NCBI GenBank assembly: GCA_003194525.1
Contig: NBIV01000228.1
Coordinates: 1-64,000 of the forward strand
Origin: Gracilariopsis chorda
Taxonomy: Eukaryota; Rhodophyta; Florideophyceae; Gracilariales; Gracilariaceae
Direction: 5' to 3'
DNA: 64,000 nt
This document shows, piece by piece, positions 1 to 64,000 of the stretch. Both the position numbers and the translations under genes were made by a program. The stretch's first letter is position 1; each line of letters starts with the position of its first letter. Below the pieces are notes generated by a model. That model was not told where the DNA came from and did not search any database. It saw nothing but the letters and a program-made list of their open reading frames with translations.

Positions 1-995
1 CGGGGATGGTGGATGCACCAAGGCGGTATGCGAAGAAAAGAGCAACCAGAAGGACGAGGTAATCTAGAGGGAAGTATGGGCGTCCACGCCAGGGGTCGGT
101 GAAACGCAGGAGCACGAGAAGTGCCCCCCAGTTGAGACTCACTAGTTGATGAGGCCCCGTCGTAGGCGACTAATGGCATGGTAGCGCCCACGTGCCACTT
201 GCCACAAAAGCAACCAAATGGACGCAAAACAGTACCGCCCGCCCTACCTGCTTTGGAAGGGCCGACCAGCCATGTAAACCAGGACGCGAGAGACCTAATC
301 GGGGAGAAGACGCGAGAACAACAACCCCATTGGGCTGGAGGAAAGAATGCCCGCGGAAGAAACTGATAGCTCACCGACGTGGAAGCGGCCTACGGGACGT
401 CGGATCTTAAGGGGGGAGGTCCGTAGGAGAATGACTATTGGCAGGAGCAGTGGTGAAGTACCCATGGGGCTGGGCTGGCAGAGGTCAGAACATTGCTGGC
501 CGAAATATTCCACGTGGCCAAGCTGGGTGCCTATGCAGCAGATACCAGGAGACAGTGCGATTGCCAAGGCACTGTGACCATAGGTTTTTTTATGTAGCTA
601 GTTTTATTTAATTTATTAGGATAGTTTCCGGAGGTCAGAGCGCCTTGCCAGCCATATAGGCTGGCTCGAGTGCCCCCGATCTCCGAAGCGTAAAGACAAG
701 CACCCTCACCGTCTTCTTGCCGCCATATGCAGCCAGTAGGACTCCAAAGGCCTCCAAGCCATCGCTACCATTCTCCCGATCTGTAAGGACTTGAGATAGC
801 ACTCGCCCATTGCGCCTCGCTGCCAGTTGGTGCCCGCGTCACTAGTAGACCCAGGGGATTGTCACCGCAGTGGCTGGCTCTCTGCTGCTACTACCCCATA
901 GTAGACTACTACCCCACTTGGCCAAAGGACGTAGTATTCTACTACAAGAAAGTGTAAGGCACGAGGTAGTTCAGGAAAGCCTACACTAGTCCAGG
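1..995. other. No supportable gene; possible 5' part of the split copia element
   Basis: I see only short open frames on either strand and no recognisable domain. Positions 1-169 on the minus strand stay open and translate to a very hydrophobic stretch, but there is no start codon and no homology I can name. Because a copia protease follows on the plus strand from about 1050, this stretch could hold the decayed gag or leader of that retroelement. That is inference only. Confidence 0.3.
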
Positions 996-1456
996 ATGAA
1001 GATCCTCCGGCAGAAGATGTCAAAGAAGAGGTGCTGGCAACTTTGCTTTTCGGGAGTGAGATCGGCAGTGCTCTCCTCTGATCTCAACCCAATTTTGGGC
1101 GAAGGAGCACCGACGTCGACAGAAGAATTGGAAGAGGCTGCGGCGCTTTGTGACGCACTCGCTATATCGTTTTCAATTAAACCTCCCGACACCACAACCT
1201 TCACGGCTGGAGTATCGCTGGCGCAAACGCTCGGCCGATTGTATGCTCATGGAGCCTTGTCGTTAATGATATATATGGAAGGCCAACAACTATCAGTTTC
1301 GACCTGGTACATGGCTCATCCTCACTCCTCATCGGGCTTGATGTTAAACGATTCTTTGACACGGCTAATCGAGAACTTCCAAATGTTATACGCTCAAGCG
1401 GCCAATGGATACAGTGCAACGCGTTTTCCACACTTATATCGCAGACGATGGGAGCG
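996..1456 (+). pseudogene. Copia-like protease region, left half of a split retroelement
   Basis: One plus-strand frame from 996 contains an ILGEGAP segment. Another frame from about 1200 contains IAGANARPIV, then FDLVHGSS and LLIGLDVKRF, which is the layout of the C-terminal half of a retrotransposon aspartic protease. The change of frame around 1170-1200 marks decay. The reading stops at 1456, where the large DNA transposon begins. If one copy of GAGCG is kept, the frame runs on into 14893 without a stop, towards the integrase of the same element. The open frame that runs to 1484 ends inside the transposon terminus, so its last residues are not native. The lineage is copia-like, judged from the reverse transcriptase downstream. 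The 5' LTR is not visible. Confidence 0.55.
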
Positions 1457-1478
1457 TCTGTGTTCTCGGAACGCTAGT
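1452..1478 (+). repeat. Left target duplication and terminal inverted repeat of the 13.4-kb transposon
   Basis: GAGCG (1452-1456) is followed by the 22-nt terminus at 1457-1478. The partner is the reverse complement at 14865-14887, with 20 of 22 positions identical. Confidence 0.75.
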
Positions 1479-1691
1479 ATTTGAGGCTAGTTTGGTCTGA
1501 TTGAAATATGTCGTCCAAAACTTCTGCAGAAAATGACGGATCGCGAATGCAGAGGTAATTTTCGTTAATTTTTTAGAATGCCAGCTAGTTTCGCATTCGA
1601 TTCTAGCACAGAGTCTTCCATATTATGAATGCAAAACGAACGCAAAAGACGTCGCTAGTTTACCGTGGAGTTTTGTATGTCATTCGCTAGA
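1473..1691. repeat. Left subterminal GCTAG repeat cluster
   Basis: GCTAG or its complement CTAGC occurs at 1473, 1486, 1584, 1603, 1654 and 1686, usually followed by T or A. Six hits in about 220 bp is far above the fewer than one expected by chance. The same motif clusters at the other end. A shared AATGCAGAGGT word also occurs in mirrored orientation, near 1546 here and near 14742 there. Such subterminal repeats are typical binding sites for transposases of CACTA-type elements; binding is not shown here. Confidence 0.6.
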
Positions 1692-1962
1692 TGTGAATAA
1701 CGGGTCTGGAGCTTAAGAACCGCTCTTACCAACCCATATCACGACGACACCCATCAAAACCACTCTCCACCGAGAGGCAGCTGCGTCTCCGTCTCCGCGA
1801 ACGTCAGTTTGAAGAAGTCGTCCGGTACGCTCTCCTCCTTCTCCTTCTTCACTCTCTTCCCCCAACCTCCACAACGCCTCTCCTCATCAACCTCACCATC
1901 CACCTCCCACCTCCTCTTGCGCTGATCACCCAAGATTCTCTCTGCCTCCCTCGCCGGCTCTC

Positions 1963-2627
1963 CTACACTCCTAAGCCCACGAGTCCCCTTCCTAGCGCCC
2001 TTCTTCGCTCCTTCCCTCCACCCACTCCACGCTTACCGCATCCCTTCAAGTCCTCTCTCACTATCGGCCTCTTCTCCCCAACCCTCCCCTTGCACACCTC
2101 CGCCTCGCTCTCCGCAGTCTCGGCCACAAACCGTACCCCCTCCTTCTCGACTTCCCCATCAAAGCCTTCGTCTCCAGGTCCAAAGCTTATCCCATCGCCA
2201 CTCACATACCTGAAACCACCCGTCATCTTACTACTCGGCGTCACAGTCACGGGTGAGCCCCGCCGTCCACCACGACTCTCCCCAACTCCACCTCCCTCCT
2301 TCACCAACTTCTCCACCTCCCGTAGCCGCGCCTGAAACCTTTCCTGCTCCTCCCTCAACCCTCCCACCTCTCGAACCACAAACGCTGCAATCTTCTTCCC
2401 CATCCCACGCACACCCTCTCCACCTCCTTCCCCACCTCCCTCACCATCGCCCTAGAACACAATGCAAGCACTCCCTCCAACCCTTCCTCCCCCGCTTCCT
2501 CCTGTTCCCGCTTCTTCTGCATCCCCACAGCCACGGCTTCCTCAATCTCCACAAGGAACTGTCCCCAGCTGCGCGATCCGCGGCCACTCGTCATCTCAAA
2601 CACAACACAGCTCAAAGAAAGCGGCAA
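1963..2627 (-). pseudogene. Broken coiled-coil-type gene, unknown function
   Basis: Two overlapping minus-strand frames look like pieces of one gene. The upstream frame (2627-2355) carries VVFEMTS and then a long Glu/Val-rich segment with MVREVGKEVERV. The downstream frame (from 2412) carries FVVREVGGLREEQERF and a basic C-terminal region ending at 1963. A frameshift, or an unrecognised short intron, is needed around 2400-2450 to join them. The order of words (VVFE, then a VRE[VI]G helix with charged heptads) resembles the plus-strand gene at 4984-5604 in the same transposon, which suggests related cargo genes. I do not recognise a function. The opposite strand shows a Pro-rich open frame that looks like a shadow. 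Confidence 0.4.
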
Positions 2628-3147
2628 GGATCAAAAGAAGCGGTAGAGATCGAAATAAGTGGAAAGCCTCCGGTGAGAACCTCACGCGCCAGCCGCTCCC
2701 ACGCATTCACTTCCCCGCCATTTAACCCCCTTCCAAAAACCCCCATACACTGTATTTCAAAATATCTAGCACTTTCCGCTTTTACTTTCATTTCTACCCC
2801 ACCCAATAACCTCTCTCATATCGTCACCCCCTCTCTACACCCCAGATGTACCCCTTCTATGCCCAATAAACTCATATTCTTTACCTCTACCGCCATCCCA
2901 CAGCCCCCATTTATATAAACCTCATTATTTCTTCTTCATAACCCTTTCCCCCTGTTCCGCGCACATTCTGGACCTCTTACACCACTTCTACCAGAAAGTG
3001 TTTCACATCTCCCTCGTCCTCACTTCTCAATATTGTGCATTGAATATGAACAGAAACGCGTTCAAAACGCATAGAACAACCGTTTGGTCCTGCCTTTAAT
3101 CTTCCTTCATCTAGTCGCCATCATCTAGTTCAATAAAGCTATTCTGT

Positions 3148-3158
3148 TGCATATAAAA
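3148..3158 (+). promoter_or_regulatory. Possible TATA box of the membrane-protein gene
   Basis: The sequence GCATATAAAAT lies about 75 bp upstream of the ATG at 3234. Similar distances are seen for other genes in this window. Confidence 0.4.
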
Positions 3159-3233
3159 TCAGACACACCTGCCCGTTCTCTCTCTCTCCCGTTCTTCATC
3201 AACAGTTCCGCCCTTGACCTAGCACCTCTAAAC

Positions 3234-4433
3234 ATGTTGTTCGAGAACTTTCGCTCCCAACAATACGTCTTCCTCCACAATGACTTTCGAGCAACTCTCA
3301 CGTTCGACATTCTCCCCAACAAAACCTACCTTCGTTTCAACAATTGCTTGAAGCTAGAGTACTGCAGGGACACAAACAAGTCATATCTTTCAGGCGCAGC
3401 ATCCATTCTAAGTGATGAAGTGAAAGCCGAAATGACCAACATTGACGAACTCCTGCGCGACAACCCCTCTGACCCCCGGTTCTTGCAAAATCACCTTCTA
3501 CTACAAGACCTCCCATACCTTCGACACATATCCAACTACATTCGTTCCTCTCAATCCCTTTCGAACAATCCATTCCATATGGAAAGTCTTCTTTCTCTAC
3601 TAATTTTCACCTCCCTCCTCTCCTTCGCCATTGGAACTCTCTACGGTGTTTTGAAACCAGTGGTCACCAAATTCCTTCTATCCGGCCATTCCCCCTGTGA
3701 AGCGGAGACTGGATATACCATACTGTACAGTATCATCGAGACAGTACTCCATATCTTGTTGTTCGACTTTGCATTCTCCCTTCACAAGGAGTTGTTCGGC
3801 TCCCTCTCTTTCTGCCCAATGAACCCCACTCAACATTATGGCAGACTGAGCACCATCAGCGCAAGATTCGCAGGATTTGCCATAGCTGGACTCCTCGCCC
3901 TGAACGCGAACATATTCGCCGCCTACGAACTGCTACCAACGCCAGCATCCCTAAGCTGTTCTATACGGAACGCCTCCATCGCGTTCTTTCCCGGTGGATT
4001 CTTCTTCGCCCTAACAGTCAACTTTGTCGAAAGATTGGCCGTGTACGCCCTCACAGGCCACCCGTTCAACAACAGAGTCCTTCTCCCATATTCGCCACAC
4101 TATCTCTCCAACATCATACAAATTTTTACGTCAACGGCCTGGAAGTCTCTTCGAAGAGCATCGTTACTGGACGACATCGTAATCTCCATTCGCACCTTTC
4201 TTTGTCGAGTTGTGCCCGTCTTCTTCGCGCACTTCACTTCGGAGTCCATCCAACCTTCTGCCTTTTCAACCCAAAGAGGTTTCCCTCCAATAGTGACTAA
4301 CACTTTATTCATTCTTCTCCTCGTCTGCTCCAGCGCTATAGACTACGAAATCAAATATAGATTCAAGCGATATATTGCAGCTATCGGAACAAACCCCAGA
4401 CCCCCAACCTCTAGGGTCCTTCCGTACGAATAA
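3234..4433 (+). CDS. Five-pass membrane protein, unknown family (transposon cargo)
   Basis: The frame is 399 codons from the first ATG. The frame stays open further 5', but only through a TTG that overlaps the TATA-like sequence, so I place the start at 3234. The N-terminal 115 residues are soluble, with one NKT and one NKS glycosylation sequon. Five hydrophobic segments follow at about 117-141, 161-183, 211-231, 249-272 and 353-369, and the tail is basic. There is no signal peptide or catalytic motif that I recognise. The gene is intact, lies between the ends of the 13.4-kb DNA transposon, and is read in the same direction as the methyltransferase. It may be a captured host gene. A transporter or receptor is possible, but nothing in the sequence selects either. 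Confidence 0.65.
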   Translation: MLFENFRSQQYVFLHNDFRATLTFDILPNKTYLRFNNCLKLEYCRDTNKSYLSGAASILSDEVKAEMTNIDELLRDNPSDPRFLQNHLLLQDLPYLRHISNYIRSSQSLSNNPFHMESLLSLLIFTSLLSFAIGTLYGVLKPVVTKFLLSGHSPCEAETGYTILYSIIETVLHILLFDFAFSLHKELFGSLSFCPMNPTQHYGRLSTISARFAGFAIAGLLALNANIFAAYELLPTPASLSCSIRNASIAFFPGGFFFALTVNFVERLAVYALTGHPFNNRVLLPYSPHYLSNIIQIFTSTAWKSLRRASLLDDIVISIRTFLCRVVPVFFAHFTSESIQPSAFSTQRGFPPIVTNTLFILLLVCSSAIDYEIKYRFKRYIAAIGTNPRPPTSRVLPYE

Positions 4434-4983
4434 CTTCTAGAACAACAGACCAACAATACAGAATACCTTCGTTGTCGTAGCCCCTTCATCTTCTATCTTC
4501 CACATTCCCTTCCAGTCGGCGTCTTTTCACAGCTGTTAAGATTTAGGATATGTGAGCTACATACTATGCTTCTCTTCTATACCCCATTGTAGAGGTTTTT
4601 CTTATAACTATCCCACTTTTTAATGTACGCGAGTGAGTTCATTGTACATTTTAGAAAGCGAGTGAGCTTGAAGTAAGATATCCAATGCCAAGGTTCTCCT
4701 TGTAGACGACTCCATACACGGTAAGAATTATATTTGGTTCATTCTGATTCAGAAACACAGTTAGACGCATATTGTAGTATTAACATATCAAGCTGCGTAC
4801 GTGGAAATCTGTTTAGATGTCGCGTAAGTACGGTTTTAGTAGAAAATTGGAGACCGAAATATTTGAGGACGGGTTAGCGTCGATACTAAATATCTCGCGT
4901 ACTATATAGCGGCTTTGTTCAGAGCTTAAGCTATTTTCCCGAAGTCGAGTGGGTACATTAGAGATGAAGAACTGCTCACTCTT
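4434..4983. other. AT-rich spacer
   Basis: No gene is visible. A TATA-like ACTATATAG lies near 4900, about 80 bp before the following frame opens. Confidence 0.4.
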
Positions 4984-5604
4984 TTGAATCACACGGAAGT
5001 CCCCGAAACGCCGCCCAGAGATGAAGCAGATGGTTATGAGGGAACAGAAGAGAAGAAGAAGACTGTTGGGCTAGGAGAGCTGGGAGTTGGAGTAATAGCT
5101 GCGAATGGAGGAGGAGATGCAGGTGGTGGACCGGAGCACAGATTCAGAAAGGATATGAAGGCCCGGGTTAAGGCTTTAAGTGCCTCGTTGAAGGAGAGTT
5201 TGTATACTTGTATGACAGATGTAGTGTTTGAGTATGGTGGCCTGTCTTGGAGCGTTTTTGATGGTGGGATTCCACTGGACGTGGTTACTATTGTTCGAAA
5301 TCGGATGAAAATGGCAGGGGTCTTGATGGGGGATCATGTGGAAGGGATCGTGGAGTGCTTGGTGAGGGAAATAGGAGCAGTTTATCGAAAGAACAATGCT
5401 CTAGAAGACAGAGTGACTGTCCTTGAAATGCAGCTTAGAGAGGCCGTTGATATTCCGGTGCACTTGAAAAACAGAGTAAACGCAGCACAACACGGGGCCG
5501 GTGGAGCAGGCGGTGCTCATAGAAGCTGCCTAGGGACGAGGAAAAGAATGGAAGACAAAAGTGAACATGTGGAGCGAGGTACTCTCTTGAAGAAGAAACG
5601 TTGA
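4984..5604 (+). CDS. Hypothetical coiled-coil protein with basic tail (transposon cargo)
   Basis: The frame is open from about 4930 but has no ATG until 5155 (residue 58 when counted from a TTG at 4984). Either translation starts at 5155 or an upstream exon supplies the start. The N-terminal part is acidic and then Gly-rich. The middle holds VVFEYGG and a helical charged stretch (VREIGAVYRKNNALEDRV) with heptad spacing typical of a coiled coil. The C terminus is Lys/Arg-rich and ends in LLKKKR, which could be a nuclear localisation signal. It resembles the broken minus-strand gene at 1963-2627. I do not recognise a family. A DNA-binding accessory protein of the transposon is one possibility, by position only. 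Confidence 0.5.
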   Translation: MNHTEVPETPPRDEADGYEGTEEKKKTVGLGELGVGVIAANGGGDAGGGPEHRFRKDMKARVKALSASLKESLYTCMTDVVFEYGGLSWSVFDGGIPLDVVTIVRNRMKMAGVLMGDHVEGIVECLVREIGAVYRKNNALEDRVTVLEMQLREAVDIPVHLKNRVNAAQHGAGGAGGAHRSCLGTRKRMEDKSEHVERGTLLKKKR

Positions 5605-5727
5605 CAGGTTAAGACATATGTTTCTGATGATTAAGAAAGAAAAGGACGACTCCTAGCTCTTATGTGCATCATGATATAAATGAGATAATGCTTTATTTAC
5701 GGCGGTACTAGAATGTATCTGCCATCG

Positions 5728-6417
5728 CTAATTATCTTCTTCCATATCCTCATCTCCCTTCTCACCCTCCTCTTGAGTATAAATGGCGTCGTCCGCATTA
5801 TCATTTCCATCTTCATTAAGGTAGCACGAAGAAGTGGATTCGGTGACTTCGCTCACAGTTCTTTGCGGAGGAAGCATTCCGGTCGCCCTTTCCACCTCTT
5901 CTCTAACCCCCCTCCTGCCACGCGTCAACGCTTCATTGCTGGCACCGACCCCCAGGCCGGCGCAGCTGCGCCGGGTGGTCGGTCTTGACATTGTCGGTCG
6001 ACAATGTCAAGAACGACCCCCCGTAATTTAGTCAAAAATCAACATTCTGGTGTCCGTGCTTGACATTGTCGGTCGACAATGTCAAGAACGACACCCCCTT
6101 ATTTAATCAAAAATCAACATTCTGGTGTCCGTGCTTGACATTGTCGACCGACAATGTCAAGACCATCCACCCGGCGCAGCTGCGCCGTTAGACCGACAAC
6201 CTGAACTGTGAGAACTGCGACGAATTCTCGAAGTTTCACCTTCCCCGTCTGTTCTGCAGTGCCCAACTCCCTCATTCCAAACAAAACCCTCCGACGTTTC
6301 CCTCCCTGCTCCATTACACACTTCGAAATCAAATCTATTTGAAGATCGAGGGACGTGAATCATCAGAACGGGCGTCTTCGTTCCTCGGTTGCCACGAAGC
6401 ATCTCCTTCGCAACCAT
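5728..6417 (-). pseudogene. Small acidic-tailed gene interrupted by a 228-bp palindromic insertion
   Basis: On the minus strand one frame runs from an ATG at 6417 to the edge of an inverted-repeat element at 6186. The same protein frame resumes at 5958 and continues to a stop at 5728. Ignoring the 228-bp insert (5959-6186, a multiple of three) gives about 153 codons. With the insert, a TGA stops the frame at 6157. The C-terminal part is strongly acidic (EDGNDNADDA, then EEGEKGDEDMEEDN). The start lies 57 bp from the methyltransferase ATG at 6474 on the opposite strand, so the two genes are divergent and may share a promoter. The function is unknown. Coding status is inferred from frame continuity across the insert. 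Confidence 0.45.
5959..6186. mobile_element. 228-bp foldback element: 42-bp inverted ends and 75-bp tandem palindromes
   Basis: The outer arms 5959-6000 and 6145-6186 are reverse complements over 42 bp with two mismatches. Each begins with the self-complementary core GCGCAGCTGCGC. Inside, a 75-bp unit repeats (starts 5984, 6059 and 6134, the last truncated). Each unit starts with a perfect 28-bp palindrome made of the arm CTTGACATTGTCG, a 2-nt centre and its complement. No gene is encoded. No clear target duplication is seen. The third palindrome has its centre inverted (AC instead of GT). Confidence 0.75.
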
Positions 6418-6473
6418 TCAAACTCGAATGCAATCTTTCGTGCATCTGTGCATCTCCCGCCGAAATTCCACCC

Positions 6474-9020
6474 ATGTCGTTCCCCTCCACTAAACAGGGG
6501 AGTACCTCAGGTGCACCCGTGATAGGGCATAGGGCTCCTGCGCACCCGCCCTCAGACATGAGCATTTCGGAAAGCTTCACATCCATCTGGAATGTGTTTA
6601 TGTCCGTCCGTGATGCGTACGCGGAATCGAAAGGCTCCGGGGTCCCTAAACGCGATGTCACATTCGAGAAGATTGTAGAGTTTATGCTACAGAATCTTCG
6701 AGCGAATTCAGAAGTGGTCGGATTGTTGGAAAGGTTCCTTGGTTCCTCCCACACCTCCTACAGCGACGAAGAGGTCACTGCTTATCTTTGCACCTCTGTA
6801 CAGGGTCCGACGCAGTACTTCCGACAGGTTTATCGATATGTGGCATTGTTCGATAAACAAGACGGGTCGAAAGACAGGCGTGTACGGGACTTTTACGAGT
6901 GGGCCATTGACGGGAGGCGCGGAGGTGGAACAGGGATGGTGCAAAGGGTGTTCAACAATGACATCTTCAAGAGGTACTTTCGCGGAGCCGCTACGGGGAA
7001 GAGAAGGGGAAGGTTTAGGACCGTTCCTGCTACTCGATTCCAACAGCTGCTGTACCTGTCGGAGGTAAAGCACATCGAGATTGAACGCACGGGTCGGGAA
7101 CGGAAGCGACGCCTCGGACACAGAAAGAAGGTGAAGGCAGTGAATTACGTGGAAAGTTTCACCATGTCTAATCGCATGTACGATCAGCGTATGGCGTACG
7201 GCGTACAGCACGTATGCAGCGCTTGGGACGCGTTCGCTGTCGTTCTGGGTTTCAGAGACTGCGAGCAGATGATGCTTCCTTATCTCCTTATCAACAGAGA
7301 CACTTTTAAGCTCTCTGATATTCACTCCCGAACGATTGGTTACAGCCCCAAAACCGCCGCGTACAAGCTGGGACAAGAAATGAAGCCGACGGTATCCGAA
7401 GACAATGTTGTTCCCTGGGCTATTGCTTTTTCGGATGACGTAGACCACAATATGCGTATTCTGGCCAGAGAATTCGTCTCGGATCTTCGGAGTATTGTAC
7501 TGGACAAGAAGATGTATGAGCTGAGTGACACGGAGCAATGGCCAGTGCTATCTAAGTTTACGCGAAGCGGCACGAACCCACCGGTTCGATTTGACTCCTT
7601 GTCCGAAGATATTGTCAAATCAGTGAAGGAAGCTTGTGCAAAGCATAATGTTCAACCCAGCAAAGCTTGGTCGCGCCCTACGGATGTACATTCCAAACCA
7701 TCCGCCGCTCCTGGAACCAAGAGCCACACGAAGAGCGTGCAGGCCGTTGGAAAGCAGAGCCGTGAGAGCTCCAATGGCTCCGGACAGACGGATGGGAGCG
7801 GTAGTAGCAGTGATGACGTAATTTCCACGCCTACTGCTCCCGCTGCTGCGGAGATACAGGCAACGGTGGACATTTCGCTGAACATCCTCCCTCCTCATGG
7901 GACGCTGGGGCCTGTGACTGCGAAGGCTATGAAGATTCTGGAGTACGTGATGGACAAGAACTTTGCGTTCTACTGCGTGGACTCCGAAGAGCTGGTGAAC
8001 GTTCATGAAATTGTTCCGGGAGGCACCATATCTCCGAGGGGGAGAGTTCAACTCTCTATATCTGACGCGCCGTATCAAATTCGGGATACCGAATACGATC
8101 GCATCAGTCACCAGAAGATGGTTTCGTTTGCCGATCACAACTCCGATTGCCTGCGTCCTGGTGGACACTTGTTCGTCTTCTGTTCAGGTTTTCAGTTCCC
8201 GATATGGTACAAGATTCTGACCGACTGCCAATACGTTGATGCAGACGGGAGGATGAAGAAGTCTTTCACCGCGGATAAGACGTCCCTGTTGTGTTTTCGC
8301 CATCGCTCAAGCCCGATGGCGTTCCCTGGTCGCAACAGCATTAGCTTGTTCCCCGTAGGGGAGCAGGTAGTGCATGCAGTTCGGAATGGCATTCCCTATG
8401 CGGAGCAGAAGACAATGGTGAACTACCATAAGTTCAACCATGTTGCCAGCCGATACCCTGGACATGTCGGAGTAATCGATCAGGTTCCCAATCATGCCCC
8501 AGGAGAGAGACTGTACTGGAAGGTGCGGGATGGGCAACGATTTGTAAATCTTCAGATTCGCCCGGAGCAGAAGTCGAGACAGTTGATGAAAGAGCTCATA
8601 GCACGTTTTTCTCAACCTGGAGACCTTGTGATGGATTTCTTCTCAGGAACGTTTACCACAGCACTCGCGCGCATGGAACTTGTTCCGCACAGAAAGTTCA
8701 TCGGCGGTGAGAAGTATCGTAATTGTTTCATACACGCGAAGCATAACGGTATAGTGCATATGGGAAAGTTAATTGCCGACAATTCCCTCAAAGTCAGTGA
8801 CTTGGAATGTGATGAACGCATCAGTACGAATGCTGTTGTACAGGCGGCACTTCATGTGGCCACGGTGTTCAGGAAGAGATCCAGAGGAATGCAATGGACA
8901 GCACCGAAGGATTTCCCGCATTATCAAAGGTTTCCTTTCCATATAATGGCTTTTATATCGACTTTATGGGGTGATATGGATCTTATCGGCAAGTATCTTA
9001 CTAAGGCTTTACATCTGTAG
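6474..9020 (+). CDS. DNA N4-cytosine/N6-adenine methyltransferase, beta-type motif order (transposon cargo)
   Basis: The frame has 848 codons from the first ATG; it is open slightly further upstream from a TTG. The C-terminal half carries the hallmarks of the N4/N6 DNA methylase family. The catalytic motif IV reads SDAPY at about 530-534 (the family form is [SDN]-P-P-Y, here with Ala as the third residue). The AdoMet-binding motif I reads DFFSGTFTT at about 721-729, followed by FIGGEKY. Motif IV before motif I is the beta arrangement. The second Gly of motif I is replaced by Phe and the first Pro of motif IV by Ala, so activity is uncertain. The N-terminal 400 residues are unrecognised, and a Ser/Gly-rich linker lies at about 425-480. 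A single TAG separates it from a SET-domain start in the same frame. It is divergent from the 5728-6417 gene. Confidence 0.75.
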   Translation: MSFPSTKQGSTSGAPVIGHRAPAHPPSDMSISESFTSIWNVFMSVRDAYAESKGSGVPKRDVTFEKIVEFMLQNLRANSEVVGLLERFLGSSHTSYSDEEVTAYLCTSVQGPTQYFRQVYRYVALFDKQDGSKDRRVRDFYEWAIDGRRGGGTGMVQRVFNNDIFKRYFRGAATGKRRGRFRTVPATRFQQLLYLSEVKHIEIERTGRERKRRLGHRKKVKAVNYVESFTMSNRMYDQRMAYGVQHVCSAWDAFAVVLGFRDCEQMMLPYLLINRDTFKLSDIHSRTIGYSPKTAAYKLGQEMKPTVSEDNVVPWAIAFSDDVDHNMRILAREFVSDLRSIVLDKKMYELSDTEQWPVLSKFTRSGTNPPVRFDSLSEDIVKSVKEACAKHNVQPSKAWSRPTDVHSKPSAAPGTKSHTKSVQAVGKQSRESSNGSGQTDGSGSSSDDVISTPTAPAAAEIQATVDISLNILPPHGTLGPVTAKAMKILEYVMDKNFAFYCVDSEELVNVHEIVPGGTISPRGRVQLSISDAPYQIRDTEYDRISHQKMVSFADHNSDCLRPGGHLFVFCSGFQFPIWYKILTDCQYVDADGRMKKSFTADKTSLLCFRHRSSPMAFPGRNSISLFPVGEQVVHAVRNGIPYAEQKTMVNYHKFNHVASRYPGHVGVIDQVPNHAPGERLYWKVRDGQRFVNLQIRPEQKSRQLMKELIARFSQPGDLVMDFFSGTFTTALARMELVPHRKFIGGEKYRNCFIHAKHNGIVHMGKLIADNSLKVSDLECDERISTNAVVQAALHVATVFRKRSRGMQWTAPKDFPHYQRFPFHIMAFISTLWGDMDLIGKYLTKALHL

Positions 9021-9224
9021 CCGCAAAGCACTCAGGCAAAGCTGAACGAGTTAGAGCCAGAGTTGTTGCGTGGTGTAGATGCATCAAGTTACTGGTGCGT
9101 GGTGGCGAAGTCTTCAGTGAAGCACCCATCTAGCGGGCTCGGAGTCTTTAGTGCACGGAATTTCACAGAAGGAGAGGGTGTTTGTCACTTCTATGGGACT
9201 ATTGTGTACTACGTACCTTGGTAA
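9021..9224 (+). pseudogene. N-terminal part of a SET domain, in frame after the methyltransferase stop
   Basis: Immediately after the TAG at 9018-9020 the same frame continues for 67 codons to a TAA. It reads WCVVAKSSVKHPSSGLGVFSA and then GEGVCHFYGTIVYY, which matches the opening strands of SET lysine methyltransferase domains (a G-x-G-V-F-A step followed by an acidic turn and the Y-G-x-I-V strand). The catalytic NHS/Y half is absent. A shifted frame stays open to 9381 but soon becomes Glu/Gly-rich. The end of the transposase gene on the other strand follows at 9435. This is probably a truncated fusion partner of the methyltransferase. Confidence 0.6.
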
Positions 9225-9434
9225 TGTATTTGATTGCTATGTAGGCCATTGCATGCCTGAAGAACGGGAGTTTAAGGAGTTGGTAGCCGTTGAGGAAGAA
9301 ATATTGGACCCCAGAGAGGAAGGGGAGGGGAAGGAAGACGGAGAGGACGGTGGGCGTGGAGAAGAGATGGCGGAGGAATGAGAAGTTTAAGAAGTTTATT
9401 GCTAGAGTTACCGGGTCTGTGTTTCTAAATTTGA

Positions 9435-12400
9435 TTACCTTGCGGTGGAATAAGCTCTTGCTCGTGGGTCGCGGAAGAATCTTTTCATATAGAACCGATG
9501 TTGTTGCCATGGAAGGGGCGGAAAGAAAGGTCGTGCTGGGTAGTTCTGGCGAACAAGATGCACGGAACTTTTGATGGCGGAGAAAGGAACAAGACCGAAC
9601 CAAGGTGGGGCATTGGGGCTAGTTTTCGAGGTTCCGTGAAGAACGGGGAGAATAGTATGGTCATGTTCATCGTCTGTCGCCCAACGGAGGGTGATGCAGT
9701 TAAGAGTTTCATCCACGTGATCAAGAGGATCTGTGAGTTCGAAGAAGCGGACGAAAGCATATTCGCGTTCACCTGGCTCATCGTCTTTTATGCGGAAGCG
9801 GAGAAGGGCAAGAAGCTTACATACCCAAACCGTGGGGAACTTGCAGTTGGGTGGTGGAGTGCTTGAGACGAGAATATGACAGAACTTTGGAAGTTTTGAA
9901 GGACCGAAGCTGGTGGTGGCAAAAATGCGCTGGAGAACAGGGGCCGATGGTTCTCTGAACCGGATGCATTTGAACGTTCTGTCGACGTTTTGCAAGGAAG
10001 GGGTGAAACCGCTGCGGATGAAGGCGGAGTTGGCGACGGAGAAGTTGAGAGAAGAGAGGGAGGGTGAAGAAGGAGAAAGTCCAAGTGCTTCGAGGCATAG
10101 ATTGTGAAACGGTGAGATTGCGTCTCGTGAGATTTGGGTGATGAACGATATGGTGGAAGAGGTGAAGATGTTTGAGAGAGAGGCATTGGAGCAGTTTGGG
10201 TTCGCCCGAAGGTACTTTTCTGCGGTAATTATATCCCGAAAGAGAATGGTAGTACCGTCGCGAACCATGGAATGTCTTCGAGCTGGGAGTGTGTGGGAGT
10301 TTGAGGAGGAGGAGAGGCGGTGGGGGATGGCAGTTGAGTTTCGAAAGCCTTCTGTGAGTTGAATTGCGTCGATTGTTTCTCTGTGAGCGGTTGAAGATCT
10401 TCGGGATGTGCGCCGATAATGGTTTTTGAAGAGTAGGTGTGCGTGTTCGTAGATGCCAGCGTCAGTGAAGTGGAGACCTCCGTATAGTTTGATGTCGGCG
10501 ACGATGTGATCGAGAAGGTGGAATTTGAGCGTTCCGAAGTGAGAAGCCTGGAAAGGGCCGAGGATGGAGACGCAGAGATGCTTGAAGTGCTTGATGAGTT
10601 CTTGGAGGGAACGAAGTTGTTGGTGTGTCCATTCTGAGGTGGTGTTGTAGTGGAGTGCGGTAGTGAAGAGGTCGGCGTATGTCATGAAGATGGATGTGAT
10701 GGGTGCTGTGTCAACTTCGTTGCAGCAACGATCGTAGAAGGCGCCTACGAAGGGAAACACCATGTCGACTGCGCGGTAATCTTTTGCCTCGAGCATGCCT
10801 TTGATGCCATCCGGGGTGAAGAAGCCGTTGAGGGATTTGCCCTTCTCTGCGGTGAAAAAGTCAATGTGAAGTCCCGGTGCGGAGAAGCTGACTTCGATAT
10901 CTGCGAGGATGTTGTTTGCATGGGTTAGAAGGGTGCTTCGAATGGATTTGAATGATCTCGAGGAGGAGCCAACAGTGGTGAAGAGATTGTCGGACTTCAG
11001 GCGTTCGATGGTTGCGAGTTTGACGAGTTTGGAGATACCGAGGTGGAAATTGTGAAGGGGTTCGAAGGAGAAGATGTATGGGGTGAGCAGTAGGGAAATG
11101 TTGAGGAGGGGGTAAGATTCGAAGAAGGAGTGGTAGGGGGAGAGGGAGTTTGTGTGCAGGAGAGATGCTGCTTGATATCTGAGAGTCCTTGCGACACGCG
11201 GTCTGCGTTGTAGTTCGGCGTTATTTGCATCCTTGAGAAGGGCGTCGTGTGAGGATCTTGTTTGGAGGGTGTGGGAGGCGGTTCGAGGGGTTAGGGAGCT
11301 GAGGTGGAGGCTGAGGTCGGAGCGGGGGACGAGGCATCTATGGCAGGGCTTCAACGGTTTTGTGCCATGGAGGACAGCGAGGATGTCTTTCGCTTCGGGG
11401 ATGTCTGCAGCATAGTTTGCGATGACTGGGTGGCACTGCCGGATGACCTGGTCTTCATCCCGGAAAGGAAATCCTTTGAGGGCAACAGCTGCGAGGGGCT
11501 CGAGGATGGTTTGCAGAGCTTCTTGAATGAGTTCCATTCGGGTGGTACGGGTGATGGCGGAGGAAAGCGAGCGGTCTTCGAGGGAAGCCTCGTCAGATGG
11601 GGAGGAAGGGGCTTCGAAGGACGTGGGGAAGTAGCCGAGTAGGGTGTAGTTACGGGATATGCAATGGCGGCGGAAGGAGTCTGAAAAGTTGAGGAGGGTG
11701 ATGTGGAGGGGGTAGGAGGTGATAGAGGAGTTCTTGAGCGAGGTGGAAGACTTGTCTGAGTAAAGCTGTACGAAGCCGATGAAAGATTCAATGCCTGTGA
11801 TGTTGGAGTGGTGCCAAATAACATCTGGGTCTTGAGAATGTAGGATGTGGTGCTTGAGGTCCTTGTAGACGCATGTACCGAGTTTTGAAGCCATGGGGTG
11901 AGCGTGTGCGGGGGAGCCTTCTGACGCGGACTGTCTTACTGGTTGGAAGAAGGTGTTTGCGCGAGAAGCGTAGCGGAGTTGTTTGAGGAGGACATCGACG
12001 GGGGTTTTCAGGTAGAGAGTTGCGGTTATGTTTGAGGGCTTGTGACGAATAGTTCTGGATTCGAAGCCGATAGAGCCGACGGCGTCCTCGAAGAGCTTTG
12101 CATGGAGTTCAAGGCAGTGGGAGACGGACGTTATTTGTTGGATGAGTGCCTGGGAGTCATCCGGGTCTTTGAGGAGGTTGATGAGTTCGTCTGCTTTGCG
12201 TTTGCCGAGATTGATGGCGATGGAAGCGATGTAGGACACAATAGGGTGGAGGTTGGCAGGTGCGGGGGTGCTGGAAGCAGGTGTGTTGCGAGGGGAGGAG
12301 AGAGAGGAGTGGAGAAGGTGGACGGCGTCTGCGGAGCGAAGGGCTAGAGCGAGCTGGCTGGAATGATATTCATCGTCTTCCGCGAGCGGAACGTTGTCAG

Positions 12401-12608
12401 TGGGGCGGTTTGAGATGCGAACGAAGCGGGAGTCTGCGGTCTGAATGCGTGGTCGTTTGGTGCGGGGTGGGAGCTGGGTGCCGTTCTTGGGAGTGGTGGC
12501 GAGGAAGGGGTTGGGGGTGTGGCGGAAGCGACAACGGCGCTGGTGTTGGACAAGGGAGGCGTGGAGTTTTGTCTGGAAGGAGCACCTGTGGAAGTGACAA
12601 GGCTGCAT
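9435..12608 (-). CDS. Plavaka-like transposase
   Basis: The intact frame is 1057 codons from an ATG at 12608. A zinc finger of C-x4-C-x12-H-x3-C form lies at residues 4-26, followed by a Pro/Ser-rich linker. The catalytic core includes FVQLYSDKSS (Asp near 285), YPLHITLLNFS, and a later PCHRCLVPRSDL (Cys 422 and 425) followed by TPRT. These words, in this order, are those of Plavaka transposases (KDZ/CACTA-related, RNase H fold), which cut and paste DNA elements. The C-terminal 200 residues hold an Arg/Trp-containing strand-rich domain. The frame is long, free of stops and ends near the SET remnant. It is the only transposase inside the 13.4-kb element and therefore its likely mobiliser. A long plus-strand frame opposite its start (12260-12784) is a shadow. 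Confidence 0.8.
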   Translation of the reverse strand: MQPCHFHRCSFQTKLHASLVQHQRRCRFRHTPNPFLATTPKNGTQLPPRTKRPRIQTADSRFVRISNRPTDNVPLAEDDEYHSSQLALALRSADAVHLLHSSLSSPRNTPASSTPAPANLHPIVSYIASIAINLGKRKADELINLLKDPDDSQALIQQITSVSHCLELHAKLFEDAVGSIGFESRTIRHKPSNITATLYLKTPVDVLLKQLRYASRANTFFQPVRQSASEGSPAHAHPMASKLGTCVYKDLKHHILHSQDPDVIWHHSNITGIESFIGFVQLYSDKSSTSLKNSSITSYPLHITLLNFSDSFRRHCISRNYTLLGYFPTSFEAPSSPSDEASLEDRSLSSAITRTTRMELIQEALQTILEPLAAVALKGFPFRDEDQVIRQCHPVIANYAADIPEAKDILAVLHGTKPLKPCHRCLVPRSDLSLHLSSLTPRTASHTLQTRSSHDALLKDANNAELQRRPRVARTLRYQAASLLHTNSLSPYHSFFESYPLLNISLLLTPYIFSFEPLHNFHLGISKLVKLATIERLKSDNLFTTVGSSSRSFKSIRSTLLTHANNILADIEVSFSAPGLHIDFFTAEKGKSLNGFFTPDGIKGMLEAKDYRAVDMVFPFVGAFYDRCCNEVDTAPITSIFMTYADLFTTALHYNTTSEWTHQQLRSLQELIKHFKHLCVSILGPFQASHFGTLKFHLLDHIVADIKLYGGLHFTDAGIYEHAHLLFKNHYRRTSRRSSTAHRETIDAIQLTEGFRNSTAIPHRLSSSSNSHTLPARRHSMVRDGTTILFRDIITAEKYLRANPNCSNASLSNIFTSSTISFITQISRDAISPFHNLCLEALGLSPSSPSLSSLNFSVANSAFIRSGFTPSLQNVDRTFKCIRFREPSAPVLQRIFATTSFGPSKLPKFCHILVSSTPPPNCKFPTVWVCKLLALLRFRIKDDEPGEREYAFVRFFELTDPLDHVDETLNCITLRWATDDEHDHTILPVLHGTSKTSPNAPPWFGLVPFSAIKSSVHLVRQNYPARPFFPPLPWQQHRFYMKRFFRDPRARAYSTAR

Positions 12609-12899
12609 GGTGCAGAGGAGAAGGATGTAAGTCTGTGGGAGATGAGAAAGACGTGGGAGGCGTTCCGGGAGAATATATGACTGCTCAGGAGCAGCAATCA
12701 GGTGGCATTGTTATGCACCAGAGAGGCGCGTGGCAGGCACGGCAGGCATGGCACGTGTGTGGACGGGAAAGTGGTTTGGAATGAAAGCATTCAAAGTTGG
12801 TAAATTTTTTAAGCGACGGCGAGGACTTGATTATTTCGCATGAAGAGGTTGGGAACATGTGTATACGAGGGTGTAGATCAGTGTGATCTTCAGAGCGTG

Positions 12900-14356
12900 C
12901 AATTTCCTGGACGCTGGATGTGGCAGAACGTCCTGCTCGTGCTTGCAGGTTCGTGAAGTGCAATTGAGTACGTCTCGTTTTTTTCGTGTGTTGACATGTG
13001 CTGACTCTTGCTACGCTTTCTATGTTGATGCGGGAGAGGGAGCAACGGCAGTGTTTTGGGATGAAGCTAGGGGCTTGGAAGACTGCGAGGAACAGGTGAG
13101 TTTGCTATGCTGTTCACTTTTCAAGCTGGACGAGGACCTGACATGTTTTGTTTCTTGATACGGAGCTATATGAATGAGAAGGGGTGGATCGAGTGAGCAG
13201 AAGTAGTTGCTAAAAGGTGAGTTAGACTGCGAATGTTATCTGGTAACGACTACGCGCGGAGATCTGACAAGATTTTGTTGCTGTCGCGACGAGTTATGGA
13301 TGCGGTGATAGGTGAGAGCGAATGAATGGAGAGCATAGAGGTGAGTGCGGTTGTGTTTTAGTTTTGCTCCGTTTTTGGATGGAGATCTGACATGTTTCTG
13401 TGTGTTAGCGCGAAGGGAGAGGCATGAGGGAATGGGTGCGAAGAACTGGTTGCTACAAGGTGAGTTTCATCGAGAATATTTTCTGGGACTGGCTACTTAC
13501 GGAGATCTGACACGTTCTTGTTTATTGATGCGAAGCGAGCGAGATGGGAAATGGGTTCGAAGAAGTGGTAAGTGCTAATTTTATCTGTTATTGGCTATGT
13601 ACGGAGACCTGACAAGATTGTGTTGCTGTTTCGACGTGTTGTGGATGCTGTGATAGGTGAGAGCGAATGAATGGCGAGCATAGAGGTGAGTTTTGCTTCG
13701 TTTTTGAATGGAGATCTGACATGTTTCTGTTTGTAAGCGCGAAGGGAGAGGCATGAGGGAATGGGTGCGAAGAACTGGTTGCTACAAGGTGAGTTTCATT
13801 GAGAATGTTTTCTGGGACTGGCTACCTACAGAGATCTGACACGTTCTTGTTTATTGATGCGAAGCCAGCGAGATGGGAAATGGGTTCGAAGAAGTGGTGG
13901 TTGCAAGGTGAGTTTAAGTGCTAATGTTATCTGGTATTGGCTATGTACGGAGAACTGACAAGTTTTTGGTTTCTGCTACGAAGCGTTGTGGATACCGTAC
14001 TAGGTGATAAGGAGTGGGTGTTTTTCTTAGAGGTGAGTGCGGTGGCGAAGTTATTTTGGATTCTTTATTTGATGGAGATCTGACTTTTGTTTGTTTATTG
14101 ATGCGAATGTGCGAGAGAGAAGTTGCAGATTGGATGAGGTTTGATGGTTTCTAACGAGTGTTTGTTTGTGTTTGCTTATTTGTATCTTCTGCAGGTGCGA
14201 ATGGGGAGGTGGAAGGGAGAAGGTGCAGCGAGGGGGGATGAGCAGAGGTTTGGATGAGGTACGTATGTTCGACACAAGTTGTGTTATTGGAGGCGTCGTG
14301 ATGAAAGGAGGAAGCGCATTCTAACTTGTTTCTTTGTGGTTTCGTTTTGTGACGGG
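12900..14356 (+). other. Tandem array of about 120-bp units with splice-like signals (possible micro-exon transcript)
   Basis: The core [AG]GA[TC]CTGAC or a close variant recurs at 13134, 13261, 13384, 13504, 13606, 13713, 13833, 13952 and 14077, with spacing of 102-127 bp. Three monomer types alternate, so like repeats like at about 329-346 bp. Each unit contains AGGTGAGT or a similar 5' splice site, the CTGAC word that fits a branch point, and a downstream AG, and so reads as a 30-51 nt exon followed by a 70-80 nt intron. Two putative exons (13166-13216 and 13408-13458) are exactly 51 nt. The array ends with two more intron-like stretches that have TTCTAAC branch-like words and CTGCAG or TACAG ends (near 14139-14194 and 14257-14360). 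No long protein frame is visible across it. Confidence 0.5.
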
Positions 14357-14504
14357 TACAGGCCTCCCCTCACCGTCTATCGTGGAATGGAAACCGCTTT
14401 CATTGTCGTTTCATTTTGCTCCAGGCGTAGTGTGCCTAGAACAAATCGAAAACGTTAACAAAAACGGCCTCCATTCCACGATAGACGGTGAGGGGAGGCC
14501 TGTA
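14357..14504. mobile_element. MITE-like foldback element with TA duplication
   Basis: The arms 14359-14396 and 14465-14502 are inverted over 38 bp with two mismatches and start CAGGCCTCCCCTCACCG. They flank a 68-nt centre. TA dinucleotides at 14357-14358 and 14503-14504 fit a Tc1/mariner-type target duplication. It lies at the end of the splice-like array, so the final acceptor there may belong to the insertion. Confidence 0.6.
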
Positions 14505-14583
14505 CTGGCGTAGTATAGATTCAAGATTATATCCATTAGACGAGGTAAAAGTGAATGAGTACCGCATCCGAAACGTCCATGTC

Positions 14584-14887
14584 TGCTAGATTTCATCGCC
14601 GATGGTGAATGATCTGGCACTAGATGACAAACATTCACCCCTTCACTGTTCGTAGTATTTATGCTCTAGTATGAATGAGAACTGAACGATAGACTGCTAG
14701 TTTCTTACTGCTAGTATGAATATTGCTAGTTTTCTCACATTCACCTCTGCATTCATTTGAGCTAGTATTTTGTGCTAGATATACTAGCACAAAAATTCTG
14801 AGATTTTTTTGAATGCCCACCATAGACTTTGTAGCACCCCCAAACTAGAAAAACTAGCACTCAAACTAGCATTCCGAAAACACAGAC
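14584..14887. repeat. Right subterminal GCTAG cluster and terminal inverted repeat
   Basis: GCTAG or CTAGC starts at 14584, 14696, 14710, 14725, 14761, 14774, 14784, 14854 and 14866. The last lies within the terminal inverted repeat at 14865-14887. GAGCG at 14888-14892 completes the target duplication. Confidence 0.65.
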
Positions 14888-14892
14888 GAGCG

Positions 14893-17862
14893 GTAATGAA
14901 CGGCTACGTGTGGAACTCGTACCACAAAATTCGTGAACGATGCCTACCCTGCTTTGCAACTGCGGTAGAAACTTGGACAAGACTGCAATCAAGAAGATTC
15001 ACCGTTATACGCACGCTACGGCAGACGAAATGAAAACGATATTGAAAGATGCGCACATGCTGAGCGATAAATTGTGTGAGACATGCGATGCTGTACATGG
15101 TGCGTGCAGTATCTGTGCCTCGACAGGACCCCCGATTCCGAAGAAGAAGATATCCCTGAGCCACATTAACGAGTCATTCAAACATTCAGTCCAAGCAGAT
15201 TTCGTAGTAGTATACGTCGATGGCGATAAATATGAAGTTCTAAACATCATAGACCTCGGAATCAACTACGGCCAACGTACAATTGTCCCTAGAAGAAACG
15301 CATTTGAGTTGTCCAACAAGCTGGAGTCGGAATGGATATACCACCACAGTGCTCCGAAGTATTTCAGCGCAGATCCCGAATTTACGAACTCAGTCCTCCA
15401 GAAGCTTCTTTCATCGCATGGAATTGACATCGAAGACCGCCTCTCTCGATCATCATCCAAGAACGGAAAATTAGAGCACAATAATGGCCTATTCAAGTCG
15501 GTACGTTCCCGCATAGCCAAGGAAAACACCCGAGCTTCACCGGCGACGATCATCGCACGTGCGTCATTCCCAACCAAACTCTTCCATAGCAATTCTGTCC
15601 TGAGCGCATTTCAGCCGGCTAGAGGATACTCTCCTTCCGTTCTAGGATTACCATCTACCGCAGTTCCTGAGGGATTGTTGATGGCACACAAGCGCACAAC
15701 AGCCACACGTGCCTTGCAAAAGGTTCTCAAAGCACACAACAATCACCTAGTTACCCCCCACGCACGGAAACCTGGAACATATATCCGGGTATATTACAAC
15801 ACGTCCAAGCAAAATGACCCAGTTCGATGGGTGAAAGCCAAATTCATTGGAGCCACACCATTTTATGTGAGGTGCAGACTCTCAGACCGTGGAACACCCA
15901 TGAAAGTAGCATATGAACACGTCAGGCTTGTCCCCGAAGGTAAATTAGCTGAGGAACTACAGAGTGGCGTGCTAGAAGATGTCATCGCAGACAAAATCCC
16001 TGACACTGCGCATGAAGAGGAAGAGCAGCCAGAATGCTCAGTGAGCGAACAGATAATGCTGGATGTGTTCGGCCCGGAAGACAGTGAGCTCGAAGACAAA
16101 GCACGTCCAGAAACACGTTCGTCGTTCTTCACTGGGACCGTATGCGGTGACCCTTCTCGAGATGTTGGTCAAACCTCAGTGACGGGTCCACCAGATGCGC
16201 AAAATAATGATTTTACAACCAACAAGCAGCAATTGTTGACACAGATATGCGATGTGTTAGGACGTTCACAAGTTACACGAAACAGAATGGATTGCGGACC
16301 GTCATGGATATTTGATAAGGCCGTTGAAGAAGGACTGGAAATGGTCTGGAAGGGGGCCTGTGTTGAATTTGACGAACGTACAGTTCCCCGTGATGCCAAC
16401 GTGATAAATTCGCATGTCGTGTTAAATTTCAAAAACGAAGAGAAGAGCCACAAAAGTATGAAGGCCAGAATCTGCCCTCACGGTAATCGCGACAAGGAGA
16501 AAGGTAACATTAAAAATGACTCGGCCAACGCACAGTTTAATATCATCCGCATTCTACTGTCCTTTGCCACAATACTACAGTTTCGAATTGGGTGTATTGA
16601 TATTAAAGAAGCTTACCTTCAAAGCTGACTAATCAAGCGCAATCTGTATTTTTGACCGCTTCGTGACTGGACGGGCAGGCGTGGCATCTTGTGGAAATTG
16701 TTGAAACTTCCGTACGGCACCAGCGAAGCAGGAGGACAGTGGGCTATGGTAATCTAAAACTGGCTCATACATACTGCAGGATTCCAACGAGCGTTCGGAG
16801 TGAGCCAGTTGTATATCAAGCGTACAGAGAAAGGGGACATTCAACTCCTGATTGACAAGCTAACAGACGGACCTACTGACTTCTGGCAGTGTGGAGGACA
16901 TGAAAAAGTTCTCTCAGATGTTATACCGCAGATTCCGTGTTAGTAAGACGATCTTCTATGACGAAATTAGATTCAATGGATGTCAGATACGTCAGGCCAA
17001 AGATTTCAAGATTGAACTCTCTTGGCAACAGTATATGGATGGGATCAGGACGATGAATATCAGCAAAGCTAGAAGAGCTATGAAGCACGACAGGGCATTC
17101 TCGAATGAAAATATTCTGTATCGAACCCTAGCAGGAGAACTAATTTGGCTCGGTTGCGGAGCACTACTGCAAGCATCTTGTTTTGGTTCTTTGTTGCAAC
17201 AGAAGATTCCTCTGACTGTCGTAGATCTTGTATATGCTTAAAAGATCTTAAATGAATTACGCAGTCTTTGGCCAATTATAAAATTTAGAAGATCAACAGG
17301 AAGAATCACCTCAGCCGAAGTAGTATCGTTTCCGGACGCATCGTTCAATATATCCGCTTCGCAGCAGTACGGAAAAATTGGTTTTATCACTGGTGTTAGG
17401 TATACTACGGCTGAAGGCGATGGGACTAGCTACCATCTAATAGACTGGACCAGTATGAAGCAGAAACGTTTGTCATACTCATCGTAAGGTGCAGAAATAA
17501 TTGCTTGCACGGAAGCCGACGACAGAAATTTCAACGTGAAATGCAAATTGCGGTGTATATTCCCATCTGAACAGTTCTCCCTTGTTTTGAACGTTGATTC
17601 TAAGGGACTCTTCGATACAATTACTACAATTCATGAGAGCAAGGAATACAGACTCCGCCAGACTGTACAACGTATCAGGGATTCATTCCAATCCCGGGAG
17701 CTAGGCACACTACGATGGATTCAGGGCAAAGTGAACATCGCCAACGCATTGAAAAAGCACAATCACTTCATGCGCAAACTGTTGAATTATGTCGCAGCTA
17801 CAGGGATGTTATTGCTACCGGATCATAGAACGTTTAGCCATAACAGTAAGACATGGACTTAG
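14893..17862 (+). pseudogene. Copia-like integrase, reverse transcriptase and RNase H, right half of the split retroelement
   Basis: A 562-codon frame (14940-16628) holds the integrase. It has a His/Cys zinc-binding region (HRYTHATADEM, then CETCDAVHGACSIC), an Asp at QADFVVVYVDG, a second Asp at FSADPEF and a Glu in GKLEHNN. It then runs into a copia-type reverse transcriptase start (KARICPHGN, then DIKEAYLQS). Frame breaks follow at 16626 and afterwards. Further pieces show RT thumb-like sequence (16891-17241) and RNase H pieces (FPDASFNISASQQYGKIGFI; later WIQGKVNIANALKK near 17740). No YVDD motif survives. A frameshift near 14940 separates it from the junction with 1456. It is a dead copy of a different copia lineage from the two elements downstream. 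Confidence 0.75.
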
Positions 17863-19217
17863 TTGCGATAAGAGTCTACCGCAACTGGGGGGTATGTGAA
17901 GGTACACAGAGCTGCATTGCAAATGAGCACGAGCCCGAACGGCGTAAAGAGACAATTAGCTCTTTTCACCAAGCGCCCAAGCGAACAGGCACAGAAAAGA
18001 GCATAAAGGCCGAGCAACTGGCCGAGTAAACAGAGGGCGAGCCGAGAGAGGCAGAACCCCAGCATTGTGCTGTTTGTGTCCATTGTCCAACACCGACGCG
18101 ATAGCACAACCCTACGTCAACAATGAGCGACCTAACTGATCGCACATTTACAACTGTACGGTCTGACATGCAGGATTAGCACTGAAGCCAAATGCAGCCA
18201 GACTACTTGCTCCTCTATGCGGTCAAATGAGTCACTGTGGATCTCAACGGTTTGCATAAAGTTTCAAGGACACGAAGAAGTTTATTTACGTGAGACTTTT
18301 GCGCGGCGATCGTAGTGGAACTACTTCTCTTTCGTCTCCTACGCACTTCTCAAATCTGTTCTTCTGACTCGCAAGCATCAAGGACTAGACGAAAGACGAT
18401 CGCTAGGCCCAGCCATCAAGTATCATTGAATACCCAGCCCCCCATCCAAGGCGAAGCATGAAGTGCTTCTTATTGATGTCAGTAGTGGGTTGTTCCTTGC
18501 TACCAGATGGTCGGAGTGTATACTTTCTCATTACCCTGAACCCAAACCACGTAAGGATCTTAGCAGTTCAAAGTTGAACAAAAAAATTGGATAGCAATTT
18601 TGTTGGCGTTTCCCACCAGCCCTGACCTACGTAAAGGTCTGTGACACCTCCCTGGTCACAAATCCCCTGGGATCTGTGCATCAATTAAAATATTGTAACC
18701 AAATGGGAGGAAGACTGACGATAAAACAAGTTTTACTGACAGGTCAGTGCTGAAGTTATACTGCCGATAGCTAGAACCATTGAGCCTCTCTGTCATTGTA
18801 GTAGAGCTCTTATACAATCTATCCGCATCCGCTCAGAGACTTTCGAAGGGCGAGTGGTTGCCATGAAATTAGGTGAACGAATGGCAGGCAATTCTCTTAC
18901 ATATATCTGGAACACCGTCTTTTGTAAAGAAAGTATTATCACCTAACTCTCAATTCATTCTTAGCGATTAGAACTCACGTAACCTTTCATCAAGGTCTGC
19001 CAACAGTTCCTATGATTTGATCATGCAGTTTTGACCATCACCCAACTTAGAACACTAGTTACTTTTGATAGTTAGGGTAGTTTATAAGTACTGAGATGTT
19101 ATGCAGAACATCCACAACCAACTATCAACATCATGATTATTTTACTATCAACTGCTGTCTAAATTCAACAACACTGTTCTATGTACCGCGCTGAGTTCTT
19201 CTTTGCTACTCTATACC
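17863..19217. other. Intergenic; no feature recognised
   Basis: There are only short frames and no LTR match to the upstream pol remnant that I can see. Its 3' LTR, if present, should be here. Confidence 0.4.
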
Positions 19218-19590
19218 TTTGAGGATAGAGCTCTACTCACCGTCCTTGTCAGACCGTGAGGAAAATGGAGATGGATTGGATCATCTCACCATCCTTGGGG
19301 ATGGTGAGAAAGCGTCCTGCCTTCTCACCATCCTCAAGGATGGTGTGATGGCTGCTTACAATGCCGCTTTCATTCGAGCATGTTAGGACTCTAACTACCA
19401 AGAAAGACGACTAGCGTCTTTCTCTCTGAGTATAAAAGGAGGGAACAGAGCTTGGCCTTCGCCTCTCGTCTGTTTTCCAACCCATTAACATCATCAACTC
19501 TACTTCTCTCAGCAAAGCAAACTTCCTTTTTGGGCCGCCCCTAGGTACCAGTACAGGCCGCCACCTTTTGTAAATTATTATTTCATGACA
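19218..19590 (+). repeat. 5' LTR, copia copy 1
   Basis: 373 bp. It contains two successive short hairpins (19285-19308 and 19326-19345, arms based on CACCATCC) and a TATAAAA box at 19431-19437. It matches the LTRs at 25328, 30585 and 48228. The start has decayed from TGTGAGG to TTTGAGG; the end is CATGACA. Confidence 0.85.
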
Positions 19591-19778
19591 TTCCGGAATT
19601 ATCCGCGGATAATCGTTGAATTTTACAGTTTACAAGTTAGTCATTCGACATCTAAAGAATTGAAAAACTCTGTTGGGACTGATTACGCGTTGTTGACCAA
19701 TACGTATAAGACGTAATTAGTAACCACACATTTTTTCTAATCTATATTCTTTTAGTGTCTAATCAGCATATAAGTACA

Positions 19779-20390
19779 ATGGCTCGTAGAAAGCCAGGCA
19801 CTGTTTTTATTAACAATTCAACCTATCCTACGGTAACTGTAAAGCACCCACCCTCCCCACATCGTCAGCACATTGCTGTACTCCCAGCGCCACCATCCAT
19901 TCAGAAAACACCGCCAATCTTAGACCTTCTAACCGCTTCAGAAGTAGACAGCAAATCAGAAACGGTCTACCACTCATCTGCATCCAACCGCAATCTGTCA
20001 AGTGTCGTTGACCTTGAAGCCGAAGAAGTACCGGTGCCCCGCCGCCACTAGCAACCACAAGTGCCACTGCAACCAAGCACCAGTGACATACGGAAGCTCG
20101 GCAAGAAAAAGGCCAAGTGTTTTGCTGACCAATTGCAACCGAAGAAGAAGACCACGCATGTGGCTCGTGCCAAACGCTTCTGCACGTTGTGCAAAATTCA
20201 GTGCAACAGTGCAAAAACCTTTTTTGACCACTGTCAGTCTAAAACACACCGCAACCGCGTGCAGTGTAAGCGTACGCCGCCTTACTGTGCTACCTGTAAG
20301 CGCTCATTTGAGTCGCATCATCATTTGAACCGCCACAAAAATGACAAAGCACACTTCAAAGTGCTCTACAATCAAAATTTAAATAAATAA
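19779..20390 (+). pseudogene. Extra zinc-finger ORF (ORF1) upstream of gag, copia copy 1
   Basis: The frame starts at ATG 19779 (MARRKPGTVFIN) and runs to 20390, broken by one TAG at 20049-20051. After a Pro/Ser-rich N-terminal half and a basic stretch come two C2H2 fingers. The first is FCTLCKIQCNSAKTFFDHC with SKTHR, the form of U1/matrin-type fingers. The second is YCATCKRSFESHHHLNRHK. A protein like this before gag is not part of the standard copia gene set. The same ORF is present in copy 2, where it is split by the chromovirus. A role in nucleic-acid binding or expression control is an inference from the fingers. Confidence 0.7.
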
Positions 20391-20538
20391 ATAGTTTTTC
20401 TTTTGCGCATTACTCCACGATTACTTACCAATACTAATAAGCTAGTTGTGTTTGATTAAAGCTTAGTTAAACACAGTACTCTATTATATTAGCATTATAT
20501 TAGCATACATAACACTGTAGTAGTTTGTTTAGTTCATC

Positions 20539-22143
20539 ATGCCGCCACTTAATGGAAATTTTACTACCAGTGTTAGGTATGCAAATCAGCAACAACGACA
20601 GTTTATCGAATTTTTTAAGAATATTCAGGAAAACAATACCCAGGCAGAGCCTGCTCAAGTAATCGAACTTCTGAGACCTGAATACTTTCCAGATAAGCTA
20701 CTCACTTTTACAATTTTAAGTAATGGATTGATCATGCGTAAGTTCGCAAAGTTCTTAGAAGATCGTGGAATTAGTCTCGCAAAACATGAAAGCGGTCATC
20801 TCTTAAAAAGAAATGCCACAACATTTTTTGAGGAGTCTCATTTAGAAGATGCTTTCACTGCTATAGATTTATTGGAGCAAACGCCGACACCTGCTCCGCC
20901 TACCCGACAACAACCACAGAGATTTGCAGACGTCGAAGAAGAAACTGAGGTTCAGCAACAACGTGAGCTCTCACCTCCGAAACGCGTGAATGAGCAAAAT
21001 CGCCAATGCCAGCCATAGCGTGCTCAAAACGTTACCAATAAGCCACAAACGAACTTTGGAGACAGCCAAGACAGGATAGCTTGCTATATAGCGTCTCGTT
21101 TCAAAGATGAATGGTCTATATTCTCAGGAGCCCTCGGTGAATGTTGGGAGGAATATCTGAGCGACTATAAGTATAGCGCTCTAGATTACAATATATCCAA
21201 ATATCAAAGACTCCAATACTTACACCACCTTTTGCGTGGAAACGCGAAACGTTTTTACGTAGAAAACGTTGACGGCAGAGTGCGAAGTTTCAGGGAAGCT
21301 TCAGCAGTAATGGGAAAGGAGTATAATTCTCTTTCCCGTCAGAACTGCATTGCTGCCTATTTACGTATCTTACGAATCCAAAAATTTGTTTCAAAGAGCT
21401 CTTCATTAAATGACCCTTTGGAGAAACTCCACGAAGAAATTTCCAAGTTGTCCCCACAAAGCCCTATGCACTGATGATCCGAGCGCAGCAGAATCGAATA
21501 TTTACAGAATGCCGTAATTGGTAATTCCTGGGCGCCAGATGACTGCAGCAAGGCCAATGCAGGACTGATTAATTATCGTAAACTTTATGGTCAGTTGGAA
21601 GCCGCAATTCAACTGGATCAAGAAGAGAAAACCGGTCGCATGCAAGATTAAAAGAGTCTTCAGTTGGACTCACTTTCCACGGACGATTTTCAGAACTCTG
21701 ACACGAGTGAAGCGTTCTATGCTGGCCAGTCCCGATACATACGTCACCCCCATTTCACAAACAGGGCAGACTTTCGTCAATCCAGGAACAAACGAAACGT
21801 TCAATGTTGGAATTGTGGAAAACTCGGACACGTAGTTGCCGATTGCAGGCAACGCAAGGAGCTCACAAATAATGCTGCCAGCCGTGTGCAATATTTGCAA
21901 TGCAATGGCTATAAGCACCAGAACAAGGCTTTGAAACGCGTCCTGTACGAAATATGCCAACACCTCGAGAAGTCCAGTGATTCCGATGAATTTGAAAGCC
22001 CGGAAACATTCTTTGCTTGCAATGAAACGGCAGACTATAGTGCAAACGACGCAAAGCCTCATCGTTCCGAACAATTCTTTGCATGTAATTTTGGAACTCA
22101 GAGTAGCGAACCTTCCCTCTCGAATTGCCTTCAGGATTTTTAA
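20539..22143 (+). pseudogene. Gag, copia copy 1
   Basis: It starts MPPLNGNFTTSVRYANQ, with TAG at 21016 and further stops near 21472 and 21649. It ends after a CCHC zinc knuckle (CWNCGKLGHVVADC) and an acidic tail. Gag forms the particle and binds RNA through the knuckle. By eye it is about nine-tenths identical to the Gag at 43438-45042. Confidence 0.8.
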
Positions 22144-22329
22144 CTGGGAGTACTAACGATTTCTGCCGTAGTGCTCCTCCCAAGCAGCAGAACAAGAAAG
22201 GACCAGACAAGTCCTCCAATGGCTTACCTCTAATCATTCGTTTTTGTACACGAAAGCCAACACGATACAGTTCATGAACACCTCGTTGGAACCTTGCTGA
22301 TATTCACAACGTTACGAAATGCTCATTGG

Positions 22330-25300
22330 AGAGAAACCGACGCGAATTTGAAGGCGCATGTCTGGATTCTGGTGCACAACAATCTGTAGTAGGACAACAA
22401 CAAAGCCAAGCGTACTGTAAACTTGTAGGCATTCCATTTACGCTGAATCACTCCAAAAAAGCTTTTAAATTTGAAGATGGCATATACTTCAGCCGTGGAA
22501 CCATGCAAGTACGCATTCCAATCCCTGGCAACACTTTTCTTCCACTTGAGATTGACGTCGTCGACGCCTCTCTACCTCTTCTTATTGGACTCGATATCTT
22601 GGACTTACACGCTCTTGTACCTGACAACGTGGACAACATGTTACTCAACAAGAAGTTCAATTGGTCGATACCAATCACGCGGAAATTAGGTCATATGTAC
22701 TTAGAATGGGACTTCTCTGAGATTCTTTACACAAAGAGTGAACTCCGAAAAATGCATATGCACTTCTACCATCCAAGCGCAAACAAGCTTTTCAACTTGA
22801 TCTCCCAAGCAAAGCCAGAAAATGCCACGGTTGAGACCAGGAAGCTCATTGAGCATATCTCAAAATCATGTGCCACGTATTAACGTTCTACACCCCGGCC
22901 ACAGTCCTTCCAAGTATCCATTCGAGGCAAAATAATATTCAACAATGAAATTGCTTTGGATCTTATGTTATTGGACAAAATGCCAGTTCTACACGTTTTT
23001 GACACACAAAGGCACTTCACCTCTGCAGTTTTTCTCAAGAGTCAGACCACTGAGGCAAGCTGGTACGCATTTCTCGGCTGTTGGGTCACATTATACACCG
23101 GCTATCCAGACAAGATGAGACTGGATAAAGCCAGACAATTCACATCCACTCGATGGAAAGAACTGACAAGCATGGGTGGAATCACTTTACAGTTCTCAGA
23201 CGTTGAACGTCATGATTCCCTTGGAACCGGGGAACGGTACCATGAACCCTTAAGTCGTATCTACCATAAGATTCGATACAGCGAGCCCGATGTCCCCATC
23301 GCGTTAGCCCTTCAACTTGCTGCCAAGGCTATGAACGATACAATGAACCCCGAAGGACTAGTACCTTCGCTACTCGTATTTGGAGTTCTTCCCCGCTTCC
23401 TGCCCTTTAGCACAGAACTTCCAAATAATGAAGAGCGCATGAGAGCTCTTCAAATTGCGCGCACTGAGATGGAAACCATCACTTCGGAGCTTCGTTTGCG
23501 CCGTGCAATCGTCGCTCGCATTCCATCTGCTGCATCGACAACCTTGAAGATTGGACAAGAAGTTCTTGTTTATCGGGAGGACTTGAAGCCAATAAAGCGG
23601 ACTGGACCCCTTCAGAATTGTGAAAATTGATGACAAGCAGGTCTTCATTAACCGCAATGGAGAAACAGTCCAACATTCTATTGCGCAAGTCAAACCCTTC
23701 CATCGTGACGAACTAATGAACAATCTTCATACTTCTCTCCAACCAATACTTCCTGGTGATGTTGAACTCTATGCTGTTCAAATCGCTGAAGTGTTAGGTC
23801 CTTCCGATCACCATCGGAACCTACCAGCATTCAATAAAGCTAAACGAAAAGAGCTGGCAGGATTAATATCGCTGGGAATGTGGAAAGCCATTAGACAAGA
23901 CGAAGTGTCAGAAGACGCCAATTTTCTCACTGGAAGATTTGTGCTCGCCATCAGAAACCCAGAACGTGATGAAGAAATATTCGAATATTTGTCGCCCAAG
24001 GGCACAAAGATCCAGAAAAAGCTTTTCTAGTGCACAATTCGCCTAATCTAAGACAATATTCAACCCGAATTCTCGTTACCGTCGCCGCTATTCTTGGATA
24101 TAGAGTATGGAACACAGATGTTCGTCAAGCATACTTACAATCCGCACAGAAAATCATGCCTAAAGTATACTTGAAGCCTCCAAAAGATTTGGATCTTCCA
24201 GCAGACATGTTGTTGGAACTTTTCCGCCCTCTCTATGGACTCTCAGACTCTGGAGACTATTGGTACAGAACAATAACAACTCATTTAAAAGAAGACCTAG
24301 GAATGAAACTGACAAAAGGAGATTTTTCACTATTTATAAAACACGAACAGTCAATGCCAACTGGCCTAGCGGATGTTTAGGTGGATAACCTCCTTCAATG
24401 CGGAAGCTATCAATTCCTGCAACAGGCAACCCTCACCATTCAGAAATTTGATTCAAAAGACTTGGAAATAAATTATGCTCTATTTGCAGGCGTAAGAGTA
24501 GGTACAACCGATAACGGATTTTCATTAAGTCAAGAATATTATGCCAAACGATTGCAAGTTCTTAAAGAAAGATTGCAACTTTTCTGATTTCCGTTCACTG
24601 AGACACAAAATTGCTTAATTGACTCACACGCGACCAGGCATTTGCTGTGCTTTCAACATGTCTGCTCAAGTTACAGAACAATCTTTCTCAAGCGAAGATG
24701 TGAAGAACGTCCACAAAGTCGTAAAACATATTCAGCAAAGTCAAAATGTAAATCTGAAATATGTGAAACTTGATTTCAATCCACTCCATCTAATGGTATA
24801 TTCCGATTCATCATATGCCAAAAATGCAGAAAATTCATCCCAGATCGGATTCATTATTCTTCTCGTGGACAAATTCGATAAATGCAATATTCTTCATTTC
24901 TCAACCCACAGAATCCGGCGCTTTACCAGATCCGTTTAAGAAAGAGAGCTGTACGCATTTGCAGATAAATTCGATGTAGCTTATGTTATCAAACACGAAT
25001 TAGAGTCAATAATTGGAAAACAAATTCCAGTCACAATGCTTACTGACTCAAAAATTTTATTCGACGTACTAAGGAAAAGCTCATTGAAATCTGCAAAACG
25101 ACTAATGATCGACATTTTTGAAGTGTGTGAAGCCTACTCGAACTACTAAATTTCTAATGTTGAGTATATAAACTAATCCAACAATCCCACCGATTGTTCT
25201 ACCGAATTGAAGGACTGTGATGCGTCGAATGAAATTTGAAGTAAATCTAAATGCGTTCTAGATATTGGTCGACTAGTTATACGTGATTTTATGCGAGTAT
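22330..25300 (+). pseudogene. Pol (protease, integrase, RT, RNase H), copia copy 1
   Basis: Protease active site: LDSGAQQSVVG, followed by LPLLIGLDILDLH. Pre-integrase zinc region: HFYHPSANKLF, in which one Cys is lost to a stop near 22880. The integrase core spans the LDLMLLDKM region. RT: NTDVRQAYLQS, and a YVDD that has become V-stop-VDN at 24378. RNase H: YSDSSYAKNAENSSQIGF. Stops and frameshifts occur throughout, for example at 22880, 23628, 24028 and 24378. The domain order is copia. Confidence 0.8.
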
Positions 25301-25327
25301 TGCATGCCATACTAAACGAGAAGGGAA

Positions 25328-25698
25328 TTTGAGAATAAAGCTCCCCTCACTTTCCTTGTCAGACGGTGAGGAAAACGGAATGGAATGGACTATCTCACCA
25401 TTTTTGAAGATGGTCACAAAGCGTCGTGCCTTCTAACCATCCTCAAGGATGTTGTGATGGCTGCTTACATTGCCCTTTTTATGCGAGCATGCTAGTACTC
25501 TAACTACTGAGAAAGACGACTAGCTTCTTTCTCTCTGAGTATAAAAGAAGGGCACAGAGCTCGGCGTTGGCCTCTCGTCTGTTCCCCAACCCATTATCAT
25601 CATCAAATCTACTTCTCTGAGCAACGGAAGCTTCCTTTTTGGGCCGCCTGTAGCTACCACTACAGGCCGCCCCTTTTTTAACGTATTATTTCACGCCA
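25328..25698 (+). repeat. 3' LTR, copia copy 1
   Basis: 371 bp, matching 19218-19590 with many point changes. It is preceded by the polypurine tract ending GAGAAGGGAA. Sequence divergence from the 5' LTR indicates an old insertion. Confidence 0.85.
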
Positions 25699-26531
25699 AT
25701 ATCCAGCTTGTAGTGGGCGGGCGTGCGTATTTTTGTGCCCACTCTCACCGGAGATTGGAGTCACACTATCGTTTTCAAACCTGGGTACAATCGGTATTCT
25801 GTGTTTTTATTAGCTATGATACATTTATCCGACAGACTGCCGCAGTGACGAGGCGGATTGGCGCCTAATCTCCGAACCTGTAGCACTGCCAGATTCCAGA
25901 ACTTATCCAATGATGTTCATTGAATGAACTACAATGACACACAGTCCTTGCAGTCAAAATAGCGTCAACCAGTCAACAAGAATTACCACGCCGGCACGAA
26001 CTTGCTCAGCAGTTCGCGTCTCAAGAACGGTGAACTCTCGTTAGAAAGACTATGGTTCTAGAGTTCTTATAGGGTTCTTTGATTACACGAACGTAAAGGA
26101 GAATATGTACTGTCCACGTGTTGATACTGCTGACTGTGCGACAAGAAAGCAAACCTCCACCGTCTTGACTCTGCAAGGAGCCCGCCCCCAAAATTGTGTG
26201 CCGCAATTTTTGGTGATTTTTGCCACCCATCGTAAGCCCCACTCCCTGAATTTACACCATCACCTCTCCAGTAGAGGGTTGCCGTTGATGCACGATAGGT
26301 GAGCCGAGTTCCGTAAACACCATATTTCCATAATAGCATTCTAATGATGACGCAAGCGTCCAGGCGGCTCAGAAGAAGCATGCATGCCTATGCCTCTACC
26401 ATCTTCTACTGCTTCTCGGCGTACATATAATACATTTTTCTACTATCATCGCAGTAATTTTGGGGCAAACGAAACCATTCTGCCTTTTCCATCCGTCCCT
26501 TACATGAATTCCAAGCCATATCGAAGCAAGA
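25699..26531. other. Intergenic with possible promoter of the membrane glycoprotein gene
   Basis: No gene is visible. A TATA-like ACATATAATAC at about 26423-26433 lies 100 bp before the ATG at 26532. The last 25 bp resemble the sequence just upstream of the paralog at 61602 (CCAA, TCGA and GCAA words). Confidence 0.4.
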
Positions 26532-28001
26532 ATGATCGTCCTCAAGTTTCTCGATCAAAACGTTTTCAACGTCATAAAGTACGCGGTCATGACCCTGACA
26601 GTTAGCTATGCATCTGACGTTTTGCTCGACGCTCTTCACGCGTACCGAACTGCCAAGAGTCTCAAAGAGAAGGGCTGGGCAAAACCAGTAAGCTCTGCGC
26701 CTTACTTTCGGATGCGGAGAAACTTGCGCATTACCCGTTCGACAGGAAGCGTCATCGTGGTATTATGTACAATATTTGTATCCGTCCTTGAGATGGCCGT
26801 CGAGTTTTCCACGGGAGCCGAAGTCGTATGGATTGAAAAGAGCACCCGGCTTCGAGTTGCAAATCAGGTAACTAGTTTGGAAGAATTGTTAAAGACCGAT
26901 CCGAGGTACCTTTTCAGACTTAGAAGCGCCCTGCAACGAGTGGAGAACACTTGTTACAACGTGGAAATGAAATGGTACCATCCTGTGGTTTTGAATATGT
27001 CTTCTGCAACAGACTTTCAAGCTCTTGGCTATGCTGTTAAGTGTTACCAGAATTACTCCACGCCTATGGATGTAACACCGATAATAAGTGAAGCCAAGTT
27101 TAACGCGTCTGAGTTCACGAGCATGGGATACTGGCCTAGAAACGAAACTCGAATGGGAAGGGATGTAGATTACAGCGAAGTAATGAGCACTTTGGATGCG
27201 ACAACAGATGCACGAATCGGAGCGAATGAATATTACAGCTTCTTGGCGGTCAATTTTACAAAGCCTCAGAAGGTAGAGGGATCTGAGCGACAACTGACAG
27301 CCCATCACACACACGGCACAACCACGAGAGGAATCTACACGCTACACTATACCGTTCCTAATGGAGAGCAAATCGAATGCCTGGTGGAGCAAAAGAACAA
27401 AAACCAGAAGAGCAAGAAGTATACACTTGAGGTGTGCTTGCTGCCATTATCCAATAATCGAACGGTCCTGGGATTATTTGATGATTACGAAGACACCCCA
27501 GACTATCAACTGGTTATGTCTGTAGCTCTAGAGGGACGCAGGTCATTCCACGACTTGGACATTCTGAAGGCAATGCCATGGATGCTTGGGACCAACAATG
27601 GAATGCACTCATACAGAGAAATAGCAATTTTGATCGTATTGTGTGGGCGCATGTTGGATGGCATAGGAACAGATGGGTTCCGAAATGTGGATGTAGTAGA
27701 GGGAATTCGGAATACTACAGCACCTACACTGACAGTGTGGGGTATTTTGCTGCTTTCCGTGGGGACAGTTATAATAGTCGTGGTACGTCTTGTGCTAAGA
27801 AGGTTGAAGAGTAATCTTGCAATCCGGGGCGATTTGGCTACAGCTGAGGGCGTTGCTTCACATTGGTTGGCTCAGATGAACGAAGTATACGATTCTTCTA
27901 GATTGGAGGAGAAGGCGATCCTGTCGCTTGAATGCGGCAAGAAGGATCGATTGTATATTACCGTGAAAACAGTGGAGAGTGAAGTGGATGAAAAAGTTTA
28001 G
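26532..28001 (+). CDS. Membrane glycoprotein, 489 residues, unknown family (paralog 1)
   Basis: An intact intronless frame. The N terminus (about 1-69) ends with Arg-rich RNLRITRS and is followed by a membrane segment at about 70-90. A large domain (about 95-395) has N-glycosylation sequons (NYS, NAS, NET, NFT, NRT, NTT) and several Cys, so it is probably extracellular or lumenal. A second membrane segment lies at about 400-422, followed by a basic stop-transfer (RRLKS) and a cytoplasmic tail of about 65 residues with GDLATAEGVASHW. A further hydrophobic patch is near 361-377. The paralog at 61602 has the same length and by eye close to nine-tenths identity, so the family is under constraint. 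No known domain is recognised. Cell-surface function is an inference. Confidence 0.85.
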   Translation: MIVLKFLDQNVFNVIKYAVMTLTVSYASDVLLDALHAYRTAKSLKEKGWAKPVSSAPYFRMRRNLRITRSTGSVIVVLCTIFVSVLEMAVEFSTGAEVVWIEKSTRLRVANQVTSLEELLKTDPRYLFRLRSALQRVENTCYNVEMKWYHPVVLNMSSATDFQALGYAVKCYQNYSTPMDVTPIISEAKFNASEFTSMGYWPRNETRMGRDVDYSEVMSTLDATTDARIGANEYYSFLAVNFTKPQKVEGSERQLTAHHTHGTTTRGIYTLHYTVPNGEQIECLVEQKNKNQKSKKYTLEVCLLPLSNNRTVLGLFDDYEDTPDYQLVMSVALEGRRSFHDLDILKAMPWMLGTNNGMHSYREIAILIVLCGRMLDGIGTDGFRNVDVVEGIRNTTAPTLTVWGILLLSVGTVIIVVVRLVLRRLKSNLAIRGDLATAEGVASHWLAQMNEVYDSSRLEEKAILSLECGKKDRLYITVKTVESEVDEKV

Positions 28002-30584
28002 TTCCATTCTTCTTGTACTATAGATTGGGTGAAATTATTATTAGGTTAGTAGTGATAAAGCTGGCTGGGTGTCTGGGAAGCCTGACGAAAGGGACGTATG
28101 GAATAGATGTGAGAACGTATCTAGGCCTCCAGGCGTCTACTGCCGTTACTTTGGACCGGAAGTGTCTTCTTTTTGTTGCTTTATAGAGGGTTCGCGATAA
28201 TGAAGAATAGTGTAGAGCTACTAGAGGTTTGCTATCAGGATAGCCTGTCCGGGCATCTGTACTGAGAACGAGCACCTAAAGTGCTTAATTTTTCGCGCTG
28301 GTTTGTGATCATCTGTGAGGCCGTTTCTCAAGACGAGTCGGCTCTGATTGGAAGTGGATAAGACGTCAACGTGCCCCTTATGAAGCATATGCAGATGCCT
28401 GCAGTCGGGAAGCAAACAAATGGAATGAGGCGGAAACATGAAGTAGATGTGAGAATTAAGCGTGTATGGGTATATTAAAGTATGAAGTCGTTAGGAGTTG
28501 TCGTTGAGTAGCTGCTTAGCGGTGTTTGGTGCCATGGATGACCGTAATGTTGTTCGGAACAGGGAGGGACTTGGCTCGACAGGAGAGAATTGTAGTCTGA
28601 AGCAAACTGGTCGGCGATAGAGGGCAACCTATTTCCGAGGAAGAGAGCCATCGGCATATTCCTAATTGAGACTAATGAAGTGAAGTATGAGGGGTGATAA
28701 AACCAGAACAAACTGTCAAGCACATGACCACATTGTGATCGCAAGACGTTGAGTGCGGGAAGTGGGTCTAGCAGGATTTGGATGACTTGGATGAAGGATG
28801 TGATGAGAGATCATAATTTAGTGCCAGCCGGTTGGTTGAAGGACAGGTGAAGCACATGGACACATCGTGGTCGCAAGACTTTAAGGGGGGGAACTGGGTC
28901 TAGCATGATAGGATGATTTGCATGAAGAATGTGATGAGCGATCATAGTTTAGTGCCAACTGGTTCAGTTGAAGGGAAAGGTGATGTAAGACTGACGTATG
29001 CTTTGGATGAGCGCGGTTTACAAATGATGCATTGTTAAATTAGGAAAGACGCGTAGCGAAGAATTGCTGAGCAGGATAGCTCTTCAAAAAAAATACACCT
29101 GCTAAATTTCAATTTCTCGTTTCGTATTCTTTTAAATAAAAGCAACATTTTCCTTCTCGCAACGTTGCAAAATGCAGTAGTGTATACAGGAAGCCGTGTT
29201 TCTCGAGAAGCAAAACTTTTTTGGCCAGCCGCACGTGACCTCCGATGGTTGCAAGATTTTGTCAGGCCGATGAGTCTGCTTGAAAATCTTGAATAAACTT
29301 AGAAAGCAATCGGAACTTTCAATTCATTCACATAGCAAAGCAATTCTTTGCGTGAAGCAAATCCAATCGGACAATATGATCCAAAGCCAAACCGTCTTGG
29401 GCTTTGATTGCAAAGCACTGCAGAATGCAGCGCATGCCGAGCACAACGTGCATGCAGTGCGTGGCTAGTTCTGGGAGTCGATCCAGTGACTATGAATTCT
29501 TTGAGGCCCTTCTACATATGGACATGGACAAAGATGTATCTTGTCCATTGTCCACGATTTTGGGGTCGCTTTTGAGTGACCCCACGGAAGGGACACTTCA
29601 GAATCGTTCTATCAGATTTGTTTTTAATTCTTCGCTTATGCGCTTTTTATGAGTGTTTTTATTAAACGAAACGAAACTGGAGAACCATTCTCGAGCAATC
29701 AGGCATTTACACGTTGCCTCCAAACGTTTCGAGATTTTGTTAAGGTAGGCAGCACGATTGTTGCTGCCTACCCTTGGTACATTAAACGAGTGTTGAAGTT
29801 CAAAGAATACATATTTCAAAACTGCAATCAGTACAAAATTAGCTTCTACCCGGCAAGAGAAAATGACAAACCTTGCAGATTTCGGCGTTGAGTGACTTGT
29901 TTGGATGTCGGCATGGTGCAAGGGTGGGCGTCAGAGTACTGAATTGTCTCTGGGAGGGTATTGGGCAGGTGTTAAGTGAAAACTCATACAATGAACCCCG
30001 GGGTGAAAGCGTAAAGTTGACGGCTTTACACTTTTACATTTCTTAAAATTTAGCAACTCATAGAACGCCCTTTAGTAAATATGAATTATTTTTAATTCTT
30101 TTTCTTGTGCAGTGCCAAAAACGCATGTCCATGTCCGTATGCAGAAAAGGCCTAAGGGAGACCGATATTCAAAGAAAAAGCTCCCAGCTCTTCAAACAGT
30201 CGAAAACTCCACGACAGCTACAACACGTGCGTGACAAGCACGGAGATGAAAGTCTTTTCACCAGGGGTTAAAAGACTTTGTTAGAGAAGAAATCCTGTCA
30301 GGAAGAAACGCGAGTAGCTTGATGTATGTGGCTCACATATACTTTCAAATGAGGATAGCCCATACTTATAACAGTTGCAAAACAGCTTATTAAATTTGGG
30401 TGGAGTGGTTTAGAAGCGTTATCTCAATGGAACCCGAAGTTGGGGTCCAACTCACATTTTGATCTCCATGGCTACGGTCTTGAACAGAGGACTATCTCTA
30501 ATTTAGTAATATTTTGGCACTCGCGACAAATTAAAGATGTCTGCGAAAAATGTAGTGTTTGGCGTTATGGGTTTTCTGTTTTAA
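28002..30584. other. Intergenic, with one tandem duplication
   Basis: No gene is supported. Two short plus-strand frames at 29404-29652 and 29649-29891 abut but show no domain. A 10-bp-stem hairpin lies at 29745-29771 (GTAGGCAGCA arm). Confidence 0.4.
28718..28982. repeat. 132-bp direct tandem duplication
   Basis: Unit 1 (28718-28849) and unit 2 (28850-28982) share AAGCACATG, GTCTAGCA, GTGATGAG.GATCATA and TTTAGTGCCA at constant spacing. Confidence 0.65.
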
Positions 30585-30958
30585 TGTGAGGATAAAGCTT
30601 TGCTCACCGTCCTTGTCAGACCGTGAGGAAGACGGAGATGGAGTGGACCATCTCCCCATCCTTGGGGATGGTGAGAAAGCGTCCTACCTTCTCACCATCC
30701 CCGAAGATGGTGTGATGTCTGCTTACAATGCCGCATTTTTGCGAGCATGTTAGGAATTTAACTACCGAGAAAGAAGACTAGCGTCTTTCTCTCTGAGTAT
30801 AAAGGGAGCGAACAGAGCTCGGCCTTTGCCCTTCTTCTGTTCACCAACCCATTATTATCATCAACTCTACCTCTTTAAGCAAAGGAATCATCCTTTTTGG
30901 GCCGCCCCTAGCTACCAATACAGGCCGCCCCTTTATTTTTACGTATTATTTCACGACA
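30585..30958 (+). repeat. 5' LTR, copia copy 2
   Basis: 374 bp, with the same pair of CACCATCC hairpins and a TATAAAG at 30798-30804. No standard TGG-type primer site follows the LTR end, so the priming mode is unclear. Confidence 0.85.
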
Positions 30959-31146
30959 TTCCGGAATTATCCGTGGATAATCGTCGATTTTTACCGTTTT
31001 CATGTAATTCATTCGACATCTAAAGAATTGAAAAATTCTGATGGTACTGATTACGCGTTGGTAACCAATACGTATAAGACCTAATTACTAACCACACAAT
31101 TTTTCTAAATTATATTCTTTTAGTGTCCAATCAGCATATAACTACA

Positions 31147-31392
31147 GTAGCTCGTAAACAGCCAGGCACTGTTTTTATTTATAATTCAATCTATCCTACG
31201 GTAACCGTAGAGCACCCAGCCTCCCCGCATCGTCACCACCTTGCTGTACTACCAGCGCCACCAACCAATCAGCAACGACCGAACATATTGGACCATCTGA
31301 CCCCTTCAGAAGTGGACAGTGAATCAGAACCGGGCCACCGCTCAACTACATCCAGCCGCAAACCGCCAAGTGTCTTTGACCTTGAAGCCGAA
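31147..31392 (+). pseudogene. Zinc-finger ORF1 of copia copy 2, 5' part
   Basis: It encodes the Pro/Ser-rich half that aligns with 19779-20020 of copy 1, ending VFDLEAE at the chromovirus insertion. The ATG of copy 1 is GTA here, so the start codon is lost. It continues at 42930. Confidence 0.7.
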
Positions 31393-32226
31393 TGAAGTGC
31401 AACGCCCTCAGGGAGGGATTCTGGGTACTTGAACGCTTTCCCGATATTATCGGTTGTGTAGTGTGTATATGAACTACGCCGCAAAATGGTGGGTATGGAC
31501 ACGTGGGACACGGTTTTGGGTCAATTGGCGGTTGGCCACAGTAGTGGATGTTGCCACGGAATGTGGAGTATTTTAGTTGATTTTATTTATTATTTTCACA
31601 CCCATTTCTGGGAAGCTAGTACTTAGTGCGACGGCGCACTGCCGTCGCACCAGTAAACCTTCCCCAACAAGGGACCCCAACCTGGGGAATTGGCTCTGAG
31701 CTTTACCGCCTCTGCGTGTTCTCAACTGCTCCTTGGAGGGAAGCACCGTAGTGTACGGAAGTTCACGCCCCTTGCACATCTAAAGGAGACCCATCATTGG
31801 GAGTACTAATTGTTCCAAGTGTCTTGGTGTTTTGCCCTGTATAGGGAGTCCTGTCCACCGGCATTGCCGTATTTGTTCGTCGCTCTCGCGACTCAGCCTC
31901 GCCCACTCTTCCTCCTTTCCCTTCACTCTCCTCCTTTTCCCCCTTTCAGGGTAGTACATCCCGCTACCCGCAGCCCTCGTGTGCGCATCCGCTCACACAC
32001 CCCCACTTACGTGGAAACATACCTCTACTGAGGATCACACCCCGCTCACGCGGATACCGATTCTTCGCCTTCACCTCCCTGCGCGAGTCGCGACAGGTGT
32101 CCCTGGTCTTACAAACCGGCTTCGCCGTGACACCTCTGGGAGGGCTCTACCCAACTGGGTTCACCTCGTGAGAGGAAGATCCCGGACGTCTTTCGGTGTT
32201 TTTCCCCTTTGGGGCATTGCACCACA
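31393..32226 (+). repeat. 5' LTR of the nested chromovirus
   Basis: 834 bp, TG...CA ends. It contains a 10-bp-stem hairpin at 31626-31650 (GTGCGACGGC arm) and many shorter ones. The pyrimidine-rich tract at about 31880-31950 is longer than in the 3' LTR. Confidence 0.9.
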
Positions 32227-32229
32227 AAG

Positions 32230-32251
32230 TGGTCTCCCGACCTAGAATCGG
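32230..32251 (+). other. Primer binding site of the chromovirus
   Basis: TGGTCTCCCGACC begins 3 nt after the 5' LTR and is complementary to a tRNA 3' end with CCA. The next bases (TAGAATCGG) fit a T-arm. The tRNA identity is not assigned. Confidence 0.65.
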
Positions 32252-32331
32252 TTTTTGTTTTCCCTCTTACGAGGTTTGTTTTAATTCACCGGAAGTTCCG
32301 TGATCGTTTCCCGTCGTAACGGTATTTTCTC

Positions 32332-34506
32332 ATGTCGAGAAATCCCTCCGACGCGGAGCCAGTGGTTACGCGTAGTCGCTCCCGCGACAACGCGGACACT
32401 TCCGAAGTTCGGTTCGTACCCCGTATCCCTATACGGACAAGTTCCAGCCGTGCTGGCGCCGCTTCATCGCGGAATGATACCCCCGACCGGGAACCCCGGA
32501 ACCTCCTTTTGCCCTCGTTATCACCCCCGCAGGGGAATGCAGCATCGACTCCGGCTGTTGCCGCAGTGCCCCAGGCACCCCGGCCTGCTCCCGCTGTCGC
32601 GGCTTCAAGCCCCCGTGGAACGGGCGATAACACCCCCCAGGGGACTTCCCTGGAATCCCAGGTCCGCGCTCTGTGGACCGCCCATGACACCCTTGTAGGG
32701 GAACTAAAATCCCTCCAAGAGGTGGTCTCGGCAACCCCCGTAAAGGAGGTCGCCGAGGAACTCCGTATTTTACGGTCTGACGTCAACTCCGTGTTGGAGA
32801 GTTTGGGACAACCCGCCGCCTTCATCGAAGGAGTTGAAGCCCGATTTGATCGGATTGGTGCCCGCCTGGAGACGCTGGAGCAGTTCGTCCTCATGGACAA
32901 ACCATCCCCGGGTGATCCGGTAAACGAGGCATCGCACAACGACCAGCTTGCTGGGAAGAAGAAACGCCGTCACCGACGGAAATACCACCAAAAATATTCG
33001 GACTCCGATTCTTCGACATCGTCGGACTCACCCCGAAACCATTCGGTTAGCTCGAGCTCCTCGGACTCCGACTCGGAGGACGAGAAGCGAGGCTACTCCT
33101 CCCGCTCGAAGCGGTCATCGGCCACTGAAGGTGTGGTCCGAACCCGCCAGAAGGGGAGAAGACACCCCGGTCTCCGGGAATTGAAACCGACAAACCCGGA
33201 TTACCGGAAGCTTTTATCATACCGGTACTACCGGCTTGAAGATTCGTCACTTGGACGTACGCCCCGTGGTACGGGAAAGGTGCGAGAATGCATTAAGCGA
33301 ATGCAGCTCTCGCTCCGCAACCAGTATTTTACTGGAGAGGACCCAGTCCTAGTACTGGATTTCCTATCCCGCTTTGTAGCGGAGGCCGATATCCTCGGTA
33401 TGAATGAGGGAAAAGCCTATTTGGCTTTACCGTATTTCTTACGGGGAGTGGCGGAGGACCAATACACCTCTGTCAGAGGATCTTCTCGCGCCTCCGAGGG
33501 AGGAGTTACTTGCTGGCCGGAGGCTGTGCAGTATCTTCTGCGCTCCTACGCCACCAACACCGCTATTCAGCAGGCTATCCTCGCTTTGCGAGATACACGC
33601 CAGCGTGCTGGAGAGACCGAGACCGATTACTCGGTGCGCCTTAACAAGGCTTTCCACAGATGTGGTAACGTATACCCCGCTGGGGAGCGCAGTACCATGT
33701 TCATTGATGGTCTTGACCTGGCATTCCGGAGTTTAGTTACCCGTTATCGGGAGGACAAGCGAAGGATCACCTACCTCGAGCTGGTCCAACACGCTCGAGC
33801 GGAAGGGGATGCACTTCGTGCAAGAACTCCGAACAATCGGTCTAAATCCGCCAAGGCGTTGTTGCTGGAAAGCGAAGCTTCCTCTCTCCCGCTCACCGCG
33901 GATGGGAACCCTGGACAGGGATTTGATACCGTGCATTTAGCGCAGGGGGATGGTGTGTCGATACCCACCAGTGAGTTACCGTCAACGACGGAGATGACCC
34001 ATGATACGGGAACAGAAGATCCCGTTCTATACGGTGGTAACAGTCGGGTTCAACCCCAACGACTCCCGTTTTCAAACGGTCAATCCCGTTATCAACGGCC
34101 TGGATGGACTGACACCCGCCCTGCGGTTCGCTTCTCCGATACTCGGAATAATAATCCGCGTGTCGCGGTGCTGGCTCTCATTTGCCACCTGTGCTATGCC
34201 CATGGCCATACATCTCCTCAGTGTATTTGTTCAGTGAAGGATATGGCCAAGGTGGTGGCAAATTATGAGGCCCTCACTCCAGAGGAGAAACGTTCCGTCC
34301 CGACGGCTTCCTACCTCCGTGCTAAAACGGACTTTTCCCACGCCCTACCACAGACCCCGCGTGCGCGGCAAGCTTCATACACCCCGATTCGGGAGATCAC
34401 GCAACCATCCGTTGCAACCCCCGCTTATGCGGATAGAAACCTCCGTCAACGGGATGAAGCACTCGTTTTCGAGGAAACCAACCCACCGCCGAAGGCAGAA
34501 AATTAA
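32332..34506 (+). CDS. Gag of the nested chromovirus
   Basis: 724 codons from ATG. It forms the particle and packages element RNA. A Pro/Ala/Ser-rich N-terminal third and a Ser/Asp-rich linker come first. They are followed by a retrotransposon Gag core at about 320-510 (YFTGEDPVLVLDFLSRF, then YAT..AIQQAILALRDTRQ) and a CCHC knuckle at about 618 (CHLCYAHGHTSPQC). The frame ends in TAA at 34504. The protease frame lies -1 to it and opens at 34458, giving a 46-nt overlap in which a frameshift could occur, although no canonical slippery heptamer is evident. Codons are unusually rich in short CCG/CGG-type inverted repeats. Confidence 0.85.
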   Translation: MSRNPSDAEPVVTRSRSRDNADTSEVRFVPRIPIRTSSSRAGAASSRNDTPDREPRNLLLPSLSPPQGNAASTPAVAAVPQAPRPAPAVAASSPRGTGDNTPQGTSLESQVRALWTAHDTLVGELKSLQEVVSATPVKEVAEELRILRSDVNSVLESLGQPAAFIEGVEARFDRIGARLETLEQFVLMDKPSPGDPVNEASHNDQLAGKKKRRHRRKYHQKYSDSDSSTSSDSPRNHSVSSSSSDSDSEDEKRGYSSRSKRSSATEGVVRTRQKGRRHPGLRELKPTNPDYRKLLSYRYYRLEDSSLGRTPRGTGKVRECIKRMQLSLRNQYFTGEDPVLVLDFLSRFVAEADILGMNEGKAYLALPYFLRGVAEDQYTSVRGSSRASEGGVTCWPEAVQYLLRSYATNTAIQQAILALRDTRQRAGETETDYSVRLNKAFHRCGNVYPAGERSTMFIDGLDLAFRSLVTRYREDKRRITYLELVQHARAEGDALRARTPNNRSKSAKALLLESEASSLPLTADGNPGQGFDTVHLAQGDGVSIPTSELPSTTEMTHDTGTEDPVLYGGNSRVQPQRLPFSNGQSRYQRPGWTDTRPAVRFSDTRNNNPRVAVLALICHLCYAHGHTSPQCICSVKDMAKVVANYEALTPEEKRSVPTASYLRAKTDFSHALPQTPRARQASYTPIREITQPSVATPAYADRNLRQRDEALVFEETNPPPKAEN

Positions 34507-34523
34507 CTGAGGGAGTCTCCCCT

Positions 34524-35567
34524 TTGGGAGAGGCGTCCTCAAGAACGAGGCTGTTGGCGCCCGAGGCGTCCTCGCCTCGCTCCCCGGTGAAAGTCCTCTC
34601 GAGGAACGACACCGCTGACGTGGACTCTGCGCACCTCGGTGTGTTGCGTCGCCCGTGGATACGGAGTAAAAATCCCTGGATTCCCGGTAGAGTCTTGGTC
34701 TTGGCCAAGCGCAATTATAAGGTCTATGCCGACCTTGGCCTTGACCCCCAGTTTATGGTGAGGTTTCTCACCGTCCTGGATACAGGTGCAGGCCCCAACT
34801 TTGTTGTGGAATCATTGTTACCCCCGCTTGTGCGGTCGCGTATCCGCTCTGACGCGGTCCCCGACATTTCGGATGCGAACAACAATCCGTTACAAACGGT
34901 GGGCACAGTGGACCTCGTCGTGAGACTTGGTACCTCTGTGGTGAAGTTGGACTTCATCGTTTGCCGTTCATTGGCAGCACCAGTCATACTGGGATGTGAT
35001 TACTGCGACAGATTTGTCGACGCAATCAGGCCCCGCCTCAGGCGTGTAGAACTTGACGACGGATCGTCGGTTCCGATTGTTCGCCGCCCGCTAAAGCGGT
35101 CCTCTCGGAAACAAGTTCCGCTCCCTGCTGCGCAGGAACCACCGCCCGCGTCCCGCGAGTCCACCAAGCTCCGCGTCGCTCCCTCGGTTTCTATACCGGC
35201 TGAGTCCCAAGTCTGGGTGCAGGTAAATTCCCGTCAACACGGCCTTCGGGTTATACAACCCCTCGCCTCGTTGTACGAGAAATCCCAGCTGGCGCTGGCT
35301 AATGGAATTGTCTCCATTTCCCCGGATGTCCCTTTCCGGATATTGGTTGCCAACCTTGGCAAACACCCCCAGTATCTGGTCAAACACCAAGTAATTGGGA
35401 GTGTAACCCCCCATCCTATGGGAATGCTGCCAACAAAGATGACAGCCGCCGATGTACTCGGAGTTACCACCTCTTCTGAGGAGTTCGCCCCGCCGTCCGA
35501 AGACGTCAAGTCTAAGGAGGGGGAGGAAACCGCTACTTCAGCGCCGAACATACCGAGTAACTCGTAG
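34524..35567 (+). CDS. Protease domain of the nested chromovirus
   Basis: The frame opens at 34458 and has no ATG near its start. 34524 is only the first TTG, so expression probably depends on recoding from Gag. The aspartic protease active site is VLDTGAGPNFV at about residues 84-94, with a later VILGCDYCDRF. A Pro/Arg-rich linker follows, and the frame ends with TAG at 35565-35567. The next codon continues the polymerase frame without any shift. The protease would cut the polyprotein into particle proteins and enzymes. Confidence 0.8.
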   Translation: MGEASSRTRLLAPEASSPRSPVKVLSRNDTADVDSAHLGVLRRPWIRSKNPWIPGRVLVLAKRNYKVYADLGLDPQFMVRFLTVLDTGAGPNFVVESLLPPLVRSRIRSDAVPDISDANNNPLQTVGTVDLVVRLGTSVVKLDFIVCRSLAAPVILGCDYCDRFVDAIRPRLRRVELDDGSSVPIVRRPLKRSSRKQVPLPAAQEPPPASRESTKLRVAPSVSIPAESQVWVQVNSRQHGLRVIQPLASLYEKSQLALANGIVSISPDVPFRILVANLGKHPQYLVKHQVIGSVTPHPMGMLPTKMTAADVLGVTTSSEEFAPPSEDVKSKEGEETATSAPNIPSNS

Positions 35568-38500
35568 TTGCGAACCACACCTGTTCCACAGGACAATGCT
35601 CCATCGAGCAATGACCGGATTGATCCGGAAAAAGCACTTGAAGCGCTGGACTTCAGCCACGTGCCAGAGTCGCACCGCGACAAACTCCGTACTATGTTAC
35701 GGGAATTCACCACAATGTGGGATGGCTCGCTTGGCAAGATTGATGCAACGGAACACCGGATCGATTTAATCCCCGGTGCGCGACCGGTTGCACAACCCCC
35801 TTACAGGGCAGGTCCGAAAGCTCGGGAAGAGGAGCAGTCCCAGGTGGACAAGATGCTCCGCGCAGGTGTGATTGAGCCCGCTCAATCACCCTGGGCATCC
35901 CCAGTTGTACTGGCTTTAAAGGCCGACGGAACCTGGAGGTTCTATGTCGACTACCGCCGGCTCAATGCCGTGACTGTTAGGCACACGTATCCTATCCCTA
36001 GTATGGACGAGTGTATTGACTCCCTCGGAGACGCCACCGTGTTCACGGCCCTTGATGCCAATTGGGGATATTGGCAAGTACCTGTCAGACAGGAGGATCG
36101 CGACAAAACCGCATTCACTTGCCATGCAGGAACGTACCGCTTCAAGCGGATGCCATTTGGGTTAAACAACGCCCCCGCCACCTTTCAGCGTGCAGTAGAT
36201 ATTCTACTCAACCGCTTTAAGTGGCGGAGTTGTATGGTCTACCTTGATGATATCATCATCTTCTCCAACTCGTTGGACGACCATCTCACTCACGTCCGAG
36301 ACGTGCTCACCGTACTCCGCGATGCGGGAATTACCCTCAAGTTGAGGAAATGCGAGTTTTTCACAGATAATGTGAGGTATCTGGGTCACATTATCCGTCC
36401 TGGACGGTTAGCGATCGAGAAAGCTCGAGTCAAATCCCTCGTTGAGGCGAAAGAACCCCGTACTCAAACGGGACTGCACTCCTTTCTGGGGCTGGTCAAC
36501 GTCTATCGACGGTTTATCCCGAACTTTTCGGATACTGCAGCGCCCCTGAACGCGTTGTTGCGAAAGGGGAACCCCCCAAAACTGGGAACATTTACGCCCG
36601 AGCAATCGGAAGCTTTTAACTCTTTAAAGGAGGCTGTCACATCAGCACCAATCCTACATCTCCCAAAACTTGGGTTGCCATACTCCGTAGATACGGACTC
36701 GAGCGACTACCAAGTCGGGTGTGCTCTTTTTCAAACCACCCCCGAGGGGGAACGACATCCAATTGGTTATTGGTCACGTTCGCTCAATGTTCATGAGCGG
36801 AACTACTCCGTATCGGAGAAAGAGTGCCTCGCCGTCGTATGGGCGATGACCACTCTGCGCCCCTACCTTATGGGAATTCACTTCACCGTGTACACGGATC
36901 ATTCCTCATTGAGGTGGTTGATGAATATCTCCGACCCGTCGGGACGCCTCATGCGCTGGAGACTCCGCCTCGCGGAATATGACTTTCAAGTCATTTATAA
37001 AAAGGGTGCGCAGAATACCCAGGCCGACGCTTTATCGCGGTTACCCACAAGTGGGGAAGCACTCCCAACGGAGGATGATGAAGTCCCATGCTTCATGGCT
37101 ATAGACCCGGATGATCCGGAATATGCCGTCGAGGCTAGGCCAGAAACCTGGGACGAGGATGCTGATTTTGACGAACTACTCGCATCGCGAGATAAATCTG
37201 AGAACCCGTTACCGGGAAACTTTGTACCGGTATCACCGGAAGAAATGATCCGAGAACAATTCGGCAACCCATTCTGTACGAGAATTCGTGCCCGTATCAA
37301 CGGTGGTGAAGATCTCCCTTTCGGGGTAAACGACAAAGGCTACCTCGTAAGAAAGGTCGAAGCCCGCCCACAGATTGTGGTACCACATTCCCTGCAATCG
37401 CGGGTGTTACATCTATCACACTACGCCCCCATTGGAGGTCACCCAGGTGGGAGGAAACTCTACCTAACCCTGCGAAGGGATTTCTATTGGCCCGCAATGG
37501 CGGTGGATTGCTACGCAACTGTGCGGTTTTGTAGCGAATGCGCGAAGAATCGCGTCAAACTCCGCAAAAATGCGAAGAAGATGAAACTATTCCCCGCAAG
37601 GGCGCCGCTCGAGTTTATCGCGATCGATATTCTCGGACCATTACTCACCACGAAACGTGGAAACAAGTTTCTACTTGTCATTACCGACCGCTTTTCTAAG
37701 CTGGTACGGACTGTCCCTCTTCGGAGGATAACCGCTCTCACGGTGGCCCAGGCTCTGGTGACACACTGGATTTTTGTCTACGGTCCCCCTGTAGAGGTGC
37801 TCTCTGACAACGGGAAGCAGTTCGTGAGCAAGTTCTTCCAGGATGTTTGTCGCATCCTGGATGTCAAGAACTTGTTCACGACTACCTACCACCCCCAGTG
37901 TAATGGGCAAGTTGAACGGTTTAACCGGACGTTACTCGCGGCGTTACGTTCCTACGTCGCTGACCACCCAACGAATTGGGATCTCTACGCTGATGCGGTA
38001 ACCTACGCGTACAATACGCAGGTACACCGGACTACCGGAGTTTCGCCATTCGAGTTAGTTCTATCTAGAACACCCCCGCCTGTGGCGCTGGAACCCCAAT
38101 CTACCTTGGACAATTTCCCACCTGTGGGTATCTACCGGCAGCAATGGAAGCATTGGCTTTCCAAGCTGGTCCCCGCTGCGCGGAAGTCTATGGCACGGGC
38201 CCAAGCCGCTTACAAGCGGGATTTTGACGCTCGCGTGCGAGGAAAACCGTCCCCGATTCGGGCAAATAACTACGTCTTCATCAGGAAGGAATACTACAAC
38301 CCGGAACGGGAGAAGCGTCACAAACTCTCGCCTGTGGCGGACGGACCCTTCAAGGTGATCTCTGTTAACACCGACACTGTCGTGGTAGAGATGGGGGACA
38401 CGCACGAACGGATTTCCCGTGATCGTGTTGTCCTTGCCCCTCCTCCCTCGTCAGAGGTAGTCCTGGATCCAGGCAACCCCGTTTCTACGGACTCCGCTAC

Positions 38501-40085
38501 ACCGGAACAATCCGGGGGTACTAGACCTACGGTACTACCACACCCCAGCCGGGGACTCTCAGACCTACCGACTCTGTCGGACTCACCGGCTCAGCCGGGT
38601 AATTCGGGCCCCTCACCGCCCGCCCCTACCACGTCTGCCCCACTGGCGCGCATCTATACCCGCCAGGCGGGGAATGTTATCCCTTATCCCGCCGCTCCGT
38701 CTAAGGAGGGGGAGGAGAACACTCGTTTTCGAGGAACGATATCACCGTCGCAACGGGAAACACACCGTAACATACGGAACACTGACCGTGGAGCACGGAG
38801 TATGTCACGCGACACTAATCCCCCGTTCCCGGGCAGTGCTGTGCAACAGGAACCAGACGCGCAGGCCCCGCAAAAGCGGCAAATAAACCGTTTGTCACGG
38901 GAAAACGAGAAGCCTTACTCCAATACCGCAGCAGCGGAAAGGCAATCGCCCGATGCCTCGAAGCCGCCGTTGGCGGAAGTCCCCGCGGAAGCGGTTCAAT
39001 CAGGTCGATCAGACCCGCGCCCTGCGGAGAAGGGGCGCCCAGATACGCCGGCCTCACAGGGGAATACCCACACCCCTCTTGGGGAAAAAGGCGGCCAAGC
39101 TGCAGTCGAAGCTTTAGGCCCTGGCTCGCAAGCACCGGAAACGCCTCCCGTCGTTGACGGAATCAAAGCCCCCGCTACGGGGAATAATTTGCGCCAACCC
39201 CCGCATCGCTGCGGCGAAGAACCGAGGAACTCGGGAATAACGCGCGCCATCGCACGCTCGAAACCGGTCGTACCGGACGCTGCTCCTCATCACGGAGATG
39301 GTGCACTGCGCTCAGCGGCAATTCCCCTGAAAAGGATGTCATCGGCACCTGCCCAGAACCCCCCAAAGGGGAATTTTGACCAAAATACCGGTGTACCGGA
39401 GTTAGCCCCAGGCAACCCGTCAGTAGCCGGGGACACCACGGCGTCGCCGAAACGTATGGTGCAGAGCGCTCGTGCGCCTGGCAGGGAGGCTGTTTGCCAC
39501 CCAATCACCGTGTCGCACGGGACCCCCCAGGGGATTGTGGAAATGCCAATCCCGCAGGAGCGGTCATCTTCCCGCAAACTCGCGGTTCTTGAGCTCAACC
39601 GCGAAGGCGGAGCCCAAGTCCCCCGCCGACTGGCGGTTCGCCCGGCCTACCGTGAAGACGGGAACAACGACACCCCAATGGGGAATGACTTGCCGGGGAA
39701 AACCGTGACACCATACACCCTCTTGAGGGATCTTTTCCCGCATGAGCAGCGGCCACTAGGACAGCGCACGGCAACGTCGGAGTTATCGCCGAACACCCTG
39801 CTAAGGGACATTATACCGCACAGCGGGCAGCCCCCGCAGGGAAGTACAACCACCACCCGGCACGGCCGGCAGGTCTACGAACGAGAGTTCGTAGTAGACC
39901 GACTTGTCGGACACACCTGGGACCAGGATGGTATTCTACAATACCGCGTCCGCTGGTACGGGTACGACCCCAGTGGGGATACGTGGGAGCCAATTGAACA
40001 CCTCCCGCGGTCGCAGGTCCTGCGATACCACCCTCAAACGGGAACCGCAGCCCCAGCCACGCTGGTTAATGCCCAAGTTGGGTAA
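35568..40085 (+). CDS. RT, RNase H, integrase and chromodomain of the nested chromovirus
   Basis: 1505 codons in the same frame as the protease, directly after a single TAG; the first codon is TTG, so this is not an independent start. RT: WRFYVDYRRLNAVT, then YLDDIIIFSNS (Tyr near 225). RNase H: SVDTDSSDYQVGCALF, YTDHSSLRWLM, TQADALSR. Integrase: zinc region GGHPGGRKLYLTL...CSEC, catalytic Asp in AIDILGPL, Asp in SDNGKQF and Glu in NGQVERFNR. A Pro-rich region of about 400 residues follows. A chromodomain at about 1437-1490 (YRVRWYGYDPSGDTWEP) would direct integration to marked chromatin. No internal stops occur. Confidence 0.9.
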   Translation: MRTTPVPQDNAPSSNDRIDPEKALEALDFSHVPESHRDKLRTMLREFTTMWDGSLGKIDATEHRIDLIPGARPVAQPPYRAGPKAREEEQSQVDKMLRAGVIEPAQSPWASPVVLALKADGTWRFYVDYRRLNAVTVRHTYPIPSMDECIDSLGDATVFTALDANWGYWQVPVRQEDRDKTAFTCHAGTYRFKRMPFGLNNAPATFQRAVDILLNRFKWRSCMVYLDDIIIFSNSLDDHLTHVRDVLTVLRDAGITLKLRKCEFFTDNVRYLGHIIRPGRLAIEKARVKSLVEAKEPRTQTGLHSFLGLVNVYRRFIPNFSDTAAPLNALLRKGNPPKLGTFTPEQSEAFNSLKEAVTSAPILHLPKLGLPYSVDTDSSDYQVGCALFQTTPEGERHPIGYWSRSLNVHERNYSVSEKECLAVVWAMTTLRPYLMGIHFTVYTDHSSLRWLMNISDPSGRLMRWRLRLAEYDFQVIYKKGAQNTQADALSRLPTSGEALPTEDDEVPCFMAIDPDDPEYAVEARPETWDEDADFDELLASRDKSENPLPGNFVPVSPEEMIREQFGNPFCTRIRARINGGEDLPFGVNDKGYLVRKVEARPQIVVPHSLQSRVLHLSHYAPIGGHPGGRKLYLTLRRDFYWPAMAVDCYATVRFCSECAKNRVKLRKNAKKMKLFPARAPLEFIAIDILGPLLTTKRGNKFLLVITDRFSKLVRTVPLRRITALTVAQALVTHWIFVYGPPVEVLSDNGKQFVSKFFQDVCRILDVKNLFTTTYHPQCNGQVERFNRTLLAALRSYVADHPTNWDLYADAVTYAYNTQVHRTTGVSPFELVLSRTPPPVALEPQSTLDNFPPVGIYRQQWKHWLSKLVPAARKSMARAQAAYKRDFDARVRGKPSPIRANNYVFIRKEYYNPEREKRHKLSPVADGPFKVISVNTDTVVVEMGDTHERISRDRVVLAPPPSSEVVLDPGNPVSTDSATPEQSGGTRPTVLPHPSRGLSDLPTLSDSPAQPGNSGPSPPAPTTSAPLARIYTRQAGNVIPYPAAPSKEGEENTRFRGTISPSQRETHRNIRNTDRGARSMSRDTNPPFPGSAVQQEPDAQAPQKRQINRLSRENEKPYSNTAAAERQSPDASKPPLAEVPAEAVQSGRSDPRPAEKGRPDTPASQGNTHTPLGEKGGQAAVEALGPGSQAPETPPVVDGIKAPATGNNLRQPPHRCGEEPRNSGITRAIARSKPVVPDAAPHHGDGALRSAAIPLKRMSSAPAQNPPKGNFDQNTGVPELAPGNPSVAGDTTASPKRMVQSARAPGREAVCHPITVSHGTPQGIVEMPIPQERSSSRKLAVLELNREGGAQVPRRLAVRPAYREDGNNDTPMGNDLPGKTVTPYTLLRDLFPHEQRPLGQRTATSELSPNTLLRDIIPHSGQPPQGSTTTTRHGRQVYEREFVVDRLVGHTWDQDGILQYRVRWYGYDPSGDTWEPIEHLPRSQVLRYHPQTGTAAPATLVNAQVG

Positions 40086-40276
40086 CGTTGCCGCGCGAGC
40101 GGAGAGCGAAAGGAAAGGATAACAAGGCAAAGTCCGTCGAAGACGGGGAACTCAACCGAGAAGCACCGTTCTAAACGGGAAAGTTTATTCAGGGAAGCAG
40201 CTAGCTCCCCACAATACTACACTACACTAACTGGCTTAGCCAGGGAAAGAAGAACCAGGAAACTGGACCAGAGGTT
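40086..40276. other. Spacer between pol and the antisense ORF
   Basis: A short stretch between two convergent frames. It holds no identified signal. Confidence 0.4.
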
Positions 40277-42064
40277 TCACTCACCCCCATCGTCCGGGGC
40301 GTAACCCCCAGCAAGGCGGTAGGCCAACGCGTCCGCCATGGTAGTGACATCCCCCGATACCTCGGCAGCGCTAAGACCGGCACCCCGGAGGAAACGTGCG
40401 ATGATTTCGTTTTCATTCGCCGTCACCCCGCTGGGGATAGAAGGTCCGGCACTTGCCGCCGAAGGGTCAGCAGCCGGCTCGGCCGGAGATGCCCCCTCTG
40501 GGAAAGCTTCCGCGCTAGCGCCGGTTTCCTCTACGTCCATCTCCCTGGGTTCTTCCGGTTCGTTATCGACCATTGGGTCATCCCCGCCGTATGCGCGGTA
40601 GTAGTCGTCGGAATCGACGTACCCCACCGGGTGGTCTTCCGGCACATGCCGGGGCGTATCGCGAAGCTCGCGCGCCTCCTCGGAGGAAATTTCCCGGAAC
40701 TCCCAGGGGTCGAAGTAGATAAAATCCCCCGCAAGGGCGGTGTTTCTACCGAGTCCCGGACCACCGGTGTTACCGCTACCGCCATCCAGACGACCGCTTT
40801 GCTCCAGCGGGACCTCACTCCAGCTAACGCTGTCGATGTACCCAAGTAATTGGAGGACCTCTTCATTGTTGGCCTGGCCCCCAAGGGGGATGCGAAGATC
40901 CAGGTTTCGGATCGCTGCCCGCACACGCGGTTGAAGGAACCAGAGACGATACTGGTCGTACGCCTCGTTGAGGATATAAGCCGCACTGCGGGCCGCCCAC
41001 TCCGTAACCACTACGGACCACAACGCCGACCGGGGATCCTGCATGAGCAGCGAACCGAGGTACGTAAGTACCGGCGGGAGTTCTATGTAGCACCCCCGGC
41101 AGGCATCATGGAAGCGCCACCACTCGGGGAGTGCTACATACCGACCTAGTCGGTGAGGCGGCGCAATCCGCTCTATCTCCACGTTCTGATACGGGATAAA
41201 ATACCCGAACCGGGATCGCCAACGCCGCTCGTAGCGGATGACGTTTTGGAGAAAGTTGGACCGGTATTGCCGGGGAAGGTACCTGAACTCCGCCCGAATA
41301 ATCGGTCGCTCCCAGCAAAGGGCCTCTTGCCGCGCTGCGGGGAAATTCCTCCAAGCGAGGGTCTCGAGGCGGAACAGGTTCTCGCCGTACCCAATCTCCC
41401 CGCGAGTGCGGAAGTAGCTAACGTCGAAGCCAAACTCCGGTGGGACCGGTACATCGAATGGAGCCCGGCTCAGCCGTTGATACGCCATGCGCGTCAGCGC
41501 GGTCTGTGCCGCAGTGACGGTCTCGCCCGAGTTTCTTCGGAGGTGGTGACGCGGAATCGCAATCCGGTGACGCCAATCCCACGATGTGGTGACTGCTCTG
41601 GGCAGATTCCCCGGAAGGGTGTCTGAACCATCCGCATAAGCGGTGACCAATCCCTCATTGAGGACGGCGACCGGGTGAAACCACGGGGCAAGGCGCAGGC
41701 GCGACGCGTGATTCCGATTCATCGGGTTGAGCCCCACCAGGGTGTTGTAAGTTGGCCAGTTGGACACCGGAGTGGTTCCGGAGGACACCACCGAAGGTGG
41801 TAGTGCGAAGGGATGGTCGGCTGCCGCAGCCATATTCCCCGGTTGTACCGGATTTCGATCGCCCTGAGGCAGGGGAACTGACCGGAAACCGGTGGTGTAT
41901 CGCCCGAGAAGTCTCGGCGGTTGGCTGTGGTTGTTGATATTGTTGTCGTCGTTCATTTTTCCCTTTTGGAGGGTGGCTGTTGTTGTCGTTTGTGTGCTTG
42001 ATGACTCTGGTGCAGAGGGATTTACCGGAGAACCGGAGACAAAGCACGCGCTTTTATCACCCAT
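40277..42064 (-). CDS. Antisense ORF of the chromovirus, 595 residues, unknown function
   Basis: A complete minus-strand frame between pol and the 3' LTR. It begins at an ATG 58 bp from the 3' LTR, with an alternative ATG at 41956 (residue 37). The N-terminal part is Asn/Gln/Pro-rich. The middle (about 130-400) is rich in Trp, Tyr and Arg (EWWRFHDACRGCYIELP, EWAARSAAYILNEAYDQ). The C-terminal 170 residues are acidic and end near a Gly/Asp-rich tail. There are no membrane segments or known motifs. It lies opposite in direction to all other genes of the element, so an antisense promoter in or near the 3' LTR is likely. Antisense ORFs at this position are known in some plant gypsy elements such as Grande. 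Homology to them is not established. Confidence 0.7.
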   Translation of the reverse strand: MGDKSACFVSGSPVNPSAPESSSTQTTTTATLQKGKMNDDNNINNHSQPPRLLGRYTTGFRSVPLPQGDRNPVQPGNMAAAADHPFALPPSVVSSGTTPVSNWPTYNTLVGLNPMNRNHASRLRLAPWFHPVAVLNEGLVTAYADGSDTLPGNLPRAVTTSWDWRHRIAIPRHHLRRNSGETVTAAQTALTRMAYQRLSRAPFDVPVPPEFGFDVSYFRTRGEIGYGENLFRLETLAWRNFPAARQEALCWERPIIRAEFRYLPRQYRSNFLQNVIRYERRWRSRFGYFIPYQNVEIERIAPPHRLGRYVALPEWWRFHDACRGCYIELPPVLTYLGSLLMQDPRSALWSVVVTEWAARSAAYILNEAYDQYRLWFLQPRVRAAIRNLDLRIPLGGQANNEEVLQLLGYIDSVSWSEVPLEQSGRLDGGSGNTGGPGLGRNTALAGDFIYFDPWEFREISSEEARELRDTPRHVPEDHPVGYVDSDDYYRAYGGDDPMVDNEPEEPREMDVEETGASAEAFPEGASPAEPAADPSAASAGPSIPSGVTANENEIIARFLRGAGLSAAEVSGDVTTMADALAYRLAGGYAPDDGGE

Positions 42065-42108
42065 TTTCGTCTGGGAATCCTCCGCGTCCGCGGTCGTTTT
42101 CCCGTCTT

Positions 42109-42121
42109 AAGGGGGGGGATA
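42109..42121 (+). other. Polypurine tract of the chromovirus
   Basis: AAGGGGGGGGATA lies immediately before the TGAAGT start of the 3' LTR, where plus-strand DNA synthesis is primed. Confidence 0.8.
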
Positions 42122-42929
42122 TGAAGTACAACGCCCTCAGGGAGGGATTCTGGGTACTTGAACGCTTTCCCGATATTATCGGTTGTGTAGTGTGTATATG
42201 AACTACGCCCCACAATGGTGGGTATGGACACGTGGGACACGGTTTTGGGTCAATTGGCGGTTGGCCACAGTAGTGGATGTTGCCACGGAATGTGGAGTAT
42301 TTTAGTTAATTTTATTTATTATTTTCACACCCATTTCTGGGAAGCTAGTACTTAGTGCGACGGCGCACTGCCGTCGCACCAGTAAACCTTCCCCAACAAG
42401 GGACCCCAACCTGGGGAATTGGCTCTGAGCTTTACCGCCTCCGCGTGTTCTCAACTCCTCCTTGGAGGGAAGCACCGTAGTGTACGGAAGTTCACCCCCC
42501 TTGCGCATCTAAAGGAGACCCATCATTGGGAGTACTAATTTTTCCAAGTGTCTTGGTGTTTCGCCCTGTATAGGGAGTCCTGTCCACCGGCATTGCCGTA
42601 TCTACTCGTCGCTCTCGCGACCCACTTCGTCCTTCCTCTTTCCCCTTTTTAGGGTAGCACCTCCCGCTATCCGCGGCCCTCGTGTGCGCATCCGCTCACA
42701 CACCCCCACTTACGTGGAAACATACCTCTACTGAGGATCACACCCCGCTCACGCGGATACCGATTCTTCGCCTTCACCTCCCTGCGCGAGTCGCGACAGG
42801 TGTCCCTGGTCTTACAAACTGGCTTCGCCGTGACACCTCTGGGAGGGCTCTACCCAACTGGGTTCACCTCGTGAGAGGAAGATCCCGGACGTCTTTCGGT
42901 GTTTTTCCCCTTTGGGGCATTGCACCACA
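42122..42929 (+). repeat. 3' LTR of the nested chromovirus
   Basis: 808 bp, nearly identical to 31393-32226 except for the shorter pyrimidine tract near 42620-42650. It is followed by the second CCGAA (42930-42934). Confidence 0.9.
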
Positions 42930-43300
42930 CCGAAGAAATACCAGTGCCTCGCCGCCGCCAACACACACAAGTGCCAGTGCAGCCGAGCACCAGTGGCATA
43001 CAGAAGCTCCGTAGGAAAAAGGCCAAGTGTTTGGGTGACCAATTGCAACCAAAGAAGAAGACCACGCGTGTGGCTCGTGCCAAACGCTTCTGCACATTGT
43101 GCAAAATTCAGTGCAACAGTGCAAAAACCTTTTTTGACCACTGTCAGTCTAAACCCCACCGCAACCGCGTGCAGTGTAAGCGTACTCCGCCTTACTGTAC
43201 TACCTGTAAGCGCTCATTTGAGTCGCATCATCATTTGAACCGCCACAAAAACGGCAAAGCACACTTCAAAGTGCTCTACAATCAAAATTTAAATAAATAA
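42930..43300 (+). pseudogene. Zinc-finger ORF1 of copia copy 2, 3' part
   Basis: It resumes with EEIPVPRRR, followed by a Gln/Lys-rich linker and both C2H2 fingers (FCTLCKIQCNSAKTFFDHC with SKPHR; YCTTCKRSFESHHHLNRHK), ending at 43300. With 31147-31392 it aligns along the full ORF1 of copy 1 and lacks the TAG seen there. Confidence 0.75.
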
Positions 43301-43437
43301 ATAGTTTTGCTTTTGCCTATTACTCTACGATTAGTAACCAATACCAATAGGCTAATTGTGTACGAGTAAAGCCTAGTTAAACACAGTACTCTATTATATT
43401 AGCATACAAAACTCTGTAGTAATTTGTTTAGTTCATC

Positions 43438-45042
43438 ATGCCGCCACTTAACGGAAATTTTACTACCAATGTTAGGTATGCAAATCAGCAACAACGACAA
43501 TTTATCGAATTTATTAAGAATCTTCAGGAAAACAATACCCAAGCAGAGCCTGCTCAAGTAATCGAACTTCTGAGAACTGAATACCCTCCAGATAAGCTAC
43601 TCACTTTTACAATTTTAAGTAATGGATTGCTTATGCGTAAGTTTGCAAAGTTCTTAGAAGATCGTGGAATTAGTCTCGCAGAACATGAAAGCGGTCACCT
43701 CTTAAAAAGAATTGCCAAAACAATTTTTGAGGAGTCTCATTTAGAAGGTGCCTTCACTGCTATAGATTTATTCGAGCAAACGCCGGCACCTGCTCCGCCT
43801 ACCCGACAGCAACCACAGGGATTTGCAGATGTCGAAGAAGAAACTGAGGTTGAGCAACAACGGGAGCTCTCACCTCCGAAACGCGTGAATGAGCAAAATC
43901 GCCAACGCCAGCCATGGCGTGCTCACAACGCTACCAATGAGCGACAAACGAACTTTGGAGACAGCCGAGACAGGATAGCTCACTATATTGCGTCTCGTTT
44001 CAAAGATGAATGGTCTATATTCTCAGGAGCCCTCGGTGAATGTTGGGAGGAATATCTGAGCGACTATAAGTATGCCGCTCTAGATTACAATCTATCCAAC
44101 CATCAACGACTCCAATAATTACACCACCTTTTGCGTGGAAACGCGAAGCGTTTTTACGTACAAAGCGTTGATGGCAGAGTGCGAAGTTTCAGGGAAGCTT
44201 CAGCAGTAATGGAAAAGGAGTATAATTCTCTTTCCCGTCAGAACCGCATTGCTGCCTATTTACGTAACTTACGAATCCAAAAATTTGCTTCAAAGAGCTC
44301 TTCATTAAGCGACGCTTTGGAGAAACTCCACGAAGAAATTTCGAAGTTGTCCCCACAAGGCCCTATGCACTGCCGATCCGAGCGCAACAGAATCGAATAT
44401 TTACTGAATGCTGTAATTGGTAATTCCTGGGCGCGAGATGCCTGCAGCAGGGCCAATGCAGGACTGATTAGTTATCATGAAGTTTACGGTCAGTTGGAAG
44501 CTGCAATTCAACTCGATCAAGAAGAGAAAATCGGTCGCATGCGAGATCAAAAGAGTCTTCAGTTGGACTCACTTTCCACCAACGATTTTCAGAACTCTGA
44601 CACGAGTGGAACGTTCTATGCTGGCCAATCCCGATACGTACGTCACCCGCATTCCGCAAACCGGACAAACTTTCGTCAACCCAAAAGCAGACGAAATGTT
44701 ACCTGTTGGAATTGTGGTAAATTCGGACATGTTGTTGCCGAATGCAGGCAACGCAAGGACCTCACCAACAATGCCGCCAACCGTGTGCAATATTTGCAAC
44801 GCAACGGCTACAAGGATCAGAACAAGGCTTTAAAACGTGTCCTGTATGAAATCTGCTAACAGCTCGAAGAGTCCAGTGATTCCGATGAATTCGAAAGCGC
44901 GGAAACATTCTTTGCTTGCAACGGCGAGGCAGATGTTAATGCAGACAACGAAAACTCTGATCCTTCCGAACAATTCTTTGCATCTAATTTTGGAACGCAG
45001 AGTAGCGAACCTCCCCTCTCGAATTGCCTTGAGGATTTTTAA
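43438..45042 (+). pseudogene. Gag, copia copy 2
   Basis: It starts MPPLNGNFTTNVRYANQ. A TAA at 44116-44118 replaces the Tyr codon of copy 1, and another TAA lies at 44857-44859. Otherwise the frame is open to 45042. The CCHC knuckle is CWNCGKFGHVVAEC. Compare copy 1 at 20539. Confidence 0.85.
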
Positions 45043-45229
45043 CTGGGAGTACTAACGATTTCTGCCGTAGTGCTCCTCCCAAGCAGCAGAACAAGAAAGG
45101 ACCAGACAAGTCCTCCAATGGCTCACCTCGAATCATTCGTTTTTGTACACGAAAGCAAGCACGATACAGTTCACGAACACCTCGTTGGAACCTTGTTGAT
45201 ATTCAAAACGTGAAGACAAGCTCATTCGA

Positions 45230-46669
45230 GAGAAACCGACGCGAATTTCAAGGCGCATGTCTGGATTCTGGCCCACAACAATCTGTAGTAGGAAAACAAC
45301 AAGCCCAAGCGTACTGTAACTTGTAGGCATTCCATTTAAGCTGAATCACTCCAGCAAAGCTTTTAAATTTGGAGATGGCATATACTTCAGCCGTGGAACC
45401 ATGCAAGTACGAATTCCAATCCCTGGCAACACTTTTCTTCCACTTGAGATTGACGTCGTTGACGCCTCTGTACCTCTTCTTATTGGACTCGATATCCTGG
45501 ACTTGCACGCTCTTGTACCTGACAACGTGGAAAACATGTTACTTAACAAGAAGTTCAATTGGTCGATACCAATCACGCGGAAATTCGGTCATATGTACTT
45601 AGAATGGGACTTCTCTGAGATTCTTTACACAAAGAGTGAACTCCGAAAAATGCATACGCACTTCTACCATCCAAGCGCAAACAAGCTTTTCAACTTGATC
45701 TCCCGAGCAAAGCCAGAACATTCCACGGTTGAGACCAGGAAACTCATTGAGCATATCTCAAAATCATGTGCCACGTGCCAACGTTTTACACCCCGGCCAC
45801 AGTCCTTCCAAGTATCCATTCCAGGCAAAATAATATTCAACAGTGAAATTGCTTTGGATCTTATGTTCTTGGACAAAATGCCAGTTCTACACGTTGTCGA
45901 CACACAAACGCACTTCAGCTCTGCAGCTTTCCTCAAGAGTCAGACCACTGAAGCAATCTGGTACGCATTTCTCGGTTGTTGGGTCACATTATACACCGGC
46001 TATCCAGACAAGATGAGACTGCATAAAGCCAGACAATTCACATCCGCTCGATGGAAAGAACTGACAAGCATGGCTGGAATCACCTTACAGTTCTCAGGCG
46101 TTGAAAGTCATAATTCCCTTGGAACCGGTGAACGGTACCATGGACCCTTACGTCGTATCTACCAAAAGATTCGATATAGCGAGCCCGATGTCCCCATCGC
46201 CTTAGCCCTTCGACTTGCCGTCAAGGCTATGAACGATACAATGAATCCCAAAGGACTTGTACCTTCACTACTCGTATTTGGAGTTCTTCCTCGCTTTCCA
46301 CCGTTTAGCACAGAACTTCCAAATCATGAGGAGCGAATGAGAGCTCTTCAAATCGCGCGCACTGAGATGGAAACCATCACTTCGGAACTTTGTTTGCGCC
46401 GTGCAATCGTCGCTCGCATTCCATCTGCCACATCAACAAGCTTGAAAGTTGGACAAGAAGTTCTAGTTTATCGAGAAGATTTGAAGCCAATAAAATGGAC
46501 TGGACCCTATAAAATTGTAAGAATTGGTAACAAACAAGTCTTTATCGATCGCAATGGTGAAACAGTCCAACATTCTATTGCGCAGGTCAAACCTTTTCAT
46601 CGTGACGAACTAATGGACAACCTTCATACTTGTCTCGAACCAATACTTCCTGGTGATTTTGAACTTTAG
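45230..46669 (+). pseudogene. Protease and integrase, copia copy 2
   Basis: The protease site reads LDSGPQQ, with Pro replacing the Ala of copy 1. A 1-bp deletion near 45320 shifts the frame. From 45401 a 422-codon frame carries VPLLIGLDILDLH, the zinc region (HFYHPSANKLF...CATCQRF) and an integrase core (LDLMFLDKMPVLHVVDTQ). It stops at TAG 46667-46669 where copy 1 has TAT. Confidence 0.85.
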
Positions 46670-46675
46670 GATGTT

Positions 46676-48205
46676 CAAATCACTGAAGTGTTAGGTCCTT
46701 CCGATCACCGTCGGAACCTACCAGCATTCAGTGAAGCTAAACGAAAAGAGCTGGCAGGATTAATATCGCGCGGAACGTGGAAAGTCATTAGACAAGACGA
46801 AGTGTCAGAAGACGCCAATATCCTCACTGGCCGCTTTGTGCTCGCCATCAAAAATCCTGAGACTGATGAAGAGATATTTAAAGCCAGATTTGTCGCTCAA
46901 GGGCACAAATATCCAGAAAAAGCTTTTCTAGTGCACAATTCGCCTAATCTAAGACAATATTCAACCCGAATTCTCGTTACCGTCGCCGCTATTCTTGGAT
47001 ATAGAGTATGGAACACAGATGTTCGTCAAGCATACTTGCAATCCGCACAGAAGCTCATGCGTAAAGTATACCTGAAGCCTCCAAAAGAACTGGAACTTCC
47101 AGCACACATGTTGTTGGAACTTCTCCGCCCTCTTTATGGACTCTCAGACTCTGGAGACTATTGGTACAGAACAATAACAACTCATCTGAAAGAAGACCTA
47201 AGAATGACCCCGACGAAAGGAGATCTGTCACTGTTTATGAAACACGAACAGGCAAAGCTCATTGGCTTAACCGGTGTTTACGTAGATGACCTCCTTCAAT
47301 GCGGAACCGATCAATTCCTGCAACAGGCAAAGCTCACCGTTCAGAAGTTTGAATCAAAGGACTTAGAAATGGATTCCGCATCATTCGCAGGCATAAGAGT
47401 ACTCAAAACCGATAATGGTTTTTCACTAAGTCAGGAACATTATGCCAAACGATTGCGAATTCTTCCAAAAGATTGCACCTTCTCTGATTTCCGTTTATTG
47501 AGACATAAACTTGCTTGGTTGACCCACACGCGACCAGATATTTGCTGTGCTGTCAACATGGCTGCCCAAATTACGGAACAATCTTTCTCAAGCGAAGATG
47601 TGAAGAACATCAACAAAGTCGTAAAACATATTGAGCAAAGTCAAAATGTAAATTTGAAATATGTGAAACTTGATATCAATTGACTCCGCCTCAAGGTATA
47701 CTCCGATTCATCATTTGCCAACAATGCAGACAATTCATCCCAGATTGGATTCATTATTCTTCTCGTGGACAAGTTCGATAACTGCAATATTCTTCATTTT
47801 TCAAGTCACAAAAGCCGGCGCGTTACCAGATCCGTTTTAGGAGTAGAGCTATACGCATTTGCAGATGCATTCGATATAGCTTACGTTATCAAACATGACT
47901 TAGAGTCAATAATTGGGAAGAAAAGTCAAAACACAATGCTTACTGACTCAAAAAGTTTATTCGACGTAATAACAAAAAGCTAATCGACATCTGAAAAGCG
48001 ACTAATGATCGACATTTCTGCAGTTCGTGAAGCCTACTCGAACCACGAAATTTCCGATGTTGGGTATATCACCTCCGCCAACAACCCCGCCGATTGTTTT
48101 ACCAAAGGTAAGAACTGTCATGCTATGAACCAAATTTTAACTACTTCCACATGCGTTTTAGATATTAATCAACTAGTTATACGTGATTTTATGCGACAAT
48201 TGTAA
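46676..48205 (+). pseudogene. Reverse transcriptase and RNase H, copia copy 2
   Basis: RT: FKARFVAQGHKYPEKAF, NTDVRQAYLQS, and an intact YVDDLL at about 47278-47295. A TGA at 47681 and a TAA at 47981 break the RNase H, which carries YSDSSFANNADNSSQIGF, ELYAFADAFD, MLTDSKSLFD and YITSANNPADCFTKG. The catalytic residues of both enzymes are still readable. Confidence 0.85.
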
Positions 48206-48227
48206 GCTATACGAAAAGAGAAGGGAA

Positions 48228-48602
48228 TGTGAGGATAAAGCTTCGCTCACCGTCCTTGTCAGACGGTGAGGAAGAAGGAGATGAAGTGGACCATCTCACC
48301 ATCCTCGGGGATGGTGAGAAAGCGTCCTGCCTTCTCACCATCCCCGAGGATGGTGTGATGTCTGCTTACAATGCTGCATTCATGCGAGCATGTTAGGACT
48401 CTAACTACCGAGAAAGACGACTAGCGTCTCTCTCTCTGAGTATAGAAGGAGGGAACAGAGCTCGGCCTTTGCCTCTCGTCTGTTCCCCAACCCATTATTA
48501 TCATCAAATCTACCTCTTTAAGCAAAGGAATCATCCTTTTTGGGCCGCCCCTAGCTACCACTACAGGCCGCCCCTTTTTTTTAAACGTATTATTTCACGA
48601 CA
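48228..48602 (+). repeat. 3' LTR, copia copy 2
   Basis: 375 bp. It is preceded by the purine tract AAAAGAGAAGGGAA. The TATA word is changed to TATAGAA. Confidence 0.85.
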
Positions 48603-48829
48603 TTTAGCTTGTAATCCGTCTCTTCTTCCCTTGTGAAGCTTTGGCACCACAGTAGTATGTAAACTTCAAAGAAAGGTAAACAGAATAGCAAGAGCATATA
48701 TAGGGACAATAGGATTTGTCGTCCACAGACAGCCAACGCTACGCTAATCTTTCACGCACACATGTTGTGGTGACTTAGGACCTTGTCTATAGTTCAGTGA
48801 GTACATGAATGATGAGGGCTTCCGGTCCC

Positions 48830-49561
48830 TTAGAGCGGGATAGTGTTGATCGTACCGCCGGAAGACGGGACAGTGTTTCCACCGGCATCAGCAGCAACCA
48901 GGTCGCTACCGCTCTGAGAAACAACAGTCATAGTGCTGCCGTCTTGAAGCGTAACGCGAGCAATTCGAATGAAAGCAAACACAGTTGTCGGGATGAAACT
49001 AGTTCCAAACGCAGTGAGCGATCCGGATACCTGAATGTTCTGCTGTTGCACGTTCTCCACAATCTGCTGAGCAATGCTGGACTGGGTGTTATAGTTTTCA
49101 CGAAGTTCGAAGCTTCTCTCCATTTCTTCGCGAGTGACCTGCGAGTTTCCAAGGTTGACTCCGATCCACCTCAGGAACGGGATGTTCAAGCCCCGCTTGT
49201 ACTCGGATCGGAAGCTCTCATATTCCTCGCGCTCTGAGACAGTCAGAGAGGACTCAAATTCTTGGTCAAGATTAGCAAGCGTCTCAGACTCGACAGCGAA
49301 CACATTGAAAGAGAATGATAAGGTTCCGCTGGTGCCGATTTGTACAGTGAGCCCAGTCTCAGTGGTGCGGGCGAATCCGCTTTGGGAACTGTTGACGGCG
49401 AAGACGGCTTCCTCTGTTTGCTGGCGGACGAGCGGCACGGCGATCGTAGACTCCTCGATCTTCAAAATTGGGAGCTTGGCGTATTGGATAGGGTGGGCGA
49501 ATGTGGAAGAGGCAACCAAACTTGCAAAACAAATAGCAAGAATAGCGGCGAAGGCGTTCAT
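48830..49561 (-). CDS. Small secreted protein, 243 residues, unknown family (tandem copy A)
   Basis: An intact frame. A signal peptide is clear: MNAFAAILAICFASLVASS with probable cleavage after AHA/FAH near residue 22. The mature part is polar, rich in Ser/Thr/Gln/Glu, Cys-free, with an Arg/Glu-rich helix in the middle (SLTVSEREEYESFR, REEMERSFELRENYN) and a Gly/Ser-rich C terminus. It is likely secreted or in the cell wall. The start has a TATAAAAG box about 115 bp upstream on the minus strand, as in copy B. The gene spacing to copy B is exactly 2715 bp. No known domain is recognised. Confidence 0.85.
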   Translation of the reverse strand: MNAFAAILAICFASLVASSTFAHPIQYAKLPILKIEESTIAVPLVRQQTEEAVFAVNSSQSGFARTTETGLTVQIGTSGTLSFSFNVFAVESETLANLDQEFESSLTVSEREEYESFRSEYKRGLNIPFLRWIGVNLGNSQVTREEMERSFELRENYNTQSSIAQQIVENVQQQNIQVSGSLTAFGTSFIPTTVFAFIRIARVTLQDGSTMTVVSQSGSDLVAADAGGNTVPSSGGTINTIPL

Positions 49562-49669
49562 GGTGAAAGGCGCAGAGAGTTTGAATTCGGTGACAAGCGG
49601 AGACTGCTGTTCCTTGCAAATGCAGATGAGGCTATAGCTGGAAGTGAGATAGAAAGAGTTCTCGATGAA

Positions 49670-49683
49670 GGTTACTTTTATAT
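49670..49683 (-). promoter_or_regulatory. TATA box of secreted-protein copy A
   Basis: The minus strand reads AATATAAAAGTAAC, about 115 nt before the ATG at 49561. The corresponding position in copy B is also a TATA box. Confidence 0.6.
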
Positions 49684-51448
49684 TGTATCAGAAAGAGTTG
49701 TCGAGTGCACGGAGGAGGAGTTCAGGCGAATGGGCAATGAGTTTCGGCCTTCATAGTACTTCCATGACATTTGCAAATTTTGATCTTCATACCATGTAAC
49801 ATCGATCAATTCCGTGAGGACCAGGGTCTCGAATGAGAAGTTATTACCAGTGACATGCTGAGCGCTCAACAAGAGATGCAATAATCTGTTCGTTTGGTGA
49901 AAGCAGCAATTGGTCTCCGTCCACTCTCCTTTTTGCTTGCGTGGTTCATTGAAGGATAATTAAGAACACGAACATGGCACCATTACAGCTACTACAGGGC
50001 GCAGATACGGTACGACTAATTGCCTCGAATTCATCATTGAATCTTGTGCTAGTGATGCGCAAGAACTTGCTTGCTGTAGATAGACTCATTACACATATCT
50101 CACTTTGACTACGGAAAGACATATTTTGAAGACAAAGAGGAAAGCTGCCCTTCGACAAACAAGGTCTTATTTATGTAGGTCACCCCATGTATCTCTTCGT
50201 GATACCCACATCTGGCATTCTCAACTAACTGAAAACGTTGACATTATGGGTCTATGCGGTCCTCCCCATCAGTGTTCATCGCTGGACGTGATGGGGTTTC
50301 TGGAACAGCATCATCACATCACTGAAGCCGCACAAATTACTGAAACCGCACAAAAGATTCGTCAGCTCCGCACGTGCTGTCTGAAAACTGCAAAGGGTTC
50401 TCTATATTGAAAGGCAGAGCTTTCGATGTCATACAGAAACTGTGGGAGCTCCGACATGCGAGACTGGTGAAAGGGATCAAAGCACGTCAGAGTAATTCTC
50501 ATCATCTTCGGCACTGCCAGTCTACAACAGAGAGAGCGCGTGGATATTCTTCTAAGGTAAGACTCGATTGCAGGTGCTTGAGCACTTCACCTCCCTGCCG
50601 CCGCAAGGGGCAGCAGTGCCACCCCTGGCCGGCTACTCTTACGTCGTGTCCTCCAGTGGAACGGTCGGTCAGCCCAGCCCCGTTCCAATGGTCGTTCATA
50701 ATGCATGTATGTAGCATCGATGCCGCAGTTGCTGGTCAGAGAGCGCTACAGTGCGGACGCTGGCTGGTGTCTGCCGCGCGAAACTTTTCGCACTGCTGGA
50801 GAGGATGACGCGTGTCACGGCGCTTTTTGATGCGTGTGCTGGTGAATTTCGTGGTTGTGCTTCTTCGAGTTGTCGTTCATGGCTCTTCTACACGGCCAGT
50901 CTAGGCGGATGATGCGATATCTGTTCTTTATTGAAGTGGTTACGAAGCGGTGACGTTACCGTTTACCCCGAGATAAATACTTTTGGCAAATCTTTTATTC
51001 AACATGCACCCGGAATTGCTCAAAAGTTTTGAACTGGACAGCCTTCTTTCTGAACTGTTCAGTACACACTCTCCAGCCCCATTCCTGTGGCTAAGACAAC
51101 GCGACTGGCGGATACGGATACACACAGAAGGAAACACTCCGTTTTAGTGGTAGCCACGCAACCATGCTCTACCCCACAATGAAGCATGCACCAACACTGC
51201 CCCGATGGGTATGCCAGATAGTAGTATGTTGTTGTTGTTTGTTCATGGGCGGACCACCAACATACGCAATAATCATTCAAATAAATCCAGAACAAATATA
51301 TGTGAACGGGTAGCTTTCATTTAGTATCTTACGAGTACGATATTTCTAAGGACGCCTCCATCAAGTTTAGAAAACGGAGCAACTCTTTATTGCTTTGGAC
51401 TTGCAAAACAGACGTATACTACAACCACTTCCACAAACAGTCCAAACC
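49684..51448. other. Intergenic between the tandem copies
   Basis: Short frames only. The part at about 50230-50470 resembles 52760-52930 upstream of copy B (shared GGATGTGATGGG and GCAAAGGGTTC-like words), so the duplication includes the upstream region. Confidence 0.5.
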
Positions 51449-51544
51449 ACGCTAATCTTTCACGCACACATATTGCTGTGGCATAAGACTTTGTCAAGCT
51501 TTCAATGAGTACACCAAAGTTGAGAGTTACAGGTAGCCGGTCGC

Positions 51545-52276
51545 TTAGAGCGGGATAGTGTTGATGGTACCGCCGGAAGACGGGACAGTGTTTCCACCGG
51601 CATCAGCAGCAACCAGATCGCTACCGCTCTGCGACACAACAGTCATAGTGCTGCCGTCTTGAAGCGTGACACGAGCAATGCGAACGAAAGCAAACACAGT
51701 TGTCGGGATGAAACTAGTTCCGAACGCTGTGAGCGATCCGGATACCTGAATATTCTGCTGTTGCACGTTCTCCACAATCTGCTGAGCAATGCTGGACTGG
51801 GTGTTGTAGTTTTCACGAAGTTCGAAGCTGCGCTCCATTTCTTCGCGAGTGACCTGCGAGTTTCCAAGGTTGACTCCGATCCACCTCAGGAACGGGATGT
51901 TCAAGCCGCGGTTGTACTCGGCACGAAAGCTCTCATATTCCTCGCGCTCTGAGACCGTCAGAGAGGACTCGAATTCTTGATCGAGGTTAGCAAGCGTCTC
52001 AGACTCTACAGCAAACACTTGGATGGAGAAGGAGAGTGTTCCGCTGGTGCCACGCTGCACGGTGATTCCAGTCTCAGTAGTACGGGCAAATCCGCTTTGG
52101 GAACTGTTGACTGCGAACACGGCTTCTTCCGATTGCTGGCGAACAAGCGGCACGGCGATCGTGGACTCTTCGACCTTCAAAATTGGGAGCTTGGTGCCAT
52201 AGATCGGGTGGGCCAGTGCGGAGGATGCAAGCAAGCTCGCAAAGCACATAGCAAGAATAGCGGCAAAGGCGTTCAT
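51545..52276 (-). CDS. Small secreted protein, 243 residues, unknown family (tandem copy B)
   Basis: The same length and architecture as copy A, with scattered substitutions (for example SIQVF for SFNVF, AEYNRG for SEYKRG). Signal peptide MNAFAAILAMCFASLLASS. The 3' flanks are also alike (CTAATCTTTCACGCACACAT in both). Conservation of both frames after many silent changes suggests that both copies are functional. Confidence 0.85.
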   Translation of the reverse strand: MNAFAAILAMCFASLLASSALAHPIYGTKLPILKVEESTIAVPLVRQQSEEAVFAVNSSQSGFARTTETGITVQRGTSGTLSFSIQVFAVESETLANLDQEFESSLTVSEREEYESFRAEYNRGLNIPFLRWIGVNLGNSQVTREEMERSFELRENYNTQSSIAQQIVENVQQQNIQVSGSLTAFGTSFIPTTVFAFVRIARVTLQDGSTMTVVSQSGSDLVAADAGGNTVPSSGGTINTIPL

Positions 52277-52385
52277 TATGAAAGTAAATGAGAGTTTGAC
52301 CGTAGTTAGAATGGAGAGGTGCTTTGATTATTCGTGGAGTTGAGGATGTTGGTGAGAGTGAAGACGGAAGAGTGGTCGAGGGACG

Positions 52386-52400
52386 GGACTTTTATAGTGC
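52386..52400 (-). promoter_or_regulatory. TATA box of secreted-protein copy B
   Basis: The minus strand reads GCACTATAAAAGTCC, 110-125 nt before the ATG at 52276, matching the position in copy A. Confidence 0.65.
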
Positions 52401-54244
52401 TCCGGAACTACCTCGTCGAGTCCATGGCCGGAGGAGGAGCTTCAATGATCGAAGAATGACGTTCAGCCTTCAGAGTACTCTCTTACGATTGCAAAGTTTG
52501 ATGTTCACCCCATGACAGTCGGATGAGGTTGATGAGGACGAAGTTCACGAGTGAAAAGTCGTTACCGGTGAGACCCTGACTGGGCAAGAGCACAAGAGAT
52601 GAAGTTGACGACACACTTGGCTTTTACAGTGTATGGATGAAGAAGAAATGGAAGTGAAGAATGTCAAGAGTCAAAACAAGACTAGGCCGTGATATCGTGT
52701 ATTCCTTGGCACTTCGCTAATCTGCAATCGCACTCTCTTGAAACACGTACGGAGACCATCATGTCTTTCGGTCCTTGCCATCAACATTCATGGTTGGATG
52801 TGATGGGATCATTCGGACTGACCCATTGATTGATCGGCTCCAAACCCACAGAGTGAGCACTGCAGAGGGTTCCCTACTCAGAAAGGAAGAGATGTTTCTG
52901 ATATCATACAGAGGTAGGGTGAGCAGCTCAAGAATGCTGTTCAGGGAAGTGATCGAAGATGCACGTCACAGAAATTCACACTCATTTTCGGAAACATGCA
53001 ACTGGAAACATACAGCTGCCACGGCTACAGTATCGTACAGTAGAGAGAGTGTTGCCCATGCCAATGACAGTACCCTTGTAAAGGACTGCTTTAACTTTAA
53101 GACAGCATTGCTGCTTTTGCCATTTTTTGTTGAACATCTGTTTGGGTGCGCGAGAACCCATGATAGCTACCTACGTAACCATTTCCAACGGTACACCCGA
53201 TGCCGCCGCTGCTTGTCATAGATTGGCGACGGTGTGGACTCGTAGATGACGCGTTGCAGTTAATCACCCCAACCATCCGCGATGTCGTTGAACTTGTCCA
53301 GGTGAAACGGGAACTTGAAGCTGTTGCAGCTGACCTCCCTGGTAGAGCGGTAGTGCCAAATCGCTTCTTACTCGATTAGTACTGCGTTGAGCAATCACGC
53401 GGGAATCCGCCCGTTGTGATGTGCCGACCCTCCTGCTGATGCGAGCAAGCAGCAAGCAAAATGGATCCGCAATTAGAACAGCCTCGAGAGCGTGGATTTG
53501 GCGGCAGAGACTAGCTTCTTAGGGGGTTGGGACGTCGAAGTGGGAGTTAGGCTTCGTCCGCCCACAGTCCAAGAACTGCAACAAGTTCTTCTCAGAAGTG
53601 CATTGTGGGCTGCACGGTTCGACTGCCCCAAGTCTTACTATTGGCCCAAGTTCCACTCTCTTGAACACCCCGGACAGGAATAACTATTGTGTTCGCTAGC
53701 CTTCTACCCTCGATATCTCCAAGTGACGAGGCCGTGGCAGACAGCCGTGGTGGTTGTTCGAAGCAGCGAACCATTTACAAGGAGCCACCGATGTTGCAGG
53801 TCCACACGACGCATGCTGCTGAGTCAGCAGCAGTGCTGACATCAAAATCATAGCGAGATAAAAAAAAGCAGTAAACCCCTGCAAGCATGCCGAAACTTTT
53901 GGCAATGCAACGCGTCCGTTGGCTCAAAAGCTATGGCCTTCACGGTGAAGGTAACGATTAAGAGGTTATCGTTATACCCTATTAAGCCTTAGTTCATGAC
54001 GCGATCCAAAGTGGACTCCTATGACTTGTGAACGCCCTTCTACACTTTGCACACCATATGTATATAACACCCATGACGCACCAGTGTGTCGCAACCAGCT
54101 TAACCTGCAGCCAAGGCTCACTTGCGTTTTCTCGCTCACTTGGACACTTCAAAGTTCAGGTATGTCTTAACTAACGACCTCAGATCTACTCCTTGCGCTC
54201 CCGGTCAAGTCTATACCCCTTGTATGCTTATGATCGCAAGACTT
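52401..54244. other. Intergenic; no supportable gene
   Basis: Small frames without domains. The first 550 bp include sequence shared with the region upstream of copy A. Confidence 0.4.
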
Positions 54245-54248
54245 GTCC

Positions 54249-54613
54249 TGTTGTGTAATCTGCTGCGGCTGTCGCGTCGCACAAGATTTGGGCGCAAATG
54301 CACAAGTATAATTAGGCGACAAATGCGTCTGAATTTCTTACGTCATTATCTTGCGCACGTCAATTCAGTACTGTAACTACTCTAGCTTAATAGTACTGAT
54401 AGATTGCGCAATAGTCTATTCTTGTCATCTCGGCAGACAACTGAGATGGCATGGGGCGCCTATAAAAACCTCCGGTTCGCTTCGGAGGTATCCACGAGAG
54501 GAAAAAAAGCCGCGTGGGTGTGCCCATTCTTTCTCTGTCTAGCTCCTATCCCTTCCCTTCCCTTTCTGACAGCACGCCGTAACGTAGACGCCGCCAGCCA
54601 ACACTCAACATCA
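54249..54613 (+). repeat. 5' LTR of the second chromovirus
   Basis: TATAAAA at 54461-54467 is followed at once by a 7-bp-stem hairpin (54469-54490, ACCTCCG arm). In this copy the loop is GTTCGCTT. No standard TGG primer site directly follows the LTR. Confidence 0.85.
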
Positions 54614-54674
54614 AAGCGCTTTGTTTTCGAAAGAGTAAGAGTGTTTCAACTGGTTCACACTGATCATCCTGGTC

Positions 54675-57600
54675 ATGGCAGCTTCGAACTATGGCGTGGT
54701 GCCTGTCATACAGCCGCCCGTGCTGAAAGCAGTAGATCAACCGTCCTTGATCAAATTCGAGACTGCTTACGCCGCGTACAAGGCGAAAGTGGACGATGTC
54801 AACAAGGACCGTGATGACAACTCCAAACTTTCTGTCGCATCTATCAAAGACTGCATGGAGTCGTCCACACTGCACGCTCTTTGTCTCATTGGAGAAATTG
54901 GAGAGGCATCTACTGTGGAGGAAGCCACCTAGGACATGGTTAAAGAATGGTTCGACAACGCCTCCACGTCGACCCCAAAGGACCTTTCTGAGCGTATTGA
55001 CGCATCCTTGCGCAGCATCACGTTCAAGTCAAACAAGGAGGACATCGGAGGTGGTGTGGCGAACTTCATCATTCAAGTGATCACTGCCTTAGATCAGAAC
55101 AATGCGTCAGAGGTTCTCAAAGACAGTGACATGGCTAAGAAGTTTCTGGATCGCCTAGTTACCAAATTCCAACCAGATGTTTTGCGAGAGAGGATTAAGA
55201 TGCTGCGGCGTGGTTGGACGAGGAGTCAATTGGCTGATATCAAGCTGTTCAAAGACGAAGTGGCCAACATCGCGTTGGAAATCTCTCTGACGGAGACCGC
55301 TCTGTCTCGAGTTAATCCACATACGTCTAAGCAACTGCGTGAACGAGCACGCAAGCATGACTCCTCTACGAGGACAGCTGCGCCAAGCAAAAAGTCCAAC
55401 GAATCTGGGAAAGAATTTCGACGCTCAGGAAAACGTAAGGACACTGAATGGTCTGAACCATGTCTTAACGAAAAGTGGAATGGCGTGCACCGCCTGAAGG
55501 ACTGTCCGAACACATCAACTGAACGAAGGAAGGAATTGTTTGAGCAGCATTACGGTAAGAAGGATGAGAAGAGAGCTAAAACTTTCAAGGAATCGTGCAC
55601 TGGTAAGGCCATGGCGCTTGATGGCAATGCCGGTCGTTTTCGAGTCGCATTGGAAGATACCATCTTCGATGTATCATTAGGCGACTCTGGGGCAGTTTTC
55701 AGCGCCATCGATGAGGTGGTCTACAGTAAGCTGCTCAGTGCAGTACCCGATCTTCCGGTGAAGAACTTTGAAAAGCCGTTACCACTTGCTGGTGCTTTCA
55801 AGACGGAAGGTGACCCAAATGTTCACGCCTCTCGCTCCGTTTCTCTCACTGTTACCATCTTTCTCCCAGGCTCGAACATCCCTGTCAGGGTACGTGGTGT
55901 GGAATTCTTCGTGGTCGAGCAGCCAATGGACGAGATTCTTCTCGGTCGCCCTTTTCTCAACTCAATTGGATTTAACCTTAACGAACATCTCGTTCGTGTC
56001 AGGAACGAGATACATGACAAGCATGTGGACGAACTGGACGAAGAGCACGTCAAGCTTGCCACTGCCAAGTATCAAGGTTTGTCCTACATGAGTGCTGACG
56101 ATGACCCCATTGATTTGCCGGAATGTCTGGCGGCTGGTATTGGCAAGGACGACAAGCAGTCTATTGACAAGGCATTTGAGAAAATTCTCGCCGATGCCCA
56201 CGGTCAAGGCATATCGTCCAACGGTATGAAGAAGATCACAGCAATGCTTGAGCGCTATCGAGATGTGTTTCGTATCAAACTGGGCGCAGATCCACCTGTC
56301 GACGTTCCGCCCCTGACGATCACTGCTGTTGAGAACGCAAACCCTTACAGATCTCCACAGAGACGCTATGCGCCTCAGCAGAGAGACTTCATCGTGCAGA
56401 CGATTCGCGAACTGGAGACCGTAGGAGCCATCTACAAGAACCCATCGGCCAGGTGGGCTTCGCCTGCGCTCGCTGTAGCAAAACCTGGTTCGACCAAACT
56501 ACGGTTCACGGTTGACCTCCGCGGCCCCAATGCGCGTACTGTACCAATACAATCCGCCATGCCACACCTGGAATCGAAGTTCCAGGACGTCACCGGAAGC
56601 ACGTGCTTTGCCAATATCGACCTGGCTCACGGCTATTGGCAAGTACCACTTTCGGCAGAATCACAGGAAATGATGTCCATCCAGACTCCAATTGGAGTGT
56701 ATTCCTCTAAACGTCTCCTACAAGGCAGCAGTGACTCTGGTAATCACTTCCAGGCCGTGCTGGCCGACAAATTTCAGGGACGAGTAGAAAAGATGCTGCA
56801 GTGGATTGATGATTTCTTGTTCTACGCCAAGAATGAGCAAGAGCTGTTATCCAATCTCGAAGCGTTTTTCCTCGTATGCGAAGATATCGAGCTGAAGATT
56901 CATGCGGACAAGACCACTCTATTTGCGCGCCAAGTGCAATTTTGTGGACGTATAATCTCCGCAGATGGAGTACAATACCATCCACGTCACTACGAGGCCC
57001 TAGTTCAGATGAAGAAGCCGACTATGGCATGCGAGCTTCAGCAGTTTGTGTGCGCCACAAACTGGATGCGAAATTCGATTCCATCGTACTCTGAGCGCAT
57101 CGCTCCTCTCCATCAATTACTCGAACGCTGCTACTCGCAGGTTGGAAAGAGAACCAAACGTGCCCTGCGCAACCTCTCCGTCACCGACTCATGGGGCGCT
57201 GAACACGATGCAGCTTTCGCTGACATCAAACGCCAACTGACCGCTGCCGTCAAACTTGCGCATCCTAAGAAGAACCATCAGCTGTGCCTTTTTACGGACG
57301 CATCTTATTCACACTGGGCCGCTATTCTCACTCAAGTGCCAATCGAAGAGCGACGCAAGCCCATTGAAGAGCAGCACCATGAACCCTTATGCTTCCTCTC
57401 TGGTTCGTTTTCAGGATCAGCTGTCAACTGGTCCGTACCGGAGAAGGAAGGGTTTGCAATAGTAGAGTCCATGTGCCGTTTGGATTATTTGGTAACCGGA
57501 CATGAAGTGAACATCTTCACGGATCACGCCAACCTTGTATACCTGTACGATCCTTATGGTAGAAACCCAGGCATTGCTCGACAGACTGCAAGCAAATTGA

Positions 57601-59276
57601 TGCGCTGGGCCATCAAACTCAGTGCGTTTCGGTATGTCGTAGAGCACCTGCCCGGGGATCACAACGTGTGGGCCGACATGCTCACCCGCTGGGCTGTCAA
57701 CCCCAGGCGAACAGTAAGGGCAGTCAATGTTCTACGTGTTAAAGCTCTCATGGTGGCACCAATTAATCCTGGCACAGACCCCAAGTTAGACTGGCCTGAT
57801 CTCAATGACATCAAGCAGGCACAGTCATCGAGCAAGGAAGTGCCGCCGAAGGGGTTCAGGAAGTCAGAAGGCGTCATGCGAAGCGATAAGGACATTCTGT
57901 GGATCCCATCGCACTGCAAACTTCTCAAGCTGCGCGTAGCGATCGCAGCACACACTGGACCTGGCGGGCATAGGAGCTCCAATGTCACCATAGCAACCAC
58001 GAAGGCTTATTTCTTCTGGAAGGGAATGGATGAAGATCTTAAGTTATTTGTGAAGACATGTCTCCATTGCCTTTGCACAGAACCAGCCAAGACTATTCCT
58101 CGCCCGTTGGGACATGCTCTTCACGCTAATCAGCCGAACGAACTGCTGCATTTCGATTTTTGCTACATGTTTCCTGCAGGGAATGACTTTCTTTATGTCC
58201 TCGTGCTCAAAGACGACCACAGTGGCTACGTTTGGCTCGTGCCTACAACGGAGACTACAGCCGAAGTGGTCGCCGATGAATTGATCAGGTGGTTTGCAGC
58301 ATTTGGAGTCGTGCAACAATGGGTTTCCGATAGAGGCTCCCACTTCAAGAATGAAGTTGTACGTTATCTTAAGGACAGAACAAAGTCTTCGCATCATTTC
58401 ACTCTAGCGTATTGCCCCTGGTCGAATGGCACTGTCGAAGTGGTGTGTCGCGAGCTGCTACGAGCATGTCGAGCTTTACTTTCTGAGTACCAGCTTCCGC
58501 AGAACTGCTGGCCGAGTATCCTTCCGGTGGTACAATCCGCGCTGAATAGCTCCATCCTTGAACGCCTCGGTAATCGCTGTCCTCTTACAGTATTCACTGG
58601 GCACAAGCAAGATACACCGCTTTCAGCAATTACGCGCAAAGAAAACGGGAAGTGCCGCATTATCTCCCTGGACAATATTCGCCTCCGTCAAGTACATAAC
58701 ATTGACGCTACTCTACAGGCCTTCTCGGATATGCACAAGGACGTGGCAGCACGATCCACTGAGAAACGAAGAAAGGCTGTAGAATCACATAACAGAAAGA
58801 CGAGTGTTCGTGCCGTCAATTTCTCAGAAGGCGACTTTTTCTTACGTGGTGTACTGCAGAGAGAACGCACTCGAAAGCCATCTCTCAAATGGATGGGGCC
58901 CTACCGTGTGCCGGAATGTCGTTCTGAGTACATTTTCGTTGCAGAGTCGCTACTGGATGGGACGAAGCAAGAGGTGCACGGAAGGCGCCTGAAGTTTTTT
59001 CGGAACAAGGAGTTTGAAGTGACCGAAGAACATCGGGACTACCTGTCCTACCAACAAGGGGAACTTCTGGTGGTCGATTGCTTTCAGGACATCAGAAAAA
59101 AGCAAGGTACCGTTGAGTTGTTGGTAAAGTGGCGGGGGTTTTCGGCTGAAGAGACGGACTGGGTCACAATCGTATCTTTGCGGGATGATGTTCCTGTACT
59201 GGTTAGGGAATATCTGGGAGAATTGTCTCGGATTGGTATGAAGCGGCAACGCAACTTAGCCGCTGCATTCATGTAA
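54675..59276 (+). CDS. Gag-Pol polyprotein of the second chromovirus, with one in-frame TAG
   Basis: One frame of 1533 codons from ATG 54675, broken only by TAG at 54930-54932 (codon 86); the long downstream part can start at ATG 54936. The Gag part is helical and Lys/Arg-rich, with a degenerate knuckle (CLNEKWNGVHRLKDC). Protease: VSLGDSGAVFS. RT: FANIDLAHGYWQVPL, then QWIDDFLFYAK. RNase H: LFTDASYSHWAAIL, EKEGFAIVES, FTDHANLVYLY, NVWADMLTRW. Integrase: zinc region HTGPGGHRS...CLHCLC, Asp in HFDFCYM, Asp in VSDRGSHFK, Glu in NGTVEVV. The C-terminal chromodomain (VELLVKWRGFSAEETDW) lies in the last 60 residues. It would copy and integrate the element. Confidence 0.88.
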
Positions 59277-59312
59277 GAATCTTCAGTTCTCACTTCAGAA
59301 CTTACGGGGCGC

Positions 59313-59677
59313 TGCTGTGTAATCTGCTGCGGCTGTCGCGTCGCACAAGATTTGGGCGCAAATGCACAAGGATAATTAGGTGACAAATGCGTCTGAATTT
59401 CTTACGTCATTATCTTGCGCACGTCCATTCAGTACTGTAACTACTCTAGCTTAATAGTACTGATAGATTGCGCAATAGTCTATTCTTGTCATCTCGGCAG
59501 ACAACTGAGATGGCATGGGGCGCCTATAAAAACCTCCGGCTCGCTTCGGAGGTATCCACGAGAGGAAAAAAAGCCGCGTGGGTGTGCCCATTCTTTCTCT
59601 GTCTAGCTCCTATCCCTTCCCTTCCCTTCCTGACAGCACGCCGTAACGTAGACGCCGCCAGCCAACACTCAACATCA
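59313..59677 (+). repeat. 3' LTR of the second chromovirus
   Basis: 365 bp, the same layout as the 5' LTR; the hairpin loop differs by one base (GCTCGCTT). The preceding sequence is not a clear polypurine tract. Confidence 0.88.
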
Positions 59678-61015
59678 GTCCTCACACATCTGGATTCACG
59701 TCAGGCGCAGGTGCTTCCGCGATGAGCGACACGTTTGCCATCGCAATATTCACATACCATGCGGCTTGCACCCGTTCATCCGAGGCTACTCAGGCACATA
59801 CGCAGGCAGAGCAGCACGGTCCTTTTCAAGTGTCAAAAGGTCACAAATGCGTACATGCAGTATTTCAGAAAGTACTAAAGGTAGCCGTATGGAGAACAAC
59901 GCTAGCCTTCTGAATAAGATATGCTTGTTCCTCCGTTTCAAACTTGAAACAGAAAGGAGGTAAGGTATTCTAGGTTTTTAGGGGATTTAGAGGATTTTAG
60001 AGGATTATCTGTTGAACAGTTGACGAACAACACACGTCAAACCTATTTCGACAACTATCTTCCGACCCTTGAAAAAATAAATGCAAGCACGGCTTTGGTT
60101 TTTTGGCACCAAGGCCAGCACTCAAAGTGGTGCTTCGCACTTATTTCTTCAACACTTTCGGTCTGCCAAGTCCCAGCAATGGTAATCAAACATCTGGGAC
60201 AACCAAAACGTCGAACTATCATGGCTGTGAGAGCACACCTCTCCGGGGGGTTTCAGCCCAACCACTCTTTCCTCCAAGCACGAAGGAGATTTCGCAACTG
60301 CAGGAACGAGTGGTGGTGCCGACGGCCCCTTTTTTATTTGCTGTATGGCAGTAGCTATACAGAAAGCGCAGCAAGCGTAGCTGCTTTCCTGCGTTTTTTG
60401 CATGCCATTGATGCGGTTAGGTGTAATGCCGTCTTTTGCAGCAGCCCCTTCTTTCAGCTCCACTACTGCGCTTTGTTAAACGCTAAGTAGTAATGGAGCT
60501 ACAAGACTGTGCGTCGACTGAGTTTTTAGCTGCATCACGGCCTCAGACGTAGTGATGCAGCTCCTTACCCAACGTCATTGCACTGCTTACTTGCATCACT
60601 GCACGTTTCTGCATATGGATCGCAGTCATTCGGGTACGCAGCAGTTCGTTGTCTGAGTGCGTAACTGCATCATTGCGACATACGCTGTGCTGCGGCTATA
60701 CTCTCACCATCCCGCCCACTATCATCACTGCGCTACCAATGGTACGAAATGATAGTGTTGGCCCGATGTTCAATCCTATCAGCAATCGCAACAGTGCGCT
60801 ATGCACACTGATGCTATTGCCGCGAGGCAGCCGAAAAGCAGACTTATTGGGCACTTTTTGCCTCATGAGCCATGTTTTCGGCAGCCGAGCAAAAACAGCT
60901 TGAATGAGCATCCTTTTCGGCCGGGGCGTGAATCGCCGTTGACAGCCGAAGGCTGATATTCTCTTATGTGTCGAATAACAGTTGCAGCAAAATTGGCGAG
61001 TGTGCAACTTACATC

Positions 61016-61083
61016 AATGAAACAATCAGCAGCAACCTTTATCGCAGAATCTGCCAATAAATGTTGCTGCTGATTGTTTCATT
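61016..61083. repeat. Inverted repeat, 21-bp perfect arms
   Basis: The arms 61016-61036 and 61063-61083 (AATGAAACAATCAGCAGC...) flank a 26-nt loop. It is possibly a small foldback element; no target duplication is clear. Confidence 0.6.
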
Positions 61084-61333
61084 TGTTCTCTTGAGAGCTT
61101 CTCTGGCGAGTCTCAAGAGTTGTTCGGCAACACGAGTCGGTAATCTTTCAACATCTGGAGTTTTAATTGGCTCTCGACGAAGTGATTAGCTTCTCGTGTG
61201 CTTCGTTGGATCATTTTAAAGCTAGGGGTAAGGGTTAGCTTGGTCGTCAACAACAATGTTTATTGGTCAAGCCACTGCTGGGCACCCACCCTGTAAAGAT
61301 TACTCCCCTGCACACAATAGGCCTGTAGAATTC

Positions 61334-61381
61334 CGTAAAAGCCTTTCCGAGGGTGATGTCATCCTCGGAAAGGCGTTTACG
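61334..61381. repeat. Inverted repeat upstream of membrane glycoprotein paralog 2
   Basis: The arms 61334-61352 and 61363-61381 (CGTAAAAGCCTTTCCGAGG) have one mismatch and a 10-nt loop, about 220 bp before the ATG at 61602. It could be a cruciform, a terminator-like RNA hairpin or a small insertion. Confidence 0.55.
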
Positions 61382-61601
61382 AAACTCCACCGGCCCATTG
61401 TGAACAAGCCCCCTATCTCCTTCAAGAAAATATGAATCTCCGTCACTTGGGCATCTACCAACTTGGTAACCAAGGTTCCCGTCGTGCATTCATATCATTT
61501 GACTCCATCGTTCGCGAAAGGAACCGTTCCACATTTCTCTTCTGTTCCTATTTAGTGTCGGGGCTCCCGCCACATTAACTCCAACCTATTTCGAGGCAAA
61601 A

Positions 61602-63071
61602 ATGATCGTCCTCAAGTTCCTCGACCAAAACGTATTCAACGTCATAAAGTACATGTTCATGACTCTAACGGTTAGCTATGCGTCCGATGTTCTGCTAGAC
61701 GCTCTTCACGCTTACAGAACTGCCAAGAGTCTCAAAGAGAAGGGCTGGACAAAACCAGTAAGCTCTGCGCCTTACTTTCGACTGCAGCGCAACCTGCGCA
61801 TTACCCGTTCGACAGGAAGCGCTATCGTGGTATTATCTGCGATAGCTGTAACCGTTCTAGAGATGTCCGTCGAGTTTTCCACTGGAGCCGAGATCGTATG
61901 GATTGAAAAGAGCACCCGGCTTCGAGTGGGAAATCAGGTAACTGATTTGGAAGAATTGCAAAAAACCGATCCGAGGTACCTTCTCAGACTGAGAGGGGCT
62001 CTGCAACGGGTGGAGAACACTTGTTACAACGTGGAAAGAAAATGGTACCATCCTACGGTTGTGAATATGTCTACGGAAACAGACTTTCAAGCTCTCGGCC
62101 ATGTTGTCAAGTGTTACCAGAATTACTCCACGCCTATCGATGTAACGCCGATAATAAGTGAAGCCAAGTTTAACGCGTCTGAGTTCACGAGCATGGGATA
62201 CTGGCCTAGGAACGAGACTCGAATGGGAAGGGATGTGGATTACACCGAAGTAATGAGCAGTTTGGATGCGTCAGCCGATGTACCAATTGGAGCGAATGAG
62301 TATTACAGCTTCTTGGCGGTCAATTTTACGGACCCTCAGGAGGTAGAAGGATCTGAGCGACAACTGACAGCCCATCACACATACAGCACAACCACGAGAG
62401 GAATCTACACGCTAAACTATACCGTTCCTAATGGAGAGCAAATCGAATGCCTGGTGCAGCAAATTAACAAGAAACAAAAGAACACAAAGTATATACTGGA
62501 GGTGTGCTTACTTCCATTATCCAATAACCGAACGGCCCTGGGCTTGTTTGATGATTACGAAGACACAGATGACTATCAATTGGTTATGTCTGTAGCTCTA
62601 GAGGGACGCAGGTCATTCCACGACTTGGACATTCTGAAGGCAATGCCATGGATGCTTGGGACAAACAATGGAATGCACTCGTACAGAGAAATAGCAATTT
62701 TGATCGTATTGTGTGGATGCATGTTGGAAGGCATAGGAACAGATGGGTTCCGAGATGTGCATGTAGTAGAGGGAATTCGGAATATAACAGCACCTACACT
62801 GACAGTATGGGGTATTTTGCTGCTTTCCGTGGGGACAGTTATTATAGTCGTTGTAAGTCTTGTGCTAAGAAGATTGAAGAGTGGACTTGCAATCCGGGGC
62901 GATTTGGCTACAGCTGAGGGCGTTGCTTCACATTGGTTGGCTCAGATGAACGAAGTTTACGATTCTTCAAGAGTAGAGGAGAAGGCGATCCTTTCAGTTG
63001 AGTACGGAATGAAGGATCGATCGTATATTACTGTTAAAGGGGTGAGGAACAGAGTGGATGCGGAGATTTAG
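61602..63071 (+). CDS. Membrane glycoprotein, 489 residues, unknown family (paralog 2)
   Basis: The same length and layout as 26532-28001: Arg-rich segment, membrane helix at about 70-90, glycosylated outer domain, second helix at about 400-422, short tail. Differences cluster in the first helix, in the region around 225-240 and in the tail. The central NASEFTSMGYWPRNE and the GRRSFHDLDILKAMPW segment are unchanged. The frame is intact. The flanking 1 kb on each side is unrelated to that of paralog 1 except for about 25 bp before the ATG, so the two are dispersed rather than part of a recent large duplication. Confidence 0.85.
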   Translation: MIVLKFLDQNVFNVIKYMFMTLTVSYASDVLLDALHAYRTAKSLKEKGWTKPVSSAPYFRLQRNLRITRSTGSAIVVLSAIAVTVLEMSVEFSTGAEIVWIEKSTRLRVGNQVTDLEELQKTDPRYLLRLRGALQRVENTCYNVERKWYHPTVVNMSTETDFQALGHVVKCYQNYSTPIDVTPIISEAKFNASEFTSMGYWPRNETRMGRDVDYTEVMSSLDASADVPIGANEYYSFLAVNFTDPQEVEGSERQLTAHHTYSTTTRGIYTLNYTVPNGEQIECLVQQINKKQKNTKYILEVCLLPLSNNRTALGLFDDYEDTDDYQLVMSVALEGRRSFHDLDILKAMPWMLGTNNGMHSYREIAILIVLCGCMLEGIGTDGFRDVHVVEGIRNITAPTLTVWGILLLSVGTVIIVVVSLVLRRLKSGLAIRGDLATAEGVASHWLAQMNEVYDSSRVEEKAILSVEYGMKDRSYITVKGVRNRVDAEI

Positions 63072-63808
63072 TCTGGTGAGTAGTAGCAATCTACCCTTGT
63101 CAAGGGATACCGTTGATTCCAAGTTTTGTAGTTTTAGACCTTGTCATCGTGGTAGATGCCCGAAAATAGTCATAATCCGAAATATAACTGTAACTGACCA
63201 AAACTTACGCCCTTTTTACACTAGGACAGTCCCCATCGCATATTGTCCACAATACCCTGTATTCTGGAGCATCCCATTTTCTAGGCAGACAAAAGATCAG
63301 TCCCAAAATCCCCATTGCTGTTGAGACGAAGAGGGTGGCCGGCAGAAAGCACAGACTGCGCCCGCCGGCCGCTCCTTTATAGACCCTATCTTCTAATTGT
63401 TTGTAAGCCTAATAGAAGTAGAGTACCAAATGCAATCTCAATTCGGATTTGCATTGTAACTTAGAGAATTACAATGCAACTCTCTCTAATTGTACCTCTC
63501 ACACCATCCTTTGCAAACCATTCTAAATGTTTTGCGTTGGAAAAAGATAATAAAAGATGGTAGCTATACTAAAGTTTTATAATTACTGGGTACCGTTAAA
63601 AACCTCCCGCACCAGTAAAAACCTAGTAAGATAGGTTCTGCGTAGAACAGAAAACGTTACAGTTTTGTCTTAAACAGATGTTCCCAAGGTCATCTTCCAT
63701 AAGTTCTACAAACATTCACAACACAAAAAAGGAACATCGTAGGCTAAAAATGTCGTAGAAAAAAATTATCTCAAACCACAAAGCATAGTAAGCTTATATA
63801 AATGTATT
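63072..63808. other. Intergenic with a palindrome
   Basis: AT-rich. An 11-bp-stem inverted repeat lies at 63449-63479 (TTGCATTGTAA arm), with a further TTGCATT-related word just upstream. No gene is visible. Confidence 0.45.
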
Positions 63809-63933
63809 TGAGAAACAGCTTTCATCATAATATCTGGTGGTTGAACTTTGCTTTCTACCTGCTAGATACTTAGAACCCCAGACTTCACAAGTTCCCGAAC
63901 ATGATGGAACGTCAATTCAATGATTTTCTTGCT
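63809..63933 (-). pseudogene. Copia RNase H C-terminal remnant
   Basis: The minus strand reads SKKIIELTFHHVRELVKSGVL, then a TAG, then QVESKVQPPDIMMKAV. This is the conserved end of copia RNase H (S/T-K-x-I, H-x-x-R-E-x-V, and the D-I-x-T-K-x-L box). The rest of the element would lie beyond the right edge. It is not close to the copia copies inside the window. Confidence 0.6.
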
Positions 63934-64000
63934 CTCAAAATCTTATATACATTGAAAATAAAATGTGCAGTGAGACTGTTGGTACTAATACGAATCTGGT

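Follow-up and report, generated by a model that had tools for sequence, protein, structure and literature searches.

Transposons that carry a single epigenetic enzyme are known. Some of the fungal Plavaka transposons, for instance, carry TET/JBP (Kojima 2025, PMC12730594), and they share with the element described here the transposase family, the presence of an epigenetic enzyme as cargo and (in the case of PlavakaA) 2-bp duplications. They differ from it in their termini (TGT..ACA for PlavakaA and CATCA..TGATG for PlavakaB, as against CGTC[T/G]GTG..CAC[A/C]GACG here), in their cargo (TET/JBP rather than an amino-methyltransferase-SET fusion) and in their host, which here is a red alga. HarbingerS and Phytophthora MuDR elements, as cited in PMC12730594, are also DNA transposons with a SET gene, but they use other transposases, and the part of that paper dealing with them does not mention a DNA methyltransferase fusion. 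The DNMT retrotransposons of dinoflagellates and charophytes (PMC5890265) likewise encode a DNA methyltransferase within a transposable element, although in the description given there the enzyme is a C5-cytosine methyltransferase in a retrotransposon, rather than an amino-methyltransferase-SET protein in a DNA transposon. The giant Plavaka repeats of Amoebidium (PMC11244446) are similarly large and gene-rich and have a Plavaka transposase, but the passages describing their cargo report tyrosine recombinases and do not mention an amino-methyltransferase-SET protein, while the 4mC methyltransferase of bdelloid rotifers (PMC8885841) is a further case of bacterial-type DNA amino-methylation in a eukaryote. 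In the literature searched, no DNA transposon with a methyltransferase-SET fusion was found.

The element considered here lies in a 64,000-nucleotide stretch of Gracilariopsis chorda contig NBIV01000228.1 (the whole of the DNA analysed, referred to below as the window). On balance, we think it probable that it represents a giant Plavaka-type (CACTA/EnSpm-related) transposon equipped with a putative two-layer chromatin writer, whose activity and role are inferred and which would keep the copies of the element accessible. Recurrent cargo comprises a methyltransferase-SET fusion, a membrane protein and a small protein, to which longer copies add another large gene.

Boundaries and insertion site

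Positions 1455-14888 of the window (13,434 bp) are a Plavaka-type cut-and-paste DNA transposon, sitting in a copia gene. An earlier note on this DNA had proposed a single DNA transposon of about 13.4 kb, which is borne out by recurring termini, a Plavaka transposase and empty copia sites. The left terminal inverted repeat, CGTCTGTGTTCTCGGAACGCTAGT (1455..1478, + strand), agrees with the reverse complement of the right, CGTCTGTGTTTTCGGAATGCTAGT (14865..14888, − strand), at 22 of 24 positions, which extends the 20 of 22 given previously and sets the first and last bases of the element at 1455 and 14888; the inverted termini read CGTC[T/G]GTGTTYTCGGAAYGCTAG. Genome-wide searches showed that the two ends recur as a pair. 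A query of the left 165 bp, starting at 1456, is found at 29 places, the window included, of which 23 begin at the first base of the query, and the right 202 bp at 25 places, of which 24 begin within its first 8 bases. Window positions 14861-14889 also match the end of a sister family, 2a.

The target-site duplication is AG, present at 1453..1454 on the left and, as read at the joint between element and copia, at 14889..14890 on the right; its length follows from family 2a, where 20 of 24 further end pairs were fetched (leaving out C1007, C281, C669 and C192) and every one of the 20 showed an exact 2-bp duplication, none of them a longer one. Copy C53 has a 2-bp duplication too. Among ten family-1-type pairs judged by eye, four had a 2-bp duplication with exact ends, three had one with mutated end bases, and three had none; in C3, C12 and C105 the would-be duplications do not match. 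C3 has its left flank in common with the window over 982 bp, but on the right the two sequences differ. The GAGCG originally put forward as the duplication is thus ruled out: its CG belongs to the element ends, and it appeared to be repeated because CG stands at both extremes of the terminus and the host bases following AG happen to be CGG.

The host copia gene runs from 990 to 1454 (an open frame) and resumes at 14891..16625, both parts on the + strand, the downstream part having an open frame at 14937-16625 and an RVT_2 match below cut-off. Seven other places in the genome match window 1100-1455, and six of these run on unbroken into the downstream copia part. All six insert-free relatives (85-94% identical) are continuous over the joint and, at the letters read, collinear with the rejoined site, save that L059 and L064 each carry one 1-bp indel 14-16 bp from the joint. 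The expectation that excision would rejoin the copia gene, and that empty sites would be found, was therefore correct.

Transposase and accessory genes

The transposase is a 1091-aa open frame at 9438..12710 on the − strand (Pfam PF18759, 3.5e-23; 82.8 bits against a cut-off of 26.3), confirming its earlier description as Plavaka-like; it is 52% identical over 764 aa to that of family 2a. The clade has C(2)C and H(3-4)H motifs between its catalytic residues. The window's CHRC and HNFH, candidate counterparts of these, have their C and H residues conserved in both of the transposases aligned, so that C(2)C is present, with H(2)H instead of H(3-4)H. The duplications found in family 2a fall within the 2-5 bp of the Plavaka superfamily (CMCT clade), while the termini match neither of the subgroup patterns quoted above nor the CA..TG that is commonest in the clade. 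The element is accordingly a Plavaka by its transposase, its termini giving no support to membership of PlavakaA or PlavakaB.

In the window the transposase gene is convergent to the methyltransferase gene, and this arrangement recurs. The Pfam model matches at least 114 places in the genome, of which 113 were used in counting pairs, and 60 methyltransferase matches were merged by hand to 39 loci (the corresponding merged places number 83 for the membrane protein and 124 for the small protein). A Plavaka gene lies 3.6-8.3 kb downstream, measured between the lower coordinates of the matches, in 24 of the 39 loci, always convergently; one of the 24, C192 (for which the start is approximate), is additionally accompanied, at a distance of 15.6 kb, by a Plavaka on the same strand. 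Fifteen loci have no Plavaka within 16 kb, four of them (C179, C435, C327 and C370) being less than 7 kb from the contig end on that side.

The earlier note counted six or more genes in the window copy. That count is not supported, the genes with evidence being the Plavaka transposase, the N6_N4_Mtase gene, the membrane protein, a 224-aa protein and a partial SET; such of the open frames at 1697-2918 as were scanned gave no convincing Pfam match. The predicted membrane protein, which the note had also named, is a 434-aa open frame at 3129..4430 (+ strand) with about six hydrophobic segments by hydropathy; it has no Pfam match, and recurs in at least 101 genome matches, 10 of them over residues 1-434. 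The 224-aa accessory protein (4930..5601, + strand) gave no family above cut-off, and has at least 165 genome matches, sister families included. The further large gene of the longer copies is absent from the window copy and gave no relevant Pfam, NCBIfam or PDB match, and a model of one of its relatives was unusable. Two candidate identities for it were rejected: a ParB-like protein, which these same searches did not substantiate, and a 2OG-Fe(II) dioxygenase, of which only an HxD..H..R pattern was seen, with no corresponding family or fold match.

The methyltransferase-SET fusion

A DNA amino-methyltransferase had been claimed for this element, and the domain of one is indeed found, in a 942-aa open frame (stop to stop) at 6192..9017 on the + strand (Pfam PF01555, 5.5e-12). 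The N6_N4_Mtase domain spans residues 619-844, at about 8046-8723. Amino-methyltransferases of this type (N6_N4, beta-class order) have motif IV as (D/N/S)PP(Y/F/W) and motif I as FxGxG. In the window copy these read DAPY and FSGTF, motif I being F(S/A)GTF rather than FxGxG; motif IV is DPPY in all 12 family-2-type loci, while the 23 family-1 records read have DAPY in 19 cases and DVPY in four (four more records were left out). The PF01555 score in C332 is 3.6e-18.

The frame ends in a TAG, TGG in sister copies, followed in frame by a truncated SET remnant (9018..9221, + strand), where sister copies have a whole SET. The SET remnant of the earlier note is thus real, in the sense that a partial SET is present in the window; as a separate gene it is ruled out, since in the three sister copies read (C53, C332 and C241) methyltransferase and SET form a single intact frame of 1065 aa, with SET at its C-terminus. 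The SET model PF00856, with a cut-off of 22.4 bits, is exceeded in C435 (25.4), C46 (30.3) and C241 (22.9), while C332 (22.0) and C460 (20.2) fall below it. At least 60 methyltransferase matches were found in the genome, a lower bound as the best 48 of 345 candidates were scored. The sole relative of the writer found elsewhere, P0001 of Pyropia yezoensis, contains the methyltransferase domain, followed on visual inspection by the onset of a SET-like stretch, although Pfam finds no SET in this protein. The structures that AlphaFold gave for the window methyltransferase and P0003 had mean pLDDT values of 29-30, too low for use.

Just upstream of the methyltransferase frame, at 5957..6186, there are three perfect palindromes of 28-30 bp with a spacing of about 75 bp, lying between GCGCAGCTGCGC palindromes. 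Of 10 family-1 loci checked, 8 have the exact core palindrome upstream of their methyltransferase, and in C332 (family 2a), too, the writer gene is immediately preceded by palindromes.

When family 2a was compared with eight loci of its sister family 2b, the methyltransferase had dN/dS values of 0.14-0.19 and SET had values of 0.16-0.21, with synonymous sites near saturation (dS about 0.9-1.3), suggesting that both domains were constrained between these families. Within family 2a the values (1.17 for C332, 0.42 for C241) come from too few differences to show constraint. Among near-identical family-1 copies (18 loci minus L010, L012, L016 and L019) they are 0.77-1.24, and such values near 1, together with DAPY, indicate that the window methyltransferase is probably decaying. 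With its stop after the methyltransferase, shortened SET, missing large gene and DAPY in place of DPPY, the window copy is an older member, decaying and internally deleted, with relatives that seem to have transposed recently, and its writer is probably inactive. For each end of family 2a, the 40 places listed share 98-100% identity, so movement there looks recent. There was no methyltransferase match in any of the 20 copies fetched for the duplication count; a copy need not carry the writer itself in order to move. At least five writer loci exist in this family.

Subterminal CTAG clusters

The mirrored GCTAG clusters reported at the ends proved to be clusters of CTAG, present in both families. 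In the window there are six CTAG in the leftmost 300 bp (1455..1754) and 11 in the rightmost (14589..14888), numbers that none of 1000 dinucleotide shuffles reached, while the interior is depleted (21, against a shuffle mean of 34). Although the ends of the two families align only over the last ~29 bp on the right side, CTAG is the most end-enriched tetramer in each separately (16.5-fold and 7.5-fold). Five ends were read: each has its first CTAG at position 20, and four have the next one at 32-33.

Possible roles of the writer

The mechanism that we favour would operate as follows. The transposase (perhaps with the small protein) would bind the CTAG repeats and termini, then cut and paste, while the methyltransferase-SET protein would methylate element DNA together with a lysine of a histone or other protein, the DNA target being more likely N6-adenine than N4-cytosine, as DPPY and the closest named entries among solved structures suggest. 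These marks would keep element copies transcribable and open to the transposase, and short writer-less copies could be moved in trans and might also be marked in that way. The element may in this way have its own chromatin or methylation control, as the earlier note surmised. No C5-methyltransferase gene was detected in the genome, and for this reason 5mC silencing may not be what the writer opposes.

Alternative explanations differ greatly in plausibility. Dam methylation is known to time Tn10 and Tn5, and a comparable timing device, in which the methyltransferase marks the end CTAG and the transposase acts only on hemimethylated, just-replicated copies, is conceivable here, if doubtful. It would suit the fact that CTAG is a 4-bp palindrome, top-ranked at otherwise nearly unalignable ends, depleted in the interior and fixed in spacing; however, such spacing also fits plain transposase-binding repeats (CACTA elements have repeats of this kind), and the short family-2a copies with no methyltransferase match have retained these ends and seem to have transposed recently. 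Rather less likely is a brake on copy number, whereby SET and DNA methylation would repress the element's own promoters and so spare the host. The palindromes that directly precede the writer gene (in family 1 as well as C332) and the many writer-free short copies among recent ones could be read in this way, but many transposon families favour short elements on other grounds.

It is improbable, again by a further degree, that the methyltransferase-SET gene is simply a captured or hitch-hiking passenger with no part in transposition: the mobility of copies with no methyltransferase match and the drift of family-1 copies would agree with this, but the comparison of families 2a and 2b indicates constraint on both domains, families whose methyltransferases are only 32% identical keep the convergent pairing with Plavaka, and the Pyropia relative has, by eye, its SET-like start, though no SET by Pfam. 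Scarcely any weight can be given to the genes being chance neighbours brought together by unrelated nested repeats or an assembly join. Some copies have been rearranged, as the flanks of C3 show, but the same convergent pairing in 24 of 39 loci, the recurring termini, the 2-bp duplications and the empty sites refute this for the element as a whole.

An extension of the favoured mechanism, to which we attach little confidence, is a self-contained two-mark programme. A single protein would mark the same nucleosomes twice, on a DNA base (perhaps at the end CTAG) and on a histone. In a host with no C5-methyltransferase detected, this would serve as a heritable label that tells the element's own ends from host DNA and gates transposition; the extra large gene might remove or read that label. 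A conserved protein in which a bacterial-type DNA methyltransferase is joined to a histone-methyltransferase domain, with copies intact and near-identical, would allow the coupling of DNA and histone marks by one enzyme to be tested. It would also make DNA amino-methylation in a red-algal host directly testable, and would tie eukaryotic DNA amino-methylation to mobile elements; the rotifer 4mC methyltransferase, unlike the transposon-encoded writer here, is reportedly a host enzyme.

Termini, recurrence and families

Recurrence of the termini, to which the earlier note had looked for support, is readily found in the genome searched (91.3 Mb in 1081 contigs): counting the window's own copy, the element's left end (165 bp) matches at 29 places and its right end (202 bp) at 25, and 23 of the former and 24 of the latter reach the outer edge of the query or stop within 8 bases of it. 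Because comparison of 10 paired copies fixes the start of the terminus as CGTCTGTG and its end as CACAGACG, the element can be placed at 1455–14888, with AG present on either side. Within it lie a Plavaka transposase (9438–12710, minus strand; Pfam 3.5e-23) and, on the plus strand, a frame at 6192–9017 containing an N6_N4_Mtase domain (Pfam 5.5e-12).

A genome search with this methyltransferase frame, in which 48 of 345 candidates were scored, gives at least 60 matches, and these merge into 39 loci; a Plavaka match lies 3.6–8.3 kb downstream in 24 of the 39, on the opposite strand in every case. Family 1, which includes the window's copy, is mostly 83–96% identical in the methyltransferase, with a few older copies at 47–76%, while the other loci, at 33–35% identity to the window, comprise the sister families 2a (contigs C53, C332, C241, C48 and C745) and 2b and the locus C96. 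The family-2a termini are those of the window with one letter changed (CGTCGGTG), and its transposase is 52% identical to the window's. Its 200-bp ends are found at 40 or more places each (117 and 129 candidates), and since those among the matches listed are 98–100% identical, family 2a looks to have been recently mobile.

The 20 family-2a copies that were fetched span 5.6–11.2 kb (e.g. C14:325957–332971), and none overlaps a methyltransferase match among the 48 scored of 345 candidates; at least five family-2a loci among the scored matches do carry the methyltransferase. The membrane and small proteins are present in many of the 20. Similarly, the family-1-type copies C28, C320 and C53b have both ends, with no methyltransferase match among those scored.

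Target-site duplications and empty sites

All 20 fetched family-2a pairs (out of 24 further pairs visible in the end searches) carry a 2-bp duplication, and C53 supplies one more; none of the 20 has a duplication of 3, 4 or 5 bp, so that the 4–5 bp duplications anticipated in the earlier note are not borne out. For the 10 family-1-type pairs, the 2-bp duplication is seen by eye with exact ends in four (the window's copy, C330, C320 and C98) and in three further pairs (C28, C125 and C53b) once mutated end bases are allowed; it is absent from C3, C12 and C105.

Empty copia sites, also proposed as a check, do exist: the interrupted gene has six uninterrupted relatives at 85–94% identity (C3 at 61 kb, C378, C274, C206, C10 and C941), and all six cross the joint without a break. 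In its structure this is a real transposon. The remaining other left-flank match, at 355 kb on C3, has the element inserted. That copy (C3:354400–369500; fetched pieces L065, L039, L040 and L066) has the window's left flank in common over 982 bp at 99.7%, with the same insertion point, and a right flank that does not match the window; it is the product of duplication plus rearrangement.

Subterminal repeats

In both families no tetramer is more enriched at the ends than CTAG: the 600 bp of family-1 ends contain 17 and the 12.8-kb interior 21, and the same length of family-2a ends contains 10 and the interior pieces compared 14. The family-2a left-end count lies above 1000 of 1000 shuffles, and the three CTAG of its right end are reached by 1 in 1000. 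Subterminal transposase-binding repeats are expected in CACTA-like elements, and the enrichment fits such repeats; a palindromic target site for the methyltransferase would be equally compatible with it. The CTAG-bearing ends are retained in short copies that have no methyltransferase match.

By eye, the right part of the element also contains diverged direct repeats with GAGATCTGACA (13100–14100) and, in the right subterminal region, an inverted repeat (14357–14504; each arm about 35 bp long) that is perhaps a small nested foldback element.

The methyltransferase-SET fusion

In C53, C332 and C241 a single frame of 1065 aa, here called the writer, contains both domains. C332 gives 3.6e-18 for N6_N4_Mtase and 2.2e-4 for SET (22.0 bits, below the cut-off of 22.4), and C241 reaches 22.9 bits for SET. 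Against the same cut-off, SET scores 25.4 bits in a fragment of C435 and 30.3 in one of C46, with C460 below it at 20.2; for the methyltransferase, a C96 fragment reaches only 22.7 bits where the cut-off is 26.7. The window has TAG where sister copies have TGG, and its SET stops after about 30 residues, a truncation common to C3, C12 and C327; the stretch is longer in C435, C192, C94, C473 and C346, some with frameshifts or stops (12 loci compared, of which C249, C179 and C1065 are uninformative).

All 12 family-2-type loci have DPPY as motif IV. Of the 23 family-1 records read, some being the same locus, 19 have DAPY and four DVPY (four further records were unread). The nearest solved structures with informative names are adenine methyltransferases (DpnA, CcrM, MboIIA and RsrI), and the best NCBIfam match is CcrM, far below cut-off; the writer's enzymatic role and target are what we infer.

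Just 5′ of the methyltransferase are three perfect palindromes of 28–30 bp (TTGACATTGTCG..CGACAATGTCAA; 5957–6186) spaced by about 75 bp, and the corresponding place in C332 has a perfect 76-bp palindrome (4683–4758 of piece L067). An operator, a hairpin or a nested repeat are possible readings.

Selection

Past constraint on the writer is evident between families: for 2a (C53) against eight 2b loci, dN/dS is 0.14–0.19 for the methyltransferase and 0.16–0.21 for SET, at a dS of about 0.9–1.3, near saturation (the C96 comparison is saturated). The 2a copies differ too little from one another for such a comparison, C332 giving 1.17 (2 synonymous and 8 other changes) and C241 0.42 (7 and 10). Against the window, the family-1 loci well aligned over the whole frame (C3, C435, C12, C330, C327, C346 and C473) give 0.77–1.24, the more diverged C105, C98 and C1 0.56–0.70, the poorly or partly aligned C94 and C370 0.79 and 0.70, and C125 1.9 for its N-terminal part alone; four loci were skipped. 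The constraint is thus the older, and family 1 has been drifting.

Outside relatives, precedents and other cargo

Outside this genome the search for the writer yielded a single relative among 7633 candidates, a Pyropia yezoensis protein that is 26% identical across 40% of the query, in which the methyltransferase domain is the only confident Pfam match and the C-terminal end resembles, by eye, the start of a SET domain. A six-frame search for C5 DNA methyltransferase (PF00145), in which introns could hide a gene, gave no match in the genome; 10 of 14 control genomes were positive, all ten named being prokaryotes, so that the positive control covers prokaryotes only.

As regards precedents, in the parts of the sources covered, TET/JBP is described in fungal Plavaka (Kojima 2025, PMC12730594, which also refers to HarbingerS and oomycete MuDR elements with SET genes), C5 methyltransferases in retrotransposons (PMC5890265) and Plavaka in giant repeats (PMC11244446); the main text of a survey of 6mA across eukaryotes (PMC12695648) lacks the red-alga words searched. 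Among the matches listed in searches of the openly accessible literature, none concerns an amino-methyltransferase-SET fusion in a DNA transposon or describes this cargo combination.

Two further cargo proteins recur across families, a membrane protein of 434 aa (at least 101 matches) and one of 224 aa (at least 165). An extra conserved gene, encoding about 1,090 residues, is present in longer copies and absent from the window's copy; it lies 5′ of the methyltransferase on the opposite strand (284–3583 of piece L087 from C28; 1–3604 of L067 from C332). It has no relevant family match in Pfam, NCBIfam or PDB, and two outside relatives (P0003 and P0004) among the candidates scored; an HxD..H..R pattern conserved in it hints that the product may be an oxygenase.
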